Source of the DNA: Sphingobium scionense
Lineage (GTDB): Bacteria > Pseudomonadota > Alphaproteobacteria > Sphingomonadales > Sphingomonadaceae
Assembly (NCBI RefSeq): GCF_014197035.1
Contig: NZ_JACIEU010000015.1
Location: forward strand, 1 to 64,000
Direction: 5' to 3'
Length of the DNA stretch: 64,000 bases
Shown: positions 1 through 64,000 of the stretch, piece after piece
Position numbering within the stretch: position 1 is the first letter of the stretch
Layout of the letters: the number at the start of each line of letters is the position of its first letter
Made by a program: the position numbers and the translations under genes
Notes under the pieces: model-generated
What the model saw: the letters and a program-made list of their open reading frames with translations, nothing else
What the model was told of the DNA's origin: nothing
Database searches by the model: none

Positions 1-1
1 G

Positions 2-586
2 ACGCATCGTCATGCCGCGTCGATCCGATACCGGATGGCCGCTGCCAAGCTGCCAGTCGTAAAGGACATCGATGCCTTCCGGTTCGAGGGTACCCCGATC
101 AACGAGGGGCTTGTGCGTTCATTGCACAGCGGCGCGTTCCTGCCCGCACGGCGCAATATCGTCCTGGTCGGCGGCACAGGCACAGGAAAGACCCATCTGG
201 CCATCGCCATCACCGCCAATGTAGTGCGCTCCGGCGCCCGAGGCCGCTACTTCAACACGGTCGATCTGGTGACCCGCCTCGAAGAGGAGGCCAGGATCGG
301 CAAGAGTGGCGCTCTCGCCGCCCAACTATCCCGCCTCGATCTCATCGTGCTCGATGAACTGGGGTATCTGCCGTTCGCTCGATCGGGCGGCCAGTTGCTG
401 TTCCACCTGATCAGCAAACTCTATGAGCAGACCAGTGTCATCATCACCACCAACCTCGCCTTTGGCGAGTGGCCCACCGTGTTCGGCGATCCCAAGATGA
501 CAACCGCGCTCCTCGATCGCGTCACCCATCATTGCGACATTGTCGAGACCGGCAATGACAGCTGGCGCTTCAAAAACCGCAGCTGA
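2..586 (+). CDS. istB: IS21 family helper ATPase IstB (5' end outside window)
   Basis: An AAA+ ATPase that assists the IstA transposase of IS21 elements in target-DNA selection. The frame is open from the first bases of the window, so the N-terminal part is missing; the family is usually about 240-260 residues and about 195 are visible. The Walker A motif GGTGTGKTH, Walker B/DEAD-like [10 protein letters not shown], the TTN sensor stretch with [10 protein letters not shown], and the LLDRVTHHC region are all present, in the usual IstB order. The catalytic part therefore looks intact. Whether the element is still mobile depends on istA, which is not visible. Confidence 0.93.
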
Positions 587-710
587 TCCGCCCCAGCAGC
601 GATCAATTAGAAGATGTTTTGCGCTGCGCGCGCCTCCGGTCGGGCTACGCCCTCCCTACGCCGCGCGCAGCGCAAGGAAGCCCGTCACATCAACGTTCCG
701 CCATCCTGAC

Positions 711-763
711 AGGGGGTCCCTTTTGCGCGCCGATAAGGGGTCCCGTTTGCACGCCGATTGACA
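711..763 (+). repeat. IS21 right-end transposase-binding repeats
   Basis: Two near-identical 20-22-bp units follow each other: GGGGGTCCCTTTTGCGCGCC at about 712 and a second unit (GGGGTCCCGTTTGCACGCCG) at about 738, the second running into the terminal GATTGACA. Multiple subterminal repeats of this kind are the standard architecture of IS21-family ends, where IstA binds. Their presence fixes which side of the junction is IS and which is host. Confidence 0.75.
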
Positions 764-991
764 GCCCGACACCAACAGGACTGGCTGCGCCGCAAGCTGC
801 CCGACGCGCAATCGCGCCAGTTGCGCCACGCAGGCTTTGCGCTGCTGAGCATAGCCTTTCTGATCGCAGGCCTTGGCCTTGGCTGGGGCTATGGCAGCGT
901 CGCCTGGTTCGGCTGGCTAAGCGCGGGCGCCGTTGCGATCGTGACGCTCAACTGCAATCGCGAGCGTATCCTTGCTCGGGTGCGGCCATGA
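764..991 (+). pseudogene. DUF3325 protein, N-terminus removed by the IS21 insertion
   Basis: The reading frame entering from the IS encodes about 75 residues with two hydrophobic helices and the RHAGFALLSIAFLIAG...GWGYGSVAWFGWLSAG pattern I associate with DUF3325. These are small membrane proteins found beside PepSY, DUF3649 and TonB-receptor genes in siderophore-uptake operons. The start and roughly the first third are lost to the IS. The stop overlaps the next gene (ATGA at 988-991), so the operon was originally translationally coupled. The family call rests on remembered motif shape. Confidence 0.6.
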
Positions 992-1281
992 TCGGATTCG
1001 GCACCGCCGCCCGCGCCCGATGGGCCAATGCCGGGCGAGTCACGGCCTGCACGCTGGGTGCCTATGGCCTGACCGCGCTCGTCACCGCAGCCCTGTCCCG
1101 CCTGCTCGTGCGCCTCGGCACGGATGCGGTCGAGGCGGTCACCGGCGTCACCCTTGCCAGCTTCGCCCTGTTTGCGGTGATTGCGATGACCGCCTTTCAC
1201 GCGCGCCATCCGGCGCGGGCCTGGATCCTCATGATCCTTCTCGCCCTGCCGCCCGCTCTGCTGCTTGCGCTTTCGGAGTAG
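988..1281 (+). CDS. DUF3649-type small membrane protein of an iron-uptake operon
   Basis: A 97-residue protein with three predicted membrane helices (about residues 17-37, 48-68 and 74-93) and almost no soluble part. Size, hydropathy and position between a DUF3325 gene and tonB match DUF3649 proteins, which occur in siderophore-uptake clusters and have no established biochemical role. It starts at the ATGA overlap with the truncated upstream gene and ends 2 nt before tonB. With the IS21 element directly upstream, its expression now depends on a promoter in or beyond the IS. The DUF assignment is moderately confident; the membrane topology is read directly. Confidence 0.6.
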   Translation: MIGFGTAARARWANAGRVTACTLGAYGLTALVTAALSRLLVRLGTDAVEAVTGVTLASFALFAVIAMTAFHARHPARAWILMILLALPPALLLALSE

Positions 1282-1283
1282 AT

Positions 1284-2054
1284 ATGGCCTCGCTCCCCCT
1301 CCCTCGTGCGTCCCTGACCGATCGCGCGCTTTCACGCATCGAACCGGTCTGGACCTATAGCCGCTACAGCGATCAGACCATGCCGCTGCGCACGCGCCTG
1401 GCGGGTATGGGCGGCGTCGGAGTGATCGGACTGGCTGTACTGGCCGTGAGCCTTGTCACCTGGCACAGCTATGTCGCGCCAACATCGACGCCGACGCTGA
1501 GCGTCTTTGCCGTGGCTCCGCCTGCCGCGCCACCAGAGCCGGTGCGCGAAGTGCCGCCCGGTCTCGAACAGGTGCAGAAGGAAAAGTCGCAGCCCACGCC
1601 CCAGCAAGCGATGCTGGAACCGCCCAAGATCATCGTGCCGAGCGCCAATATGCTGCCGATCGCGGCGGCCAAACCTGTTCCCGATCCCGGCCCGCCGATC
1701 AAGGAGACCACCGCGCCGGAAAGCAAGCCAGCGCCGCCGGCACCACAGATGTCGACCGGCAAGCCCACCTGGGAAGGCCTGGTGCTGGGCGCACTTAACA
1801 AGGTGAAGCGTTATCCCCGGGATGCCCATTTCGCGCGGCAGCAGGGCGTTCCCTATATCCGCTTTGTCATGGACCGGGACGGCAAGCTGTTGTCGGCACG
1901 GATCGAGCGGTCGTCCGGCGTGCGATCGCTCGATCAGGAGGCCCTGGCTTTGCCCAAGCGCGCGCAGCCGCTGCCCAAGCCGCCCGAGGATGTGAAGGGC
2001 GGCAGCATCGAGTTGGTCGTGCCGGTCGAGTTTTTCCTGCGAGTGCGACCGTGA
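1284..2054 (+). CDS. tonB: TonB family energy-transducing protein
   Basis: A periplasm-spanning protein that couples the ExbB/ExbD proton-motive complex to outer-membrane receptors. It has a cytoplasmic N-terminus of about 40 residues, one transmembrane anchor (about 40-60), a proline-rich spacer (about 70-160, many PP and KP dipeptides) and a C-terminal TonB domain (about 170-250) with the GVPYIRFVMDRDGKL and ARIERSSGVRSLDQEAL signatures. The last codons lie in the group II intron: the reading frame continues VRP-stop into intron sequence. With intron limits 2043-4276, splicing would instead give a stop immediately after FFLR, overlapping the start of the receptor gene. It is the energiser for the adjacent receptor. 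Confidence 0.88.
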   Translation: MASLPLPRASLTDRALSRIEPVWTYSRYSDQTMPLRTRLAGMGGVGVIGLAVLAVSLVTWHSYVAPTSTPTLSVFAVAPPAAPPEPVREVPPGLEQVQKEKSQPTPQQAMLEPPKIIVPSANMLPIAAAKPVPDPGPPIKETTAPESKPAPPAPQMSTGKPTWEGLVLGALNKVKRYPRDAHFARQQGVPYIRFVMDRDGKLLSARIERSSGVRSLDQEALALPKRAQPLPKPPEDVKGGSIELVVPVEFFLRVRP

Positions 2055-4276
2055 GTCGCCTAAGTAATTGTTCGAAAAGGAGGATATTCCTCATGAGACG
2101 AACCTGATGTTCCGTCATCAGTAGCCTACCGGCACATGCGGGACTGGTAACGGTCCGGTGTGAAGCTGCCGGGACAAAGTAGCTGGGCCTTCGGGCCATG
2201 TCAAAGCCGTGAGGTGGCGAGATTATCTGCGAGCATCGATGCGGATAGGGCGCAAGGCTGGATGGTATGACCAACGTAAGTGAACTGCTGCGTAATCGTC
2301 GTTAAGAATGACAAGCCAAAGATGCTGACAGGCTTGGACCAAAAGGTGCGCGGTCGGTTGTTCCTCTTCGCATTGGGAGCACACGGACATGGTGACCGCC
2401 GGCGACAAGGCAGGGTCTAACCCATCCCGTTACTTAGGTGAAACCGGGTAAGCCCGTATCTCCGCCCGGAAACGGGCAGGTTGACCGCAAGGAATACTGT
2501 TGGGGGTGCGGGTAAACGAGGTCGGAGAAAGCGAATGCTGTGTTGTAATGATGCGGATAGGGGTTGCGGCTTGCCAACATCATCCCGCCCGAAAGGGAGC
2601 AGACTTCCGACTGGTCTCTCGTCGCGAGAGAATTTGCAGAACCATCACAGGAGGACAGGCAAATGACGGCCATGCGAATGGCTGGTGCGGCCTCCGGCGG
2701 AGAAATCCAATGGTCCAAGATCGATTGGGTCCATGTGCATCAAACCGTGCGACGGCTGCAAGTGCGTATTGCGAAGTCAGTGCGGGAAGGCCGCCGGGGC
2801 AAGGCGAGAGCCTTGGGCTGGCTGCTGACCCACTCGCTCAGCGGCAAGGCCCTTGCTGTGAAGCGCGTTACCGAAAATCAGGGAAAGAGAACGCCCGGCG
2901 TGGACCGGATCATCTGGGACAGGCCGGGCAAACGTGTCAGAGGTATGTTGTCGCTTGTGCGGCGGGGCTACCGCCCGCAGCCGCTGAGACGGGTGTATAT
3001 CCCGAAGGCGAACGGAAAGCTGCGTCCGTTGGGGATCCCGACGATGAAGGATCGGGCCATGCAGGCACTTCACCTGTTGGCTCTACTCCCCATCGCGGAG
3101 ACCACGGCGGACCCCAACTCCTACGGCTTCCGGCCGAAGCGAGGAAGTCGCGACGCGGCGGAGCAGTGCTACAAGGCGCTGCGCCTGTCGGGCGCGGCCC
3201 AATGGGTGCTCGACGCGGACATATCCGGATGCTTCGACAACATCAGCCATGACTGGCTCATCGCCAACGTCCCGATGGACAAGGCGGTGCTTCGGAAGTG
3301 GCTGGAATCCGGCTTCATGCAAGATGGCGAATTGTTCGTGACGGTAGCGGGAACACCGCAGGGCGGCATCATCTCGCCGACGCTCGCGAACATGACCCTG
3401 GACGGAATGGAAAGGATGCTGAAGGTCCGATACGGTCCCCGGCGTCCCGACCGTCAGCGTAGTCTGGTCCATCTGATCCGCTATGCCGACGACTTCGTCA
3501 TCACCGCCCGGTCGCAAGACCAGTTGGTGGAGGCGAAGGCGATGATCGAGGGCTTTCTGAAGGATCGGGGCCTCACCCTGTCCGAGGAAAAGACCAAGAT
3601 CGTGCATATCGAGGAAGGCTTCGACTTCCTCGGCTGGAACGTGCGTAAATATGATGGGAAGCTTCTCATCAGGCCTGCACGCAAAAACGTGCTGGCGTTC
3701 ATGCGCAAGGTCCGGGCGATCATCAGGGACGCCATCGGCAGGACGCAGGAAAACCTGATAGGACACCTTAATCCGGTCATCCGGGGATGGGCGAACTATC
3801 ATCGCAATCAGGTGGCGAAGGACACCTTCCAAAAGGTCGATCACGCCATCTGGCGGTTACTCTGGCGCTGGGCCTGCCGCAGGCACTCGAACAAACCTCG
3901 TCGCTGGGTGAAGGCACGGTACTTCGCCCGTGAAGGCGCACGGGACTGGGTGTTCCGCGCGGAAGCGCGGGATGACGCAGGGAGCAGCACGTTCGTGCGA
4001 CTGGTGAAAGCCAGCGACGTTCCCATCCGGCGTCACTGCAAGGTGCGGGCCGAATCCAATCCGTTCGATCCGGCATGGGACAGCTACTTCGCCGAAAGGC
4101 GGACACTGCCCATGGATCGGCAGGATCGGCCTGCGCAGGCCAACAACTCAATCCGAAGAAAGGAACTGGCGGCTATGGTCTCACATGGCTTTGAGAGGCT
4201 TGAGCCGGATGCGGGGAAACTCGCACGTCCGGTTCTTAGGGGGGAGCGGCCCGGCAACGGGCTGCTCCTACCCGAG
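2043..4276 (+). mobile_element. Complete group II intron with intron-encoded protein
   Basis: A self-splicing, retrotransposing ribozyme. The 5' end is placed at GTGCG (2043), matching the GUGYG consensus. About 600 nt of highly structured, non-coding sequence follow, then the reverse transcriptase gene, then domains V and VI. The probable branch-point adenosine is the bulged A at 4270, seven residues from the proposed 3' end. Limits 2043-4276 are chosen because they restore a TGATG stop/start overlap between tonB and the receptor. A start at GTGAG (2051) with a 3' end near 4275 is also possible. Joining the flanks gives a coherent operon, so the host junction is undamaged once the intron is removed. 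Confidence 0.85.
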
Positions 4277-4279
4277 TGA
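2663..4279 (+). CDS. ltrA: Group II intron reverse transcriptase/maturase
   Basis: The multifunctional intron protein promotes splicing and target-primed reverse transcription. From the N-terminus it shows RT motifs including [20 protein letters not shown], the palm motif [27 protein letters not shown] and the catalytic box RYADDFVI. These are followed by the thumb/maturase X region ([14 protein letters not shown]) and a C-terminal [15 protein letters not shown] segment typical of these proteins. No CxxC-type HNH zinc motif is evident. The start at 2663 is preferred over an upstream ATG (2564) because a GGAGG ribosome-binding site lies 8-12 nt ahead. The frame runs through domains V and VI and stops at 4277-4279, overlapping the next gene's ATG. 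Confidence 0.9.
4202..4276 (+). ncRNA. Group II intron catalytic domains V and VI
   Basis: Positions 4202-4235 form the 34-nt domain V hairpin: GAGCCGGA pairs with TCCGGTTC around a GAAA-type loop, with the usual two-nucleotide bulge. Positions 4236-4276 form domain VI, a long GC stem (GGGGAGCGGCCCG with CGGGCTGCTCC) capped by GCAA and carrying an unpaired A at 4270 as candidate branch site. The same bases are translated as the last ~25 codons of the reverse transcriptase, which means they are under two constraints. Confidence 0.8.
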
Positions 4280-6330
4280 TGTTGTTTCATGCGCTGATGG
4301 CAGGCCTTGCCATGACGGCGGGCGTGATGGCGAACGAACAGGAAGGGGCGCAGGATAATAGCCAGCCAGCTCATCCACCCATCGTGCCGACCGGCCCTGA
4401 TCCGGTTTATCCGGCCGATTTCTACGCCCCCTTCCAGCCGCAGACCGCGCTCGACATGCTGGAACGCACACCCGGCTTCCTGCTGAGCGAGGGCAACAGC
4501 CTGCGCGGTTTTGGCGGCGCGGCCGGCAATGTGCTGATCGATGGCCAGCGGCCGACGGTGAAGGCCGGCGGCATTACCGAAGTGCTACGCCGGATCGGTG
4601 CCGCACGCGTCGAGCGGATCGTGCTGCTGCGCGGGACCGACGCAGCCGAGGCGCAAGGGCAGACATTGGTCGCCAATGTCATCCTGCGCGCCGACGGCGG
4701 TGGATCGGGCAATGCCTCGCTAAAGCTCAGCCATACCCGCGACGGCCGCATCGCGCCTTCGGCCCAGATCAGCCATGCCCGCAAGATTGCCGGCTGGCAG
4801 ACCAATGTCGAACTGTCGGTCGAACAGGTCCGCTATCCGACCGACGGCATCTACCATATCAGCGACGGCAATGGCATGCCGATCGAAACACGGCATGAGC
4901 GCATCATCGGCAAGGCGCCGGAGATCGGGCTTGCGGCATCGACATCGGGCGCGCTGGCCGGCGGTACGCTGACGCTCAATCTGCGGCTCAACCGGGACGG
5001 CTACGAATCCGACCGGTCGATAGCGATCATGCCAGCCATTGGCGGCGCGATGACCGAGCGTATCATCGCCTATGTGGAAAAGGGGCGTAGCGGCGAACTG
5101 GGGCTCGACTGGACACGCGCCCTTGGCAAGGACTGGTCGGCCAAGCTGATCGGACTCGGCCGGGTCGAACGCCTGACCACCGACGAGGATTATGTCGAGC
5201 CAGGCTATCGCGGCGTTTCGGCACTGACGCAGAAGCCGATGGAACTGGTTGGCCGCACGACGCTGACACGGGGTGGCGACCATCTATTACGCCCCGAATT
5301 GGGGATGGAAATCGCCTATAACCGGCTGAACAGTGCGCTCGACTATGCGGAGGACAATGGCAGCGGCCTGACGCCGATCGCCCTCGCCAACGCCAATAGT
5401 CGGGTATCCGAACTGCGTGGCGAAGCCTTTGCCAATGTCACGCTGCGCCTCGGCAAGCGCTGGACGCTGGAAAGCGGCATGGCGTTCGAACTGTCGCGCA
5501 TCCGCGTGACCGGCGATGCCGCGAACGAACAAAGCCTGTCCTATTGGAAGCCGTCCGCCGCTCTGGTCTGGTCGCCGCGCGACACCAGCCAGTTGCGACT
5601 GGGCATACGCCGCACCGTCGATCAACTCGACTTCGGCGACTTCGCCGCATCGGTAAATCAGGCCGATGGCCGGCCGCTTGGCGGCAATGCCCAACTGCGC
5701 CCGGCCCGCGTCACCCGCGCCCTTGCCCGTGCCGACCATCGCTGGGGCAAGGGCGGCGCGCTGGCGGTCGAGGCCTATCATCAATGGCACCAGGGGATGC
5801 TCGGCTATCTCCTCCTCCCCACGGGCGACGAGGCGCTGGGCACGATCGGCAATGCCCGGCAATGGGGTGTCACCGCCCAGGCGACCCTGCCACTCGACGC
5901 GGCCCTGCGCGGCGCGCGGCTGACGCTCGACGGCACGCTGAGGGGATCACGCATGCGCGATCCTGTAACCGGAGAAGACAGGAAGATGGACGATATCGCG
6001 CCACGCAGCCTGACGGCCGAGTTTCGCCATGACATACCGAAGCTGCGCTCGTCCTGGGGAATCAGCTATACCGCCGCCGAACAGGGTGACGTCTTCTACA
6101 CCGGCGAGCGGCTGACCTGGCGCGACGACGCCGCGTTCGACGCCTATGTCGAGACCACCGCCCTGGCCGGGTTCAAGATGACGCTGCGGGTGAGCGCGCT
6201 CAACGGCCAAGATTATCATCGGCTCCGCCGCTTCTATAGCCCCAGCCGGGCGGGCAGCTACAGCGGGCAGGAGCAGCGCAACCAGTGGGAAGGGGCTGTC
6301 GTCTCGTTGACCCTGGCCCGCGCGCTATGA
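4279..6330 (+). CDS. TonB-dependent outer-membrane receptor
   Basis: A 683-residue outer-membrane receptor, probably for an iron chelate given the DUF3649/tonB operon. It begins with a short hydrophobic signal peptide (about 1-19). The plug region (about 40-140) carries LERTPGFLLSEGNSLRGFGG and NVLIDGQRPT, then alternating amphipathic strands typical of a 22-strand barrel run to the C-terminus. ATG 4279 is chosen because it overlaps the intron-protein stop (TGATG) and, after splicing, the tonB stop. The last residues end in leucine rather than the common terminal aromatic. The substrate cannot be read from sequence. It is slightly short for the family but appears full length. Confidence 0.85.
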   Translation: MLFHALMAGLAMTAGVMANEQEGAQDNSQPAHPPIVPTGPDPVYPADFYAPFQPQTALDMLERTPGFLLSEGNSLRGFGGAAGNVLIDGQRPTVKAGGITEVLRRIGAARVERIVLLRGTDAAEAQGQTLVANVILRADGGGSGNASLKLSHTRDGRIAPSAQISHARKIAGWQTNVELSVEQVRYPTDGIYHISDGNGMPIETRHERIIGKAPEIGLAASTSGALAGGTLTLNLRLNRDGYESDRSIAIMPAIGGAMTERIIAYVEKGRSGELGLDWTRALGKDWSAKLIGLGRVERLTTDEDYVEPGYRGVSALTQKPMELVGRTTLTRGGDHLLRPELGMEIAYNRLNSALDYAEDNGSGLTPIALANANSRVSELRGEAFANVTLRLGKRWTLESGMAFELSRIRVTGDAANEQSLSYWKPSAALVWSPRDTSQLRLGIRRTVDQLDFGDFAASVNQADGRPLGGNAQLRPARVTRALARADHRWGKGGALAVEAYHQWHQGMLGYLLLPTGDEALGTIGNARQWGVTAQATLPLDAALRGARLTLDGTLRGSRMRDPVTGEDRKMDDIAPRSLTAEFRHDIPKLRSSWGISYTAAEQGDVFYTGERLTWRDDAAFDAYVETTALAGFKMTLRVSALNGQDYHRLRRFYSPSRAGSYSGQEQRNQWEGAVVSLTLARAL

Positions 6331-6689
6331 ACCGCTCCACCCTACCCTTCCACCGTCGCACAAGGACCGAGCGCCGGGTGCTCGCAATGCTGCGCGGCGA
6401 GGAGCATGTGGCGGCCGATGCCGGCATGGACGGCTTTGCGCGCCTGCGCGATCGCGCCATCGAATGTGGGATGCGAATCCAGCCGCCTGCGACGCGTTAT
6501 ACGAGCGACGATGAATTGGTCCTACTGGCCTGCCTAGCGAATGCCCAACGCATCGCGACTACCGCGATGCTGCCAATCGACGAACGGTTGAAGAAAGATA
6601 TCACGCGATGTGCGGAAATATTGATCCGCCACAATCTGCGCCTGTCACCGCTCACCCTCTATAGCGGCCGAAACGCCACCAAAATCTGA
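6327..6689 (+). CDS. Hypothetical protein, last gene of the tonB-receptor operon
   Basis: A 120-residue soluble, basic protein of unknown function. It starts at an ATGA overlap with the receptor gene, so it is probably translated with it. No signal peptide or membrane helix is visible. The C-terminal half looks helical (LVLLACLANAQRIATTAMLPIDERLKK) and it begins with a run of Arg-rich sequence. It is followed directly by a strong hairpin terminator. I do not recognise a family; position suggests an accessory role in the uptake operon. Confidence 0.6.
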   Translation: MNRSTLPFHRRTRTERRVLAMLRGEEHVAADAGMDGFARLRDRAIECGMRIQPPATRYTSDDELVLLACLANAQRIATTAMLPIDERLKKDITRCAEILIRHNLRLSPLTLYSGRNATKI

Positions 6690-6716
6690 CCCGGGCAGAG
6701 CATGTCTGCCCGGGTC
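6688..6716. terminator. Bidirectional hairpin terminator between convergent genes
   Basis: A perfect 12-bp inverted repeat GACCCGGGCAGA with a 5-nt loop lies between the + strand hypothetical gene ending at 6689 and the - strand receptor remnant ending at 6724. A short T-tract follows only on the minus strand (AGATTTTGG), so it looks like an intrinsic terminator mainly for the leftward gene. Confidence 0.7.
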
Positions 6717-6723
6717 GTTCCAA

Positions 6724-7224
6724 TCAGAGCTTACCGCGCAAGGCCAGACGGAAACTGCGCGACTCGCCGTAGATATTGTAGAATATCTTATAGCCAGGAA
6801 TGCGCCGATAGGTGCGGTCGAACAGATTGCTGACCACCAGCGACGCATCCCATTTTTCGGAGAAGGCATAGCCAAGCTTGACGCTGGTAATGGCATAAGC
6901 CCCCTGCCGGACGAAGTCGGTATATATGTTGCTCTGTGCCTGCAGGCCGCCGCCCACGGTCAGGCCCGATACCCAGCCTTCAGTGCCGCTCTTACCGAAA
7001 TCATATTGGGTCCAGAGCTTGAACATATGTTCGGGACTCTGGGCTGGCAGAAAACGTTGACCGACATTCGCGGGGTCGGAATCGCTCAGATATTTCTGCT
7101 GGTTGTAGGTATAGCCCAAGCTGACATCCCAACCCTTGAGCGGGCTGCCGTTGATGTCGATCTCAACACCCTGGCTGCGCACCTTGCCTGCCGCGCGCGA
7201 ACAGGTGCCGTCGATCGCCGCCCA
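6724..7224 (-). pseudogene. 3' remnant of a ferric-siderophore (FpvA/FhuE-type) receptor
   Basis: About 165 C-terminal residues of a TonB-dependent siderophore receptor: AAGKVRSQGVEIDINGSPLKGW, SLGYTYNQQKY, QSPEHMFKLWTQYDF, LVVSNLFDRTYRR and the terminal YGESRSFRLALRGKL strand. These are the standard last barrel strands of the FpvA/FhuE subfamily. The plug and first two thirds of the barrel are gone. Upstream the sequence changes without a gap into a sigma-factor frame, so this is a deletion product and not a working gene. Confidence 0.85.
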
Positions 7225-7440
7225 GCCTTGCGCCGGGCATCGATCGCCAGATTGCGGACGATGCGATGGAGATAGGGGACAGGGTCGCGCAAGGCGGCAC
7301 GGCCAAGCGCCTGGCTCAGATGGAGCCAGGCATCCTCAGCTTCAAAACGGTCGCCGGCAATAGGTATCGGCATAGTCGATCAAAGCGCGACGGTGCGCAC
7401 CATAGATGTCCAAGCCGACCCGTTCGGAACCCAAAGCTCG
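7225..7440 (-). pseudogene. 5' remnant of an ECF (FecI-type) sigma factor, frameshifted and fused to receptor remnant
   Basis: Two overlapping frames encode the N-terminal half of an iron-starvation sigma factor. One reads LDIYGAHRRALIDYA (region 2 start), and a shift near 7373 leads to FEAEDAWLHLSQALGRA and DPVPYLHRIVRNLAIDARRK (regions 2.3-2.4). Region 4 is absent. The homology stops at about 7225-7240, exactly where the siderophore-receptor remnant begins. The usual order sigma-FecR-receptor implies that one deletion removed sigma region 4, the whole anti-sigma gene and most of the receptor. Confidence 0.75.
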
Positions 7441-7765
7441 CCCTTCATTGCGACCAACGCGCTATCACACTAGCGCCTGAGGGTTAGCGGCGCCAAAAAA
7501 TTGAGCATGTCTCATCCTGCAACCGATCTATCGTTGCCCTATGGCCGCACGGCTTTGCGCACCGCTTTAATGCATCTTTGTGCCCGCTTCCGAGCACCAC
7601 TCCATATTCGGAATTAAATTATCCCCAACTGCTGTCGGTGACCGCATGACAATGATCGCTTATGGAACCCAAGCGAGAAACCTCCGAAAACGAACGAGCT
7701 ATCATAAGGTGCAGATCACTCCATTTGTGATCCGATGACTCACCATAGCTGCCAAAGCAAAAACA
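7441..7765. other. Intergenic stretch with no recognised gene
   Basis: About 325 bases lie upstream of the sigma-factor remnant and downstream of bamE. The stretch is more AT-rich than its surroundings. I see no plausible reading frame, tRNA or clear promoter. It presumably held the sigma-factor promoter, now without a working gene. Confidence 0.5.
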
Positions 7766-7792
7766 CCGGCCTGTCCATTGTGGACAGGCCGG
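7766..7792 (-). terminator. Intrinsic terminator of bamE
   Basis: A 12-bp perfect stem (CCGGCCTGTCCA with its complement, 3-nt loop) lies 29 nt beyond the bamE stop. On the minus strand it is followed by TGTTTTTGC, giving a T-tract as expected for rho-independent termination. Confidence 0.85.
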
Positions 7793-7820
7793 CGCTTAAA
7801 CCTTCCGGGATCGGCCAGCC

Positions 7821-8333
7821 TCAGCTGCCGTTCGGGCCGCCGCCCGGACCGGCGCCACCGGCCGAACCGGCACCCATGGCCCCCACCGCGCCGATATTGC
7901 CGAAAATCTCATCGAACAGGCTGCGATGACGGCCCAGCGTCGGGGTCTTGTCGCCGGTCGGCGAGATGTGCGCGACCTGCTCCAGGCCCATGCGATCGAC
8001 CGCAACAACGTTGCCAGCCGGATCGAACCGAACATGCAGCACGGTCTGCGACACCGGCTTGGGATTGGAGAAGGCGAGCGAGCGCATGTCGCGCGACACA
8101 TAATACCAATCCTGCTCGCCAAATTGCGCGACGAAGCTCGGACGGCCCAGCGTACCTTCGACCGAAGCGCGATTGTCGATGCCCGGCTGAACGGAATCCA
8201 CCAGCAGCTTGTCCACCTGATAGCCCTGATGCGTGCGGATACGGGTACAGCCCGATGCGCTGATCACGATCGCGCCAAGGCCCAGAGCCAGCAGGAAACG
8301 CCCGCGGCGGGACTGACGGCTAAACTTGCGCAT
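7821..8333 (-). CDS. bamE: Outer membrane protein assembly factor BamE (SmpA/OmlA)
   Basis: A small outer-membrane lipoprotein of the BAM complex that inserts beta-barrel proteins. Of 170 residues, the N-terminus has a lipoprotein signal with lipobox ISASGC (Cys at about residue 29). The SmpA/OmlA fold follows (about 45-120), with QVDKLLVDSVQPGIDNRASVEGTLGRPS and the WYYVSRDMRS strand. The C-terminal ~35 residues are a Gly/Pro/Ala-rich tail (AGSAGGAGPGGGPNG) that is longer than in enterobacterial BamE. Start 8333 is chosen because it gives the complete signal peptide. It is divergent from the cytochrome bc1 chaperone gene and the 162-bp gap should hold both promoters. Confidence 0.92.
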   Translation of the reverse strand: MRKFSRQSRRGRFLLALGLGAIVISASGCTRIRTHQGYQVDKLLVDSVQPGIDNRASVEGTLGRPSFVAQFGEQDWYYVSRDMRSLAFSNPKPVSQTVLHVRFDPAGNVVAVDRMGLEQVAHISPTGDKTPTLGRHRSLFDEIFGNIGAVGAMGAGSAGGAGPGGGPNGS

Positions 8334-8495
8334 GGTCTTCTCCTGCGGGGACAGGCCCGCGAACCCAAGAAACAGAAAGCCGCCATTGCATCGGGCGGCC
8401 CAGCGATCAATATGGAAATGCGCAGGCCCCGGCAAGGGGCGCACGCGCCCGCGAAGCCCGCTGGCCCACATTCCATCACGAAAAGACGGCAACCC

Positions 8496-9023
8496 ATGTC
8501 CCAATCCCGTCCCTCCTTCCTCCAGCGCCTCTTGGGCCGCGAAGATCCGAAGGCCGGACTGATGCCGCTTTATCATGCGGTGGTGGCCGAAGGACGGCAG
8601 CCACACTGGTATCTGCAGGGCGGTGTGCCCGATACGCTGGATGGCCGGTTCGACATGATCGTCGCCGTGCTGGCCCAGGTGCTGATCCGGCTGGAATCAC
8701 TTGGCGCGACACAGGAAAGCGTGTGGCTGACCGAATTGTTCGTCGACGACATGGACGGGCAACTGCGCCAGGAAGGGATTGGTGACGTGGTCGTGGGCAA
8801 GCATATCGGCCGGATGATGAGCGCACTGGGCGGGCGACTGGCGGCCTATCGCGCGGCCTTGACGGGAGAGGGCGATCTGGAGGATGCGCTGCGCCGAAAC
8901 CTGTATCGCGGTGACGCCCCGTCCGCAGAAGCGTTCTGCCATGTCGAAGGCGCGCTGCGCGCACGCTGGACACGCCTGGCATGCCTGACCCGCGACGCCT
9001 TGCTGGCTGGAGACCTTGGATGA
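8496..9023 (+). CDS. Ubiquinol-cytochrome c chaperone family protein (CBP3-like)
   Basis: A cytoplasmic or membrane-associated assembly factor for the cytochrome bc1 complex, homologous to mitochondrial CBP3. The 175-residue protein carries the family core: LYHAVVAEGRQPHWYLQGGVPDTLDGRFDMIVAVLAQVLIRL (about 27-68), SVWLTELFVDDMDGQLRQEGIGDVVVGKHIGRMMSALGGRLAAY (about 75-118) and the ALRRNLYRG element. It overlaps the following DUF177 gene by 4 nt (ATGA), an arrangement I recall as common in alphaproteobacteria. No bc1 subunits are encoded nearby. Confidence 0.88.
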   Translation: MSQSRPSFLQRLLGREDPKAGLMPLYHAVVAEGRQPHWYLQGGVPDTLDGRFDMIVAVLAQVLIRLESLGATQESVWLTELFVDDMDGQLRQEGIGDVVVGKHIGRMMSALGGRLAAYRAALTGEGDLEDALRRNLYRGDAPSAEAFCHVEGALRARWTRLACLTRDALLAGDLG

Positions 9024-9565
9024 GCGACATGATCGAATTTTCGCGCCCCGTGCGCGCCGACCAGCTGGGCAAGCTGGGTGACAGCCTGGTGACTATCAGC
9101 GCCGACGAAGGAGAGCGCGCCGCGCTGATGCGCCGTTTTGCGCTGCTGGCGCTCGACCGGCTGGAGGCGGACTATCGGCTTAGCGCGGAGGGCAGCACGA
9201 TCCTGGCGCGTGGCCGGGTGCGCGCCGCTCTGACCCAGCCCTGCGTCGCCACCGGCCTGCCGGTGCCCGAAACGATCGACACCGATTTCCTGCTGCGCTT
9301 CGTGCCCGAGAGCGGCGACCTGCCCGAGGGCGAGGAGCTGGAATTGGACGCGGAGGATTGCGACACGATCGGCTATGACGGCAATGTCATCGACATGGGC
9401 GAGGCGGTGGCCGAGACGGTAGCGCTGGCGATGGAGCCCTATCCGCGCGCGCCGGAGGCCGAAACCTATCTGCGCGAAGCAGGGGTCATGACCGAAGAAC
9501 AGGCCAGTCCCTTTGCCGCCCTGCTGGGACTGGCCCAGAACGAGAAAGGCAAAACGAAGGACTGA
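9020..9565 (+). CDS. DUF177 (YceD-like) protein
   Basis: A 181-residue acidic protein of the DUF177/YceD family, linked in other bacteria to large ribosomal RNA accumulation and usually encoded beside rpmF. Visible signatures are the central Cys-containing CVATGLPVPETIDTDFLLRFVP, the acidic patch EGEELELDAEDCDTIGYDG with IDMGEAVAETVALAMEPYP, and the C-terminal SPFAALLGL motif with a Lys-rich end. It is coupled to the chaperone gene upstream. No rpmF follows here, as is frequent in alphaproteobacteria. The molecular role is not established. Confidence 0.87.
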   Translation: MSDMIEFSRPVRADQLGKLGDSLVTISADEGERAALMRRFALLALDRLEADYRLSAEGSTILARGRVRAALTQPCVATGLPVPETIDTDFLLRFVPESGDLPEGEELELDAEDCDTIGYDGNVIDMGEAVAETVALAMEPYPRAPEAETYLREAGVMTEEQASPFAALLGLAQNEKGKTKD

Positions 9566-9613
9566 CACACCTGGCTGTTTCCCTTTCGTTCCCATGGTGT
9601 CATAAGCCTCGCC

Positions 9614-10699
9614 ATGGACGCCCCGCCGCCTGCGATGCGCAAGATCATCCATGTCGACATGGACGCATTTTATGCGTCGGTCGAACAGCGCGACGACCCG
9701 AGCCTGCGTGGCAAGGCAATCGCCGTCGGTGGCGGCGGCCCGCGTGGCGTGGTCGCCACCTGCAGCTATGAGGCGCGGAAATTCGGCGTGCGATCGGCGA
9801 TGCCGGGCACAAGAGCGCGACGATTATGCCCCGACCTCTTGTTCGTGAAGCCGAGGTTCGAGGTCTATCGCGCCGTTTCCGCCCAGATTCGCGCGATCTT
9901 CGCGCGCTTCACCGACATGATCCAGCCGCTCTCGCTGGACGAGGCCTATCTGGACGTGACCCGCAACAAGCCGCGGATCGCATCTGCGACGCAGGTCGCG
10001 CAGGAAATCCGGCGACTGATCCATGAGGAGACAGGCCTCACTGCGTCCGCCGGTGTCTCGTACAACAAGCTGATCGCCAAGCTGGCGTCCGACCAGAACA
10101 AGCCCGACGGACTATGCGTGGTGCGGCCGGCCGAAGGCGCGGAATTCATGGCCCGTATGCCGGTGCGCCGGATTCACGGCATCGGCCCCGTCACCGCCGA
10201 ACGAATGCACAAGCTGGGAATCGAGACCGGCGCCGACCTGCGAGACCGCGACCTGCCTTTCCTCCAGATGCATTTCGGCAGCAGCGCGCTCTTTTATTAT
10301 CGCGCGGCGCGAGGTGAGGATGACCGCCCGGTGCATGAGCGGCAGGAACGCAAATCAGTCAGCGTCGAGGACACGTTTTTCCAAGATCTGGTTACCGAAG
10401 AGGCGCTACTGCGCGAGATCGAGCGGATCGGAGAGTCTCTGTGGACCCGGATCGAGAAGGCGCAGGCCTATGGCCGGACCGTAGTGCTGAAGGTGAAGTT
10501 TGGCGACTTTCGCATCATCACCCGGTCGCGCAGCTTTGCCGCACCGGTCCGATCGGTCGAGCAGTTGGTGGACACCGGCCGCGCGCTGCTGAAAGCGCAA
10601 TTGCCGCTGCGCATGGGCGCCAGGCTGCTGGGCCTGGGCGTCCATAATCTGGATGGGGAAGAGGGCGAGCCGGATAATCCGCAGCTCGCCCTGCTCTGA
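9614..10699 (+). CDS. dinB: DNA polymerase IV (Y-family translesion polymerase)
   Basis: Error-prone DNA synthesis past lesions and mispaired ends. The 361-residue protein has palm motif VDMDAFYASVEQRDDP (about 14-29), steric-gate region GGGPRGVVATCSYEARKFGVRSAMP, catalytic SLDEAYLDVT (about 110-119), helix-hairpin-helix VRRIHGIGPVTAERMHKLGI (about 180-200) and a little-finger domain to about 340. The C-terminus ends QLALL, a good match to the QLxLF-type beta-clamp-binding peptide. The preceding 48 bp show no clear LexA box. An internal ATG at codon 8 (MRKIIHVDMD) is an alternative start. Confidence 0.95.
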   Translation: MDAPPPAMRKIIHVDMDAFYASVEQRDDPSLRGKAIAVGGGGPRGVVATCSYEARKFGVRSAMPGTRARRLCPDLLFVKPRFEVYRAVSAQIRAIFARFTDMIQPLSLDEAYLDVTRNKPRIASATQVAQEIRRLIHEETGLTASAGVSYNKLIAKLASDQNKPDGLCVVRPAEGAEFMARMPVRRIHGIGPVTAERMHKLGIETGADLRDRDLPFLQMHFGSSALFYYRAARGEDDRPVHERQERKSVSVEDTFFQDLVTEEALLREIERIGESLWTRIEKAQAYGRTVVLKVKFGDFRIITRSRSFAAPVRSVEQLVDTGRALLKAQLPLRMGARLLGLGVHNLDGEEGEPDNPQLALL

Positions 10700-10703
10700 T
10701 CCG

Positions 10704-11507
10704 TCAGAAGGGTAGCCAGGTCCGCTTTTCGCTGAACTTCATGTAACCAGCATTGACGCCAAGACGATAACCAACGCCAAGACGGATCGGGATCAGCACC
10801 ACACTGCCCCAGCGCAGATAGCTGGCGGTGAAGCCCCCCACCAGATAGGCGGTGCCTTCGGCCGCGGGGAAGCGGTGATAGAGATCCTGGCTGTCATAGA
10901 GATTATAGACAAGGACGAAGGTGTTGGACGCATTACCCCCGACATCGAAGCCGATCGACGGGCCGGTCCAGTAGACTTCGCGCTTGCCCTCGATCTTGTG
11001 ATTGAGCGTGCCCGAACCATAGCGCAGGCCGACCACAAAGGCGCCCGACGCCTCTCGCCCGGAAATATAGGCATTGGGCTGGCCCTGGTCTTTAAGGATC
11101 TTCTCGATGATGCCGGCCAGGCCTTCGGCCCCCTTGCCAAACACACCCTCGGCTGCGCCGATCAGATCATCTTCCTGATAGGATTCGCCCGGCGCCATCG
11201 CGGCCGGCGGCGAATGGGTCGTGACCGGCGCGCCAGTCGCGGTCGCAGCACCGGTAGCGGGCGCTGCATTATAGGTGTTAGAATCATTCGAGGTGGCCGG
11301 CGGCGCCAGACTGGGGTCGACGCCTGGATCGGTCGGAGTACCGCCTTGAACGGGCGGCGGCGCTAGATCGGAATCGATCGCCGTGTTGGGGTCGACCGTG
11401 CGAATCTGCGCGCTGGCGACCGGCGCCAGCAGGAGTCCGCCGAGTGCCGCCATAAGGGCACCCACCCGTGCGAAGCGGGCGCCCGTGCGCCCCATGCTGC
11501 CGATCAT
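10704..11507 (-). CDS. eipA: DUF1134 envelope protein (EipA-like)
   Basis: A periplasmic protein of the DUF1134 family; the Brucella member EipA is known to support envelope stress resistance. The signal peptide ends at VASAQ (about residue 34). A long Pro/Thr/Ala-rich low-complexity linker follows (about 40-110), then the compact DUF1134 domain (about 120-265). That domain includes NAYISGREASGAFVVGLRYGSG, VYWTGPSIGFDVGGNASNTFVLVYNL and LIPIRLGVGYRLGVNAGYMKFS. The start is set at 11507; an upstream ATG at 11543 adds 12 residues and the next internal one lies four codons in. The low-complexity linker is longer than I expect for the family. Promoter not identified. Confidence 0.85.
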   Translation of the reverse strand: MIGSMGRTGARFARVGALMAALGGLLLAPVASAQIRTVDPNTAIDSDLAPPPVQGGTPTDPGVDPSLAPPATSNDSNTYNAAPATGAATATGAPVTTHSPPAAMAPGESYQEDDLIGAAEGVFGKGAEGLAGIIEKILKDQGQPNAYISGREASGAFVVGLRYGSGTLNHKIEGKREVYWTGPSIGFDVGGNASNTFVLVYNLYDSQDLYHRFPAAEGTAYLVGGFTASYLRWGSVVLIPIRLGVGYRLGVNAGYMKFSEKRTWLPF

Positions 11508-11738
11508 TGCCCGATACTCCCCGAAGCCCGCTCTTGAAAACATCCGTCAGATTATCCGTCGCCAAGCTGAAACGACAATGAACGAACGCCCACCGGAGTC
11601 GATTCTAAGCCAGATTGAATCCGATTGTGCAAATCGGTGTGAAAAATCGCGCAATTGGACCGTTGCCATGCGTCAAAGCCGTCGCTATAGCCCGTCGCCT
11701 AGCCACTGCCTCCCGGTTTCCGGTAGGCAAATTCGTGC

Positions 11739-11830
11739 GGAGACGTGGGTGAGTGGCTGAAACCAGCGGTTTGCTAAACCGTCGTAGCCTTAAGGGGCTA
11801 CCGAGGGTTCGAATCCCTCCGTCTCCGCCA
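11739..11830 (+). tRNA. tRNA-Ser (anticodon GCU)
   Basis: A complete class II tRNA. Acceptor stem GGAGACG pairs with CGTCTCC, the anticodon loop is TTGCTAA (GCU, reading AGC/AGU), the long variable arm is GTAGCC...GGCTAC, and the T arm is GAGGG-TTCGAAT-CCCTC. The 3' CCA is encoded (11828-11830). The 3' end from 11817 on is also one copy of the att repeat of the downstream integrative element, so the gene is the element's insertion target and stays intact after insertion. Confidence 0.97.
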
Positions 11831-11835
11831 CCTTT
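11817..11835 (+). repeat. attL core: 19-bp repeat at the tRNA-Ser 3' end
   Basis: CTCCGTCTCCGCCACCTTT spans the end of the tRNA T stem/acceptor, the CCA and five further bases. An identical copy sits at 30492-30510, next to the integrase gene. The two copies bound the 18.7-kb element, which is the standard result of tyrosine-recombinase insertion into a tRNA 3' end. Confidence 0.93.
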
Positions 11836-11867
11836 CCTTCTACAACGTTGAAAAGGTGGCATTTTTT
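11827..11867 (+). terminator. Intrinsic terminator of tRNA-Ser formed across the att junction
   Basis: GCCACCTTT (11827-11835, inside tRNA and att core) pairs with AAAGGTGGC (11852-11860), followed by ATTTTTT. The right arm lies inside the element, so the integrated element supplies half of the terminator for its host tRNA gene. The other attachment site (30492-30525) has no such arm. Confidence 0.75.
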
Positions 11868-11902
11868 CTGCCGCCCCGATTTCTTCCCCACCGTTCCGCC
11901 CA

Positions 11903-12208
11903 CTAGCGTTTTTCGCTGGTCTCCTTGGCCATGAATGCGCGCACTCGGGCAACGATGCGCGAGGACGGGTCGCGACCGCGCCTCAGATCATGCACCAGGC
12001 GCGGATCATTCACCGAGAGACGCCCGAATCGGCTGGCGGACATTCCCGTCGCTCTGAGCCTCCTTTCGATCTCCAGAAGGATCGGGGAGAGGTAGCTTGC
12101 GTCCTGCGCCTGCCGGCCGCCTTTTGGGCTATCCCCAGAAAGGGGGATTGCATCGGGCTCGATAAGCGGAAGCTGCTGGTCCTCGGCATTGCGGCGCCGG
12201 ATCAGCAT
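11903..12208 (-). CDS. Small putative DNA-binding protein, paralogue of the protein at 12641-12964
   Basis: A 101-residue basic protein of unknown function, last gene of a tightly overlapping leftward operon. Residues about 50-90 contain a SASRFGRLSVNDPRLVHDLRRGRDPSSRIVARVRAF block, which aligns with SDSAIGRQAVNDPNLVYALRDGRRIRERTRARI in the protein encoded at 12641-12964. The spacing (helix, short turn, VNDPxLV, basic helix) resembles a helix-turn-helix, which would fit a nucleic-acid-binding role; that is inference. It overlaps the upstream gene by 7 nt. Confidence 0.6.
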   Translation of the reverse strand: MLIRRRNAEDQQLPLIEPDAIPLSGDSPKGGRQAQDASYLSPILLEIERRLRATGMSASRFGRLSVNDPRLVHDLRRGRDPSSRIVARVRAFMAKETSEKR

Positions 12209-12639
12209 GGCCGGCTGCCCGGATGCATACAGCGCTCATTTGCAATGTCGCGCGACCCTGGCCCTGCTATCGGCCCGGTGTAGGGCTCGATCTCGTTGAT
12301 CTGCCCCTCATCCTCGACATTGCCGCCGCCGGCGTCGCTGATCAGGCAACCGGGACCGTCTGGAACAAGAGCGTATCCGGTCAACTGCTCGTCCTCACTA
12401 TTGCCGGTGTCGAACTCCTCGCCGCTCCATTCCAGATCGGGATCGCCGTCGATCTCGTCCATTTGGCCGATCGCCCGATGCGCGATCCTCTCCAGTTCGG
12501 CGCGGCAAAGGACGGGAAAGACCGTCAGCATGGCGGCAACGGTCGGAACCGGTTGCGCGTGCCGTCGATAGTGACGCCGCAGCCACGTCCGCCGGTGGCG
12601 CGGGCGATAGGGCAGGGGCTTTGGGGCTCTACTCGCCAT
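12202..12639 (-). CDS. Hypothetical element protein
   Basis: A 145-residue protein with a very basic N-terminus (RAPKPLPYRPRHRRTWLRRHYRRHAQ) followed by a strongly acidic centre (MDEIDGDPDLEWSGEEFDTGNSEDEQ). No membrane segment or known motif is evident. It starts 1 nt after the stop of the upstream gene and overlaps the downstream gene, so it belongs to the 14195-11903 operon. The split charge pattern suggests a nucleic-acid or protein adaptor, but I cannot assign a function. Confidence 0.5.
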   Translation of the reverse strand: MASRAPKPLPYRPRHRRTWLRRHYRRHAQPVPTVAAMLTVFPVLCRAELERIAHRAIGQMDEIDGDPDLEWSGEEFDTGNSEDEQLTGYALVPDGPGCLISDAGGGNVEDEGQINEIEPYTGPIAGPGSRDIANERCMHPGSRPC

Positions 12640-12640
12640 A

Positions 12641-12964
12641 TCAGCGCCCTCCCTCGATCTGGTCGAGGCAAGCCACGATCCTCGCTCGCGTCCGCTCCCT
12701 GATCCGCCGGCCGTCGCGCAATGCGTAAACCAGATTCGGATCATTGACCGCTTGGCGGCCGATCGCGCTGTCACTGAGCCCATGCCGATCGCGGATCTCA
12801 TCGATCCGGCCGAGAAGGTCGAAGGCCGGTCGCGTCGTGCCGGTTGGCGCATCAGGCTTCCGCCGACCACGAACGCGGCGCGGGCGGATGCTCAGGATCG
12901 GCTTACGCTTCCGCGGCTTCGGCACGAAGGTCAGCGCGGCATAATTCTGGCGATAGAGGATCAT
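12641..12964 (-). CDS. Small putative DNA-binding protein (VNDPxLV motif)
   Basis: A 107-residue basic protein. The N-terminus is Arg/Lys-rich (PKPRKRKPILSIRPRRVRGRRK). The C-terminal half (about 55-105) has IDEIRDRHGLSDSAIGRQAVNDPNLVYALRDGRRI, matching the paralogue at 11903-12208 and looking like a compact helix-turn-helix. It overlaps the exported-protein gene upstream by 4 nt (ATGA). No family recognised. Confidence 0.55.
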   Translation of the reverse strand: MILYRQNYAALTFVPKPRKRKPILSIRPRRVRGRRKPDAPTGTTRPAFDLLGRIDEIRDRHGLSDSAIGRQAVNDPNLVYALRDGRRIRERTRARIVACLDQIEGGR

Positions 12965-13548
12965 GCGCGAGCCTCCCCGGTGATAGAGGAAAGCAGCGGC
13001 GCGATGTCGCCATTATCGTCGCCGTAGCGGTCGAGGATCAGCCGCAGCTTGTGGGCGATGATGTCGGCCTCGCGAGAAGGATAGGCCACAATCGCTTTCA
13101 CCGATGCAGTGTGGGCGTCGCAAGCAGCCTCCCACTTCTCTTCGGCGTCAGGCAAGCCCGCCTCTTGGCGCAGCGTTCCATCGATCTCGGCGAGTTGCGC
13201 CCGCATGCCGGCAGCGAAGGCGTTGTGGTCACGGATGCCGGCCTCAATGCGCTCGTTTTCATCTTCATGGGACGGGCGCGCCTGGATGAACTTCCAGACC
13301 TTGCCGTTCTTTTCGTCCATCTCGGCGTGCCACTTCGCCATGAAAGCGGCCTTGGCGTCGAAGAAGCGGCTATCAGCATCTTCGCGCAGGTCGACCATCT
13401 GGTCGAACACAACGGCGGCGCTGCGCTCTTTCGCCAGCAGCGCCAGCCATGCAGGATCTTGGGTTGCGGGGGTGGCGGCCATCGCTGGGATGACGATGGC
13501 GGCCGGGGCTAGTGTCAGGCCCGCGAGGAATGCGCGTCGGTCGGTCAT
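12961..13548 (-). CDS. Exported protein of unknown function (Tat-like signal)
   Basis: A 195-residue protein with a signal peptide MTDRRAFLAGLTLAPAAIVI...AMAA, whose twin arginine followed by a hydrophobic core suggests Tat export. The mature part is helical, rich in Glu, Asp, Ala and Trp, with likely coiled segments (about 45-190). It is flanked by 4-nt ATGA overlaps on both sides, so it is co-translated with its neighbours. Nothing phage-structural is recognisable. In a prophage-like element such a gene is a plausible lysogenic-conversion ('moron') gene acting in the periplasm; that role is inference. Confidence 0.65.
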   Translation of the reverse strand: MTDRRAFLAGLTLAPAAIVIPAMAATPATQDPAWLALLAKERSAAVVFDQMVDLREDADSRFFDAKAAFMAKWHAEMDEKNGKVWKFIQARPSHEDENERIEAGIRDHNAFAAGMRAQLAEIDGTLRQEAGLPDAEEKWEAACDAHTASVKAIVAYPSREADIIAHKLRLILDRYGDDNGDIAPLLSSITGEARA

Positions 13549-14195
13549 GCCGCTGCCTCCCCTGCCAGTCGGCGCAGGTCACGCAGCAGAACTTCGATGT
13601 CGACCTGTCCATCCGTCTCTTCGATCAGCTCAACCTTGGCGATCAGATCAGCGATCGTCGCCACAGGGAAGTTCTCGACATCATAGAGGGCATCGCCGCT
13701 GGCATCACTGAGGCGATTGCTCTCTGCGGCTATCGAATTGATGTTGAGCCGGTGTCGCGCGCGGACCTCTTCCGCTTCGCGCCATTCGATCAGGCCGCGA
13801 AGCTCAGCGCAGGTCCGCGCATAGTCCTCGGACATAAGATCGCCCGTCGCAGCCCGCCGCGCCGCCTGGGCGGCGCCCACGTCAGAGGCGCGATCCGTCG
13901 ACATATGCCTGACCGTCCCGCGATATTCGAAGCCGCTCGCGGTGGTGCGATGAGGGATTGCGTCACGGGATTGGCGCAAAGCTTCCCATGCCGGATCCTC
14001 AATCACCTTGCCATGGCGGTCGCTTGCCGCCTGGGCGGCGCGGAAGGCAGTAATTGCGGCCGCCATCTCAGGACTAGTGGATGCTGGGCTGCACAGAAAA
14101 GCCGGCGCCGCGACGGCGGCAGCAGGCAGAGCGGCGGCAGGGAGTAGGAAAAGCGCGCGCGTGACGGCGCGCCTAGACAATGCTAGGTCGTTCAT
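13545..14195 (-). CDS. Exported protein of unknown function, first gene of leftward cargo operon
   Basis: A 216-residue protein. The N-terminus MNDLALSRRAVTRALFLLPAAALPAAAVAA combines a twin-arginine with a hydrophobic stretch and Ala-rich cleavage region, so Tat or Sec export is likely. The mature domain is helical, with a segment AELRGLIEWREAEEVRARHRLN (about 130-151). It shares general build with the next gene's product but no clear sequence identity. Its start faces the RHH gene across a 96-bp divergent spacer, so the RHH operator there may also control this operon. Confidence 0.65.
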   Translation of the reverse strand: MNDLALSRRAVTRALFLLPAAALPAAAVAAPAFLCSPASTSPEMAAAITAFRAAQAASDRHGKVIEDPAWEALRQSRDAIPHRTTASGFEYRGTVRHMSTDRASDVGAAQAARRAATGDLMSEDYARTCAELRGLIEWREAEEVRARHRLNINSIAAESNRLSDASGDALYDVENFPVATIADLIAKVELIEETDGQVDIEVLLRDLRRLAGEAAA

Positions 14196-14269
14196 AGCTT
14201 CAATCCCTCTCGAACAGGGGTTGCGGTCAGAGCTGGCGCGAGGTGTAGGAGCCTTGCGTCAGCTTGCAC

Positions 14270-14310
14270 TTTCTGACATCAATAAATTTGCATGTCAAAC
14301 ATTTCTGACA
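14270..14310. promoter_or_regulatory. Putative RHH-protein operator with TGACA repeats
   Basis: TTTCTGACA occurs at 14270-14278 and 14302-14310, with an inverted ATGTCAAA between them at 14292-14299. The inverted pair TGACAT...ATGTCA brackets the start codon of the RHH gene. Short repeated TGACA sites overlapping the promoter/start are typical for ribbon-helix-helix autorepressors. The assignment is by pattern only. Confidence 0.45.
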
Positions 14311-14483
14311 CCAAAAAGATTGGGCGCCCTGCAACCGGAGTGGGCAAACCTATCACCGTCCGCCTTAATGAGGCGGATTTGGCCGCGCTCGATTCATGGA
14401 TCGCCGGCCAGGAAGAGAAGCCAACCCGGCCGGAGGCAGTGCGCAAGCTCATGCGGCTCGGGATGACGGCAAAAGCTTCATGA
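14292..14483 (+). CDS. Ribbon-helix-helix (CopG/Arc-like) DNA-binding protein, possible antitoxin
   Basis: A 63-residue protein. GKPITVRLNEADLAALDSWIAGQEEKPTRPEAVRKLMRLGM (about 18-58) is a clear ribbon-helix-helix: the beta strand ITVRL, helix DLAALDSWIA, then the RPEAVRKLMRLG helix. Such proteins bind short palindromes as dimers and often repress their own operon. The gene overlaps the DUF3800 gene by 4 nt (ATGA), the layout of a regulator or antitoxin preceding an effector. Candidate sites lie at 14270-14310. The antitoxin role is inference from context. Confidence 0.8.
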   Translation: MSNISDTKKIGRPATGVGKPITVRLNEADLAALDSWIAGQEEKPTRPEAVRKLMRLGMTAKAS

Positions 14484-15367
14484 CGCCCCCTTCCGATGGA
14501 GACCATCAAGAAAAACAATACTCGTTCTTCGATGATCGCCTAGATTCGGAGACAGAGCCAGCGCAACGCCCAGATCGCGCGCCCTCGTCGGAGAGTAAGT
14601 TCAGCAATTATGTGGTCTATGTCGATGAGAGCGGCGATCACGGAATGCAAAATGTAGATCCCAACTACCCGTTATTCGTTCTCGCTTTCTGTATCTTCTA
14701 CAAGAAACATTACGCAGAAAAAGTAGTAACGGCGCTAGAGAAATTTAAATTTCGCAATTTCGGACATGACCTGATCATCCTCCATGAAAACGAAATCAGG
14801 AAAGAGAAAAATCAATTTAAGTTTGTAAGTGCAAAGGAAAAAGAAGATTTCATTTCCGATCTTACGGACATAATTGATAGGAGCAATTTTGTACTAGTTT
14901 CTTGCGTTATAGATAAGCATAGATTGAGCGCGAGATCGAAAAATGAGCAAAATCCCTACCATGTAGCTCTCGGATTTTGCTTGGAAACTCTCTATGAGTT
15001 CATGGTCGAAAAGGGTCAGCATGAGAAGCGCACTCATGTCGTCGTAGAGTGCAGGGGGAAAAAAGAAGATAAGGATCTCGAGCTCGAATTTAGGCGCATT
15101 TGCGCTGGCGAGAATCGGATGGATATCCCGCTGCCATTTGATGTTGTTTTTGCAGATAAAAAGGCCAATTCATCAGGCCTGCAATTGGCAGACTTGGTAG
15201 CGCGACCGATAGGTATGAGCATCTTGCGACCTGGACAGCCGAACCGAGCGTTTGACGTCCTCAAGCTCAAATTTTTTTGCAGCGGGGGTCGGGATAAGGT
15301 CGGTCAAGGCTTTGACGGCTGGGGTTTAAAAGTCTTCCCGGGCCCAGAAAGCGAAAAGCCCCGGTGA
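14480..15367 (+). CDS. DUF3800 protein, putative nuclease effector
   Basis: A 295-residue protein with the DUF3800 hallmarks: N-terminal VVYVDESGDHG (about 47-57), a central HENEIRKEK segment, and near the C-terminus SGLQLADLVARPI (about 230-242). The spaced acidic residues are compatible with an RNase H-like metal-dependent nuclease fold, as proposed for the family; activity is not shown. The gene is visibly more AT-rich than its neighbours, with many AAA, ATA and TTT codons, which suggests recent acquisition separate from the rest of the element. It is preceded by an overlapping RHH gene and ends in a hairpin. Confidence 0.8.
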   Translation: MTPPSDGDHQEKQYSFFDDRLDSETEPAQRPDRAPSSESKFSNYVVYVDESGDHGMQNVDPNYPLFVLAFCIFYKKHYAEKVVTALEKFKFRNFGHDLIILHENEIRKEKNQFKFVSAKEKEDFISDLTDIIDRSNFVLVSCVIDKHRLSARSKNEQNPYHVALGFCLETLYEFMVEKGQHEKRTHVVVECRGKKEDKDLELEFRRICAGENRMDIPLPFDVVFADKKANSSGLQLADLVARPIGMSILRPGQPNRAFDVLKLKFFCSGGRDKVGQGFDGWGLKVFPGPESEKPR

Positions 15368-15381
15368 AGCTCACCGAGGCT
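15357..15381 (+). terminator. Hairpin at the DUF3800 stop codon
   Basis: AGCCcCGGTGA pairs with TCACCGaGGCT across a 3-nt loop, with one mismatch; the stem includes the TGA stop codon. No T-tract follows, so termination may be weak or the hairpin may protect the mRNA end. Confidence 0.45.
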
Positions 15382-15697
15382 ATAACGCCGACCGGGATCC
15401 CCCAGTCCACTTGGGAATCATATATGCTCAGGATGATTCCAGATTCAAGGCTTTAAAGCTTGCCGGACTCAAAAAATATCTTTTGTCAAGCGAGCGCGCT
15501 GATTCGTTAACCGTTTGTTCTCCTCAATAGAGAATCGTGGGTAAAAGAGGAGTGGTCGGCAGAGCATCCGTCCGCCGCTGACGAATGCGAACCCGAGTAA
15601 AACTGGCACATCCTGATGGCGATGGGCTAACTCCCCACCACCGAAACCACGGGATGCCGTTATTGCGCGCGCCAGCCAGGCCGGATAGCCTGCGCTG
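15382..15697. other. Intergenic region, no gene recognised
   Basis: About 315 bases lie between the DUF3800 gene and the HTH gene. They contain an AT-rich stretch around 15440-15540, which probably carries the promoter of the HTH gene, but no convincing reading frame, RNA or repeat. Confidence 0.4.
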
Positions 15698-16570
15698 GTG
15701 CCGACACCTCTAGAAGCTCTCCGCCAGCGTCTCCATCTCACCGTCGAAGACCTCGCGGTGCGACTGAACGTCTCCAAGACACAAGTCCAGAAATGGGAAC
15801 GGCGCTGGGAAGATATCCCCCCTGACACGCTGCGAGAAATGGCGGTCAGCTATGGCGTCAGCGTCAGCTCCATCCTCGGCGAAGAGACGCCGGTAGAGGA
15901 ATGGGGCCGCCACCCCTTTGCGATCAACGAAGAGGAGGAGCTGTACGGAACGCTTCGCCTCACCTTCACGGATGACCAGGAGAATGAGTTCCCGATCAGC
16001 CAAAAGGCTAGGGAATCGGTTCTAGATCAGCTCCGCCGACGTTCATTCATAGATTCCCAGAATAGGCCCGGCAAAGAGCCATGGCTGTACTTCTGGGGCC
16101 TGGATGATCGCATCGCGATCGCGCGCATGTCCTGCGTCAGTGAGATTGCCCTGTTGAGCGACGACGACCGCCAAGCGCCATATTACGCCCACCCCGAGAT
16201 TTATCGCCTTCTGGTCACTGAGAGCATGTACGATGAAGAGCCGATCAAAGTTTTCGGCCAAGCTCTGTCAGAAGCGATGGCGACCCATTTCGACATTCTC
16301 GGCGGGCAAGCCGCAGCAATCCAGCAGGCTACCCACGCATGCCTGATCTTTCGGGACGGTCGAGAACTGTATGCGTCGTGCACCAATGCCGAAGAGGTCT
16401 CACCGCTCTTTCTGCTCGACATGACGAGCAGCGCCATCCCGACATCGGCTTTCCTCCAGATCGAGGACCCCACCAATTACCACGAAGCCTATTTCGTGAA
16501 TTTCGATGCCCTCCGCTTCATCAGCATCCCCTCCGAAGCCTACCATAGGTTCATAGGGTCCGACGACTGA
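15698..16570 (+). CDS. XRE-type helix-turn-helix regulator with unknown C-terminal domain
   Basis: A 290-residue protein starting at GTG. Residues about 1-60 form a Cro/CI-like HTH: LHLTVEDLAVRLNVSKTQVQKWERRWEDIPPDTLREMAVSYGVSVSSILG. The remaining ~220 residues are acidic with mixed alpha/beta character and have no LexA/CI-type peptidase signature (no recognisable Ala-Gly cleavage site and Ser/Lys pair) and no ImmA-type HExxH. It may be the element's repressor, given its solitary position and orientation opposite to the structural genes, but this is not proven. Upstream promoter not defined. Confidence 0.7.
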   Translation: MPTPLEALRQRLHLTVEDLAVRLNVSKTQVQKWERRWEDIPPDTLREMAVSYGVSVSSILGEETPVEEWGRHPFAINEEEELYGTLRLTFTDDQENEFPISQKARESVLDQLRRRSFIDSQNRPGKEPWLYFWGLDDRIAIARMSCVSEIALLSDDDRQAPYYAHPEIYRLLVTESMYDEEPIKVFGQALSEAMATHFDILGGQAAAIQQATHACLIFRDGRELYASCTNAEEVSPLFLLDMTSSAIPTSAFLQIEDPTNYHEAYFVNFDALRFISIPSEAYHRFIGSDD

Positions 16571-16674
16571 GCGTTTGAGCTTGTGACAGCCATCACAGCT
16601 TAACGATTGCACAAATGATATCGTCCATAACGGCGCGGCGCATAACGCGCGCTGGGGGAAAAACTGGGGGTATC

Positions 16675-17280
16675 ATGATTCGGGTAATGATTTGCGCGGC
16701 TGCATTGGCCGCATCGACGGGCGCTTATGCTCAGGGCGACGGCGCCCTGCCAGCCAGCACGCTGATCACGGTGACGCCGAACGAGGAGATCACGTCCAAG
16801 AAGGTCGAGGTCGGCACACGCGTTTCGTTCTCGGTGGTCAATGACATCGTGGAAAATGGCGCCGTTGCGATCCCGCGCGGCTCGCAGGTCGCCGGCACCA
16901 TTTCGTGGAAAACGGGCAAGGCGATCGGCGGCAAGTCGGGCAAGTTCGAAGTGAAGTTCGATAGCGTGAATGTGCGCGGTCGCGACTATGCTCTGCGCGG
17001 CGTTCATCGCCAGGAAGGGAAGGGCAACACGGCGGCGGCGCTGCTGGGCTCGATTCTCGTAAGCGGTCGATCGGCGCAAATGCTGCCGGGCCAGATGGCC
17101 AACGCCTTTACCGCTGAGCCGATCCCGATTTTCGTGGCACGCGCTGCACCTGCCGTTCCTGCAGCCGTCGCTCCGGTCGCTGCGGCCGAGCCGGTATCGA
17201 CTCCATCTCAGCCACGCGCGGCGGCCACGCCTGCACCGCGGCCGATGGTCGACAAGTCGCTGGAGATCAATCCGCGCTAA
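16675..17280 (+). CDS. Exported protein, element-borne paralogue of the chromosomal gene at 61196-61804
   Basis: A 201-residue secreted protein of unknown function. The signal peptide MIRVMICAAALAASTGAYA is followed by a beta-rich domain: KKVEVGTRVSFSVVNDIVENG, AVAIPRGSQVAGTISW and GKSGKFEVKFDSV, ending in a Pro/Ala-rich tail (about 150-190). The chromosomal protein encoded at 61196-61804 has the same N-terminus (MIR..CAAALAA), VKVGDRVNIETAEAVMIGNN, IPAGTPGIAEI and GKSGFIEG in the same order. The 18 nt around both starts, TGGGGGTATCATGATTCG, are identical. The pair probably derives from a host gene captured by the element. Start 16675 is supported by that shared context. Confidence 0.75.
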   Translation: MIRVMICAAALAASTGAYAQGDGALPASTLITVTPNEEITSKKVEVGTRVSFSVVNDIVENGAVAIPRGSQVAGTISWKTGKAIGGKSGKFEVKFDSVNVRGRDYALRGVHRQEGKGNTAAALLGSILVSGRSAQMLPGQMANAFTAEPIPIFVARAAPAVPAAVAPVAAAEPVSTPSQPRAAATPAPRPMVDKSLEINPR

Positions 17281-17319
17281 GCAGCGTATCAATGACGGCG
17301 CCTCGAACAGAGCGCGCCG

Positions 17320-19239
17320 TCACCCCTTCAGCTGGGCATATTTGCTGATCGTTCCCGGCGCCGATTGCTGGCTCTGAGCATAGGCAGCGGCGCCGGCACG
17401 GGTTCCCTCGGCCTTGATGGTGCGATTCACCCCCTGCAACAGCTCCGGCGTGGTGATGCCGTGCCGCGCGTCGAGCGTGAAATACTGGTTCACAGTGGTT
17501 CCGCCCGCCGCACCGCGCAGTAGCTTGTTGGGCATGACGAGGCTTTCCATGCCGGCGGTGAGCGGCGTCGCTGCGAGGCGATCATTCGGGACGATCATGC
17601 CCGACGACGGCGCACGGAACAGCTCAGGGCCGCGTTCGCCGACCAGATAGGTCTTCCCGCCCATGACCGGGCCGCCGGCCGCGCGTGCGCCGGAAATGCC
17701 CAGTGCCGATCCCACCGACTGCAGCGCCTTGCCGACATTGAAGCTGCCACCAGTGCCGTTGATCTGCCCCAGCGTGAACTTCGCCAGCGTCTCCGCGATG
17801 ATGCGGAAGCCCATGGCCTTGAAGTCGCTCCAGATCGCATCGGTGCCACCGCGGAATAGGTCTTCATAGAGCCCGGCCAGCGCATGCAACTGGTCCTCCT
17901 GCTTCCGCTTGAAGTCCTCGGCGATCTTGTCGTTGGCATCCTGGCGCAGGTCCAGATCTCGATCGATCTCCTTGCGGACATTGGAGCCGTCGAAGTCACC
18001 GGCATTGAAGCCGACATCGATCCAGCGCTGTTCCTGGCTCTTCCATGCCGCATCCGCAACGGCACGGGCCTGGTCGCGGGCAAGGGCGAGCCGGTAGGTG
18101 AGGGCGTCGACGGAGGACAGCACGCCCTTCATCTCCAGCATGTCGATATCCTTGAGCGCCTTGCCCGTCTCGATCGCGATGGATCGCACCGGATCGAACT
18201 TGCCCACGATGCGCTCCAGCGTCTGCTGAAGCTCCTGCTGGGCGCGGGCGGCCTCCTTGGCAGCCTTCGCCGCGTCGCGCTTGGCGGATGCATCGGCCTT
18301 GGTGGCGCGCTCGCTCTTGCCCGCCGCGGCAACCTCGGCATCGCGGGTGCGGTTCAGCTTCTCCAGTTCGGTGCGATAGGCGCTTGGCGTGATCTTGCCG
18401 GCCTCGAGCCGATCGTTGAGCTTGCCCAGCGCACGGTCATAGCGCCCGGTCGCGGCGGCGGCCTTATCGGTGGCTTCCGAAGCCTCGCGCTGCAGCCGGG
18501 GGATCGCTGAGCGGCGGACATTGGCATATTGCGCCTGCAGTTCGGTGTTCTGCTCTTTCAGCAGGGCATTGAGGCGCGTCAGCTCGCGCTCCTGCGTGGC
18601 GCCGGCCGTGACACCGAAATTGACACCGCCTTCGGGATCGCCCTGCTCGTTGGCCTGGCGATCGGCCGTTTCGAGGCGCACCTTGGCCGCCTGGATGAGC
18701 CGGATCGTGGCGACGCGCGCCGCCTCGGCCTTGGCAGCCAGCGCGGCCGCTTCGTTATAATGCTGCTGCTCCGCCTGCTGCGATGTCTGGATGGCACCCT
18801 TCGACGCTTCGGTCATATCGTTGATGGCGTCGGTGAGGGACTTGGCGCCCTTGGTGTGTTTCTCGGTTGCGTCATCCTCAGCCAACACGGCGGCGGTCAG
18901 CGTGCCGGCGACCGATGCCGCGGCGAGCAGGGCGGCGCCCCATGGTCCCGCGAAGAAGGATGCGACGGCACCGGCCTTGCCGCCCAGATCCGCCATGGCG
19001 TCGGCAAGCTGCGGTCCCTGTTGCGCCAGGATCGTGAACATGGACTGGCCGCCCGACAACTGTGCGCCAACGTCGGCGAACTGGCGTCCCATCTGGCGCC
19101 CGGCATAGGCAGCCCGCTCGGTGCCCTTTTCCATCGCATCGGTCGCGCGGACGGTGGTCGAAGCCGCCGATCGCATGCGGGACTCGAAATCAAAACTGTC
19201 GGCGCGGAGGCGGACGACGACTTCATCGGCAACGGGCAT
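17320..19239 (-). CDS. Phage tail tape measure protein
   Basis: A 639-residue protein that sets tail length and assists DNA entry in tailed phages. Its start is typical of the lambdoid-type family (VADEVVVRLRADSFDFESRMRSA). It contains AYAGRQMGRQFADVGAQLSGGQSMFTILAQQGPQLADAMADLGG (about 45-88), a hydrophobic segment at 93-118, and long Ala/Gln/Glu/Lys coiled-coil stretches (about 130-340). The C-terminal region has GRAAGGPVMGGKTYLVGERGPELF-type sequence common to this family. It is short for a full-length siphophage tape measure. It starts 1 nt after the gp10-like stop. No minor tail genes follow; instead the next genes are cargo on the opposite strand. Confidence 0.9.
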   Translation of the reverse strand: MPVADEVVVRLRADSFDFESRMRSAASTTVRATDAMEKGTERAAYAGRQMGRQFADVGAQLSGGQSMFTILAQQGPQLADAMADLGGKAGAVASFFAGPWGAALLAAASVAGTLTAAVLAEDDATEKHTKGAKSLTDAINDMTEASKGAIQTSQQAEQQHYNEAAALAAKAEAARVATIRLIQAAKVRLETADRQANEQGDPEGGVNFGVTAGATQERELTRLNALLKEQNTELQAQYANVRRSAIPRLQREASEATDKAAAATGRYDRALGKLNDRLEAGKITPSAYRTELEKLNRTRDAEVAAAGKSERATKADASAKRDAAKAAKEAARAQQELQQTLERIVGKFDPVRSIAIETGKALKDIDMLEMKGVLSSVDALTYRLALARDQARAVADAAWKSQEQRWIDVGFNAGDFDGSNVRKEIDRDLDLRQDANDKIAEDFKRKQEDQLHALAGLYEDLFRGGTDAIWSDFKAMGFRIIAETLAKFTLGQINGTGGSFNVGKALQSVGSALGISGARAAGGPVMGGKTYLVGERGPELFRAPSSGMIVPNDRLAATPLTAGMESLVMPNKLLRGAAGGTTVNQYFTLDARHGITTPELLQGVNRTIKAEGTRAGAAAYAQSQQSAPGTISKYAQLKG

Positions 19240-19240
19240 G

Positions 19241-19654
19241 CTATTTCTCCGTTTCGCGGGTGACGGCGGCTGTCACGAGCCGCGCAACCTTATCCTTGGT
19301 GGCGCGCGCAGCGGGGCGCATGAAGGGGCGCTCCGCCATGACGCCCGTGCCAAATTCGAGGGGGACCGCGTGCGCTGCGGTCGCGCTCACTTCCACGATC
19401 GTCGGATCGTCCTTCGCCTGGCGAACGATGATGCTGTTGTGAAGCTCGTGGAGGTCATTGTTGGGCGGCTCACCGGGCTTGCTGGGCACGTGGTTCTTGC
19501 CCGACACGCTGCCCTCCATGATTGAGCGCTTTGCCTCTTCCTGCAGCAGCCCCCCACCCACATAGAGCGCGCCGCGCACCGCCTCCTTCATCTCAGGCGA
19601 GGCCATCCGCTTGAACTTGCGCAGCACGGCATCGGCGCCTTTCACGTTAGGCAT
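19241..19654 (-). CDS. HK97 gp10-like head-tail/tail completion protein
   Basis: A 137-residue protein with features of the HK97 gp10 family: GADAVLRKFKRMASPEMKEAVRGALYVGGGLLQEEAKRSI, KPGEPPNNDLHELHNSIIV and the C-terminal AAHAVPLEFGTGVMAERPFMRPA motif. Members act in tail completion or joining. Start 19654 is preferred because it overlaps the preceding gene's stop (8 nt); an in-frame ATG at 19693 is the alternative. In ordinary siphophages this gene lies several genes before the tape measure; here it is immediately before it. Confidence 0.75.
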   Translation of the reverse strand: MPNVKGADAVLRKFKRMASPEMKEAVRGALYVGGGLLQEEAKRSIMEGSVSGKNHVPSKPGEPPNNDLHELHNSIIVRQAKDDPTIVEVSATAAHAVPLEFGTGVMAERPFMRPAARATKDKVARLVTAAVTRETEK

Positions 19655-19889
19655 GATGGGTATCCCGGTGGGGATGCGCGCGCGGGCGGACACGATCAGC
19701 GCGGATATGCGTCGGCGCGGGGGCCGGGGCGGCGGACAGTACCTCCGCCGCCTCCTTCGGATGGAACCTGAGCAGCCACGCGAGCTGCTGGGTTTCGGTC
19801 AGGTAGGCTTCCCTCTCAGCGCGGGGCACGCAGCGCGCCTCGGGCGGGTAGCTGGCGGCGATGCGCTGCAGTTCATGCGTCAGGGCCAT
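19647..19889 (-). CDS. Small element protein downstream of the LER-motif chain
   Basis: An 80-residue protein, MALTHELQRIAASYPPEARCV..., with a helical first half (REAYLTETQQLAWLLRFHPKEAAEVL) and a Pro/His/Arg-rich tail. It overlaps the genes on both sides (17 nt upstream, 8 nt downstream). Its N-terminus (THELQRIAASYPPEA) only loosely resembles the RRLxxLER motif of the six upstream small proteins, so I do not count it among them. Function unknown. Confidence 0.55.
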   Translation of the reverse strand: MALTHELQRIAASYPPEARCVPRAEREAYLTETQQLAWLLRFHPKEAAEVLSAAPAPAPTHIRADRVRPRAHPHRDTHHA

Positions 19890-20133
19890 GGTGCATCCTT
19901 CGAAGAATGTCGCGGAGGCGGAGGCGCTCAGCATCCGTAGTCTGCTCGTGAAGAATATAGACGGGACCGTGACGAGCGCCGGGCTTGGGCCAATCTGGAT
20001 CACCCGCGCGGATCGAGGCCACAAACTCCAAATCGTCGTCGCTGATATCGGAAAGGAATTTCGGATTGAGCGGGTTCGCATCAGGCGGAACAATCTTTTC
20101 CAGCGCTGCGAGGCGTCGGGTCAGGTCACGCAT
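19873..20133 (-). CDS. Small protein, member 6 of the tandem RRLxxLER family
   Basis: An 86-residue protein beginning MRDLTRRLAALEKIVPPDAN, followed by an acidic region (DISDDDLEFVASIRAGDPDWPKPG) and a C-terminal helix (DAERLRLRDILRRMHHG). The N-terminal block matches the consensus of the five small proteins encoded just upstream. It overlaps its upstream neighbour by 8 nt. Function unknown; the shared amphipathic N-terminal helix suggests a common partner or coiled-coil contact. Confidence 0.6.
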   Translation of the reverse strand: MRDLTRRLAALEKIVPPDANPLNPKFLSDISDDDLEFVASIRAGDPDWPKPGARHGPVYILHEQTTDAERLRLRDILRRMHHGPDA

Positions 20134-20278
20134 GACAGTCCCTCCCGTTATCAGGGAGCGCCACGATCGCTTTGCCAGCGCGGGCGATAATGGCCCAACC
20201 GCCACACCGGACATGCTGGAATTGTGCGACTGGCTGTTGCTGGCGCTCGAGCCTGGCGAGGCGCTGGCGCTGGTTCAT
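20126..20278 (-). CDS. Small protein, member 5 of the tandem RRLxxLER family
   Basis: A 50-residue protein starting MNQRQRLARLERQQQPVAQF, then VRCGGWAIIARAGKAIVALPD, a short beta-hairpin-like stretch. It is linked to the upstream gene by a 4-nt ATGA overlap. The length is at the limit of what coding evidence can support alone; the conserved N-terminus and unbroken coupling are the reasons to accept it. Confidence 0.55.
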   Translation of the reverse strand: MNQRQRLARLERQQQPVAQFQHVRCGGWAIIARAGKAIVALPDNGRDCHA

Positions 20279-20436
20279 CGTGGATACCTCCAGCATTCGG
20301 GATTGTTGGGGTACATCCGCTCGAGCGGCAGCCGCGCGACAATCTGATCCCACGGCATGTCGGAGAGCGAGGGAAATATTTCGGCCGGTCCAGCAGCTCG
20401 CTCGAGCTTCTCGAGGCGACGGCGGTGATTGCTCAT
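20275..20436 (-). CDS. Small protein, member 4 of the tandem RRLxxLER family
   Basis: A 53-residue protein starting MSNHRRRLEKLERAAGPAEI; the rest (FPSLSDMPWDQIVARLPLERMYPNNPECWRYP) is unrelated to the other members. ATGA overlaps join it to both neighbours. Function unknown. Confidence 0.55.
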   Translation of the reverse strand: MSNHRRRLEKLERAAGPAEIFPSLSDMPWDQIVARLPLERMYPNNPECWRYPR

Positions 20437-20708
20437 GCCACCATTCCCAACCGCCTGGCATCGCCAAGCAAGTCCTCGGCTGACTTTGGGCCGGGCGGAC
20501 GGGGGCATTTGCAGTGAAGAGAGATCAGCCGATCCTCCTCTACGATTTCTTCATCGCTGAGGGCTTCGTCCGCCTCTCGCTTGACCCACAGGCCCAGCAC
20601 AAAATGCTCATCGGAGTGGCTCAATGGCCAGGGACAGGCGCACGGCAACATCGCCGCACGGCACGGCGCCCGTTCCAAAGCCGCTAGGCGGCGGTGCAAC
20701 GCGCTCAT
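20433..20708 (-). CDS. Small protein, member 3 of the tandem RRLxxLER family
   Basis: A 91-residue protein starting MSALHRRLAALERAPCRAAM. It has five cysteines in total, including the pairs PCACP and HCKCP, which could form a small metal site. A central acidic helix (READEALSDEEIVEEDRLISL) separates the pairs. ATGA overlaps join it to both neighbours. Function unknown; the paired cysteines are the most distinctive feature of the family. Confidence 0.6.
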   Translation of the reverse strand: MSALHRRLAALERAPCRAAMLPCACPWPLSHSDEHFVLGLWVKREADEALSDEEIVEEDRLISLHCKCPRPPGPKSAEDLLGDARRLGMVA

Positions 20709-20899
20709 GGCAGAATATCCCCTGAACAAGGCATCAAGCGACCTGTCGCAGTTTGGGCGGGAGGATAGAACGGAGCCAGCGGATCGGGGCCTGCGCTGTC
20801 CATGATGGCCGCATAGAAGTCATCGAGCGAACCAAAGACCTTGCGGACGGGGGATGCCGTCCTTTCAAGCCGATCAAGGCGCCTCCGCAGATTTGTCAT
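20705..20899 (-). CDS. Small protein, member 2 of the tandem RRLxxLER family
   Basis: A 64-residue protein starting MTNLRRRLDRLERTASPVRK, followed by VFGSLDDFYAAIMDSAGPDPLAPFYPP and a short tail. ATGA overlaps join it to both neighbours. No recognisable domain beyond the shared N-terminal helix. Confidence 0.6.
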   Translation of the reverse strand: MTNLRRRLDRLERTASPVRKVFGSLDDFYAAIMDSAGPDPLAPFYPPAQTATGRLMPCSGDILP

Positions 20900-21135
20900 G
20901 CCAGCATGTCCATCGGTTCAACGCTCTGCGCAAATACCCGCGACATCCAGGCCGGCATCCGGCGCAGCATAGTTTCGAAATCCTCTGCTGATGGAATGCC
21001 CGCCACCGGATGCTCCTCACCCAAAGCAACACGATAGCGGGCGACCCCGGCGGCAAACTCCGCCTCGGTCATGCGTCCATCCTGTCGTGCACCGCGCTCC
21101 AGAGCGCGCAGTCGGCGCAAAAGCTCATTACCCAT
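20896..21135 (-). CDS. Small protein, member 1 of the tandem RRLxxLER family
   Basis: A 79-residue protein starting MGNELLRRLRALERGARQDG. The rest is MTEAEFAAGVARYRVALGEEHPVAGIPSAEDFETMLRRMP, which looks helical. It overlaps the DUF5681 gene upstream by 8 nt and the next member by 4 nt. It is the first of six consecutive genes whose products share this N-terminal block. Confidence 0.6.
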   Translation of the reverse strand: MGNELLRRLRALERGARQDGRMTEAEFAAGVARYRVALGEEHPVAGIPSAEDFETMLRRMPAWMSRVFAQSVEPMDMLA

Positions 21136-21547
21136 GACTGGCCTCCAGCGCTGCCAATCGCGATTCGATGTCGGCCGTCTCGATCGCTTTGCGGTGTTCG
21201 GCCAGCATGGCGGCCAGCGCCTGCCCTTCTGCCGGCGTCAGGGCGCCACCGGCAACCGCCGTCATGATCGATGCCAGCGCGGCGGGATGGTCATGGGCAC
21301 CCTCGATCTGGGGCATATCGAAAATGACATGGCGATCTTTCCGGGGCGGCGCGATGCGATCCATGCAGATCCGCATGGCCTGCACATCGCCGGCCAGCGC
21401 CATATCCACCGCCTTCTTGGTCAGCTTCTCAACCTGACCATCCAGCAGAGCTTCGCAGGCCACGGTCGCCTTATGGCGGGTACCCTTGGCCTTGCCCCGA
21501 TTTCCCTTGGCGAACTGGCCTTTGCTGTTTCGGCCCCCCTCAGCCAT
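21128..21547 (-). CDS. DUF5681 phage-associated protein
   Basis: A 139-residue protein. NSKGQFAKGNRGKAKGTRHKATVACEALLDG and EKLTKKAVDMALAGDVQAMRICMDRIAPPRKDR (about 5-70) fit DUF5681, a family found near phage packaging genes. The C-terminal part is helical and ends ADIESRLAALEASHG, echoing the LxxLE pattern of the small proteins that follow. Start 21547 is chosen for its 8-nt overlap with the upstream gene; ATG 21559 is equally possible. A role in packaging is only guilt by association, since no large terminase is present. Confidence 0.65.
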   Translation of the reverse strand: MAEGGRNSKGQFAKGNRGKAKGTRHKATVACEALLDGQVEKLTKKAVDMALAGDVQAMRICMDRIAPPRKDRHVIFDMPQIEGAHDHPAALASIMTAVAGGALTPAEGQALAAMLAEHRKAIETADIESRLAALEASHG

Positions 21548-21971
21548 TGCCAGACTCATCGATGCCGACAAGCGTGGCGTACATGACAGCCGCCGCGATG
21601 TTCCAAAGCTCCTGCAGCGGGCAATGGGGCGGGGCATTGTCGGCCACCAGTTGCCGGGCATCGGCTGGGCTGCACTCACCGCCGCCGATCAGCGCCAGGC
21701 GCACGACATTGGAGATGAGCGCCATCGATGCGCCGGAACGGAAGGGGTTGCCGATCGATCCCTCGCCCTGCTCGACCCGGCCCGACATGATGTGCGAGAA
21801 CAGTTCGAAGATGGGCATGGGCTTCACGCCGAAATAGCGCTGCATCGTCACCATGTGATCGAAGGAGCGCGACATGCCCGTCTCGATCTCCATGATCTGA
21901 TCCGGTCCCAGCTCCATGCGGTAGGTGCCGCCGGCGAAGGGCTGGGCAGCGAGGTAGGTCAGCTTAGGCAT
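21540..21971 (-). CDS. Tail assembly chaperone-like protein (GTA gp10-type)
   Basis: A 143-residue protein. GGTYRMELGPDQIMEIETGMSRSFDHMVTMQRYFGV and the later NVVRLALIGGGECSPADARQLVADNA pattern resemble tail tube/assembly chaperone proteins of the gene-transfer-agent gp10 type. These assist tape measure assembly and sit between the tail tube and tape measure genes. Here eight small or unrelated genes separate it from the tape measure. The assignment rests on pattern resemblance and is moderate. It overlaps both neighbours by 8 nt. Confidence 0.5.
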   Translation of the reverse strand: MPKLTYLAAQPFAGGTYRMELGPDQIMEIETGMSRSFDHMVTMQRYFGVKPMPIFELFSHIMSGRVEQGEGSIGNPFRSGASMALISNVVRLALIGGGECSPADARQLVADNAPPHCPLQELWNIAAAVMYATLVGIDESGNG

Positions 21972-22806
21972 CGGCAGCCTCCCGTGCGTCGACGGGCGTG
22001 ACGGTCATCTTTGCTGCCCGGCAGGCCTCAACCTGTTGCGGAAGCAACCAGCAGCGGTGAGCCTGATACCCCAATTGAAAAACGCCATCGGCATGGAACA
22101 AGCTCACCGTGCCCTGACGATTGTCAGTGCGCTGCACCACATATTTCGCTTTCGTGGCCTGCTTCGCGCGCTCAGCCTCGCCAAAGACATCGAAGAATTG
22201 CATGGGGCGCTTCGCCTCGGGCTGAGGCCAGAGGAAGCCATCGCCGTCAAACCGTGGGATGCGAATATCAGTCAGGCGCGAAACGTGATTGAGGTTCGGC
22301 CACTGTCCAGTGCCGATGAAGCCCCTGGCTTGCTGCTCCGCGGGGGTGATGCTAGCTGCGCCGCCAGGCTTGCTCTGGTTGACCTGATAGACACAAGCGT
22401 TGTTACTCAGCACTCGTTCCAACAGGCTGGTCAACTCAGCAAAGATTTCCGGAATACGTTCCTTGAGATCAGCCGCCAGAACTACAGTCTCCGTAACGGT
22501 ATCCTCATACTGCTTACGGAGCGCCTGGGCCGCATCGCTCTGTGTCCTCTCCGCAAAGCGGCCAGCCAGCGTCTCTTTCCGTGAAATCCAGCGCTCGATG
22601 GCAAATCGCAGGCCCTGCTCATCCTTGCGGGCTTGGTCGGCATCGGCGTCCGAGATAGCTCCGTCCAGCGACTTGGCGTGAGCCAGACCGGCGGCATCGC
22701 TAAGGCGCGCAACTTCCGCATCGATCTCGGCAATGACAGCCTGGATGTCGGTTGCCGTCGCGCGGGGCTTCATCATGGAATGGAAGCGTTCTTCAAGCGG
22801 CTTCAT
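21964..22806 (-). CDS. Hypothetical element protein with long coiled-coil N-terminus
   Basis: A 280-residue protein. Residues about 15-130 are almost entirely helical and charged (DIQAVIAEIDAEVARLSDAAGLAHAK...QALRKQYEDTVTETVVLAADLKERIPEIFAELTSLLERVL). The C-terminal half has several Trp/Phe/Gln-rich segments. It lies between the DUF2213 protease-like gene and the tail chaperone-like gene, the place where capsid or head-tail genes are expected, but it does not look like a major capsid protein. A structural or scaffold-like role is possible; no family recognised. Confidence 0.6.
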   Translation of the reverse strand: MKPLEERFHSMMKPRATATDIQAVIAEIDAEVARLSDAAGLAHAKSLDGAISDADADQARKDEQGLRFAIERWISRKETLAGRFAERTQSDAAQALRKQYEDTVTETVVLAADLKERIPEIFAELTSLLERVLSNNACVYQVNQSKPGGAASITPAEQQARGFIGTGQWPNLNHVSRLTDIRIPRFDGDGFLWPQPEAKRPMQFFDVFGEAERAKQATKAKYVVQRTDNRQGTVSLFHADGVFQLGYQAHRCWLLPQQVEACRAAKMTVTPVDAREAADA

Positions 22807-22845
22807 GATTATCGTCCTTTCTGCCCGATACGGGGCGGGGGAATG

Positions 22846-23655
22846 TCAGTTGCGGGAGCCGTTGAGAGCTGCGACCGAGCGCTGATAGGCGGCGTGTTCC
22901 TTGGCCTTGGCATCGGCCATTGCTGCATCGGAGATGATGCTGTCGCGCGGTTTGACGGCCATTGCGTCTGCGAGCGCTTGGCGCTCCATCTGGTCGGTCC
23001 AGGGCCCGTTGCGGCTGCTGTTCAGATTGTGAACCGACTTGGCGTAAGCGACAGCCAGGCGGCCTTCATCGCTATCACGGAAGGTGGTCAGTTGGGCGTC
23101 ATTGAACATGCCTGAGGCTCCTTGCATGAGGCTGTCCCCGATCCGGCATTCGCTGCCGGCACGGCCGAGAGGAACGAGGGCGATATGGTTGCCCCGAATG
23201 TTGCGCTGGGTGGCCTGATAGGCGGTGCCATCCGGCGCGATGCCGTCGCCCCAGACCAGATCACAGGAGTAGCCCGCGGACAGTTCACGGGCCTCGCCGC
23301 GCTCATAGGCGCCAACCGCCTGGGCATCTGCGAGCATCAGGGGGATTTCGACATAGCCGCCGTCACGGGCAATCTTGCCCTCGGTGAAGCCGACGCTGAC
23401 CTTCGACCAGTTCGCGGCCGATACGCCATCAGAGGGATGATGGAAGGTCACAGCCTTATGGCCGAAGCTCGCCATCGCATCCTGCGAGAAAACCTCGGCT
23501 TCGGGACGATAGACGTTCACGCTGGACAGGTGGGGCTTGCCGACTTCGGCGCCGCTATAGGTGTAGACGCCCGATCGGGCGAAGCGGGCGACAGCGGCGA
23601 TCCTGCCGTCTGCCAATTTGCGGACCCTTTCAAGGGGTGCGCGGTCCATCAACAT
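22846..23655 (-). CDS. DUF2213 protein, probable phage capsid maturation protease
   Basis: A 269-residue protein. VARFARSGVYTYSGAEVGK, VNVYRPEAEVFSQDAMASFGHKAVTFHHPSDGVSAANW and GEARELSAGYSCDLVWGDG match the DUF2213 family, which in tailed phages occupies the prohead protease position. The N-terminal ~200 residues form this domain; the C-terminal ~65 are helical, with two SxRNGxW/NGSRN-like repeats (NLNSSRNG, ALNGSRN). The start is placed at the first ATG of MLMDRAPLERV; an upstream start at 23730 adds 25 Pro/Arg-rich residues. No capsid gene follows. Confidence 0.75.
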   Translation of the reverse strand: MLMDRAPLERVRKLADGRIAAVARFARSGVYTYSGAEVGKPHLSSVNVYRPEAEVFSQDAMASFGHKAVTFHHPSDGVSAANWSKVSVGFTEGKIARDGGYVEIPLMLADAQAVGAYERGEARELSAGYSCDLVWGDGIAPDGTAYQATQRNIRGNHIALVPLGRAGSECRIGDSLMQGASGMFNDAQLTTFRDSDEGRLAVAYAKSVHNLNSSRNGPWTDQMERQALADAMAVKPRDSIISDAAMADAKAKEHAAYQRSVAALNGSRN

Positions 23656-23786
23656 GACCAATTTCAAATCTCCATCCACCCCATGGGTTCGGGGGCAACC
23701 GCGCCGCGCCGGGGGTAGATCGGGCGACACCGGAGGGAGATTGCGCGCTGGAAGGGCGGGCTTATACGGACGGGAGGATTGGAGGT

Positions 23787-24095
23787 GTGATGATCTACAG
23801 TGCCAATTATCTGACGCCGCATAACATCCTGTTGATCGGTGGAGCCATGGCTGGCGTTATCGCCGCTGGTCTTTGGCTTTGGTCAACTTTTGCAGCGATC
23901 ACTCGCGAGCAGGTTGTCGCCAAACGCAAGCGCGACGCTGCGAAGAAAGGCGTGGAGCCAAATCTTGCGGGCATATCAATCGACGGGTTCGACCCGGTTG
24001 AAACGCTGCGTAAGCAATCGAAAATCAACGCGGCGGCGGCCTTACTGACCGGGCTCGCGATCATCAGCCAGACTCTCTCAAGCTTTATCGACTAG
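23787..24095 (+). CDS. Small membrane protein, opposite strand to the structural genes
   Basis: A 102-residue protein with a first membrane helix at about 15-36 (ILLIGGAMAGVIAAGLWLWSTF), a charged middle loop rich in Lys/Arg (REQVVAKRKRDAAKKG), and a second hydrophobic segment near the C-terminus (AAAALLTGLAIISQTLSSF). The size and two-helix layout would also fit a holin, but there is no lysis partner. Start is ATG-ATG at 23787/23790. Its orientation against the flanking genes suggests an independently expressed cargo gene. Confidence 0.6.
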   Translation: MMIYSANYLTPHNILLIGGAMAGVIAAGLWLWSTFAAITREQVVAKRKRDAAKKGVEPNLAGISIDGFDPVETLRKQSKINAAAALLTGLAIISQTLSSFID

Positions 24096-24185
24096 GCCGT
24101 GGCAGACACCTAGTCCGCCACTTATCCCCGCCGGATCGCGGAATTGAGCGGGACATGGGATATCGGGCGCCCGGCTTCCCACTGC

Positions 24186-24443
24186 CTACCCATCACAATC
24201 CCCGAATCCCGGCGGCGTCCGTGTCAGCAGAATGCCGTCGACCGTGATGCGCTCACCCAGGCGGGGCCACACGACGGCCCGGCCGTCATCCTCGATCTGA
24301 TAGACCTCCCGATCGCCCGCGGGGGATAGGGCCAGGATCGGGAACCACTCGAGCGGCACGATCACGATCCGATCGTCGGCCAGCTCGAATTGCACCTGGC
24401 GGCCGGCAAAGGTGACATCGCAGATCCGGGCATTCACAAACAT
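24186..24443 (-). CDS. DUF2442 domain protein
   Basis: An 85-residue protein. ICDVTFAGRQVQFELADDRIVIVPLEWFPILALSPAGDREVYQIEDDGRAVVWPRLGERITVDGIL covers a complete DUF2442 domain, whose ...GxxIxWPxLDEDIxxxxLL ending is recognisable. DUF2442 proteins are small and often accompany toxin-antitoxin-like DUF4160 genes; no DUF4160 partner is seen here. It overlaps the upstream gene by 10 nt. Confidence 0.75.
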   Translation of the reverse strand: MFVNARICDVTFAGRQVQFELADDRIVIVPLEWFPILALSPAGDREVYQIEDDGRAVVWPRLGERITVDGILLTRTPPGFGDCDG

Positions 24444-24754
24444 GGCATGCCTTCCGGGATCGCTTGATGCAGCGCGTGGGCATATCGGCGCTTGGCGGCC
24501 TCGCGTCGGGCCTGTTCGGCCCTGAGTGTCTTCAGGCGGCCGAGATACCGCAACCGCGCCTGCTGCAGCTTCTCGCCGCCGCAATGGGTCAGCCAGCGCT
24601 TATTGATGTCAGTGCGGGCGCCGAAGGCTCTTTCAACACCTCGCCAGCCCCAACGCACGAATGTCTCGGCGAAGGCTGGCGGGCAGGCTTTCTGAAGGTG
24701 TGGACGTGGCCCAGTAGAGGGATATCTGGGCGGAGAGGCGTCGTCGCTGTCCAT
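24434..24754 (-). CDS. Hypothetical phage-type protein
   Basis: A 106-residue basic protein. A Pro-rich start is followed by FAETFVRWGWRGVERAFGARTDINKRWLTHCGGEKLQQARLRYLGRL and a long basic helix (KTLRAEQARREAAKRRYAHALHQ). The RWGWRGVERxFGARTDINKRWL block looks conserved and HTH-like, reminiscent of phage DNA-binding proteins, but I cannot name a family. Start 24754 is chosen to begin before the conserved block; ATG 24835 is possible. Confidence 0.55.
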   Translation of the reverse strand: MDSDDASPPRYPSTGPRPHLQKACPPAFAETFVRWGWRGVERAFGARTDINKRWLTHCGGEKLQQARLRYLGRLKTLRAEQARREAAKRRYAHALHQAIPEGMPCL

Positions 24755-24886
24755 GGCGCGACAATGGCCGTGAGGAGAGGACGCCAATACGAACGGTGCG
24801 GCTGTCGGTCTGCGGTTGGAAGTGCGTTCATTCATCCGGCGAGGTTATGGGAACCAAGGGGGGTGGTTTACCGTCGCCGCAATGTG

Positions 24887-25015
24887 ATGCCCGTCACGCT
24901 GAATCGGACAGACTGGAGCTATCCAACCTGCCGAACCGTGCTGAGCGTGCAAATGGACCCCCTCGCGCTCGAGGCTGATTTGGTGAACAAGATTGCGAAG
25001 CGACTAGGGCGTTAA
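24887..25015 (+). CDS. Possible 42-residue orphan protein
   Basis: A short frame MPVTLNRTDWSYPTCRTVLS...ADLVNKIAKRLGR sits in the 250-bp gap between two minus-strand genes, and a small GC hairpin (CCCGCTTTTGCGGG, 25047-25060) lies beyond its stop. There is no good ribosome-binding site and no homologue in the window. It is listed because otherwise the gap 24755-25086 is unexplained; it may be chance. Confidence 0.25.
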   Translation: MPVTLNRTDWSYPTCRTVLSVQMDPLALEADLVNKIAKRLGR

Positions 25016-25086
25016 TCGCTGTTCCCGCCCGCGCGCCCGTATTAGGCCCGCTTTTGCGGGGTGGCGCGTGCATGACACACATCCCT

Positions 25087-25323
25087 TCAATTCACCCCCT
25101 CACCAGCCGCGCTAAGCGATTCCGTCCAGATCCGCATGATGTCGACTGACGCAGGCCCGTGCGTCCGGTCCAGCGCCACCAGCGCGGCGGAGAACAGCAT
25201 GCTTGCCGCCCGGTCGCCCAGCATCAGGATGGCGAAGTCCGCGATCGAGTGCGCATCGGCCAGGAAAGCCGATTGCCGGGCAAAGGTGATTTCCGCTTCG
25301 GTCATGTCGCCGGCTTTCCTCAT
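25087..25323 (-). CDS. Small helical protein coupled to the primase-helicase gene
   Basis: A 78-residue protein, MRKAGDMTEAEITFARQSAFLADAHSIADFAILMLGDRAASMLFSAALVALDR..., predicted all-helical. The start at 25323 overlaps the stop of the primase-helicase gene as ATGA, which argues for this start over ATG 25305. Function unknown. Confidence 0.5.
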   Translation of the reverse strand: MRKAGDMTEAEITFARQSAFLADAHSIADFAILMLGDRAASMLFSAALVALDRTHGPASVDIMRIWTESLSAAGEGVN

Positions 25324-27485
25324 TTGTCGTGCCAACCGATCGTGTCCCCGTTGTCGTCCAGGCCATCGGTTTGCGACACTGCATTATATCCGCCCGCTAC
25401 GGTTGCTACACCACCTCCCCTACGGGGGGAGGGGTATAGCATAGCAGCCGTATGCTCCGGTGCTACATCGTGCTCTGCTACACTTTGCGAAGGTGTAGCA
25501 GGAGCCGAATTCATCCAGCGCCCAACCTCCACAAACTTCTTCCACTGGCGGTTCTTATCCTGCTTCTCGACCACCTTAAGGGCGCCTTCAGATATCCAGA
25601 CTTTGAGCAGAGCCTTGATGCGCGCCTTGTCCGCCTTCTCGCTTTCATCAAGCCCAAGGACGCGCGCCACCTCATTGCCGACCCAGTCGTTGGCCGTGTG
25701 ATGCTCCTTCCAATCGCCAGCTGCGATCGCGCTCTGAACGGCGACGAGATGACCAACGGTCAGGTCATCAAATGGGTTAGGTGCGGTCCATGGCTCTGCC
25801 ACGCCGACGCTATCGCCCGGATTGCCATCATCATCGCCATTGCCCAAATCGACGGAGGCAAGGCGATACCAATCCGCTTTCTCGGCAGGCGCTCGGTTGT
25901 GCTTATCATCTTCCACGGCGAAATAGCGGCGGCGGTCATCATCACCGATACCGAGTTGCTCGGCCCGCTCCTTGTCCATCCGATTAAGAACGAGGGTTGA
26001 GCGGCAGGCATTGATCAGGGCTACTGCGCCGCGCGCGGACATCGCGGTAACTTCGCCTGAACCCGCCTTACTGGTGTGATGGACCAGAACGATAGCGCAA
26101 TTGGCAGCCTTGGCCACACGCGCCCATGCCTTCGCAATCTTGTCGATTTTGCCGTTGGCGTTTTCTTCCACCTCGTGACTGGAGACGAACGGATCCACGA
26201 CCAGCACATCAATGCGTCGATCGGTCAGTTCTGCCAGCAACGCGTCATAAACGGGGACAAGGAGACGGAAGCCGTCCTCCTCAGTCGCAGTGCAGAGAGA
26301 TGCGCCTTCCATTCCGCTATCGACAAAGAGCCGATCGGCAACGTCAGCGCCGGTGAGCCCATAATGCTTTGCTGATGCCTGTATGGATCGAGACAGCTCA
26401 TCCAGGTCGTCTTCCAAATTCCAAAGCCAGACCCGCTTCTGGCCCTCCCAGACCTGCTTGCCCAGCAACGGGCGCCCGGTACACAGCGCCAAGGCCGTTC
26501 CAGCCAACATTGTCGATTTGCCGACACCACCTGGCGCAACGACGCCCGTGATCGTGCCGCGAAGAAACCAACGGCCATACACCCATGGGCGAGGCGGAAT
26601 GGCGCTAGGCTCGCGCCAGACATAGGGCGTAGCACGGATAACTATGCCGCTGGCCTTTTCAGCAGTCGTTCGCTCCTGCACCAGCGCGCGCAGATCCTCC
26701 ACGCTACCGGTCCAGTCCATGATGTCATCGCCATCGTTCTGAAGGCCCGGAAGGCGAACAATCCGGCCTTGGCAGCCAGCGCCTTCGACATGCTCAAGCG
26801 CTTTCGTCGCCTGCCTCGCGCCATCGTCGCCATGGTCAGGAAGGATCACCACCGGACGGCCAGCTATGTACTGCGCAAACTCCGGTTTCCAGCCTTTGAA
26901 CGATGTTGCGTTGAAGCCCCAGCCCGCAAGCTTGTCTGCGTGCTTCTCGCCCTCCGTCATGATGATGAGGCCAGATGATGCGCGGAGATCGTCAGCGCGG
27001 TAGGGGATCGGCCTTTTCCCATCCCCCCAAGTCCAGCCGCCGCGCCCATCAGGATGATCGAAGCGGAACGATTTGTCGCGGCCATCATCGCCAGGCTCGA
27101 CCCGATGCTTGCGATAGTGAACCTTGCCGGCCTCGCCATAGATATAGGTCGCGACGATCTTCTGGCCGGCGTTCAGCCGCACTGCATGGCCAGGGAGAAT
27201 GTCGTATCGGGGATTATCGTTGCCGATCGTCCGCGGATTGGCCTCGCCATCTTTCCAGGCACTATCCACCGTCCGGCCGGCTTCCCGCTCGTCCAGGCCG
27301 CAAGCCTTGGCAGCTTCGATCAGTTTTCGCTTCTCCGCGACCATTTCAAAGCCCGCAGCTTTTGCGAGCTGGGCCGTGGCGTAAGCTGCCCGATTGAGGG
27401 TGTTGTTCCGGCTGCCGTTGCCGGCGCGACGGACGGCATCGAGATTGTCATCTCGGGCTCGCTCATAGGCGTGGTAGAGGGTCAT
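25320..27485 (-). CDS. Element replication protein: TOPRIM-like primase with RepA-type helicase domain
   Basis: A 721-residue replication protein. The N-terminal ~90 residues are helical, as in phage primases. Residues about 165-250 contain a TOPRIM-like fold: LIIMTEGEKHADKLAGWGFNATSF and PVVILPDHGDDGARQA. A RecA/RepA-type hexameric helicase domain follows (about 290-510), with Walker A GVVAPGGVGKSTM, Walker B VLVVDPF, and the HHTSKAGSG loop. The C-terminus resembles a DNA-binding extension. The combination supports autonomous replication of the element. It is embedded in a chain of ATGA overlaps (27482-27485 and 25320-25323). The 3' coding end contains a repeat/hairpin cluster. Confidence 0.88.
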   Translation of the reverse strand: MTLYHAYERARDDNLDAVRRAGNGSRNNTLNRAAYATAQLAKAAGFEMVAEKRKLIEAAKACGLDEREAGRTVDSAWKDGEANPRTIGNDNPRYDILPGHAVRLNAGQKIVATYIYGEAGKVHYRKHRVEPGDDGRDKSFRFDHPDGRGGWTWGDGKRPIPYRADDLRASSGLIIMTEGEKHADKLAGWGFNATSFKGWKPEFAQYIAGRPVVILPDHGDDGARQATKALEHVEGAGCQGRIVRLPGLQNDGDDIMDWTGSVEDLRALVQERTTAEKASGIVIRATPYVWREPSAIPPRPWVYGRWFLRGTITGVVAPGGVGKSTMLAGTALALCTGRPLLGKQVWEGQKRVWLWNLEDDLDELSRSIQASAKHYGLTGADVADRLFVDSGMEGASLCTATEEDGFRLLVPVYDALLAELTDRRIDVLVVDPFVSSHEVEENANGKIDKIAKAWARVAKAANCAIVLVHHTSKAGSGEVTAMSARGAVALINACRSTLVLNRMDKERAEQLGIGDDDRRRYFAVEDDKHNRAPAEKADWYRLASVDLGNGDDDGNPGDSVGVAEPWTAPNPFDDLTVGHLVAVQSAIAAGDWKEHHTANDWVGNEVARVLGLDESEKADKARIKALLKVWISEGALKVVEKQDKNRQWKKFVEVGRWMNSAPATPSQSVAEHDVAPEHTAAMLYPSPRRGGGVATVAGGYNAVSQTDGLDDNGDTIGWHDK
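25404..25500. repeat. TGCTACA repeat cluster and hairpin inside the 3' end of the primase gene
   Basis: The heptamer TGCTACA occurs at 25404-25410, 25461-25467 and 25476-25482 and, inverted, at 25494-25500. The last two form TGCTACAC-(9 nt)-GTGTAGCA, a perfect 8-bp dyad. A second dyad, CCTCCCC-TAC-GGGGGAGG, lies at about 25412-25432. The repeats do not keep a single reading-frame phase, so they are not a protein repeat. Iteron-like origin or regulator sites are possible; see findings. Confidence 0.4.
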
Positions 27486-27574
27486 TCGGCCCTCCCGATG
27501 CGTGCGTCACGGTCCATGATGATGAGGCAAAGCACAGGGCGATACCCGTAGGAAAACTCCAACAGGGCGATCAT
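27482..27574 (-). CDS. 30-residue coupled microprotein
   Basis: MIALLEFSYGYRPVLCLIIM then 10 charged residues. The frame fills the gap between two genes exactly: its start overlaps the upstream stop (ATGA at 27571-27574) and its stop overlaps the primase start (ATGA at 27482-27485). The protein has one short hydrophobic segment. The perfect coupling on both ends is the only evidence; it may act mainly to pass ribosomes to the primase gene. Confidence 0.45.
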   Translation of the reverse strand: MIALLEFSYGYRPVLCLIIMDRDARIGRAE

Positions 27575-27732
27575 GCCGCCACCTCGCCCTGCTTATAGTC
27601 GCTGACGATGATCGGCAGGCCCATCCGGTAGTCCGACGAGGAAACCGCGCTCATCACCAGGTCATAGGAAGCGATCGGCGTCACGTAGTCGTCAGGCGCC
27701 GGGATGCCGATGGTGATGACGGCACTATGCAT
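27571..27732 (-). CDS. Small element protein
   Basis: A 53-residue protein, MHSAVITIGIPAPDDYVTPI...SYDLVMSAVSSSDYRMGLPIIVSDYKQGEVAA, of mixed alpha/beta character. The start at 27732 lies 8 nt inside the end of the upstream gene; it ends in an ATGA overlap with the microprotein gene. Function unknown. Confidence 0.5.
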   Translation of the reverse strand: MHSAVITIGIPAPDDYVTPIASYDLVMSAVSSSDYRMGLPIIVSDYKQGEVAA

Positions 27733-28006
27733 GCGCGCCTCCCGTCCGGTCGACAATGGCCCATCCGTGCCGCTGGTGTAGCGACTGCGCGAACGCCATC
27801 GCCTGCGCATGCTCGCGGAATTCCCAACCCTGATTGTCAGGTACGATCTGGGGCTTCACCACGACATCAAAGCCGCAGCCGAAAGCCTCATCTGTGATTT
27901 CGATGGTCTGCGCGGACGCTGCCGTGCTATAAGCGCTCTTGTCACCTCCACAGTGATTAAGAGCGCCTTCGGCCTTATGGCCGGGGGCGTTTCGGTTCTG
28001 GGGCAT
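27725..28006 (-). CDS. Small element protein upstream of the replication gene
   Basis: A 93-residue protein with a low-complexity N-terminal third followed by FDVVVKPQIVPDNQGWEFREHAQAMAFAQSLHQRHGWAIVDRT. That second half looks like a compact beta-beta-alpha domain (a WxFxxxxxAxxFAxxL pattern). It lies 6 nt after the AlpA-like gene. Function unknown. Confidence 0.5.
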   Translation of the reverse strand: MPQNRNAPGHKAEGALNHCGGDKSAYSTAASAQTIEITDEAFGCGFDVVVKPQIVPDNQGWEFREHAQAMAFAQSLHQRHGWAIVDRTGGAHA

Positions 28007-28012
28007 GGGCGG

Positions 28013-28189
28013 TCACTGCGCCTCTGCGCCGTCACCAATGAGCTGACGCAGCGATGCCATTTTCACAAGCCGCCGCCCGCCTACCTTCACAGTCTCAATT
28101 TCGCCACGGCCGATCATCCGATAGATGGTGGCCTGCGAGAGCGACGTTGCACGGATGGTCTCGGCAATGGAAACCGTCATGGGTGTCAT
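28013..28189 (-). CDS. AlpA/excisionase-type helix-turn-helix protein
   Basis: A 58-residue MerR-like/HTH_17 protein. VSIAETIRATSLSQATIYRMIGRGEIETVKVGGRRLVKMASLRQLI is the standard excisionase/AlpA domain: the recognition helix SQATIYRMIGRG is followed by the wing VKVGGRRLV. Start 28189 is chosen for the AAGGAAC site 6-12 nt upstream; ATG 28213 is an alternative. In P4-like elements AlpA activates the integrase or acts in excision, so this is the probable recombination directionality factor or early regulator of the element. Confidence 0.85.
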   Translation of the reverse strand: MTPMTVSIAETIRATSLSQATIYRMIGRGEIETVKVGGRRLVKMASLRQLIGDGAEAQ

Positions 28190-28397
28190 GTGATGTTCCT
28201 TCTGTTTCAACATGACGCATGATTTCCCATGATAGGGAATCGCGCTCTACGGACGCCAGAAAGGACAAATTCAGGATTCATATTGGCGCGCGCGACGGCG
28301 CGCCCTACAGGGCGCTTAGCCATGGTCGTCTCCACTAAAGACGGTTGTGGTCAGGCCCAGGTCGGTGTTGACGCACCGGTCTGGGCCGTTCGAAAAG

Positions 28398-29021
28398 CTA
28401 AAGCAGTCCTAACTGCTCATCGTGAAACTCCGGTTCCTCCTTTCTTTCCGAGCCCTGCGCACGCGCTCTCAGGGCCACAAATTCAGCGAGCCATGCCGCG
28501 CGGGCTATCTCTTGTTCGGCATTCCATGCGGCCAACATTTCGGGATCGCAGTCGCGTTCAAAGCAGGCGCGCTCGACTGCCTTTGTCCATTGACCGTCAG
28601 CCTCGAGATAGCGCCCGTAAGACCCGCCAGGGCGCATAAGATGACGCAATTTTTGCTCTCGGGCTGATCGGTCGTCCTCTTGCTGCCGTAATGCCTCGGC
28701 GAGGTCTAACAGCGGATATGACGGGTAGCGGTAGGGCAGTTCACACTTGAGATGAGCCATTCCAAGCGAATGCGGATTGTACCGATGGTAGATGGCCACC
28801 AACTCACCTGGCAGCCCCCAACCTCGGTACAGTGCCATGTTGGGATCGCGTTCGATCGCATTGCGCATCGCGCGCAGGACCGAGACGCGATGTTTCTTTT
28901 GTGGACGCTTCGACCTCCGATAGACGATCCGACACAAATCCTCAGTGGTAAAGGCGTTATCAGGCTCGCGCCGGACAGCGTCAACGATAGCCCGCTCGAC
29001 GGAACCGGGGCCCCGGCTCAC
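28398..29021 (-). CDS. Hypothetical protein between integrase and AlpA-like gene
   Basis: A 207-residue protein from a GTG start. The first ~80 residues look like a winged-helix (SVERAIVDAVRREPDNAFTTEDLCRIVYRRSKRPQKKHRVSVLRAMRNA), which would fit DNA binding. The C-terminal half is helical and rich in Ala, Glu and Trp, ending EEPEFHDEQLGLL. The C-terminal QLGLL resembles a beta-clamp-binding peptide (QLxLF/L), which would fit a replication-linked role; this is speculative. A 58-bp gap separates it from the integrase gene. Confidence 0.6.
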   Translation of the reverse strand: MSRGPGSVERAIVDAVRREPDNAFTTEDLCRIVYRRSKRPQKKHRVSVLRAMRNAIERDPNMALYRGWGLPGELVAIYHRYNPHSLGMAHLKCELPYRYPSYPLLDLAEALRQQEDDRSAREQKLRHLMRPGGSYGRYLEADGQWTKAVERACFERDCDPEMLAAWNAEQEIARAAWLAEFVALRARAQGSERKEEPEFHDEQLGLL

Positions 29022-29079
29022 GGCTGAGCCCGTAAGTGTTTCCGCCGTCGAAAGGAAACACTTAGAGTGAAATCAGGGG

Positions 29080-30378
29080 TCACGCGGCGCGCTCATGCAA
29101 ATGGTGGACCGTAGCCGCGCCGATCGTCGGCAGTTCATCGCGCCACGCCTTGTCCCCGCCGAGATAGGCCGCCCAAGCGCTCATCAGTAGCCGACGCTGT
29201 TCGAGATAGTTGGTGCGCCGATAAGCTGCCTCTACGCGGTTCGGGTTGGTATGGGCCAGCGCCGCTTCCACGATCTCACCGGGAACGGAGGTCTGCTCAG
29301 CCGCCCAATCGCGGAACGCGGAGCGCCAGCCGTGAACGGTGGTATCTGCTGAAAGCAGCTTGTGCACCTTTGACACGGCAACGTCAGACATCGTCTTGCC
29401 GGAACGGGACGGGAAGACCAATTCGCTCTTGCCCCTGATTTCACGCATCCGCTCGATGACCGCTACAGCAGCAGGAGAGAGGGGGATGGTGTGCTCCACA
29501 CCAGCCTTGATCCGCTCACCTGGGATGGTCCACTCTGCCTTGTCCATGTCGAATTCCGACCAACGCGCGCCACGCGCCTCTCCCGATCTGCAGACGGTCA
29601 GCACTATCAACTCCAGCGCCGCCCGGCTCATCGACTCGCCAGCCCCGCGCATGGCCTCAATGTAGGTGGGAGCCTTAGCATAGCTGATCGCAGCAAAATG
29701 GCCCCGGCTGTCGGTGCCCCTCGCGTTCGGATTGCGCTTCGGCTGCTGCGGCAACCCCATGCGGATGGCCTTTACCGGCAACTCGTGGTCCCGATATCCA
29801 TGAGCAACCGACCATGCGACCACAGAGGCGACGCGCTGGAGGACGCGGCGCGCGGTCTCTGGCTTCACTGTCCAGATCGGCTTTAACGCCCGCACCACGG
29901 CTGGGCCATCGACCTGGTCGACCCGAAGGGAGCCCAAGGCTGGGAAGGCATAGGTGTCGAGCGAATCTATCCACTGGTCCCGATGCTTCTCATTGCGGAA
30001 CGCCTCTTTCCGCTCGCTATGGGCTTTGGTCGCGGCAGACTTGAAGGTCGGGATGGTACGCGCTGCTGCCCGCTTTGCAGCGACAGGATCGACGCCCTCT
30101 CGCGCCTGATTGCGCATTTCACCAGCCCGGCGCCGGGCATCCTTGAGAGACACTTCGGGATAAGGCCCGAGGCCGATGTCACGGCGGCGCTTTGATGGGT
30201 CCAGCACGCGCGCGATCCATGATCGAGAGCCTGAATTGGTCACCACCAGCAGAAGCCCGTCGCCGACCGAATAGCGGCCGGGCGACTTCATGGCTGCAAC
30301 CTCTTTGTCAGTGGCGGGCTTGGTCCGTCGTGTGGGTTTTTGCTGTTCCATACCCACATAACTGCCAACAACTTTCAT
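29080..30378 (-). CDS. int: P4-type tyrosine recombinase (integrase)
   Basis: Site-specific recombinase that inserts and excises the element. The 432-residue protein has an N-terminal DUF4102-type arm-binding domain (about 30-110, SPGRYSVGDGLLLVVTNSGSRSWIARVLDPSKRRRDIGLG), a SAM-like core-binding domain (about 120-215) and a catalytic domain (about 230-400). The active-site set is complete: Arg in VCRSGEARGARW, HGWR in the HxxR box, His in AALAHTN, and nucleophile Tyr in AAYRRTNYLEQRRLL. It lies 114 bp from the attR repeat. ATG 30351 is an alternative start; a TTGACA hexamer just upstream of 30378 could be its -35. Confidence 0.93.
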   Translation of the reverse strand: MKVVGSYVGMEQQKPTRRTKPATDKEVAAMKSPGRYSVGDGLLLVVTNSGSRSWIARVLDPSKRRRDIGLGPYPEVSLKDARRRAGEMRNQAREGVDPVAAKRAAARTIPTFKSAATKAHSERKEAFRNEKHRDQWIDSLDTYAFPALGSLRVDQVDGPAVVRALKPIWTVKPETARRVLQRVASVVAWSVAHGYRDHELPVKAIRMGLPQQPKRNPNARGTDSRGHFAAISYAKAPTYIEAMRGAGESMSRAALELIVLTVCRSGEARGARWSEFDMDKAEWTIPGERIKAGVEHTIPLSPAAVAVIERMREIRGKSELVFPSRSGKTMSDVAVSKVHKLLSADTTVHGWRSAFRDWAAEQTSVPGEIVEAALAHTNPNRVEAAYRRTNYLEQRRLLMSAWAAYLGGDKAWRDELPTIGAATVHHLHERAA

Positions 30379-30491
30379 GCGCTGTCAAGACAAACGCTGA
30401 TAGAACATGAAAAGAACAGTGGCGGAAAAGCGTGGTTTTACAGGATCGATTTGATGGAGCATGAGCGGTGATGATGGGCTAAGTTGGCGGA

Positions 30492-30510
30492 CTCCGTCTC
30501 CGCCACCTTT
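30492..30510 (+). repeat. attR core: 19-bp copy of the tRNA-Ser 3' end
   Basis: Identical to 11817-11835 (CTCCGTCTCCGCCACCTTT). It marks the element's right limit; chromosomal DNA resumes at 30511. The rest of 30379-30703 holds the integrase promoter region and the HU upstream region, with no further gene seen. Confidence 0.93.
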
Positions 30511-30703
30511 TCGTTATCTTGATCCGGCCGCTCAGGCCGCAATATCAGCCTTCGATGGGCCAAAGGCCATCCTTGCATGCACAAAGCGTCGAAAACGCCC
30601 CATTAACCGCACTTTTAAGCGCAATCGGACGCTCGGGGGCGATGGACCTTGGCTTTCGTGCCAGCTATGCAATGCGCGCCAACAACAAAGGAAAGTCTAT
30701 TCC

Positions 30704-30979
30704 ATGAACAACAGCGACCTCGCCGACAGCCTGGCTTCGGCCAACAACATCACCAAGGCCGATGCTCGCAAGCTGGTCGATGGCGTGTTCGCCGCGATCG
30801 CCGATGCTGCCGCGAAGGGCGAAGAAGTTTCGCTCAACGGCTTCGGCAAGTTCAAGGTCAAGGACACGCCCGCCCGCGAAGGCCGCAACCCTTCGACCGG
30901 TGCGACCATCCAGATCGCTGCCGCCAAGAAGCTGACCTTCACCCCCGCCAAGGCGGTCAAGGACAAGCTGAACGGCTGA
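30704..30979 (+). CDS. hup: HU family DNA-binding protein
   Basis: A 91-residue nucleoid protein that bends DNA. The full HU fold is present: N-terminal helices (NNSDLADSLASANNITKADARKLVDGVFAAI), then EVSLNGFGKFKVKDTPAREGRNPSTGATIQIAAAKKLTFTPAKAVKDKL with the DNA-intercalating Pro of the RNPSTG arm. Start 30704 has a strong AAAGGAAAG ribosome-binding site 10-17 nt upstream. An in-frame upstream extension is rejected because it does not resemble HU. A GC hairpin follows. Likely single-gene transcription unit. Confidence 0.96.
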   Translation: MNNSDLADSLASANNITKADARKLVDGVFAAIADAAAKGEEVSLNGFGKFKVKDTPAREGRNPSTGATIQIAAAKKLTFTPAKAVKDKLNG

Positions 30980-30986
30980 GGAACTG

Positions 30987-31019
30987 GCCCGGTGCCCGCC
31001 TGATGGCGCGGCGCCGGGC
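30987..31019 (+). terminator. Terminator of the HU gene
   Basis: GCCCGGtGCC pairs with the GGCGCCGGGC side of the following block, then TTATTCT. It is a GC-rich stem directly after the stop codon with a short T-rich tail. Confidence 0.65.
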
Positions 31020-31099
31020 TTATTCTGTGGGAATCCTCCGGTCCCGCACGGACGGATCGCCCGAAGCCCCCGATATGCCCCTAACCCGAGGGCGAAAAA

Positions 31100-32611
31100 C
31101 TACAGGGTTACGCCGCGCTTCCAGATGCCGATGGCGCGTTCGTCATTCACCTCGTTCCGGGCCGGCGCACCGCTGGCAATCGCGACGATATGCGCCAGCA
31201 GCGCATCGGCCGCCACATCCATCCCTTCCTGCAGGACGCGTCCGGCGTCGAAATCGATCCAGCCCGGCTTGCGCTGTGCCAGCGCGCTGTTCGACGCGAT
31301 CTTGACCGTAGGCACCGGACTGCCAAGCGGCGTGCCGCGACCGGTGGAGAACAAGGTCAGGGTTGCGCCAGCTGCCGCCAGCGCCGTGGTCGATACCGCG
31401 TCATTGCCGGGGCCTTCCAATATAGTGAGGCCCGTGCGGCTGATCCGGGCACCATAATCGATGACGTCGGTCACGGTGGCGATCCCGCCCTTCTGCACCG
31501 CGCCCAGCGATTTTTCCTCCAGCGTGGTGATGCCGCCGGCAATATTGCCGGGGCTGGGATTTTCCGACACCGGCTCGCCATGGTCGAGGAAATAGCGCTT
31601 GAAGCGATTGACCACCTGCGTCAGCCGATCGAACACCGCCTCATTCTCCGCGCGCTGCGTCAACAGCGTCTCGGCGCCGAAAATCTCCGGGATTTCGGTC
31701 AGGATCGCACTGCCCTGTGCCTGGGCCACGGCGTCGGCCATGCGACCGATCAGCGGATTGGCGGTGAGGCCGCTCATCGCATCGGAGCCACCGCATTTCA
31801 CCCCCAGGCGCAACGCCGAAAGCGGCACATCCTGTCGCTGATCCGCGCTGGCGAGATCAATCAGTTCAGCGAGCGCAGTCATGCCGGCCTCGAACTCGTC
31901 GCTTTCGCTCTGCGCGCGGACGGTGCGCAGCCGAGCGCGGCGATCGAACGGAATGCGGGACAACAGCGCATCGAGTTGATTGGATTCGCAGCCCAGTCCG
32001 AGCAGCAACACGCCGCCAGCATTGGGATTGAGCGCCAACGAAGCGAGAATCGCGGCCGTGCCGTCCAGATCGGCGCCGAGTTGCGAACAGCCGAACGGGT
32101 GATTGAAGGCATGGACACCGTCAATGCGCCCCTCCACCAGCCCCGCCCCCTTCATCGCCAGCCGCTCACCCAATCGGCCGACACAGCCCACGGTCGGGAG
32201 AATCCAGATCTCATTACGCGTGCCGACACTGCCGTCGGCGCGGACATAGCCGCGGAAATCTGGGACGGCCCGGTCCGTCGGGGATAGCGGCTGCGGCTGC
32301 GCGCCGGTGAAGCGATAGGCCAGTTCGCCCGAAAGCGCAGTGTGGAGATTATGGCTGTGGACATGCTCGCCGGCCACGATCGCCCGTGTCGCCAGGCCGA
32401 TCGGCGCGCGATAGCGGCGGACTGGGGCACCGGCCTCGATTCCATGAAGCGCGAACTTGTGTCCCGCCGGAACCGGATCGCGCAATTGCACCTCGGCCGC
32501 CCCAACCCGCACGCTCTGCCCTGCTTCCAGCGGTTGCAGCGCGACGGCGACATCATCTTCGGGCGCGACCTGGAGGGCCAGCAGCGAGGCGGTTTCGGCA
32601 AGGATCGACAT
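31100..32611 (-). CDS. uxaA: Altronate dehydratase
   Basis: Converts D-altronate to 2-keto-3-deoxygluconate in galacturonate catabolism, an iron-dependent dehydratase of the UxaA/GarD family. The ~503-residue protein has an N-terminal SAF-like domain (about 10-95, with AGHKFALHGIEAGAPVRRY and EHVHSHNLH). The catalytic part carries GYVRADGSVGTRNEIWILPTVGCV, HPFGCSQLG, LGLGCE and LGVKCGGSDAMSGLTANP with its conserved Cys/Asp. ATG 32629, six codons upstream, is an alternative start. Divergent from uxaC with a probable LacI-family operator between them. No uxaB or kdg genes are in view. Confidence 0.93.
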   Translation of the reverse strand: MSILAETASLLALQVAPEDDVAVALQPLEAGQSVRVGAAEVQLRDPVPAGHKFALHGIEAGAPVRRYRAPIGLATRAIVAGEHVHSHNLHTALSGELAYRFTGAQPQPLSPTDRAVPDFRGYVRADGSVGTRNEIWILPTVGCVGRLGERLAMKGAGLVEGRIDGVHAFNHPFGCSQLGADLDGTAAILASLALNPNAGGVLLLGLGCESNQLDALLSRIPFDRRARLRTVRAQSESDEFEAGMTALAELIDLASADQRQDVPLSALRLGVKCGGSDAMSGLTANPLIGRMADAVAQAQGSAILTEIPEIFGAETLLTQRAENEAVFDRLTQVVNRFKRYFLDHGEPVSENPSPGNIAGGITTLEEKSLGAVQKGGIATVTDVIDYGARISRTGLTILEGPGNDAVSTTALAAAGATLTLFSTGRGTPLGSPVPTVKIASNSALAQRKPGWIDFDAGRVLQEGMDVAADALLAHIVAIASGAPARNEVNDERAIGIWKRGVTL

Positions 32612-32629
32612 GGGGTTGGAATAGGCCAT

Positions 32630-32643
32630 TGCCAGCGTTGGCA
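32630..32643. promoter_or_regulatory. Probable LacI-family operator between uxaA and uxaC
   Basis: TGCCAGCGTTGGCA is a near-perfect palindrome TGCCA-rCGy-TGGCA with the central CG characteristic of LacI/GalR-family operators. It lies in the 64-bp divergent spacer, where bound repressor would block both promoters. The LacI-family gene next to uxaC is the natural candidate for binding. Confidence 0.6.
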
Positions 32644-32675
32644 CAAGGCGGTAACCGGCGGACAAGGAGATCGCC

Positions 32676-34085
32676 ATGCATCCGCTTACCCTGTCGCCCG
32701 ACCGCCTGTTCCCCGCCGATCCCACGACCCGGTCGATCGCCCGTGCCCTCTATGCCGAGGTCGCCAACCTGCCGATTATCAGCCCGCATGGCCATACCGA
32801 CCCGGCCTGGTTCGCCACCAATGCCCCCTGGTCGAACGCGACCGAGCTGCTGCTGGCACCCGACCATTATCTGTTCCGCATGCTCTACTCGCAGGGCATC
32901 GCCCTTGACGATCTGGGCGTGCCACATCGTGGCGGCCTGCCCGCTACCGATCCGCGCGCCGCATGGCGCCTGTTCGCCAGCCATTATCATCTGTTCCGGG
33001 GCACCCCGTCGAGCATGTGGCTGGACCATGTCTTTGCCGAGGTGTTCGGGCTGGACGTGGCGCTGGACGCGCAGAGTGCCGACCAGGTCTATGATGCGAT
33101 CAACGCGGCGCTCGCCACCGACGCCTTTCGTCCCCGCGCGCTGTTCGAGCGATTCAATATCGAACTGCTGGCAACGACCGAAGGCGCAGACGATGATCTG
33201 CGCCATCATCAGGCGATCCGCGCATCGGGCTGGCAGGGGCGGGTGGTCACCACCTATCGTCCGGATTCGGTGATCGACCCCGAACATGAGGAATTTCGCG
33301 GCGCGCTGATCCGCTTCGGCAACATGACCGGCGAGGATGTCGAAAGCTGGAAGGGTTATCTTGCCGCCCATGCCAAGCGCCGCGCCGATTTCCGTGCCAT
33401 GGGCGCAACCGCGACCGACCATGGCTTTGCGACGCCACGCACCGCCAACCTGTCGACCGTGGAATGCGAGGCGCTGTTCGCGAAGATCGTCGGCGGCACG
33501 GCCGACGCCGACGATGCCGAACTGTTCCGCGCCCAGATGCTGACCGAAATGGCGAAGATGAGCCAGGCGGACGGCATGGTGATGCAGATCCATCCCGGTT
33601 CCTGCCGCAACCATAATGCCGCACTGTTCCACAGCCATGGTCGCGACAAGGGCGCCGACATCCCGATGCGCACCGATTATGTCGGTGCCCTGAAGCCGAT
33701 GCTGGACGTGGTCGGCAATGACGCCAACCTGACCATCATCCTCTTCACCCTGGACGAGACCACCTATGCCCGCGAACTGGCACCGCTGGCGGGCCATTAT
33801 CCCTGCCTGCGGCTGGGGCCGGCCTGGTGGTTCCATGACAGCCCGGAAGGGATGCGGCGGTTCCGCGAGATGACGACGGAGACTGCCGGCTTCTACAATA
33901 CGGTCGGATTCAACGACGACACCCGCGCCTTCCTGTCGATCCCGGCCCGGCATGATGTCGCCCGCCGCATCGACTGCGCCTTCCTGGCGCGACTGGTCGC
34001 AGAACATCGGCTGGCCGACTGGGAGGCCGCCGAGCTGGCGCAGGAACTGACCGTCGGGCTGGTGCGTCGCGCCTATCGGCTCTGA
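32676..34085 (+). CDS. uxaC: Glucuronate/galacturonate isomerase
   Basis: Isomerises D-glucuronate and D-galacturonate to fructuronate and tagaturonate, the first step of hexuronate use. The 469-residue protein is full length for the amidohydrolase-like UxaC family. It has the metal-binding HGHTDPAWF (about 36-44), WLDHVF, MQIHPGSCRNHN and the C-terminal GPAWWFHDSPEGMRRFREMTTETAGFYNTVGFNDDTRAFLSIPARHD signature. AAGGAG precedes the ATG by about 6 nt. With uxaA and the LacI-family gene it forms a small hexuronate module. Confidence 0.96.
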   Translation: MHPLTLSPDRLFPADPTTRSIARALYAEVANLPIISPHGHTDPAWFATNAPWSNATELLLAPDHYLFRMLYSQGIALDDLGVPHRGGLPATDPRAAWRLFASHYHLFRGTPSSMWLDHVFAEVFGLDVALDAQSADQVYDAINAALATDAFRPRALFERFNIELLATTEGADDDLRHHQAIRASGWQGRVVTTYRPDSVIDPEHEEFRGALIRFGNMTGEDVESWKGYLAAHAKRRADFRAMGATATDHGFATPRTANLSTVECEALFAKIVGGTADADDAELFRAQMLTEMAKMSQADGMVMQIHPGSCRNHNAALFHSHGRDKGADIPMRTDYVGALKPMLDVVGNDANLTIILFTLDETTYARELAPLAGHYPCLRLGPAWWFHDSPEGMRRFREMTTETAGFYNTVGFNDDTRAFLSIPARHDVARRIDCAFLARLVAEHRLADWEAAELAQELTVGLVRRAYRL

Positions 34086-34089
34086 TCGG

Positions 34090-35124
34090 TCAGGCGGGAG
34101 CGGGGCCGCTCGATTCCGCCTCCACCAGACGCAGCGGCGGGGGCAGTTCGGCGGTAAAGGCCTGGCCCTCGATCCGATCGATCAGTTGCTGGGTCGCGAT
34201 CCGCGCCATGTCGCCGAAGGGGCGCCAGATGGTGGTGAGCGCCGGCGACACGACATGGGACAACAGGCTGCCGTCGAAGCCCACGACGGACAATGACTGC
34301 GGAACGGCAACGCCCTTGATTCCGGCGCATTTGAGAACGCCGGCCGCCATGACGTCATTGGCGGCGAAGATCGCCGTGGGCACAGTCGGCAGCGACAGGA
34401 AGCGCTCCGCGGCGGCAAGGCCGGACTGGAAGCCATAATCGCCTTCGGCTTCGTCCAGCAAAGTGACACCAGCGGTAGCGAGCGCCTCGACAAAGCCCGC
34501 CCGGCGCTCCTGCGCGGAAATGGCGCTGGCTGGGCCGCCGACCATCGCGATGCGGCGATGGCCAAGCCCCAGCAGATAGCGCGCCACCTGTGCGGCCGCC
34601 TCGCGCTCGGGCGACAGGATCACATCAGCATAGCCGGTGATCGGCAGGGCCGACAGGGCAACGGCGGGAATATGCTCGCGCGCCAAGGCTTCGGGCAGGC
34701 CGGCGATACCAGATACCGGCGGCAGCACCACCAGACCGTCGGTGCGCGACCGGCGGACGAATTGCAGCACATCCTCGACAGAGGCAGCGGCATCCATCGG
34801 CGTCGGGTGGACGACCAGTTCATAGCCACGCCGACCCGCTTCGCCGACAATGCCGCGCTGCACGGCGTCGAGCACCAGCGCATTGCGATCATTATGGACC
34901 ATGCCGATCAGGAAGGAGCGGCCCATGGCGAAGGCCCGCGCGCGCATGCTGGGACGGAAGTTGAGCGCCGCAATCGCCTGCTGGACACGTTCGCGGGTTT
35001 CCGCATTCACCTTTGGCGACTGGTTGAGAACCCGTGATACCGTTCGGATCGAGACGCCCACCGCAGCGGCGACGTCGGCAATGGTGGAATCGCTTCCCTG
35101 TGGGCTGTCCTTTGTCGATCGCAT
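34090..35124 (-). CDS. LacI family transcriptional regulator, probable hexuronate repressor
   Basis: A 344-residue regulator. The N-terminal HTH TIADVAAAVGVSIRTVSRVLNQSPKVNAETRERVQQAIAALNFRPSMRARAFA (about 14-67) includes the hinge helix. The periplasmic-binding-protein-like effector domain follows, with FLIGMVHNDRNALVLDAVQRGI, RTDGLVVLPP, LLGLGHRRIAMVGGP and PTAIFAANDVMAAGVLKCAG. It is convergent with uxaC (4-bp gap). By location it should control uxaA/uxaC through the palindrome at 32630-32643; the inducer is inferred to be a hexuronate or pathway intermediate. Confidence 0.9.
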   Translation of the reverse strand: MRSTKDSPQGSDSTIADVAAAVGVSIRTVSRVLNQSPKVNAETRERVQQAIAALNFRPSMRARAFAMGRSFLIGMVHNDRNALVLDAVQRGIVGEAGRRGYELVVHPTPMDAAASVEDVLQFVRRSRTDGLVVLPPVSGIAGLPEALAREHIPAVALSALPITGYADVILSPEREAAAQVARYLLGLGHRRIAMVGGPASAISAQERRAGFVEALATAGVTLLDEAEGDYGFQSGLAAAERFLSLPTVPTAIFAANDVMAAGVLKCAGIKGVAVPQSLSVVGFDGSLLSHVVSPALTTIWRPFGDMARIATQQLIDRIEGQAFTAELPPPLRLVEAESSGPAPA

Positions 35125-35215
35125 GCCTGGGGCTAGCCACAGGGGGAGGGAAATCGCAACCTGTTTGGGCTAAGGCCCATCCAATGGATTCCCTGCTCCC
35201 TCTCGACACCGCCGC

Positions 35216-35767
35216 ATGATCAACGCGCGTTTCGGTACATTTCGCGGTCTTGTGCGCCTGGCCCTGTCCTATCCGCAACTCGCGCTGGGGCGATCGGCGA
35301 CGCTGCGCCCCGATCCGGCCGAAGTGCGCCGGCTGGTCTTCGTCTGCCAGGGCAATATCTGTCGCAGCGCTTTTGCCGATGTGGTGGCCCGCAAGGCGGG
35401 AGCGCGCACGGCGTCCTTCGGCCTGTCTACCACCACCGGACGACCGGCGCATGATCCGGCGATCACGGCGGCTCACGCGCTAAGCCATGATCTGTCCGCG
35501 CATCAGGCGCTCGACATGGCCGATTATCAGCCGCAGCCGGGCGACCTGCTGCTGGCGATGGAAGTGCGGCAATTGCACCGGCTGGCGGCCGATCCGCGCC
35601 TGTCACATCTGCCGCGCCAGTTGCTCGGCCTATGGGTGCAGCCAATGATGCCGCATCTGCACGATCCCTATGGCCTGGACGATCGCTACATGGCGCATTG
35701 CCTGCAGCGGATCGAGCAGGCGGTGATGGCGCTGGTCAGGACTTATCCCGGCGCAAGGCCTTCCTGA
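35216..35767 (+). CDS. Low-molecular-weight protein-tyrosine phosphatase-like protein
   Basis: A 183-residue protein. VFVCQGNICRSAFADVVA carries the CX5RS active-site loop (about 43-50) and HDPYGLDDRYM (about 144-154) the general-acid Asp-Pro. The LMW-PTP fold is therefore catalytically complete. An extra ~38-residue N-terminal segment precedes the fold. Such phosphatases in sphingomonads often regulate exopolysaccharide tyrosine kinases (Wzc/Wzb type). The 3' end overlaps the convergent ATP-grasp gene by 32 nt. The partner kinase is not in the window. Confidence 0.8.
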   Translation: MINARFGTFRGLVRLALSYPQLALGRSATLRPDPAEVRRLVFVCQGNICRSAFADVVARKAGARTASFGLSTTTGRPAHDPAITAAHALSHDLSAHQALDMADYQPQPGDLLLAMEVRQLHRLAADPRLSHLPRQLLGLWVQPMMPHLHDPYGLDDRYMAHCLQRIEQAVMALVRTYPGARPS

Positions 35768-36944
35768 CGATCTGCCCCAGATCGCGCAGCAGCGGCCGGG
35801 GATCGCTGAAGCTGAAGACATAATAGCGCATGCGTGGGTCTAGGAAGCCCAGCAGATAGGTGGAGAGATCGCGCCATGGGCGGGCGCGGAAGAAGGGATC
35901 GGCAATCTTTCCACCCATCAGCAATCGCAGCAGGCGCTTCGTCTCCGGCACCATGTAGCGGGCCCGCAGCGTATCGCGGGGCAGGGGCGCCGCATCCGTT
36001 TCACCCAATACCGCCCGGCGATAGGCTTCCCAGGCGAAATGGGCATGGCAATGGCCGGCCAACGGCAGACTGCCCCAAAAGCGGCCATTCACCTCCATCA
36101 GCCAGTAATGATCGCTGCCTGCATCATAGCGATATTCGACCATGGCCGGCCCCTGCCAGCCAAGCGCCCGCAGCAATTGTTCGGACAACGCCATTTGTGG
36201 CCCATGGCGGTCGCGCGGTTCGGCACGGCACAGGGTCGATACACCGCCTTCGGGCGGCCATTCGTGAAGGCGGCGATGTTGGAAATGCAAGGTCGCATCG
36301 CCATCGGCCATGAACAGCATCTGCCCCAAGCCCACGCCGCTGCAATATTGCTGGATCATCGGCCAGATGCCGACCGGACGATAGCGGGCGAGCAACGCCT
36401 GCAACGCATCTGGCGTCCGCACATATTCGGCCTTGACCCAGTCCAGCCCGGCCCGTTCGAGCAACGGCATAACGGCCGGCGGGTTGGCCCATTTGGCGAC
36501 CAGCGGATAGGGCATGGATGCGGCGTGCGCCTGGAAATCGTCGCCCGCCATCGGCTGCCAGGTTCGCGGTATCAACAGACCCTGGGCCGACGCGACCGCC
36601 AGGGTGCGGCGTTTGTCGATCACCTGGTTGAGCGCTTCGGCCCGCGGGACCAATATATGGCAATCGCCGATCATCGGCGGCAGCAGCGCCAGATCGAGCA
36701 GATCGGTCTCCGAAATGGCGAAGACAGCGCGGGCGCCGGTCCGGGCGATCAGGTCGGGCAGCCAATCGGCCGCCGGGCCAGAAGGCCGATCGGTGCAGTC
36801 CGTGCAATAGCGTGATGCCGCCGCGATGCCGCTTGCCGGCCCGACGCCGTGGACCGGCACGCCATGGCGCCCGAGTTCCCGGACGATGGTCAGGCTGATC
36901 GCATTTTCCAGGCCGATGACGATCGCGCAGGGCAGGCGGTTCAC
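35736..36944 (-). CDS. ATP-grasp carboxylate-amine ligase family protein
   Basis: A 402-residue protein beginning at GTG. A Rossmann-like pre-ATP-grasp part (CAIVIGLENAISLTIVRELGRHGVPVHGVG) is followed by an ATP-grasp fold with MPYPLVAKWANP and QQYCSGVGLGQMLFM and the metal-binding YWLMEVNGRFWGSLPLA. The C-terminal ~100 residues are basic and helical. It probably joins a carboxylate to an amine on a cell-surface or secondary metabolite; the substrate is unknown. It is translationally coupled to the deacetylase gene upstream (GTGA overlap). Confidence 0.8.
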   Translation of the reverse strand: MNRLPCAIVIGLENAISLTIVRELGRHGVPVHGVGPASGIAAASRYCTDCTDRPSGPAADWLPDLIARTGARAVFAISETDLLDLALLPPMIGDCHILVPRAEALNQVIDKRRTLAVASAQGLLIPRTWQPMAGDDFQAHAASMPYPLVAKWANPPAVMPLLERAGLDWVKAEYVRTPDALQALLARYRPVGIWPMIQQYCSGVGLGQMLFMADGDATLHFQHRRLHEWPPEGGVSTLCRAEPRDRHGPQMALSEQLLRALGWQGPAMVEYRYDAGSDHYWLMEVNGRFWGSLPLAGHCHAHFAWEAYRRAVLGETDAAPLPRDTLRARYMVPETKRLLRLLMGGKIADPFFRARPWRDLSTYLLGFLDPRMRYYVFSFSDPRPLLRDLGQIVRKALRRDKS

Positions 36945-37921
36945 GCAGGCACCAGTCGATGTTCGTAGCGCCAGGTCGCCCAGGCCTGTTGCGCGACACG
37001 CAGGCCGGTGCGCAGTCGGTTGGGCGGCACACGGGTCAGGGCGCGCGCCGGGGCATCGGCGAGCGATGGCGACAGATCATGGAAGCCGGCAGGGCGCATA
37101 TCCGGCGTCGCTGCGGCTGTCCGACATAATTGCTCGAAGCGTCGCATCACCGTGCGGTTCGGTCGCATCCGATCGCGCGAGAGCATTTCGAAACTATGGG
37201 TGACGATGACGAAAGCATCATGACCTTCCTGCGCAGCGTGGCGCATGCCGGCGCGCATCTCGGCGGCAGACATGGCGCAAATCTGCGCCGGGCGGAAATT
37301 GCCGGGTCGATCAGCGATCCCCGATACCGGCAATTCGACCAGGCCCTGGGCGCGAACCGCGCCGATCTGGCCGGCATCCATGCTGATGCCGCATCCATGA
37401 CCGAGATAGGCCGGATTGACGCTGCTGTCCCAACCCAAGCCGATCGTCGCCAACGCCCGCAGCGTATCGTCGTTGGCGCCGAAATTGCCGGCCCGGAACG
37501 CACTGATTCGGGGGGCGCCTGCCTGCTCCAGCAGGTCACGACCAAGGCCAAGGAGGGTGATCTGGTCGGCCAGGCTGAAATCGCCGATATTGCGGCCCTG
37601 TCGCCCCTCGACTGGTGAATGCTTGGCCCAGGCAAGCCATTCGCTGTGCAGATGGAGCTGCACTTCATGGCCACGCCCGACGATGGCCGCGACGATGGGC
37701 TGGAGAAATGCGGGGCCGTGGATCAACGCGGGCAGGGGATCGAGAAAGAAGACGCCCTTCAGGCCATGACGGTCCATCAGGTCCATCTGCCAGCCTATGC
37801 CGAAAGCGCCGGCCGCCGTCTCGCCCCAGATCGACTGGCGCAGATTCTGCTCAAGACCGACGCCGCGCTGGTGCAGCGCGGCGGACAATTCGGTGTCGAT
37901 GGTGATGAGCAGCGCAGTCAT
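36941..37921 (-). CDS. Polysaccharide deacetylase-like protein (WalW-type)
   Basis: A 326-residue protein with a divergent NodB-like fold. LLITIDTEL at the N-terminus supplies the acidic metal ligands, and EVQLHLHSEWLAW (about 86-98) the paired histidines. RISAFRAGNFGANDDTLRALATIGLGWDSSVNP and FVIVTHSFEM follow as in WalW/polysaccharide deacetylases. No signal peptide, so it is cytoplasmic. It is first in a two-gene operon with the ATP-grasp ligase. Together they may modify a polysaccharide precursor; the substrate is unknown. Confidence 0.75.
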   Translation of the reverse strand: MTALLITIDTELSAALHQRGVGLEQNLRQSIWGETAAGAFGIGWQMDLMDRHGLKGVFFLDPLPALIHGPAFLQPIVAAIVGRGHEVQLHLHSEWLAWAKHSPVEGRQGRNIGDFSLADQITLLGLGRDLLEQAGAPRISAFRAGNFGANDDTLRALATIGLGWDSSVNPAYLGHGCGISMDAGQIGAVRAQGLVELPVSGIADRPGNFRPAQICAMSAAEMRAGMRHAAQEGHDAFVIVTHSFEMLSRDRMRPNRTVMRRFEQLCRTAAATPDMRPAGFHDLSPSLADAPARALTRVPPNRLRTGLRVAQQAWATWRYEHRLVPA

Positions 37922-38078
37922 GATCAGTCCGATCCGGAATGGGACGATGATAGACGGCAGACGTTAAAGAGCCGTGATGTTTCTGACCCATATATGGATC
38001 ATTACGGCGTTTTAACGAGCATTGCTTGTTCTTTTCTTGCCCTCTTGCCCAATCAGACGGCGTCGCGCCGCCCATTCC

Positions 38079-38576
38079 TCATTCGAGCAGCGAAAATTCG
38101 CCATAATTGCCCTGGAAGAACAGCAGCGGCCGGTCGGGCCGTTCCACTTCCAGCGCGACCACTTCGCCCAGGACGATATAATGATCGCCGGCTTCATGCA
38201 CCGCATGCAGGCTGCAATCGATCCAGGCGACGACATTGTCGATGATGGGCGATCCATTGCCGGATACGCGATGCGAGACGCCGGCGAACTTGTCGGGACC
38301 GGGCGCGGCCAACTGGCGGCAGAGCGGCTGCTGATCGCTGGCGAGGACATTGACGCAGAATCGGCCGATCTGCTGGATGCGCGGCCAACTGCCGGAGCTT
38401 TTTGCAGGAAAGAAAGCGACCAGCGGCGGATCGAGCGACACCGAGGTGAAGGAGCCGACCACCATGCCAACCGGGGTGCCATCCTCGGCGGACGCGGTGA
38501 CGACGCACACGCCGGTCGGATAATGGCCCAGGACGCGGCGAAAGGTGGCACTGTCGATCATGGTTGCGCTGTTCAT
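38079..38576 (-). CDS. Flavin reductase family protein
   Basis: A 165-residue FMN-binding split-barrel protein (flavin reductase-like). RRVLGHYPTGVCVVTASAEDGTPVGMVVGSFTSVSLDPPLVAFFPAKSSGSW (about 13-64) is the standard flavin-binding start. GRFCVNVLASDQQPLCRQLA and HYIVLGEVVALEVERPDRPLLFFQGNYG follow. It is a reductase component of two-component monooxygenases or a general FMN/FAD reductase; no oxygenase gene is adjacent. ATG 38561 is an alternative start. 157 bp separate it from the deacetylase gene. Confidence 0.88.
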   Translation of the reverse strand: MNSATMIDSATFRRVLGHYPTGVCVVTASAEDGTPVGMVVGSFTSVSLDPPLVAFFPAKSSGSWPRIQQIGRFCVNVLASDQQPLCRQLAAPGPDKFAGVSHRVSGNGSPIIDNVVAWIDCSLHAVHEAGDHYIVLGEVVALEVERPDRPLLFFQGNYGEFSLLE

Positions 38577-38674
38577 GCCATGGTCTTCCAGCAGTCGATG
38601 GCGCAAGGCAAGCGAAACCGGTCAGAAACCAACCCGTCGCGGGATTGGGCGGGGCTGGCACCCCGCCACGATCA

Positions 38675-40936
38675 TCAGAGCGCGATGCCGCCCGCCGCCA
38701 GCACGGCCAGCGTCAGCAACTCCGATGCGTTGGACGACATGGTCGCGATCTGCACCGACTTTTCCATGCCGACGAGCACCGGCCCGATCATCGACGTGCC
38801 GCCCAGCTCGCGCAGCAGCTTGGCCGAGATATTGGCCGACTGGAGCCCCGGCATGACCAGTACATTGGCCGGGCCGGACAGGCGGCTGAACGGGTAGTTC
38901 TTCATGACGGTCGGATTGAGCGCCGCGTCCGGCGTCATTTCGCCTTCATATTCGAAGTCGACGTCGCGCTGGTCGAGCAGCTTCACCGCATCGCGCACAT
39001 TGTCGAGGAAGGCGCCGGGCGGATTGCCGAAATTGGAATAGGAGAGGAAGGCGACGCGCGGGTCATGGCCCATGCGGCGTGCGACCGCGACCGTCCCCTC
39101 GGCAATATCGGCCAGTTCGGACGCCGAAGGCCGTTCATGCACGGTGGTATCGGCCAGGAAGACGGTTTTGTCCTTGGTCACCATGACATGGATGCCGAAA
39201 GGCGTGCGGCCCGCAGCCGGGTCCATCACCCGCTTCACCTCACGCAGGGTCTGACCATAGGGACGGGTGACGCCAGTGATCATCGCATCGGCCACGCCCA
39301 TCTTCACCAGCAGCGATCCGAAGATGTTGCGGTCACGATTGACCATCCGCTCGCAATCGCGACGCAGATAACCGCGCCGCTGCAACCGGGCGTAGAGAAG
39401 GTCGACCATCTCAGGCACCAGCGGCGAATTGACGCTGTTGTGCAGTTCGAAGCTGTCGGGATCCCGGACGCCCAGTTCCTTGAGCTTGTCGCGCACATGG
39501 TCGCGGCCGACCAGCACGGGAATGCCATAGCCCAGTTCGCGGAACTGGATCGCGGCACGCAGCACCACTTCCTCTTCCGCCTCGGCAAACACGACCCGCT
39601 TGGGGTTGGCCTTGGCGAGTTCATAGGCGCTGGTGAGCACAGATGTGGTCGGGTTGAGCCGCGCCTTGAGGGAATCGCGATAGGCGGCCATGTCGGTGAT
39701 CGGCTTCTGCGCGACGCCGGTGTCCATCGCCGCCTGGGCGACGGCGGCCGGCACCACTTCCATCAGGCGCGGATCGAACGGCGCGGGAATGATATAGTCC
39801 GGGCCGAAGCTGTGCGAACGGCCATAGGCCTTGGCCACTTCCTCGGGCACCTGTTCGCGCGCGAGATCTGCAATCGCCTTGGCGGCGGCCAGCTTCATCG
39901 CCTCGTTGATGCCGGTCGCCCGGACGTCGAGCGCACCGCGGAAGATGAAGGGGAAGCCCAGGACATTGTTGACCTGGTTGGGGAAGTCCGAACGGCCGGT
40001 GGCGACGATCGCGTCGGGACGCACGGCATGGGCGTCAGGCGGCAGGATTTCCGGGTCGGGATTGGCCATGGCGAAGATGATCGGATTGGCCGCCATCGAC
40101 TTCACCATCTCCTGCGACATGGCGCCGGCGACCGAAAGGCCCAGGAACACGTCGGCGCCCTTGACCGCTTCTGTCAGGGTCCGCGCGTCGGTCTTCACCG
40201 CATGGGCCGACTTCCACTGGTTCATGCCCTCGGTGCGGCCCTGATAGATCACGCCCTTGCTGTCACACATGATGACGTTTTCGTTGGGGACGCCCAGCGC
40301 CTTGATCAGTTCGGTGCAGCTTATGGAGGCCGCGCCCGCGCCGTTCACCACCACTTTCATGCTCTTCATGTCACGGCCGGTCAGCAGCGCGGCGTTGATG
40401 ACGCCCGCCGCCGCGATGATCGCAGTGCCATGCTGGTCGTCATGGAAGACCGGAATGTTCATCCGCTCCTTGAGCGTCGTTTCAATGACGAAGCATTCGG
40501 GCGCCTTGATATCCTCAAGGTTGATGCCGCCGAAGGTTGGTTCCATCAACTCCACCGCGTCGATGAAGCGCTCCACATCCTCGGTCTTCAATTCGATGTC
40601 GATAGAGTCCACGTCAGCGAAGCGCTTGAAGAGGACAGCTTTGCCCTCCATCACTGGCTTGGACGCCAGCGCGCCGAGATTGCCCAGGCCCAGGATCGCC
40701 GTGCCGTTGGAGATGACCGCGACGAGATTGCCCTTGGCGGTGTAGTCATAGGCGGTCGCCGGATCGGCGGCGATGGCGCGCACCGGCACGGCGACGCCGG
40801 GCGAATAGGCAAGCGAGAGATCGCGCTGCGTCGCCATTGGCTTTGACGCGATGATCTCGATCTTGCCGGGGCGCCCCGTCGAGTGGAAGAACAGCGCCTC
40901 GCGCTCGGAAAATTCCACATTCGACTTTTCGGTCAT
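38675..40936 (-). CDS. maeB: NADP-dependent malic enzyme with phosphotransacetylase-like domain
   Basis: Oxidative decarboxylation of malate to pyruvate, linking the TCA cycle to gluconeogenesis and NADPH supply. The 753-residue protein has the bacterial MaeB layout. The malic enzyme N-domain and NAD-binding domain (about 20-430) have YSPGVAVPVRAIAADPATAYDYTAKGN, the catalytic Lys region LGNLGALASKPVMEGKAVLFK, and VFHDDQHGTAIIAAAGV. A C-terminal phosphotransacetylase-like regulatory domain (about 435-753) follows. Start at MTEKSN (40936), chosen over an upstream ATG at 40960. Monocistronic, divergent from mutS. Confidence 0.95.
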   Translation of the reverse strand: MTEKSNVEFSEREALFFHSTGRPGKIEIIASKPMATQRDLSLAYSPGVAVPVRAIAADPATAYDYTAKGNLVAVISNGTAILGLGNLGALASKPVMEGKAVLFKRFADVDSIDIELKTEDVERFIDAVELMEPTFGGINLEDIKAPECFVIETTLKERMNIPVFHDDQHGTAIIAAAGVINAALLTGRDMKSMKVVVNGAGAASISCTELIKALGVPNENVIMCDSKGVIYQGRTEGMNQWKSAHAVKTDARTLTEAVKGADVFLGLSVAGAMSQEMVKSMAANPIIFAMANPDPEILPPDAHAVRPDAIVATGRSDFPNQVNNVLGFPFIFRGALDVRATGINEAMKLAAAKAIADLAREQVPEEVAKAYGRSHSFGPDYIIPAPFDPRLMEVVPAAVAQAAMDTGVAQKPITDMAAYRDSLKARLNPTTSVLTSAYELAKANPKRVVFAEAEEEVVLRAAIQFRELGYGIPVLVGRDHVRDKLKELGVRDPDSFELHNSVNSPLVPEMVDLLYARLQRRGYLRRDCERMVNRDRNIFGSLLVKMGVADAMITGVTRPYGQTLREVKRVMDPAAGRTPFGIHVMVTKDKTVFLADTTVHERPSASELADIAEGTVAVARRMGHDPRVAFLSYSNFGNPPGAFLDNVRDAVKLLDQRDVDFEYEGEMTPDAALNPTVMKNYPFSRLSGPANVLVMPGLQSANISAKLLRELGGTSMIGPVLVGMEKSVQIATMSSNASELLTLAVLAAGGIAL

Positions 40937-41073
40937 CGCGACACCCACATAATGGAACAATAGGGCTGCCCTAGCGGCAAGATTATCTTGTGGGCAAGTG
41001 CGAGAAGCGCAATTTTCCTGCCCTTGGGCGAAGCTCTGGTTTCAGTCGAGCGATCAGGCTATCCGCTTGCCCC

Positions 41074-43716
41074 ATGGCCAATTCGACCTCTACCACCACC
41101 CAGCCTACCCCAATGATGGCGCAATATCTCGCACTGAAGGCAGAGGCGCAGGATTGCCTGCTTTTCTACCGCATGGGCGATTTTTTCGAACTCTTCTTCG
41201 ACGACGCCAAGATGGCGGCGGCGACACTCGACATCGCGCTCACCAGCCGCGGCGAACATGGCGGCGAACCGATCCCGATGTGCGGCGTCCCCGCACATAG
41301 CGCCGAATCCTACCTCGCCCGGCTGATCAAGGGCGGCCATCGCGTCGCGATCGCGGAACAGACCGAGAGTCCAGCCGAGGCCAAGGCGCGCGGCGGCAAG
41401 ACGCTCGTGGCGCGCGCGATCGTGCGTTATGTCACCGCCGGTACGCTGACCGAGGAGACTTTGCTCGACAGCCGGCGCGACAATATGCTGGTGGCACTGG
41501 CCCAGACGGGCGGAGAAGGCGAACTGGGCCTGGCCGCCGCCGACATTTCGACCGGCCGGTTCGAGACGATGACGGTGCGCGCAGGCGACCTGCCCGCCGA
41601 ACTCGCGCGGTTGCGGCCGAGCGAAGTGGTGATTGCCGAAGGTTCGACGCTGGAGGTCGCCAACAGCCATCCGTTCGACAAGGCGGCTTTTTCTAGCACC
41701 CGCGCCGAGGAAGCACTGAAGCGCCTGTTCGCGGTCGCGACACTGGATGGCTTCGGTCAGTTCAGTCGCGCGGAACTGGCAGCGATGGGCGGGCTGATTT
41801 CCTATCTCGACCATGCCGGCAAGGGTACACTGCCCTTCCTGGCGCCGCCGCTGCGCAAGACCAGTGGCGCCCATGTCGCGATCGACGCAGCGACGCGCGA
41901 GAGCCTGGAGATCGTCTCGACCACCGGCGGCACCCGCGCGGGCAGCCTGCTGGGCGCGGTCGACCGGACCGTCACAGGCGCAGGCGCCCGCCTGCTGGCG
42001 CAGGATCTGTCGGCGCCGCTGATGGACGCACCGCTGATCGACGCGCGGCTGGGTCTGGTCCAGCTGTTCCATGATGACGCGACGCTGCGCAGTCAGCTCC
42101 GCACAGCGCTGCGTGCGCTGCCCGATATCGGCCGTGCGCTGGGTCGGGTCGCCGTGGGACGGGGCAGCCCCCGCGATCTGGGCCAGCTACGTGATGGCCT
42201 GGGCGAGGCACGGTTGCTGCGCGAGCGGTTGGGACGTCTGGCCGACCAGCCTTTGCTGCTGACGCAATTACTGCCGGCGCTCGACGGCCATGGCGCACTG
42301 GTCGATGCGCTGGCGCGCGCACTGGTGCCCAGCCCGCCGACCGAAACCAATAATGGCGGCTATATCGCTGATGGTTTCGATCCGGCGCTGGACGAACTGC
42401 GCCGCCTGGCCGGTGATGGCCGACGCGCGATCGCCGCGCTGGAGGCCCAATATCGCGAGCAAACCGGGATCAGCGCGCTCAAGATCCGTCATAATGGCGT
42501 TCTGGGTTATCATGTCGAGGTGCCGGCCCGCGCTGCCGACCAGCTGATGCAGCCCGACAGCGGCTTCACCCATCGCCAGACGCTGGCCGGGGTGGTGCGC
42601 TTCAACTCGATCGACCTGCACGAACAGGCCGGACGAGTGGCGCAGGCCGGCGCCCATGCACTGGTGGCGGAGGCCGCGCATCTCGAAACGCTGATCGACG
42701 CGGTGCTGGACCGCAAGGCCGACATCGCCCGTGCCGCCGATGCGCTGGCGCGGCTGGACGTCGCCGCCGCGCTGGCCGAGCGGGCGGCCGAGGGCGGCTG
42801 GCAGCGGCCCCATTTCGTGGTCGAGGACGGGGTCGGCCCCTGCCTCGACATTGTCGGCGGTCGCCATCCGGTGGTCGAGGATGCCTTGCGCGCGCAGGGC
42901 CAGCCCTTCGTCGCCAATGATTGCCGCCTGGTCGCGACCGACCGGTTGTGGCTGGTCACCGGCCCGAACATGGGCGGTAAGTCGACCTTCCTGCGGCAGA
43001 ATGCGCTGATCGTCATCCTGGCCCAGGCCGGCGCCTTCGTGCCGGCGGAATCGGCGACCCTGACCCTGGTCGACCGCCTGTTCAGCCGCGTCGGCGCATC
43101 CGACAATCTGGCGCGCGGCCGGTCGACCTTCATGGTCGAGATGGTGGAGACCGCCGCCATCCTGGCGCAGGCGACCGAACATAGCTTCGTCATCCTGGAC
43201 GAGGTCGGTCGCGGCACATCCACCTATGACGGGCTGGCGCTCGCCTGGGCGGTGGTCGAGGCGGTGCATGAGGTCAATCGCTGCCGCTGCCTGTTCGCCA
43301 CCCATTATCATGAGCTGACCCGCCTGTCTGAAACGCTCGATGCGCTGTCGCTGCACCATGTGCGGGCACGGGAATGGAAAGGCGATCTGGTGCTGCTGCA
43401 CGAACTGGCCGAGGGACCGGCCGATCGCAGCTATGGCCTGGCGGTAGCACGGCTTGCCGGCTTGCCAACCCTGGTGCTCAAGCGCGCCAAGGATGTGCTT
43501 GGCCGACTGGAGGCGGGCAAGGCGAAGACCGGCGGCATAGCCGCGGGCCTGGATGACCTGCCCCTGTTCGCCAGCGTGGCGACCCAAGCCGAGGAGGTGA
43601 TCGATCCATTGCGCGAAGCCTTGGAAGGCATCGATGCCGATGCCCTGTCCCCGCGTGAGGCACTCGATCACATATATCGTTTGAAACAACTGGCCGCCGC
43701 CAGTCACCACGAGTAG
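41074..43716 (+). CDS. mutS: DNA mismatch repair protein MutS
   Basis: Recognises base mismatches and small loops and recruits MutL. The 880-residue protein has domain I with the Phe-x-Glu mismatch wedge in GDFFELFFDDAKM (about 35-48), connector and lever/clamp regions (about 130-600), then ATPase Walker A TGPNMGGKSTFLRQNA (about 630), Walker B FVILDEVGRGTSTYDG and the HYHELTRL switch. The C-terminal helix-turn-helix dimerisation domain is present. ATG 41074 (MANSTST) is preferred over a GTG at 40990, which adds non-conserved residues. Nine bp precede glnD, so the two are likely co-transcribed. Confidence 0.96.
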   Translation: MANSTSTTTQPTPMMAQYLALKAEAQDCLLFYRMGDFFELFFDDAKMAAATLDIALTSRGEHGGEPIPMCGVPAHSAESYLARLIKGGHRVAIAEQTESPAEAKARGGKTLVARAIVRYVTAGTLTEETLLDSRRDNMLVALAQTGGEGELGLAAADISTGRFETMTVRAGDLPAELARLRPSEVVIAEGSTLEVANSHPFDKAAFSSTRAEEALKRLFAVATLDGFGQFSRAELAAMGGLISYLDHAGKGTLPFLAPPLRKTSGAHVAIDAATRESLEIVSTTGGTRAGSLLGAVDRTVTGAGARLLAQDLSAPLMDAPLIDARLGLVQLFHDDATLRSQLRTALRALPDIGRALGRVAVGRGSPRDLGQLRDGLGEARLLRERLGRLADQPLLLTQLLPALDGHGALVDALARALVPSPPTETNNGGYIADGFDPALDELRRLAGDGRRAIAALEAQYREQTGISALKIRHNGVLGYHVEVPARAADQLMQPDSGFTHRQTLAGVVRFNSIDLHEQAGRVAQAGAHALVAEAAHLETLIDAVLDRKADIARAADALARLDVAAALAERAAEGGWQRPHFVVEDGVGPCLDIVGGRHPVVEDALRAQGQPFVANDCRLVATDRLWLVTGPNMGGKSTFLRQNALIVILAQAGAFVPAESATLTLVDRLFSRVGASDNLARGRSTFMVEMVETAAILAQATEHSFVILDEVGRGTSTYDGLALAWAVVEAVHEVNRCRCLFATHYHELTRLSETLDALSLHHVRAREWKGDLVLLHELAEGPADRSYGLAVARLAGLPTLVLKRAKDVLGRLEAGKAKTGGIAAGLDDLPLFASVATQAEEVIDPLREALEGIDADALSPREALDHIYRLKQLAAASHHE

Positions 43717-43725
43717 ACGAGAACC

Positions 43726-46488
43726 ATGGTCATGCAGATCCCCAGCCTGGGGTCGCGCCGCGCGATCATTGACCGGCGCGCGATATCCGACAGCATCAAC
43801 GCCCTGGCGCAAGAGCATAGGGGCGATCCGATCAAGCTGCGCGGCCTGATCGTCAAGGAACTGAAGGCCGCTTTGGAGCATGGCCGCGAGGATGTCGCGC
43901 GCCGGCTGGAGGCGAAACCGACGCGCGGACGCGAGGCGGTGACCGCCTTCGCCTTCCTGATCGACCAGATATTGCGGCTGCTCTACGACGCCACCACCCA
44001 TCATCTTTATCCCGCCGGCAACCGCAGCACGGGCGAGCGGATCGTGCTGATCGCAGTAGGCGGCTATGGCCGGGGCGAGATGGCGCCGCACAGCGATGTC
44101 GACATCGGCTTCATCACCCCGTGGAAGCCGACCGGCTGGACAGAGCAGATCATCGAATCCATGCTCTATTCGCTGTGGGATCTGGGGCTCAAGGTCGGCC
44201 ATAGCAGCCGTTCGGTGGACGAGACCATGCGGATGGCCAAGGCCGACCTGACCGTGCGTACCGCTCTGCTGGAAGCCCGATATGTCTGGGGTGACCGGGC
44301 GCTTTACGAAGAAGTCGCCGTTCGCTTCGACAGCGAGATCATGCAGGGCACCGCCCGCACCTTCGTTACCGAGAAGCTGGAGGAGCGCGACGAACGCCAC
44401 CGCCGCATGGGGGACAGCCGCTATGTCGTCGAGCCCAATGTCAAGGAAGGCAAGGGCGGCCTGCGCGACCTGCACACTTTGTTCTGGATCGGCAAATATG
44501 TGAACCGGGTGAAGTCGGTCGCGGAACTGGTCGATGTCGGCCTGCTCACCGCAGCGGAACTGCGCCAGTTCCAGAAAGCCGAAGATTTCCTGTGGGCGGT
44601 ACGATGCCATCTGCACACCATCACCGGCCGGGCCGAGGATCGGCTGACCTTCGACCTGCAGCTGGAAACCGCGACACGGATGCATTTCACCGCGCGCGCT
44701 GGCCGATCCGGGGTGGAGCGCTTCATGCGCTATTATTTCCTCAATGCAAAGGCTGTCGGCGACCTCACCGCGGTGTTCCTGGCGCATCTGGACGACCAGC
44801 TGGCCGAGCGCGGACGCCGCTATATCCCCTCCATCTTCCGTCGTCCCAAGAAGCTGGAAGGCTTTGTGCTGGATCGTGGGCGGCTAGCCTTGCCAAGCGA
44901 CGATTTCTTCCAGGCCGATCCGGTTCGACTGGTCGAGATTTTCGCCGTCGCCGACAAGCACGGGCTGCAGATTCATCCGAGTGCGATGCGCGCGGCCAGC
45001 CGCGACGCCGGCCTGATCACCGCCAAGGTGCGCAAGGACGCGCGTGCCAATGCCGCCTTCATGGATGTGCTGACCAGCCCGCGCGACCCGGAAACGGTGC
45101 TGCGCTGGATGAACGAGTCCACCGTGTTCGGCCGCTTCATCCCCGATTTCCGCCGCGTCGTGGCGCAGATGCAGTTCGACATGTACCATCATTATACGGT
45201 GGACGAGCATACCATCCGCGCCGTCGGCCTGCTGGCCCGAATCGAGAAGGGCGAACTGTCAGTCGATCATCCACTGGCGACCGAGCTGATGGGTAAGATC
45301 CTGTCACGCCGCGTCCTCTATGTCGCGGTGCTGCTGCATGACATCGCCAAGGGACGTGGCGGCGACCACAGCATATTGGGCGCGGAAGTGGCGGAACATC
45401 TTTGCCCGCGCCTGGGCCTCACCGCGGCCGAGACCGAGACCGTCGCCTGGCTGGTGCGCTATCATCTGCTGATGTCGGCCACCGCCTTCAAGCGCGACCT
45501 GGCCGATTATAAGACGATCCTCGACTTTGTCGAAGTGGTGCAGAGCCCCGAGCGTCTGCGCCTGCTGCTCTGCCTGACCGTGGTCGACATCCGGGCTGTG
45601 GGGCCTGGCGTCTGGAATAGCTGGAAGCGGCAATTGCTGGGCGACCTTTATGACGCGGCCGAGGAAGTGCTGCGCCTGGGCCACAAGCAAAAGGGCCGCA
45701 GCGAGCGAGTCACCGCCAAGCAGGAATCTTTGCGTCAGGCACTGGGCATGGACGAGGCGACCTTCGCCACGTTTAGCGGCCGCATGCCCGAAAGCTACTG
45801 GATCGCCGAGCCCGACGATATTCTCGTCCATAATGCCCGCCATATATTGGAGGCAGGCGAATCCTCCCTGTCGATCGCCGCACAATATTATCCACAGCGC
45901 GGCGCGACTTTGGTCACCGTCTATGCGACCGACCATCCTGGGCTGTTCTACCGCATTGCCGGTGCCATTCACCTGGCCGGCGGCAACATCATCGACGCGC
46001 GTATCCATACGACCCGCGATGGCGTCGCAATCGACAATTTCCTGGTGCAGGATCCGCTGGGCGGCGCCTTCCACAGCCCTGAGCAACTTGCGCGGATCAA
46101 GGCGGCGATCGAGGATTCCCTGTCTAACCGCCACCGCATGATCACCAAGCTGGAAGCGCGCCCGCTGCCCCGCACCCGGGCCGAAGCCTTCCGCATCGAA
46201 CCCAATGTGCTGATCGACAACAAGGCGTCGAACCGCTTCACCGTGATCGAGGTCAATGCCCGTGATCGGCCGGCGCTGCTGTTCAGCCTGGCCAATGCGC
46301 TGTTCCAGTCGAAGGTCACGGTCCACAGCGCCCATGTCGCCACCTATGGCGAGCGCGCGGTCGACACCTTCTATGTCACCGACCTGCTGGGCGGAAAGAT
46401 CGAGAGCAAGGCGCGGTTGCAGACGCTGGAACGGCGGCTGCTGGAGGCGGCCGGCGGCGAAGTGGGCGAGGCACTGGAGCGCGCCTGA
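43726..46488 (+). CDS. glnD: [Protein-PII] uridylyltransferase/uridylyl-removing enzyme
   Basis: The central nitrogen sensor that uridylylates PII (GlnB/GlnK) at low glutamine and removes UMP at high glutamine. The 920-residue protein is complete. Nucleotidyltransferase domain VGGYGRGEMAPHSDVDIGF (about 107-125); GlnD-PII UTase linker (about 190-380); HD hydrolase domain with LLHDIAKGRGGDHSILGAEVA (about 535-555); two C-terminal ACT domains (about 730-800 and 838-910) for glutamine sensing. It follows mutS by 9 bp, a common alphaproteobacterial arrangement to my knowledge. The PII and glnA genes are elsewhere. Confidence 0.96.
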   Translation: MVMQIPSLGSRRAIIDRRAISDSINALAQEHRGDPIKLRGLIVKELKAALEHGREDVARRLEAKPTRGREAVTAFAFLIDQILRLLYDATTHHLYPAGNRSTGERIVLIAVGGYGRGEMAPHSDVDIGFITPWKPTGWTEQIIESMLYSLWDLGLKVGHSSRSVDETMRMAKADLTVRTALLEARYVWGDRALYEEVAVRFDSEIMQGTARTFVTEKLEERDERHRRMGDSRYVVEPNVKEGKGGLRDLHTLFWIGKYVNRVKSVAELVDVGLLTAAELRQFQKAEDFLWAVRCHLHTITGRAEDRLTFDLQLETATRMHFTARAGRSGVERFMRYYFLNAKAVGDLTAVFLAHLDDQLAERGRRYIPSIFRRPKKLEGFVLDRGRLALPSDDFFQADPVRLVEIFAVADKHGLQIHPSAMRAASRDAGLITAKVRKDARANAAFMDVLTSPRDPETVLRWMNESTVFGRFIPDFRRVVAQMQFDMYHHYTVDEHTIRAVGLLARIEKGELSVDHPLATELMGKILSRRVLYVAVLLHDIAKGRGGDHSILGAEVAEHLCPRLGLTAAETETVAWLVRYHLLMSATAFKRDLADYKTILDFVEVVQSPERLRLLLCLTVVDIRAVGPGVWNSWKRQLLGDLYDAAEEVLRLGHKQKGRSERVTAKQESLRQALGMDEATFATFSGRMPESYWIAEPDDILVHNARHILEAGESSLSIAAQYYPQRGATLVTVYATDHPGLFYRIAGAIHLAGGNIIDARIHTTRDGVAIDNFLVQDPLGGAFHSPEQLARIKAAIEDSLSNRHRMITKLEARPLPRTRAEAFRIEPNVLIDNKASNRFTVIEVNARDRPALLFSLANALFQSKVTVHSAHVATYGERAVDTFYVTDLLGGKIESKARLQTLERRLLEAAGGEVGEALERA

Positions 46489-46495
46489 CCACTAC

Positions 46496-46996
46496 TCAAG
46501 CGATGGTCATGACGTCGCCGGGTGACAGCAAAGGTAACAGGCGCAGCATGTCGTCGCGGTCGACCGCGATACAGCCGGCGGTCGGGCGTCCTTCGGACAG
46601 ATGGAAGAAGATGGCGCTGCCCATCCCCGGCACCGGCGGCGTATCATTATGGCCCAGGATCACGATCACGTCATAGGCGTCGTCGCTCCGCTGCAGGCTT
46701 TCGGCCGAGAAGGTGCGGGGCAGGCGCACAGCTCTATTATAGGCGGGATCGGCCGGATCGTCCGACCATCCATCCCCCGCATGGGTCCAGCGCCAGGGCA
46801 GAGCGATGCCGGTGGCGTAAACCTTACCCGGGCGCAGCAGCACGGCCCGGATCGGCCAGCTGCCCAATGGGGTGCAGCCATCGCCTTCGCGCTTGTCGGC
46901 GGCCGCGCAGGCGCCGCTGCGGCCGATGGTGCAGGCCATGTCGAGATCGCCGAAGCGCAGCCGCCCGGTGGCGACATCGACATGGACGACCCTCAT
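46496..46996 (-). CDS. L,D-transpeptidase family (YkuD-like) protein
   Basis: A 166-residue protein. [27 protein letters not shown] carries the family's catalytic pattern His-(x)-Ser...Gly-Cys (Cys at about 143), and [25 protein letters not shown] the preceding strand. No signal peptide is visible, unlike classic periplasmic L,D-transpeptidases. This matches the short YkuD proteins annotated as murein or amide hydrolases/transferases. It is coupled to ribA by a 4-nt overlap. Role in peptidoglycan cross-linking is inferred from the fold. Confidence 0.82.
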
Positions 46997-48054
46997 AGCT
47001 GGTGGCCGGTCCGGTCGCGCTTGGTGGCGAGATAGCGTTCATTATGCGGGTTGGCGGCCAGGATGATCGGCAACCGTTCGATCACCTCGATCCCCGACGC
47101 CTGCAGCCCGGCAACCTTCTGCGGATTGTTGGTGAGCAGCCGCACGCCGCCGATACCGAGCAGGTCGAGCATCCGCGCCGCGACCGAAAAGTCGCGTGCG
47201 TCGATCGCGAAGCCCAGCCGCACATTGGCGTCGACCGTGTCGAACCCCTGATCCTGCAGCGCATAGGCGCGCAGTTTGTTGACGAGGCCGATGCCGCGCC
47301 CTTCCTGCCGTAGATAGAGCAATACACCCCATTGCGCGTCAGCGATCTGGTGCAGCGCCTGGTGCAGCTGCGGACCACAATCGCATTTCAGGCTGCCGAA
47401 CACGTCGCCGGTCAGGCATTCGCTATGGATGCGGATGACCGGCGGCGAGGCGTCGCGCTTGCCGACCACCAGCGCGACATGCTCGCGCGGTTCGTCGGGG
47501 CTGCGGAAGGCGATGATCTCCGCGCTCTCGCTCGCCGATACCGGCAGACGGGCGCGGGTGGCGATCGCGAGGTGGATGGCATCGTCATAATCGCCGACAT
47601 CATCGGCGCTGACCTCGGCCTCGACCGCACCGTCGCCTTCGAGCAGAAAATAGGCGGGCAGGATACCGGCCAGCCGAGCCAGGCGCAGCGCTGCCTTGGC
47701 TGCCTGGGGCGCCGGCAAAGCCCGCGCCCGAAACGGCCCCTTGAGCGGTGAGGCAAGGTCCAGCACCGGATCGGAAATCGAAGTCGCCACATCGGCGTCG
47801 ATCCACGGTGCCCGCTCGATCAGCACCGGCAGGTCAGGATCGGCCGCCGCCAACTGGTTGGCAAGCTTCAGCGTTTCGGCCCGCGCGGCAGAAATCAGGA
47901 TATCCGCCTGACCCTGCGGATCGAAATCGGCCAGCGTCACCGCATCCGCGCCCTCGATCGCCATCAGCCGGATCGCGCCATCGGACGCGGTCAGGCGGAT
48001 CGCCCAGCCGCGACGCAGCGCATCGATGGCGCGGGCAGCATCCCGCCCGTTCAT
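46993..48054 (-). CDS. ribA: GTP cyclohydrolase II
   Basis: First step of riboflavin synthesis: GTP to 2,5-diamino-6-ribosylamino-4-pyrimidinone 5'-phosphate. The 353-residue protein has an N-terminal ~150-residue extension of the type found in many alphaproteobacterial RibA proteins. The GTP cyclohydrolase II domain (about 165-335) has zinc ligands [14 protein letters not shown], catalytic [24 protein letters not shown] and [12 protein letters not shown]. It is coupled to xth (stop/start overlap at 48054) and to the L,D-transpeptidase gene, so xth-ribA-ldt form one operon. Start 48054 is fixed by that overlap. Confidence 0.93.
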
Positions 48055-48851
48055 CAGAAGGCGAACTCGGTGATGATCGGGATATGGTCGGACGGCTTTT
48101 CCCAGCTGCGCGCGGGTTCGACGACACGGTGGGCGACCGCCTTGTCGGCGACATCCCTGGTCATCCACATATGGTCGAGCCGCCGGCCGCGATCGGATGC
48201 TGCCCAATCCTTCGCGCGATAGCTCCACCAGGTATAGAGGCGCGCCGGCGCGGGATGGAAATGGCGGCCAATATCGACCCAGTCGTTCGATGCCTGCAAG
48301 CGGCCCAGCAGCGCGCATTCGACCGGCGTATGGCTGACCACGTCGAGCAACTGCTTGTGGCTCCACACATCGGATTCCAGCGGCGCGATGTTGAAGTCGC
48401 CGGTCAGGATGGTCGGCTTGTTGTCGAGCGCCCCGGACCACTCGATCATCCGCTCGATAAAGTCGAGCTTCTGGCCGAATTTCGGATTGACCGTGCGGTC
48501 GGCGACATCACCCCCGGCGGGGACATAGACATTCTCGATCCGCACGCCATTGTCGAGGCGGATGCCAACATGGCGGGCTTCACCATTGGCCTGCCAGTCG
48601 AACCGGTCATCCTCGTGAATCGGCACCTTGCTCATGATCGCAACGCCATGATGCATGCGCTGGCCGTTCAGCACCTGGTGGACATAGCCCAGCCGCCGGA
48701 ACATGTCCGTGGGGAAAATCTCGTTCACCACCTTGGTTTCCTGCAGACAGAGAATATCGGGCGCTTCCTCGGTCAGGAAACGTTCGACGATGTCGATCCG
48801 GGCGCGGACGCTGTTGATGTTCCAGGATGCAATCGAAAGGGTATCGGCCAT
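48054..48851 (-). CDS. xth: Exodeoxyribonuclease III
   Basis: AP endonuclease/3'-5' exonuclease for base excision repair. The 265-residue protein has [20 protein letters not shown], the metal-binding Glu in [25 protein letters not shown], the active-site [15 protein letters not shown], and the terminal [41 protein letters not shown] with the catalytic SDH. Start 48851 ([11 protein letters not shown]) is preferred to 48860. First gene of the xth-ribA-ldt operon. Confidence 0.95.
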
Positions 48852-49040
48852 GAAAAGCACCTAGGGTGCCGCGCGCCCGCGCGCAAGCGCCGGACAACGT
48901 AAGACCCCCGCTCCGGGGGCGTGGAACGGGGGTCTCGATCGCGCCCTTGAAGCGCTTTGCGACGGGAGCGGTGTGCCGGGTAACAGGGGGGAAATCCCGG
49001 TCTGCGTCTCTCGCCGTGATCTTTGTCTAGGCGATCCGAT

Positions 49041-49097
49041 ATGAGCGGCAGATGAACGATGGCAGAAAGTTTTCGATCCATCGTTCATCCCGCTCAT
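49041..49097 (-). terminator. Long stem-loop directly after lolA
   Basis: ATGAGCGG-(CA)-GATGAACGATGG pairs with CCATCGTTCATC-CCGCTCAT: 20 paired bases with a 2-nt bulge and a 15-nt loop, starting 1 nt after the lolA stop. No T-tract follows, so it is an atypical terminator or an mRNA 3'-protecting structure. The rest of 48852-49040 contains a GC-rich hairpin (GACCCCCG...CGGGGGTC at about 48903-48939) and no gene. Confidence 0.6.
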
Positions 49098-49098
49098 T

Positions 49099-49737
49099 CT
49101 AGCCGTTCGGTCGACCGCGCGGACGCGGATCGGTCCAGCGGAAGGCGGAATCCGCGACCGGCACGCCATATTGCTGGTTCGACAGGCGCACCGCCGTGCG
49201 ATTATTCTGCGCGTCGAGCGCAACCCAGCCATACAGTTCCAGCCCGGCGGGCGCCGAAGGCTTGCGCTTGAAGATCATGGTGATGGTGCCGAATTCGGGC
49301 CGCTTGGGATCCTTCGCCTGAACGCTCAGCACGGTCGGGTCGCCGGTCGGCACGACAGTACCGAATTTCGACAGATCCTTGGTCGGATCGATCAGCGCCG
49401 CCAGCGGCGAATTGCCGATGGGCCAGCGCTGCACCTGACGGACCTCATAGTCGATCATGGTCAGCGCCTTGCCATCGCCCACGATCAGCAGCGGCACGCC
49501 CTTTTCATATTGGAAGCGGATCTTGCCCGGCTGCTTCAGGGTCAGCTTGCCGGTCAGCACCTGACCATTGCGATCGGTCTGACTGAAATCGGCGGTCAGG
49601 GTGGTGACGGCGCGGATATAGGTGTTGACCTGATTGAGGTCGGACGGTGCCGCCTGCTGGGCCAGGGCATAGCCCGCCGGCACCGCGACCAGCGCGGTGG
49701 CAAGGGACAGGGCGACGGGCGCGAGGATGCGCTTCAT
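49099..49737 (-). CDS. lolA: Outer-membrane lipoprotein carrier protein
   Basis: Periplasmic chaperone that ferries lipoproteins from the inner-membrane LolCDE complex to the outer membrane. The 212-residue protein has a signal peptide (about 1-26, ending YALAQ), then the LolA beta-barrel: LTADFSQTDRNGQVLTGKLTLKQPGKIRFQYEKGVPLLIVGDGKALTMIDYEVRQVQRWPI. A C-terminal Arg/Pro-rich tail is present. It lies downstream of ftsK on the same strand, with a 407-bp gap that contains a small-RNA candidate. Start fixed by the complete signal peptide. Confidence 0.93.
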   Translation of the reverse strand: MKRILAPVALSLATALVAVPAGYALAQQAAPSDLNQVNTYIRAVTTLTADFSQTDRNGQVLTGKLTLKQPGKIRFQYEKGVPLLIVGDGKALTMIDYEVRQVQRWPIGNSPLAALIDPTKDLSKFGTVVPTGDPTVLSVQAKDPKRPEFGTITMIFKRKPSAPAGLELYGWVALDAQNNRTAVRLSNQQYGVPVADSAFRWTDPRPRGRPNG

Positions 49738-49982
49738 GCAATCATCTCCGGGTTGTTCGGAAAAGGGGGCATAGGAGGTGGGGCTTGAACCCGCTGTGAA
49801 CCTTGCTGTTCCATCGAAGGGAAAGGATCGATCCGAAAGACCAGACGGGGGAGAGCGGCCGTAAACTGGCTGGCTCGATCCCCCGTGCTCCCGCCTCGCC
49901 ATGCCGGTCTTACCGGCGGCACCGCTCCAATTATGTTTATCGGCGCGGCAGCAGCGACGCCTGCCTAGACCGATTCGCGGAT

Positions 49983-50085
49983 AAAAAAAAGGCTGATCCG
50001 AAGACCAGCCTGAAAAGTTTTTAGGAGAGGATGCCTGAAAGGCCTGTTCCTAATGGCTCAAAGCCTATGCTCCGACAAATGCGAA
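49983..50085 (-). ncRNA. Small RNA candidate 1 (paralogue of 57059-57159), downstream of ftsK
   Basis: Read on the minus strand: a TTCGCATTTG start block, AGGAAC, a small hairpin GCCTTTCAGGC, a single-stranded ATCCTCTCCTAAAA segment complementary to ribosome-binding sites, then terminator AGGCTGGTC-TTCG-GATCAGCCT followed by T8. The other copy shares all blocks with identical spacing (62 nt from the anti-SD segment to the 5' block) while the sequence between diverges. No good -10 box is seen here, so it may be processed from the ftsK 3' UTR. The remainder of 49738-50144 contains no gene I can support. Confidence 0.65.
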
Positions 50086-50144
50086 GGCCGCAAGCATGGT
50101 TGCACGGAACGCAATCGCCCAAGGAAAACAGGCATTTCGTAGCG

Positions 50145-52469
50145 TCAGAGCGGATTGCCATTCTCGTCACGCAGCACTTCGCGGCGGCCAACATGGTTGG
50201 GCGGACCCACCAGTCCTTCTTCCTCCATCCGTTCGATCAGGCGCGCGGCACTGTTGTAGCCGACTCGCAGCTGGCGCTGCAGCCAGCTGGTCGATGCCTT
50301 CTGATTCTCGAAGACAAGCTGGCACGCCTTGCGGAACAGCTGCGCGTCCGGGCTGTCGTCGCCCAGGTCGACGCCGTCGAGCGCGAAGCTGCCTTCTTCC
50401 GGTTCTTCCGTGACCGCCTGGATATAATCGGGCGATCCCTGCGCCCGCCAATGGTCGGCGACCACCCGCACCTCGTCATCCGAAACGAAAGGACCATGAA
50501 CACGCATCAGGCCCTTGCCGCCATGCATGTAGAGCATGTCGCCCTTGCCCAGCAGCTGCTCGGCCCCCTGTTCGCCCAGGATGGTGCGGCTGTCGATCTT
50601 GCTGGTCACGAAGAAGCTGATGCGGGTCGGCAGGTTCGCCTTGATGACGCCGGTGATGACGTCAACCGAGGGTCGCTGGGTCGCCAGGATCAGGTGGATA
50701 CCGGCCGCACGGGCCTTCTGCGCCAGGCGCTGGATCAGGAATTCGACTTCCTTGCCCGCAGTCATCATCAGGTCGGCCAGCTCGTCAACCACCACCACGA
50801 TCTGCGGCAGCGGCTGGAAATCGAGCTGCTCTTCCTCATAGATCGGCTTGCCGCTCTCAGGGTCATAGCCCGTCTGGACGCGGCGGCCGAGCGGCTTGCC
50901 CTTGGCCTTCGCGGCACGGACCTTCTCATTATAATTGGCGAGGTTTCGGACCGAGATCGACGCCATCATGCGATAGCGATCCTCCATCTGCTCCACCGCC
51001 CATTTGAGCGCACGGATCGCCTTCGCCGGCTCGGTAACGACAGGCGAAAGCAGATGCGGAATATCGTCATAGGTCGACAGTTCGAGCATCTTGGGATCGA
51101 TCATGATCAGGCGCAGCTGGTCCGGCGTCATGCGATAGAGCAGCGACAGGATCATGGCGTTGAGACCCACCGACTTACCCGAACCGGTCGTACCCGCGAT
51201 CAGCAGATGCGGCATCGGCGCCAGATCGGCGATGATCGGCTCGCCCGAGATATTCTTGCCCAGGATGATCGGCAGGGTCGCTTCCGCGCCGAACTGCTCG
51301 CTGGTGATGAGTTCGCGGAAGGACACGCCCTCGCGGTTGGTATTGGGCAGTTCGATGCCGATGACGGTGCGGCCGGGAATCGTCGCGACGCGGGCCGACA
51401 GCGCCGACATGTTGCGAGCGATATCGTCGGCCAGCGCGATCACTCGGCTCGCCTTGATGCCGGGTGCCGGCTCCAGCTCATACATGGTAACGACCGGACC
51501 GGGGCGGACCTCGACGATATTGCCCTTCACATGGAAGTCGTCGAGCACGCTCTCCAGCAGGCGCGCATTGCGTTCCAATGCCGCCTTGTCGATCTTGCCG
51601 CCCTGATTCTGGGGAATAGGATTGAGCAAGTCCGCCGACGGCAACGAACTGTGGCCGAACAGGTCATCCTGCGACACCGGCGCCATCGCACGTTGCGCCA
51701 GGGCAGGCTTGGGCGCCTGGATGGTAATCGGCGGCTTAGGTTCATTGGAGACCTGCTTGCGCGGCGCGATAACCCGTTCGGCGGGGGTATCTTCATCCCC
51801 GTCCAGATCGGTTGCACTCCCCTGTCCGGCAAAGGCAAGCGACGGGCGCGGCAGGTTGAGCCGGGGCAGGGTCGGGCGGCGGATGGTGAAAATCGGCTTT
51901 TCCAGCGCAAGGCTGCGATACCAGACGAACAAACCGGCCAGCATCGTCACCACTACCAGGATGCCGATGATCCAGCCCTGCGCAGCCGGCGTCTGGGCCG
52001 TCAGGCTGATTACCCCCTTCGCGGTAACCAGACCTATCATCCCACCCCAACCCGATGGCAGGCCGACGAGCGGATTGGGCTGAAACAGGGCAAGCGCAAT
52101 GCCGATCAGGATAATGCCGACCAAGCACTTGCCGAACTGCGCCTTCCACCCGATGATCTCATGATCGCCCCACAGACGGCGCGCGGTAATCCCCATCAGC
52201 GGCAACAGCAGCGCGATCGGCACACCAAACAGCAGCAGCAGCATATCGGCGACCATGGCACCGGGCGCGCGCATGATATTGGCGACATGATCGCCCGCCA
52301 CCGTATTCATCGACGGATCGCTCGGCTGATAGCTCAGCAGCGCCAGCGCCAGGAAAAGGGTCGCCAGAAACAGGGAAATCGCACCGATCAGCGCACCGCT
52401 GCGCACGATGCTGCGCTTGAGCATTTCGCGCCACTCCGGCGTGCGTTTGGCTCCGCGGCTGACAGCCAT
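50145..52469 (-). CDS. ftsK: DNA translocase FtsK
   Basis: Division-septum DNA pump that segregates chromosome termini. The 774-residue protein has four N-terminal membrane helices (about 25-190), a short Pro-rich linker (about 200-300), and alpha/beta motor domains. Walker A is LLIAGTTGSGKSVGLNAMI (about 430) and Walker B QIVVVVDELADLMM; LILATQRPSVDVITGVIKANLPTRISF and the C-terminal gamma winged helix (ASTSWLQRQLRVGYNSAARLIERMEEEGLVG, about 705-740) follow. ATG 52469 (MAVSRG) is chosen over an ATG 12 codons upstream. The linker is short, like other alphaproteobacterial FtsK proteins. Confidence 0.96.
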   Translation of the reverse strand: MAVSRGAKRTPEWREMLKRSIVRSGALIGAISLFLATLFLALALLSYQPSDPSMNTVAGDHVANIMRAPGAMVADMLLLLFGVPIALLLPLMGITARRLWGDHEIIGWKAQFGKCLVGIILIGIALALFQPNPLVGLPSGWGGMIGLVTAKGVISLTAQTPAAQGWIIGILVVVTMLAGLFVWYRSLALEKPIFTIRRPTLPRLNLPRPSLAFAGQGSATDLDGDEDTPAERVIAPRKQVSNEPKPPITIQAPKPALAQRAMAPVSQDDLFGHSSLPSADLLNPIPQNQGGKIDKAALERNARLLESVLDDFHVKGNIVEVRPGPVVTMYELEPAPGIKASRVIALADDIARNMSALSARVATIPGRTVIGIELPNTNREGVSFRELITSEQFGAEATLPIILGKNISGEPIIADLAPMPHLLIAGTTGSGKSVGLNAMILSLLYRMTPDQLRLIMIDPKMLELSTYDDIPHLLSPVVTEPAKAIRALKWAVEQMEDRYRMMASISVRNLANYNEKVRAAKAKGKPLGRRVQTGYDPESGKPIYEEEQLDFQPLPQIVVVVDELADLMMTAGKEVEFLIQRLAQKARAAGIHLILATQRPSVDVITGVIKANLPTRISFFVTSKIDSRTILGEQGAEQLLGKGDMLYMHGGKGLMRVHGPFVSDDEVRVVADHWRAQGSPDYIQAVTEEPEEGSFALDGVDLGDDSPDAQLFRKACQLVFENQKASTSWLQRQLRVGYNSAARLIERMEEEGLVGPPNHVGRREVLRDENGNPL

Positions 52470-52563
52470 GGTCTTCAATGTCCCCCAAATGTTCCGTTCC
52501 GGCACAATGCGCCGAGCCGGGAGTCTCCGTCAAGCCTGCGCCCTCTCGGCTCGTCCCGCCCCA

Positions 52564-52588
52564 TCCGCGACATTGCGTATGTCGCGGA
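52564..52588. promoter_or_regulatory. Perfect 10-bp inverted repeat upstream of a microprotein gene
   Basis: TCCGCGACAT-TGCGT-ATGTCGCGGA lies between ftsK (leftward) and the 33-residue membrane protein gene (rightward), 45 bp before that gene's ATG. A perfect dyad at this distance is compatible with a dimeric regulator's operator or an RNA hairpin in the leader. No regulator is assigned. Confidence 0.45.
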
Positions 52589-52632
52589 CTGGGGCTGCAG
52601 GCGCAGAGTAAACGGCGAAAGGAGATGTCGCC

Positions 52633-52734
52633 ATGTTCGCCTCTTTCTATCCCGCCTTTGTCGTGATTGCCTTGTGCAGCTTTGCCGTGGTGCTGCTGGG
52701 CGTCAGCCTGCAGGATGCGATGCGAGGGCGCTGA
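52633..52734 (+). CDS. 33-residue single-pass membrane microprotein
   Basis: MFASFYPAFVVIALCSFAVV followed by LLGVSLQDAMRGR: almost the whole protein is one membrane helix with a positively charged end. A strong AAAGGAG ribosome-binding site lies 8-14 nt upstream and a perfect dyad further up. It overlaps the convergent GNAT gene by 32 nt. Function unknown; similar microproteins attach to transporters or membrane enzymes. Confidence 0.55.
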   Translation: MFASFYPAFVVIALCSFAVVLLGVSLQDAMRGR

Positions 52735-53194
52735 GCGCTTCGCCATCGACACGCTGAACGGTCCATTCGTCCATCGGCCGGGCGCCGATCGCCCGGTAGA
52801 AGGCGATCGCCGGTGCATTCCAGTCGAGCACCGACCATTCGAGGCGAGCACAGTCGCGCGCGATCGCCAATTGGGCGAGACGGGCCAGAAGAGCCTTGCC
52901 GGCGCCCAGACCCCGCGCTTCGGGTAGCACGAACAGATCCTCCAGATAGAGGCCGGGACGCCCCTCGAAGGTCGAGAAATTGTGGAAGAAGAGGGCGAAG
53001 CCGATCGGCGTGCCATCATGCTCGGCGATCAGCACCTCCGCCATCGGCCGGGGACCAAACAGGTAACGAGCCAGCGCTTCGCGATCCGCCTTCACTTCAT
53101 GCGCGAGCTTCTCATATTCGGCGAGCGCCAGGATGAAATTCCCGATCGCATCGATATCCGTCGATTGCGCGTCCCTGATGATGACCTTGCTCAT
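52703..53194 (-). CDS. GNAT family N-acetyltransferase
   Basis: A 163-residue acetyl-CoA-dependent acetyltransferase. ILALAEYEKLAHEVKAD, VLIAEHDGTPIGFALFFHNFSTFEGRPGLYLEDLFVLPEARGLGAGKALLARLAQLAIARDC (about 55-115) contains the Q/RxxGxG/A acetyl-CoA loop, and RLEWSVLDWNAPAIAFYRAIGA the C-terminal motif. It closely resembles the spermidine/thialysine-type acetyltransferase subgroup (FEGRPGLYLEDLFV). Substrate, polyamine or amino acid, is inferred. Coupled to the EamA transporter gene (ATGA). Confidence 0.88.
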   Translation of the reverse strand: MSKVIIRDAQSTDIDAIGNFILALAEYEKLAHEVKADREALARYLFGPRPMAEVLIAEHDGTPIGFALFFHNFSTFEGRPGLYLEDLFVLPEARGLGAGKALLARLAQLAIARDCARLEWSVLDWNAPAIAFYRAIGARPMDEWTVQRVDGEALSALASHPAG

Positions 53195-54108
53195 GCCGCT
53201 CCCGCTTCCACATGGGCGATATCCGCCCGTTTCGTGCGCGCGGCGATAAGGCAGCCGGCAACGATCAACAAGGCACCGGCAAGAGTAGTCAGCGTCAGCC
53301 GCTCGCCGAAGGCCAGCCAGCCGAAGATCGCCGCCCAGACGAAAGCGGTATATTCGACCGGGATAAGCCGCTGCGCCTCCGCCCTTGCATAGGCCCAGGC
53401 CAGTGCAGCAAGCGAGGTGAAGGCAAGGACGGCGGCGAGCAGCACCAGCGGGACGGCTGGTCCGGTCGGCAGAATCGCCCAGGCCGGCGCGCCAATCGCG
53501 AACACGCCCAGCATGACCAGATGCTGGAAGAAGGCGACCTCAATCGGCGAGGCAAGCTGGGCCTGCTGGCGCTGGAGGATGAGGTTCCAGGCAAACAGAA
53601 TCGCCGAGAGCAGCACCGCACCAGTGCCCAGCATCGCGTTGCCATCATAGTCGCCGCGCATCCGCCCCGACAGGATCACGCCGACCCCGACCAGGCCGAG
53701 CAGCGAGGCGCCGATGGCTTGCCGGCCGATCCGCTCCTTGAGCAGCAGCGCCGCAAGATAGAGCGCGATCAGCGGGGCGATGAAGGAGAGGGCGATGGCT
53801 TCGGCCAGTGGCAGGCGCATGATCGCCCAGAAGAAGAGGCTGGCCATCAACGCCACCACCACGCCGCGCAGCAGGTGCAAGCGTAGCACTGAAGGCTTGG
53901 GCCAGCGCTGGCGGGTCGCAAGCATCAGGATCAGGCCGAGCAGGCTGCCGGTGATCGCGCGCCAGAGCAGCGCATTATAGAGGCCGATCGCGAGGCTGAG
54001 CCCCTTCATCGCCGCATCCATCACCGAAAATAGCGCGACGCCAAGGCAGCAGATGAGGAAGGGCAGCAGCACGGACGGGCTGCGGGGAGAGGAAAGCGGA
54101 CGATCCAT
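53191..54108 (-). CDS. DMT superfamily (EamA) transporter
   Basis: A 305-residue inner-membrane protein with ten predicted helices in two EamA repeats (about 10-140 and 150-285). MDAAMKGLSLAIGLYNALLWRAITGSLLGL, LPLAEAIALSFIAPLIALYLAALLLKERIGRQ and LIPVEYTAFVWAAIFGWLAFGERLT are typical. It likely exports a small metabolite; substrate unknown. It is upstream of and coupled to the GNAT gene, which suggests a joint detoxification or export function. Confidence 0.9.
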   Translation of the reverse strand: MDRPLSSPRSPSVLLPFLICCLGVALFSVMDAAMKGLSLAIGLYNALLWRAITGSLLGLILMLATRQRWPKPSVLRLHLLRGVVVALMASLFFWAIMRLPLAEAIALSFIAPLIALYLAALLLKERIGRQAIGASLLGLVGVGVILSGRMRGDYDGNAMLGTGAVLLSAILFAWNLILQRQQAQLASPIEVAFFQHLVMLGVFAIGAPAWAILPTGPAVPLVLLAAVLAFTSLAALAWAYARAEAQRLIPVEYTAFVWAAIFGWLAFGERLTLTTLAGALLIVAGCLIAARTKRADIAHVEAGAA

Positions 54109-54123
54109 CGATGGGTGACGGGA

Positions 54124-54354
54124 TCAGTCGCGACCGGGGCCGACGATCCTGCCGATATGCAATTCGTCGATATGAAGCCGGGTGATCCGTGCCTTGCCGA
54201 TGCGCAACCGACCGATGGCCAGGGCGCCGACCGCTATTGCCCCCAATGCAACTGCGCCCAAGGCCAATGTCCCGATAGCGGACGCGCCGACCACCTGCGC
54301 GCCCGTGGCGCTTGCGCCATGGGCGATGGCGGACCGGTCGGCGCTGTCCGTCAT
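54124..54354 (-). CDS. Small protein made of pentad (GALAI-type) repeats
   Basis: A 76-residue protein whose residues about 22-72 are ten consecutive five-residue units: [51 protein letters not shown] hydrophobic residue at every fifth place implies a regular beta-solenoid like pentapeptide-repeat or bactofilin proteins. It is coupled to ispG (ATGA), so it is translated after it. Function unknown; no enzymatic motif. Confidence 0.65.
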
Positions 54355-55496
54355 TCCGCCGCCTGGACCTGTCCCGCGTCGCTCGCCGCCGCCTCGATCT
54401 CGGCCGCCTTGGCCTCGACCAGCCTGACGATATGGTCGACCATGTCGGCATCCTGAATCGTGTGATCGGTGACGCCCGACAGATAGACCATATGCTTGCC
54501 ATTGCCGCCGCCGGTCAGGCCGATATCGGTCTCGCGCGCTTCGCCCGGACCGTTGACGACGCAGCCCAGCACCGAGAGCGAGAGCGGCGTGTTGATATGC
54601 TGCAGCCGTTCTTCCAGCGCCTGGACGGTGCGGATCACGTCGAAGCCCTGCCGCGCGCAGCTGGGGCAGGAGATGACCTTGACGCCGCGGGTGCGGATGC
54701 CGAGCGTCTTGAGCATCTCATAGCCGACCCGCACTTCCTCTTCCGGTTCGGCGGAGAGCGAAACGCGGATCGTGTCGCCGATGCCGGCCCAGAGCAGGTT
54801 GCCGATGCCGATCGCGCTCTTGACCGTGCCGCCGATCAGGCCGCCGGCTTCGGTGATGCCCAGATGCAGCGGGCAATCGACCGCATCGGCCAGTTGCATA
54901 TAGGCCGCGACCGCCAGGAACACGTCGCTCGCCTTCACGGCGACCTTATATTCGTGGAAATCCTGGTCCTGCAGCAGCTTGATATGGTCGAGCGCGCTTT
55001 CGACCAGCGCCTCGGGACAGGGCTCGCCATATTTTTCGAGCAGGTCGCGTTCCAGGCTGCCGGCATTCACGCCGATCCGGATCGAACAATTATTCGCCTT
55101 GGCGGCGTCCACCACTTCCTTCACGCGGGCGGCCGAACCGATATTGCCCGGATTGATGCGCAGGCAGGCGGCACCGGCATCGGCGGCTTCCAATGCGCGC
55201 TTATAGTGGAAATGGATATCCGCGACGATCGGCACGCGCGCGGCACGGACGATCTGTTTCAGCGCAGCAGTCGATTCCTCGTCCGGGCAGGACACGCGGA
55301 TGATGTCGACGCCGGCATCCTCACAGCGACGGATCTGATCGATCGTCGCCTTGACGTCATGGGTCAGCGTATTGGTCATGGTCTGCACCGTGACCGGCGC
55401 GCCGCCGCCCACGGCGACGTTGCCGACCATGATCTGCCGCGACTGCCGCCGCGCGATGTCGCGCCAGGGGCGCAGGCCGGGATTATGCTCGGACAT
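54351..55496 (-). CDS. ispG: 4-hydroxy-3-methylbut-2-enyl diphosphate synthase (flavodoxin)
   Basis: Penultimate step of the MEP isoprenoid pathway, a 4Fe-4S enzyme. The 381-residue protein has [32 protein letters not shown] at the N-terminus, the TIM-barrel region [31 protein letters not shown], and cluster ligands in [11 protein letters not shown] and [21 protein letters not shown]. Start ATG 55496 lies 5 nt after a hairpin that also contains the only plausible Shine-Dalgarno (GGAG). Downstream, it is coupled to the pentad-repeat protein gene. Confidence 0.96.
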
Positions 55497-55501
55497 GAAA
55501 A

Positions 55502-55525
55502 GGGGCTCCAGAGATCTGGAGCCCC
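55502..55525 (-). terminator. Hairpin between fadL and ispG, covering the ispG ribosome-binding site
   Basis: GGGGCTCCAG-4 nt-CTGGAGCCCC, a perfect 10-bp stem followed by TTTTC and then the ispG ATG on the minus strand. By itself it looks like the fadL terminator. The GGAG of its 3' arm is the likely ispG ribosome-binding site, so the hairpin may control ispG translation or readthrough. Confidence 0.6.
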
Positions 55526-55547
55526 CTATAAGCGCTAAAACGACTAT

Positions 55548-56849
55548 TTAGAAGCGCGCGGTCAGCGATGCGGCAACCTGGTCCGCATTGCCGCTGGTCT
55601 GTGCCAAAGTGGTGGCAGTGACGGTCGCGGGCGACGGGAAGTAGCTGTCCGGGCGGATGATGTTCGCCTTTTCCACCCAGGTATGGGCATAGGCGACGTT
55701 CAACGCGAAGGACTGCGAGATATTCCAGGTCGCGCCGCCCGTCAGCCACACGCGATCGCCGTCGGGCACGCGGGTGGTCAGATGTTGCGGATTGGTCGGC
55801 GAACGGTCGAACATCGTACCGGCGCGCAGCGTGAAGGCCGGGCTGACATCATATTCACCGCCAACGCTGACGCTGTAGCTATCCTTATAGTCCAGTTCCT
55901 TGTTGGTCGTGCCGGTGGCCGAGGTAACCTCGATACCCTTGAAGCTGGACCAGCCATACCATTTGCCGGTCAGCATCGCGCGCAGATTGGGGGTCAGCTT
56001 GTGCATCATTGACACGGTGACGATGTCGGGCAGATCGAGCGGCGCGGTCGCGTCAAACGCGCCATTGGCGGCGCTGAGCGGCGTTACCAGGCCCGAAATG
56101 GTCTGGGTGCCCTTGAGCTTGTGGTTGATGCCTGAGCGATAATGGACGCCGATATTGGTGGTGCCGTTGGTGTAGAACAGGCCGGCGTTCCATCCGACGG
56201 TCCAGTCGTCGCCCTTCAGGCGGGTGAAGCCGTCGGTGGTGACCAGCGGCGACACCTGCGGCAGCGCGTTGGTCAGGTTCGCCTTCACATATTGCACGTC
56301 TACGCCGCCGCCGATCGAGAAATTGTCGTTCAGCTTGAACGCGGCCGAAGGCTGGATGTTGTAGGTCTTGAGATCGGTGTAGATCGAGTCATAGCGACCG
56401 AAGAAACCCGGATCATATTCCAGCTTCAGGCCGAAGGGGGCGTTGACGCCCAGGCCGAGCCACAGGCGGTCGGTGACCTGCGCCGAGGCATAGAAATTTG
56501 GGACCGGGATGACGTTTTCGAACGGCTGGCCACCGTCATTGCCGGTGACCGGCACGCGGGCGGTCGAACCGGGGATGGAGCGGTAGCTACCACGGTTGGT
56601 CTGCTTCGCCGAAGCCATCAGGGCGTTGACGCCGGCCGAAACCTGGACGCCCGACAGCTGGGTCATGGCGGCAGGATTGAAATAGATGGTCGAAGGATCG
56701 TCACCCGCAGCGGCGCCGCCAGCCATGGCGCGCCCGGTTTCCACCGGCGACTGTTCCTGCAGATAAAAGCCACCGGCCAGCGCCGGCATCGGTGCGACGA
56801 TCGCGCCGGTCAGCAGGATGGTGGGAAGAATGCGACGGCGAAGGGACAT
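55548..56849 (-). CDS. fadL: OmpP1/FadL family outer-membrane transport protein
   Basis: A 433-residue outer-membrane barrel for hydrophobic compounds such as long-chain fatty acids. Signal peptide about 1-25 (ending PALAG), then the FadL hatch region GGFYLQEQSPVETGRAMAGGAAAGDDPSTIYFNPAAMTQLSG and antiparallel strands through to the terminal ASLTARF, ending in the usual aromatic Phe. The physiological substrate in sphingomonads could also be an aromatic hydrocarbon. Transcribed alone, leftward. Confidence 0.92.
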   Translation of the reverse strand: MSLRRRILPTILLTGAIVAPMPALAGGFYLQEQSPVETGRAMAGGAAAGDDPSTIYFNPAAMTQLSGVQVSAGVNALMASAKQTNRGSYRSIPGSTARVPVTGNDGGQPFENVIPVPNFYASAQVTDRLWLGLGVNAPFGLKLEYDPGFFGRYDSIYTDLKTYNIQPSAAFKLNDNFSIGGGVDVQYVKANLTNALPQVSPLVTTDGFTRLKGDDWTVGWNAGLFYTNGTTNIGVHYRSGINHKLKGTQTISGLVTPLSAANGAFDATAPLDLPDIVTVSMMHKLTPNLRAMLTGKWYGWSSFKGIEVTSATGTTNKELDYKDSYSVSVGGEYDVSPAFTLRAGTMFDRSPTNPQHLTTRVPDGDRVWLTGGATWNISQSFALNVAYAHTWVEKANIIRPDSYFPSPATVTATTLAQTSGNADQVAASLTARF

Positions 56850-57058
56850 GGCGTTTCCTCTGCTAAAAACTCAATTGGCCATTGGGAGCGGGCGCTTAAA
56901 CGCCTCATGCGGGTTATGGAACCATGCGCATAACAGCTATTCCGACGATTTCTACAGGCGCGAATGACGGAATTCCGCGATTTTTCGCTCAATTGCCCGG
57001 ATTTCGGCCGGCTGGACGCTACGGCAAGTGCCGCGCTGTTGCGCCAACGTCACAGGTC

Positions 57059-57159
57059 AAAAAAAAAGCCGCCCCGAAGGACGGCTATGAAGTTTTAGGA
57101 GAGGATGCCTGAAAGGCGAGTTCCTTTTGCGGCGCAGAGACGTTCGTCGCAAATGCGAA
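57059..57159 (-). ncRNA. Small RNA candidate 2 (paralogue of 49983-50085), between the mutase gene and fadL
   Basis: Read on the minus strand it has the same blocks as candidate 1: TTCGCATTTG, AGGAAC, hairpin GCCTTTCAGGC, exposed ATCCTCTCCTAAAA, then terminator AGCCGTCC-TTCG-GGGCGGCT and T9. A -10-like TATCAT lies at 57162-57167, placing the start close to the conserved 5' block; a weak -35 (TTGCAT) is 15 nt further. It may bind ribosome-binding sites of several mRNAs, as alphaproteobacterial anti-SD small RNAs do. Confidence 0.68.
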
Positions 57160-57206
57160 ACATGATAGCGTGATTGCGTTTCATGCAACCGGTATCACAA
57201 ATCCAT

Positions 57207-57223
57207 GTTTCCCTAAGGGAAAC
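57207..57223. promoter_or_regulatory. Palindrome upstream of small-RNA candidate 2
   Basis: GTTTCCCT-A-AGGGAAAC, perfect 8-bp arms, 40 bp upstream of the -10 box of small RNA 2. A possible operator for that promoter. Apart from it and the small RNA, the 422-bp gap 56850-57271 contains no gene I can support. Confidence 0.4.
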
Positions 57224-57271
57224 TCGTCATGAAATAATGATAGCGATATCAATTTTGCGCGTTGCGACACG

Positions 57272-58654
57272 CTATTTTACCGCTTGCAATCGCTGATCGA
57301 CGCCCGAATCACGCAAATGGGATTCGATTTCGGTCAGCAATCGGGCCAAGCCAGCGGCATCCGCGGCCTCTGCGCGAGCGGTCAGTGCATTCTGGGTATT
57401 GGACGCGCGCAGCAGCCACCAACCATCCATGGTGCGCACACGGGCGCCGTCGATGGATTCCATATTTGCACCGGATGCGCGCAGCCGGGCACTTATTTCA
57501 TCTATGATCGCGAACTTGCGGTCCTCCGGCACGGCGATGCGGATTTCGGGCGTATTGACCATCTCCGCCATCTCGCCGCGCAGGTCTGTGATGGTGCGGC
57601 GCAGCCGTGCCGCGGCACGGATCAGCCGGACGGCGGCATAGAGTCCATCGTCAAAGCCATAGAAATCATCGGCGAACATGATGTGGCCGGTCATCTCGCC
57701 ACCCAGCGGACTCCCAATCTGCTTCATTTTGGACTTGATATGGCTATGCCCGGTCTTCCACAGCACCGGTTCGCCGCCGAGCCGTTCAATTTCGTCGAAC
57801 AGGGCCTGGCTGGCCTTCACATCCGCGACGATCGGGGCGCCGGGACGATCCTTCAGCACCACCTGCGCGAACAGGCCGAGCAGCTGGTCGCCCCAGATGA
57901 TCCGGCCGATGCCGTCGACCACGCCGATCCGGTCGCCATCGCCATCGAAAGCCACGCCGAAATCGAGCTTCCTGGAGAGGACAAGGGAACGAAGATCGGC
58001 CAGATTCGCTTCTTCGGTAGGATCAGGATGATGATTGGGAAAATTGCCGTCTATGTCGGTGAAGAGCAGATGATGCTCACCCGGGAGGAGCTGCACCAGC
58101 TTCTCCACGACCGGTCCTGCGGCGCCGTTTCCCGCGTCCCAGCCGATCCGCCAGGCCGCCCCGTCAAAATCGCGCACCAGCCGTTCGACATAGGCCGGCA
58201 TGATATCGACATCGCGCGCCCGGCCTTCGCCGACCAGCCAGTCGCCAACCGCCGCCATCGCGCCGAGCTGCTGGATCGCCTGGCCATGAAAGGGCGCATG
58301 ATCCAGGACCAGCTTGAAGCCATTCTGATCTGCGGGATTATGGCTGCCGGTCACCTGGATGGCGCCCGCCACGTCCAGTTCGGCCTCGGCATAATAGAGC
58401 ATCGGCGTGGGACCCAGGCCAACGCGCAGCACATCGACGCCGCTGTCGGTGAGGCCGCGCACCAACGCATCCTCCAGCATGGGCGAACTCAGCCGCCCGT
58501 CATAGCCGACCGCAACCGCTGATCCGCCAGCGCGCCGCACCCAGGTCGCGAAGCTGCGCCCCAGCGCATAGCCGTCCGCTTCCCCGAGCATCGGGCCGAC
58601 GACGCCACGCATGTCATATTCGCGCAGCAGGGTCGGGTGGAAGCGGTGGGCCAT
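57272..58654 (-). CDS. Phosphomannomutase/phosphoglucomutase
   Basis: Interconverts hexose 6- and 1-phosphates for LPS, exopolysaccharide and nucleotide-sugar synthesis. The 460-residue alpha-D-phosphohexomutase has the substrate loop REYDMRGVVG, catalytic phosphoserine in VTGSHNPADQNG (Ser about 112), metal loop FDGDGDRIGVVD (about 243-254), sugar-binding GGEMTGHI and the phosphate-binding domain RVRTMDGWWLLRASNTQNALTAR. Start at MAHRFHP (58654), upstream frame not conserved. It is probably the AlgC/ManB-type enzyme. The J-domain gene is 20 bp upstream on the same strand. Confidence 0.93.
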   Translation of the reverse strand: MAHRFHPTLLREYDMRGVVGPMLGEADGYALGRSFATWVRRAGGSAVAVGYDGRLSSPMLEDALVRGLTDSGVDVLRVGLGPTPMLYYAEAELDVAGAIQVTGSHNPADQNGFKLVLDHAPFHGQAIQQLGAMAAVGDWLVGEGRARDVDIMPAYVERLVRDFDGAAWRIGWDAGNGAAGPVVEKLVQLLPGEHHLLFTDIDGNFPNHHPDPTEEANLADLRSLVLSRKLDFGVAFDGDGDRIGVVDGIGRIIWGDQLLGLFAQVVLKDRPGAPIVADVKASQALFDEIERLGGEPVLWKTGHSHIKSKMKQIGSPLGGEMTGHIMFADDFYGFDDGLYAAVRLIRAAARLRRTITDLRGEMAEMVNTPEIRIAVPEDRKFAIIDEISARLRASGANMESIDGARVRTMDGWWLLRASNTQNALTARAEAADAAGLARLLTEIESHLRDSGVDQRLQAVK

Positions 58655-58673
58655 ATAGTCCTTTCTGGGGCAA

Positions 58674-59132
58674 TCAGCCGGCGGACGGCCGATCCCGCTC
58701 GGCAAGGTCGGCGAGCAGCAGGTCGCGCGCGGCATTGATCTGGGCAGCCAGCGCTTCGGTTCCACCCTTGTCGGGATGGACCGAGGCGATCAGGCGGCGA
58801 TGTGCGGCGCGGATATCGGTTGCGCGGGCCTCTGCCGACAGGCCGAGCAGGGCACGGGCGCCTTCCACATCGGCCCTGGCGGCGGCCATCGGCGGCGCGG
58901 CCTTGCGCCTGGCGCGCGGGGCACCCTTCTTCGTCTTGCCCTGCGAGGCGAAGAAGAGGGCGGCACCGAGCAGGATCGGCGCGCCCAGCGCCGGCTTGCC
59001 CTTGGCCGCCAGCACCGCGCCGACCAGCGCCGCGCCCAATGCCATGCCATCCTTGGTCGACATGCGCTGCAATCTCCCGGTCCAGATGAGCCAGCCCGCC
59101 AGGCCGATCAGCACCAGCGCGATCAGCCCCAT
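58674..59132 (-). CDS. Membrane-anchored J-domain protein
   Basis: A 152-residue type III J-protein. One N-terminal membrane helix (about 1-17), a second hydrophobic stretch (about 30-62), a basic linker, and a C-terminal J domain (about 88-146) with the HPD motif in RRLIASVHPDKGGTEALAAQINAARDLLL. The domain order resembles mitochondrial Tim14/DNAJC19 and other alphaproteobacterial J-proteins; it should recruit DnaK to the inner membrane. It starts at a TGATG overlap with mipZ. Confidence 0.9.
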   Translation of the reverse strand: MGLIALVLIGLAGWLIWTGRLQRMSTKDGMALGAALVGAVLAAKGKPALGAPILLGAALFFASQGKTKKGAPRARRKAAPPMAAARADVEGARALLGLSAEARATDIRAAHRRLIASVHPDKGGTEALAAQINAARDLLLADLAERDRPSAG

Positions 59133-59938
59133 CAGGCGGCGCCGAGCATGTCCACGGACGCAGCATGATCGCCGGTCGGCAAGGCCAATCCGGCCACCAT
59201 CTCGCGCAATTCCTGGCGCGCGGCGATGTGGCTGATGCCTAAGTCGCCCAGATGCCCCTTGTCGAGCAGGGTAAGGCCCGAGGGGAAGAGTTCACGGAAG
59301 ATGACCCGTTCCGACAATCCCGGAATGACGCGGAAGCCGACCCGGCGCGACAATTCCATCAGCGCATCGCCGACGCGCTTCTTGTTGCGGGCGTCATGAT
59401 GCTGGACGCGGTTGCGCAGCACCACCCAGTCGATCGACACGCCATCGGCCTTGGCGCGGGACTTGCGCGCTTCGAAGATGAGTTCGGAATAGAAGGACAG
59501 GCGGCGCACCCGAAAGGTTTCGGCATCGACCTGGCCGATCAGGTCGAAGTCGACGAAACTGTCGTTCATCGGCGTGACCAGCGTGTTGGCGCGGGCCGCC
59601 ATGTGGCGGGCGAAATCATCGTCGCGGCCGGGCGTGTCGACGATCAGGAAATCCTTGCCCTCGGCCACCGCCGCCGCCTGTTCATCGAGCGCGGCGACAT
59701 TGTCGCCCTGGAACACCGCGAAATCGGGTGCCGACAGGTCGATGCTGCGGCGACGCGCGGTTTCGGCGCGGTTTTCCATATAGCGTGTGACGGTGCGCTG
59801 GCGCGGGTCGAGGTCGAGCAGGCCGACGCTATGGCCAAGCGCGGTCAGCGCGATCGCCGTGTGGACGGCGGTCGTCGACTTGCCGGTTCCGCCCTTTTCA
59901 TTGGCGAAGACGATGAGATGCGTTTGCGCGTTCGCCAT
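59132..59938 (-). CDS. mipZ: Division-plane positioning ATPase MipZ
   Basis: A ParA-like ATPase that forms a bipolar gradient with ParB and inhibits FtsZ away from midcell in alphaproteobacteria. The 268-residue protein has the deviant Walker A IVFANEKGGTGKSTTAVH (about 9-26), GLLDLDPRQRTVTRYMENR, and Walker B FLIVDTPGRDDDFARHMAARANTLVTPMNDSFVDFDLIGQVD, which are typical of MipZ. Its occurrence supports an alphaproteobacterial source. Divergent from panC with 108 bp between, where both promoters should lie. Confidence 0.95.
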   Translation of the reverse strand: MANAQTHLIVFANEKGGTGKSTTAVHTAIALTALGHSVGLLDLDPRQRTVTRYMENRAETARRRSIDLSAPDFAVFQGDNVAALDEQAAAVAEGKDFLIVDTPGRDDDFARHMAARANTLVTPMNDSFVDFDLIGQVDAETFRVRRLSFYSELIFEARKSRAKADGVSIDWVVLRNRVQHHDARNKKRVGDALMELSRRVGFRVIPGLSERVIFRELFPSGLTLLDKGHLGDLGISHIAARQELREMVAGLALPTGDHAASVDMLGAA

Positions 59939-60046
59939 CGGACCTTGATAACCCCGTGTTTGTCGCTCTAGATTCTTGACGGTCCCGCAGCGCGAAGCCT
60001 AGCAGGACGCCCCTGTGTCCCTGCCCTTATCGGAGCCCCTCGTCCC

Positions 60047-60892
60047 GTGCAAATTCTCCGTGACCTTCCCGCCCTGCGCGCCGCCGTCGCCACGTTGAAG
60101 TCCGACGGAAAACCACTGGCGCTGGTGCCCACCATGGGCGCGCTGCATGACGGGCATATGGCGCTGGTCGAGGAAGCGCGCCGCCAAGGGCGCCATGTCG
60201 TGGTGTCGATCTTCGTCAATCCGCGCCAGTTCGGGCCGAACGAGGATCTGGACGCCTATCCCCGGCGCGAAGCGAAGGATGCGCAATTGCTGCAGGCGGC
60301 CGGCGTCGACATCCTGTGGGCGCCCAGCGTCGAGGTCATGTATCCGGCCGGCTATGCCACCAATATCCGCGTATCAGGCGTGAGCGAGGGGCTGGATGGC
60401 GCAGCGCGGCCGGGCCATTTCGATGGCGTCGCCACCGTCGTCACCAAGCTGTTCAACCAGGTCGCGCCCGACGTCGCGATCTTTGGCGAGAAGGATTATC
60501 AGCAGCTCGCCGTGATCCGTCGCATGGTCACCGACACCAATCTGGACATCGAGATCATCGGCATGCCGACCCAGCGGGCGGAGGATGGTTTGGCGCTGTC
60601 GTCACGCAACGCGTATCTCAGCGAGCAGGAGCGCAAGGATGCCCTGGCGCTGCCCCGCGCACTGGGTGAGGCGAAGCGCCAGATCGAGAAGGGCGAGCCG
60701 GTCGAGGCGGCACTGGCCAGAGCGATCGCCACGCTGGCGAGCCATGGTTTCGACCCGATCGACTATGTGACCCTGTGCGACGCAGACAGCCTGGAGCCGA
60801 TCGCGACGCTCGACCGTCCGGCACGGCTGCTCAGCGCGGCGAAGCTTGGCAAGACCCGGCTGATCGACAATATCGCGGTCGATCCGGCCTAA
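60047..60892 (+). CDS. panC: Pantothenate synthetase
   Basis: ATP-dependent ligation of pantoate and beta-alanine. The 281-residue protein (GTG start) has LVPTMGALHDGHMALVEEAR with the nucleotide-binding HxGH (about 33-36), VVVSIFVNPRQFGPNEDLDAYPR, GHFDGVATVVTKLFNQVAPDVAIFGEKDYQQLAVIRRM and the KMSKS-like GLALSSRNAYLS. No panB is adjacent. The stop overlaps the convergent 44-residue membrane protein gene by 4 nt. Confidence 0.95.
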   Translation: MQILRDLPALRAAVATLKSDGKPLALVPTMGALHDGHMALVEEARRQGRHVVVSIFVNPRQFGPNEDLDAYPRREAKDAQLLQAAGVDILWAPSVEVMYPAGYATNIRVSGVSEGLDGAARPGHFDGVATVVTKLFNQVAPDVAIFGEKDYQQLAVIRRMVTDTNLDIEIIGMPTQRAEDGLALSSRNAYLSEQERKDALALPRALGEAKRQIEKGEPVEAALARAIATLASHGFDPIDYVTLCDADSLEPIATLDRPARLLSAAKLGKTRLIDNIAVDPA

Positions 60893-61023
60893 CCCGAAAG
60901 TCCGCGCTTGAGCAGGACAGCGGCAAGGACGAGCAGGCCGACTACCGCCCAGCCCTCCCAGGTGCGGGGACCATAGCCCCAGCCGATACGTTTGGGGCCG
61001 AACCAGATGCGCGGGTCATTCAT
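60889..61023 (-). CDS. 44-residue small membrane protein
   Basis: MNDPRIWFGPKRIGWGYGPR followed by TWEGWAVVGLLVLAAVLLKRGLSG: an aromatic/Gly-rich N-terminus, one membrane helix (about 25-38) and a Lys/Arg end. The frame is clean, begins in a short gap and stops exactly at the end of panC. The WGYGPRTWEGW pattern looks like a conserved small-protein family, which I recall seeing in sphingomonads, but no function is known. Confidence 0.65.
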   Translation of the reverse strand: MNDPRIWFGPKRIGWGYGPRTWEGWAVVGLLVLAAVLLKRGLSG

Positions 61024-61161
61024 GGGCGCCTTCCGCTTAACTTCGCACATTTCCCGCACATTTTGACATTATGTTGCGCGGGGGTGATCCTATTCGCTTG
61101 TCACCCGATCGGCGACGCCCCGGCTATAGCATGGCCATGGCGGCGTAGGACAGCAGACGAA

Positions 61162-61187
61162 GGGACCGGGGCAAAGGCCCCGATCCC
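61162..61187 (-). terminator. Hairpin terminator of the 61196-61804 gene
   Basis: GGGAcCGGGGC pairs with GCCCCGaTCCC across a 4-nt AAAG loop (one C/A mismatch), 9 nt after the stop. No strong T-tract follows. Confidence 0.55.
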
Positions 61188-61195
61188 CCGATCGA

Positions 61196-61804
61196 TCAGA
61201 GCGCGCCGGCGGCCGGAGCGGTGCTGGCTTCGACCGGCGCCGCAGCCGGGGTCGCGGCGATCGGCGCGGACGTCGCTGCCGCGCTGTCGACCGAGAAGGC
61301 CAGATCCTCGTCCAGGAAGGCGGGAATGATCGAGCCCGACGGGATGTTGGCGCTGGTGCCGGTGGTGAAGAAGCCGGCGACCGGGATCAGCGCGATCGCA
61401 CCGACGACGCCGGCAGTGCCGGTCACGCCCTTGTCGTTGAAGGTGCCCGTCAGGCGCACCTGCCGGCCCCCCAGCCGGATATAAAGCACGCGGCCTTCGA
61501 TAAAGCCGGACTTGCCCCACATGCCCTTGTTGCGGACGCTGGTGATTTCCGCGATGCCGGGGGTGCCGGCCGGGATCACCACATTATTGCCGATCATCAC
61601 CGCTTCGGCAGTCTCGATGTTGACGCGGTCGCCGACCTTCACCGCCTTCTTCTTGGTGGTGAGTTCGACCAGCGTGCGGATGGGCACCTTGGCACCGGCG
61701 CGCAGGACATTGCCATCGAGAGCAGGCGCGATGGTGACGGCAGGCTGCTGCGCAGCCGCCATCGGCGCGGCCAACGCGGCCGCGCAGAAAAACAGACGAA
61801 TCAT
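61196..61804 (-). CDS. Exported protein, chromosomal paralogue of the element gene at 16675-17280
   Basis: A 202-residue secreted protein of unknown function. Signal peptide MIRLFFCAAALAAPMAAAQ; beta-rich domain with RTLVELTTKKKAVKVGDRVNIETAEAVMIGNNVVIPAGTPGIAEITSV, WGKSGFIEGRVLYIRLGGRQVRLTGTFNDKG and a hydrophobic stretch VVGAIALIPVAGFFTTG, then an Ala/Pro-rich tail. Shared order of motifs and an identical 18 nt around the start codon link it to the element-borne gene. Start 61804 is supported by that shared context. Confidence 0.78.
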   Translation of the reverse strand: MIRLFFCAAALAAPMAAAQQPAVTIAPALDGNVLRAGAKVPIRTLVELTTKKKAVKVGDRVNIETAEAVMIGNNVVIPAGTPGIAEITSVRNKGMWGKSGFIEGRVLYIRLGGRQVRLTGTFNDKGVTGTAGVVGAIALIPVAGFFTTGTSANIPSGSIIPAFLDEDLAFSVDSAAATSAPIAATPAAAPVEASTAPAAGAL

Positions 61805-61881
61805 GATACCCCCACAGAAAGTCCGCAGGATGCGGACGTGCCGAGGCAAAGCATAGTCCGGCGAGTTGCGCCAGAGGCCAA

Positions 61882-61912
61882 GTAAAGCGCCCGATCTTTT
61901 CGGACGCTTTAC
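61882..61912 (-). terminator. Hairpin after hemJ
   Basis: GTAAAGCG pairs with CGCTTTAC around an inner CCGA/TCGG stem, 11 nt beyond the hemJ stop. Probable terminator of the hemE-hemJ operon; the T-tract is weak. Confidence 0.55.
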
Positions 61913-61922
61913 GCTACGACCA

Positions 61923-62363
61923 TCAGAAGGGGCGGACGATAACCATGATGACGATCACCGCCGCGGCGATGCCGGGCACTTCGTTCAGCATGCGCAACTG
62001 CTTGTCGGCAAGGCTGCGCTGACCGCGCGCAAGTTTCTTCGCATAGCCGGCGATCCAGCCATGATAGCCCGACAGCGCCAGGACGAAGAGCAGCTTCAGA
62101 TGGAACCAGCCGAAATGCCAGGCGCCGATTTCCACCATCAGCATCAGCCCGAAGGCCCAGGTGAGGATCAGCGAGGGGTTGAGGATGATCTTGAGCAGCC
62201 GCGTCTCGCGCTCGATCCAGCGCTGGTCCTCCGCCGAACCCGGCACGGTTTCCTGATGATAGACGAAGAAGCGCGGCATCATGAACAGCCCCGCCATCAG
62301 GAAGATGACGAAGATGACATGGGCAGCCTTCACCCACAGATAGGCAGCGCCGAGATAGGGCAT
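61923..62363 (-). CDS. hemJ: Protoporphyrinogen IX oxidase HemJ (CopD-like membrane protein)
   Basis: Oxygen-independent-type protoporphyrinogen oxidase of bacteria that lack HemG/HemY. The 146-residue protein has four membrane helices. Conserved residues include the His in WVKAAHVIFVIFLMAGLFMMPRFFVYH (about 10-36) and LILTWAFGLMLM, WHFGWFHLKLLFVLALSGYHG. It begins at a 1-nt TGATG overlap with hemE, so the two haem genes form one unit. Confidence 0.9.
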   Translation of the reverse strand: MPYLGAAYLWVKAAHVIFVIFLMAGLFMMPRFFVYHQETVPGSAEDQRWIERETRLLKIILNPSLILTWAFGLMLMVEIGAWHFGWFHLKLLFVLALSGYHGWIAGYAKKLARGQRSLADKQLRMLNEVPGIAAAVIVIMVIVRPF

Positions 62364-63424
62364 CAGCGTGTCTCCGTTCCGCGCACATGCGCGATCAGCG
62401 CCTCGACATGGGCGATCGGCGTATCGGGCAATATGCCATGGCCCAGATTGAAGATATGGGGCCGGCCGGCAAAGGCGGCGCGCAAGTTATCCACAGCCTG
62501 TTCCACCGCCTGACCGCCGGCGATCAGCGCCAGCGGGTCGAGATTGCCCTGCACCGGAAGCCCGGCGGGCAGCGCCTGGTTGGCCCAGTGGGGGTCGACC
62601 GTTTCATCCACGCCCACCGCATCGACGCCGGTGCCGATCGCATAGGCGGGCAGCTTCGCGCCGGCGCCCTTGGGAAAGCCGATCACCGGGATGTCGGGAT
62701 GAAGCGCCTTCAATTTGCGGACGATCGCGGCATTGGGCTCTATCACCCAGCGTTCGAACTGGAGCGGGGCGAGGCTGCCGGCCCAGCTGTCGAACAATTG
62801 CACCGCTTCCACGCCCGCTGCGATCTGGCCGGAGAGATAGACGACGGTCGCATCGATGATGGCGTCGATCAGCGCGGCGAAGCGATCGGGCTGTTGATAA
62901 GCCATGCGCCGCGCGGCGCCCTGGTCCTTGCTGCCCTGTCCCGCGACCATATAGGTGGCGATCGTCCAGGGACTGCCTGCAAAGCCCAGGAAGGTCACCG
63001 ACGGGTCCAGCGCGGACTTCACCTGCCGCACCGTTTCATACACAGCCTCGTAACGGCTGAAATCCGGTTTCAGCGCCGACAGGTCGGTCTCCGCCAGAAT
63101 CGGGGCGAGACGCGGGCCTTCGCCGGCCTCGAACCAGAGATCCTGTCCCATCGCATAGGGGACGATCAAGATGTCGGAAAAGAGGATGGCGCCGTCGAAG
63201 CCGAAGCGGCGCAGCGGCTGGAGCGTGACCTCTGCCGCGGCGGCACTGTCATAGACCAGTTCGAGGAAGCCGCCCTTGTCGGCCCGGAGTGCGCGATATT
63301 CCGGCAGATAGCGACCAGCCTGGCGCATGAGCCACATTGGCGGGATGGGCGGCATCGCGCCGCGCAATACGGAAAGGAGCGGCTTGGCGCTGACTGCGCC
63401 GGCGTGAGCGTCGGGACCCGTCAT
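62363..63424 (-). CDS. hemE: Uroporphyrinogen decarboxylase
   Basis: Decarboxylates uroporphyrinogen III to coproporphyrinogen III. The 353-residue protein has the N-terminal signature PPIPPMWLMRQAGRYLPEYRALR (substrate-binding Arg), FSDILIVPYAMGQDLWFEAGEGPR, FLGFAGSPWTIATYMVAGQGSKD and the C-terminal FNLGHGILPDTPIAHVEALIAHVR. Its start abuts the putative origin region. In Caulobacter crescentus the chromosomal origin lies beside hemE, which makes this gene a useful marker. Confidence 0.96.
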   Translation of the reverse strand: MTGPDAHAGAVSAKPLLSVLRGAMPPIPPMWLMRQAGRYLPEYRALRADKGGFLELVYDSAAAAEVTLQPLRRFGFDGAILFSDILIVPYAMGQDLWFEAGEGPRLAPILAETDLSALKPDFSRYEAVYETVRQVKSALDPSVTFLGFAGSPWTIATYMVAGQGSKDQGAARRMAYQQPDRFAALIDAIIDATVVYLSGQIAAGVEAVQLFDSWAGSLAPLQFERWVIEPNAAIVRKLKALHPDIPVIGFPKGAGAKLPAYAIGTGVDAVGVDETVDPHWANQALPAGLPVQGNLDPLALIAGGQAVEQAVDNLRAAFAGRPHIFNLGHGILPDTPIAHVEALIAHVRGTETR

Positions 63425-63709
63425 GAACTCTCTACTTTATAAAGATATTTAAAAAGGAATGTTGAGGTTGTTGGGCTGTTGGTTCGGGGGTTTATGCGCT
63501 GTCCCCGCTTTTGCCAACAGCTTGACTCCTGGAGTCAGGCGATTCCGCGGCGAGTCATCAGAGTCATCCCCGTTACTCACAGGCTGTGGATAAGATTCCG
63601 GCCCTGTTGAGAGGCTGTGGATAAGATTCCGCTCTGTGGGGATGAAATGGGGCTTCAAAGTTATCCACAACTCTATCCCTTGCTTTATCCACAGGGGACT
63701 CACAGAGAT
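63425..63709. other. Probable chromosomal replication origin (oriC)
   Basis: A 285-bp non-coding segment between hemE and ppsR. Four perfect DnaA boxes: TGTGGATAA at 63585-63593 and 63616-63624, TTATCCACA at 63661-63669 and 63685-63693, plus a near-match TTACTCACA at 63573-63581. An AT-rich, easily melted stretch lies at about 63425-63462 (ACTTTATAAAGATATTTAAA). A 20-bp direct repeat AGGCTGTGGATAAGATTCCG occurs at 63581-63600 and 63612-63631, and a TGACTCC-T-GGAGTCA palindrome at 63523-63537. Eight GANTC sites fall between 63524 and 63701. The hemE neighbourhood matches known alphaproteobacterial origins. Confidence 0.85.
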
Positions 63710-64000
63710 ATGTCTGTGTCACGTATCCATCTTCACCTGCTTTCGGACTCCACCGGCGAGACGCTGGAGAATATCGCCAAGGCGGCGATCGGCCTGTTCG
63801 AGAATGTCGAGGCGATCCGCCATTTCTGGCCGATGGTCCGATCCGAAGTGCATCTCGACCGGATCATGGAGGAGATATCCGCCCATCCCGGCCTGGTGCT
63901 GTTCACGCTTACCAACCATGTGCTGCGGCGGCGGCTGGAAACGCGCTGCCGTGCGCTCGGCCTGCCCCATGTCGCTGCGCTCGACAGCGTGGCCGATGCC
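63710..64000 (+). CDS. ppsR: PEP synthase/PPDK regulatory kinase-phosphorylase (DUF299), 3' end outside window
   Basis: A bifunctional ADP-dependent kinase and Pi-dependent phosphorylase controlling pyruvate phosphate dikinase or PEP synthase. The 97 visible residues include HLHLLSDSTGETLENIAKAAIGLFENVEAIRHFWPMVRS (about 5-43) and GLVLFTLTNHVLRRRLETRCRALGLPHVAALD, the standard N-terminal half of DUF299. The start ATG lies 16 nt after the last DnaA box; a GTG two codons in is an alternative. It runs off the window edge. A gene of this family next to oriC is also the arrangement I recall from other alphaproteobacteria. Confidence 0.88.
   Translation, partial: MSVSRIHLHLLSDSTGETLENIAKAAIGLFENVEAIRHFWPMVRSEVHLDRIMEEISAHPGLVLFTLTNHVLRRRLETRCRALGLPHVAALDSVADA

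Follow-up and report, generated by a model that had tools for sequence, protein, structure and literature searches.

In phage P22, N-terminal residues of the large terminase subunit (TerL) bind residues 140–162 of the small subunit (TerS), and the same review describes an N-terminal HTH as common to all TerS (PMC9611059). For lambda, predicted models backed by older genetics place the N-terminal helix of TerL in a four-helix bundle formed by the TerS C terminus (PMC10810279). Some integrated elements also encode proteins directed at TerS. Rpp of Gram-negative PICIs is a single protein that attaches to the helper phage TerS at its N-terminal DNA-binding region; pac SaPIs encode a TerS together with Ppi, which binds the TerS of the phage and not that of the island; and the account of Rpp and Ppi given there describes no tandem array (PMC6739421). 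In one phage, a protein of the family DUF5681 (PF18932) was found in the virion proteome, with its gene (46,936–47,355) standing last in the virion-protein table. The genome is oriented to begin at TerL, and the parts of that paper that deal with DUF5681 and the terminase give neither a function nor a microprotein array and name only the large subunit (PMC8954984). From these positions we infer that the DUF5681 gene of this phage adjoins TerL.

The window, by which we mean the whole 64,000-nucleotide stretch of Sphingobium scionense DNA analysed here, encodes on its minus strand a protein that belongs to DUF5681 or comes very near to it. Next to it are six ORFs for microproteins of 50–91 amino acids, and an ORF check found them as an earlier note on this DNA had claimed, each with an N terminus of the form M..[R/Q]RLxxLE[R/K] and with divergent bodies. 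We defined a strict motif, [RK].?[LIV]..[LIV]E within the first 24 residues, which all six contain.

21128–21547, minus strand: DUF5681 protein, 139 amino acids, predicted TerS, tail hairpin ending in RLAALE (PF18932, phage relatives, Roseomonas tail, AF2)
20896–21135, minus strand: microprotein 1, 79 amino acids (relatives in L006/L023, L007 and L101; dN/dS; AF2)
20705–20899, minus strand: microprotein 2, 64 amino acids (4-nt overlap, strict motif; body joined no other in clustering)
20433–20708, minus strand: microprotein 3, 91 amino acids, CxC pairs (4-nt overlap, strict motif; body unclustered)
20275–20436, minus strand: microprotein 4, 53 amino acids (4-nt overlap, strict motif; body unclustered)
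20126–20278, minus strand: microprotein 5, 50 amino acids, body end ALPDNGRDCHA (relatives in L023 and L007)
19873–20133, minus strand: microprotein 6, 86 amino acids (8-nt overlap, strict motif; body unclustered)

Adjacent microprotein genes overlap by 4 nt at four of the five junctions and by 8 nt at the remaining one, the cysteine pairs PCACP and HCKCP lie in the 91-residue protein, and the DUF5681 protein ends in RLAALEASHG, a likeness to the microprotein N termini; in these points the note was borne out. The proline that it had placed after the motif is not constant across the six. The end of the DUF5681 gene at 21128 gives an 8-nt overlap with microprotein 1. When the 64 kb were scanned for R[IL]..LE within 10 residues of an ATG or GTG, the sole extra match was a 34-residue frame at 63719. 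An AF2 model of the 79-residue protein consists of a helix (residues 2–19) and a helical body (mean pLDDT 83.5) and matched nothing in the PDB at E <= 0.001. Pfam and PHROGs gave no match at E <= 0.01 for five of the six proteins (all but the 50-residue one); the 79-residue protein had a weak PHROG match to an uncharacterised family (E 0.042) and, by tblastn in phages, one weak match only (E 5). NCBIfam had no match for the two microproteins searched, and PADLOC found no defence family among 10 proteins including all six.

The array lies in an integrated element of 18.7 kb at a tRNA-Ser site, bounded by perfect 19-nt att repeats.

11817–11835, no strand: att repeat 1, 19 nt, at the 3' end of tRNA-Ser (11739–11830) (repeat search)
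17320–19239, minus strand: tape measure protein (PF06791, E 9.8e-11)
19241–19654, minus strand: HK97-gp10-like neck/tail completion protein (PHROG 5, E 8.2e-19; PF04883, E 2.7e-4)
19647–19889, minus strand: small gene of 80 amino acids (AYPPEAR) 3' of the array, without the strict motif (also in array-less L028)
21540–21971, minus strand: tail tube/GTA-gp10-like protein (PHROG 8985, E 6.8e-6; PF11836, E 6.5e-5, below cut-off)
22846–23730, minus strand: DUF2213 head maturation protease (PHROG 530, E 2.2e-60; PF09979, E 3.6e-47)
25320–27485, minus strand: AAA_25 primase/helicase-like protein (PF13481, E 8.5e-38)
29080–30378, minus strand: tyrosine integrase (PHROG 1, E 5.9e-45)
30492–30510, no strand: att repeat 2, 19 nt, beyond the integrase (repeat search)

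One other perfect 19-nt pair occurs in the window, at unrelated places, so such a pair by itself may be chance. Among 94 genomes of the genus, however, the joined flanks matched over the full 395 nt in two (G021, 96%; G016, 94%), and these empty sites set the span of the element at about 11836–30510. In a further genome (G029) the two flank halves match about 17.6 kb apart, and a sister element (L028) occupies the same tRNA-Ser site. It has the same backbone and neighbours and neither DUF5681 nor the array, and the two therefore look like one accessory block. TerL, portal and major capsid genes had no match among the element ORFs scanned, a set that covers the small ORFs in part; in a PF03237 search of 115 genomes (E <= 1e-10) the sole match in the host genome lay on another contig (C24). 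The element shares these features with PICI-like satellites: it is compact and integrated, with an integrase, att repeats, an AAA_25 primase-like gene and empty sites, and the scanned ORFs are without essential phage genes, in which a defective prophage would look alike. We call it satellite-like; satellite and defective prophage are indistinguishable from these genes. Of the neighbours named in the earlier note, the tape measure gene was confirmed, although the HK97-gp10-like gene stands between it and the array, and the supposed tail chaperone instead resembles a tail tube/GTA-gp10 protein. The note had held a place between tail genes to be unexpected; it is less odd when the cassette is seen to follow a terminase-like gene.

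Several observations bear on the DUF5681 protein itself, which looks like a terminase small subunit. Its match to PF18932 (E 8.5e-6, 26.7 bits) is below the cut-off of 27.5. In an AF2 model, built from 5 sequences, residues 1–40 had a mean pLDDT of 44–49 and gave no confident N terminus, while the tail helices 84–99 and 105–138 (pLDDT 82–87) form a confident C-terminal hairpin that ends in the motif; the model matched nothing in the PDB at E <= 0.001. The motif is among the best conserved spots of the protein, with R130 and L134 invariant and E135 nearly so across 19 selected rows. A tblastn search with the relative from Vibrio phage 199E37-1 matched 269 phage records. In the 14 that we inspected, the DUF5681 relative lies directly before TerL or with one ORF between (Bas79, sortkaff); the gaps to TerL are about 100–120 nt in pIS4-A and ZCKP8, and in 199E37-1 and K20 the two genes adjoin across the ends of the record. 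Thirteen of the 14 TerLs carry that annotation; the one of sortkaff is annotated as hypothetical and was inferred to be TerL from its size and the portal gene behind it. In the records inspected, the phage relatives thus occupy the place of a TerS next to TerL; the window element showed no TerL. Homology to a recognised TerS was found over the C-terminal 88 residues only: these are 51% identical (E 3e-19) to a Roseomonas mucosa plasmid protein whose residues 34–173 are a Terminase_2 domain (E 3.1e-33). The Roseomonas gene is followed by four coupled small ORFs with the starts MRRLEK, RRLDRLT, RLCRLE and RRLDRLA, one of which fits the strict motif. We also note a plasmid labelled Bacillus safensis (L111, NZ_CP015609.1), a label that may be wrong, in which small ORFs follow a TerS resembling that of Roseomonas.

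The motif recurs at the N terminus of TerL. Large subunits encoded beside DUF5681 relatives begin with MASALSKRLSKLEESA (PVA1), MSSALLKRLKKVEPL (1.275), MSSLLNRLKRVEPL (1.039), MMSSRLNRVASLEF (199E37-1), MNLATLSKRLDRIQE (2.095) and MAKNRKEAIERLARLEA (sortkaff). The strict motif was present in 5 of the 14 adjacent TerLs and a slightly wider form in 7 of 14, compared with 0 of 30 control TerLs for both, although for the controls (the longest ORF of each of the best 30 PF03237 loci) any start up to codon 60 was accepted; the loosest pattern gave 7 of 14 against 5 of 30. A stretched form such as RKRLSALAIEKLE is seen in five TerLs that make up one group (seszw, Bas79, pIS4-A, ZCKP8 and 6991), with the ZCKP8 protein taken from an ATG six codons past the annotated start, and the Vibrio TerLs 1.016 and 1.112 show nothing like the motif. 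We then scored these N termini with a profile built from 83 N-terminal blocks (consensus SNLKRRLEKLERKQQ). Six TerLs scored above all 397 control N termini, which came from heuristic ORF calls with the longest start in 23 loci, and control TerLs reached at most 5.3; the sortkaff TerL was reached by 1 of the 397 controls and four stretched-form TerLs by 2%, and those of pIS4-A, 1.016 and 1.112 did not stand out. The 14 TerLs represent about five lineages, of which about three match, so that the profile p of 1.6e-4 overstates independence.

To count how often a motif ORF follows a DUF5681-like gene, we used 71 loci, 57 with an upstream protein ending in the tail motif and 14 without. The next ORF after the 57 tail-bearing loci had the strict motif in 35, a relaxed form only in 7 (three of which, L098, L111 and L131, look like members) and neither in 15. 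These 15 comprise 8 of the 10 loci of a second tail type, assigned by script, and seven others (L003, L043, L049, L050, L051, L062 and L147). Among the 14 loci without the tail motif, the strict motif was seen in 2 (L142, and L047 at a doubtful distance), the relaxed form in 1 and neither in 11. As a control, a strict-motif ORF followed 5 of 223 other genes in 23 loci (heuristic ORF calls with the longest start); 3 of these are members of the system, leaving 2 of 220, and of 56 control genes with an exactly coupled ORF 2 were followed by the strict motif, both system members. Most loci were already known when the strict pattern was drawn up; in the later phylum sample the pattern holds for 12 of 16 tail-bearing loci. 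The counted loci are partly non-independent, with eight from one genome (G482), two each from G222 and G920, and the close pairs L059/L107 and L098/L111. We left out the contig-cut loci L044 and L054, the duplicates L001, L002, L006, L039, L065 and L144, the near-copies of L098 (L112 and L113), partial or N-terminal-only matches (L008, L102–L106, L108 and L150) and phage records with TerL next.

Walking along 38 arrays with a wide pattern yielded 87 ORFs, of which 73 fit the strict motif and some of the rest are chance hits at which the walk ended; a 4-nt overlap is present at 55 of the 87 junctions. Their bodies fall into 57 clusters at a permissive BLAST limit, 13 of which contain at least two proteins, and the same body type can sit at different array positions. 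The earlier idea of a modular set fits these comparisons, in which similar arrays follow a gene of this one kind in many bacteria; its fixed gene order is not supported, since number and order vary between relatives.

Two other arrays are in the same genus. On a Sphingobium terrigena contig (L006, with L023 taken as the same contig) DUF5681 is accompanied by four strict-motif ORFs, and in S. jiangsuense (L007) by three. Identity to the window proteins in S. terrigena and S. jiangsuense, respectively, is 80% (L006/L023) and 70% for DUF5681, 60% (L006/L023) and 38% for the 79-residue protein, and 82% (L023) and 61% for the 50-residue protein; a viral contig (L101) with an array of four also has a relative of microprotein 1. 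Further arrays of four occur in Methylobacterium sp. WL1, in the related viral contig L107 and in the phage-collection record MT836812, which was found with another query and in which TerL is not the next gene. Five ORFs stand in tandem in Methylorubrum extorquens pCMU02, four of them strict and one with RRLERHE. Far from these proteobacterial hosts, the chlamydial Waddlia chondrophila plasmid pWc (L063) carries DUF5681 and one coupled microprotein, whose LALPDNGR resembles the window 50-residue protein by eye and was not joined to it in clustering. A match was present in 17 of 296 genomes sampled from the order of the window and in 20 of 398 from the phylum. Besides that of the window, the seven best loci of the order sample (L066–L072) have between one and three such ORFs behind them and the ten weaker ones (L073–L082) have none. 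Scans of viral contigs with the window DUF5681 protein, A3 and L040 as queries found no relatives, and other queries found some.

Several other loci showed variant surroundings. One (L086, G654) is an element with an AAA_25 gene, DUF5681 and an array; downstream it encodes an ejection protein resembling P22 gp7 (Pfam E 1.4e-9). The Citrobacter plasmid pRHBSTW-00021_2 (L099), an 8.6-kb circular record, has major capsid, DUF5681, tail assembly and integrase genes; the 8 features listed for its first 4.8 kb do not include a terminase. A 2.4-Mb genome (G482) has nine DUF5681-like matches (L042, L049 and L051–L057), and a strict-motif ORF follows none of the eight that were readable. Islands of the same genus as the window (L025, L026 and L027) carry a second DUF5681 type, with a motif-bearing ORF (GSFDAW/GSFDAF body) about 0.75–0.83 kb downstream; the start in L026 is a presumed one.

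We asked how these small frames have been maintained. Between L059 and L107 (Methylobacterium), dN/dS was 0.20–0.48 for four microproteins and 0.21 for TerS; between the window and L023 it was 0.28 for the 79-residue gene and 0.05 for TerS, and the 50-residue gene had a pS of 0.80 and a pN of 0.11, with many synonymous distances near or past saturation. The two window frames with orthologues (79 and 50 residues) therefore look to be under purifying selection; the other four, compared by clustering and family libraries alone, joined no protein. In three of four Methylobacterium pairs, conservation is higher over the first 20 codons than over the bodies; in three L067/L070 pairs it is not, and in two of these it is clearly lower. 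Within the six motifs of the window, identical residues share a codon in 24 of 87 pairs, against 31.4 expected from codon usage. Synonymous codons thus differ inside the motif, which argues that it is kept as protein and speaks against repeated DNA with neutral substitution, the origin of the shared N terminus that the earlier note had named as the alternative. Shine–Dalgarno coding was considered as a reason for the LE codons; by reasoning, it could fit the TerS end and does not fit the N termini.

We propose that each microprotein has a docking helix, resembling that of TerL, for attachment to the TerS tail of a satellite-like element, and give this reading a probability of roughly 0.5. Because their genes overlap, the six would be made by coupled translation. 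Each N terminus would form a short amphipathic helix of the sort that TerL uses to bind the C-terminal helices of TerS, and, as the TerL N terminus binds the TerS C terminus in P22 and, in predicted models, in lambda, the microproteins may dock on the TerS tail in the same way. Their common partner would probably be the DUF5681 protein, read as TerS. They could then occupy the TerL site on the TerS oligomer and bring different small bodies there, and the outcome may be a change in which DNA is packaged, or in whether the TerL of a helper or rival phage can bind. Against this reading count the nature of RLxxLE, a short, coiled-coil-like motif, the tail-bearing loci and adjacent TerLs that lack it, and a DUF5681 model with no confident N terminus where TerS are described as sharing an HTH. 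More tentatively, such arrays could be a plug-in system for the packaging motor, in which mobile elements that lack TerL keep TerS and add a changing set of microproteins with the docking helix of TerL; one TerS oligomer might then present many small domains and bias packaging in favour of the element or to the disadvantage of a rival phage.

In another reading the motif is a homotypic coiled coil, through which the microproteins pair with the like helix at the TerS C terminus or among themselves. They would then help to build the packaging complex that belongs to the element, as structural or assembly components, with neither TerL mimicry nor redirection. That TerS itself ends in the motif, at one of its best conserved spots, favours this. 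Yet TerLs beside such TerS start with the motif or its wider form in 7 of 14 cases, and the number and type of bodies vary so strongly among relatives that modulators fit better than fixed structural parts; we regard this reading as unlikely. It is likewise improbable, in our judgement, that the array is an accessory cassette of independent small effectors (counter-defence proteins, regulators or toxins) in which the N terminus serves stability, localisation or expression and TerS is a mere neighbour. The diversity of the bodies and the joint absence of DUF5681 and array from the sister element would suit such a cassette, but arrays are tied to a single kind of tail throughout Pseudomonadota and in a chlamydial plasmid, coupled small ORFs are also found behind a protein whose N-terminal domain is Terminase_2, and the PADLOC search of 10 proteins came back empty. 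Chance, or repeated DNA with neutral substitution and no common function, could draw on the shortness of motif and genes and on the four of six frames without a known orthologue; set against 35 of 57 versus 2 of 220, differing codons and low dN/dS wherever it was measurable, it is hardly credible.

The docking reading sets this locus apart from the described systems in specific ways. As in P22 and lambda TerL, an N-terminal segment would serve to bind the C-terminal part of TerS, but here the helix is on free-standing tandem microproteins without an ATPase or nuclease domain. Like Rpp, the microproteins are products of an integrated element with a probable TerS partner; unlike Rpp, there are several of them, the TerS-like protein is the element's own and the proposed site is its C-terminal tail. 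With pac SaPIs the locus shares an element-encoded TerS accompanied by proteins that may target TerS. These likenesses to Rpp and Ppi are drawn from published descriptions (PMC6739421). In the parts of the open PMC literature that bear on such arrays or such mimicry, we found no fitting description.

Our findings give a testable role to the uncharacterised DUF5681 family and to many small hypothetical genes behind it. They suggest a candidate TerS for 269 phage records (Salmonella, Vibrio, Klebsiella, Escherichia and others), where the matching gene, among the matches listed, is named as a hypothetical or coil-containing protein or is unannotated. They also suggest that the docking helix of TerL may be a reusable tag of mobile elements, which would be a new way to steer the packaging of phage and satellite DNA.
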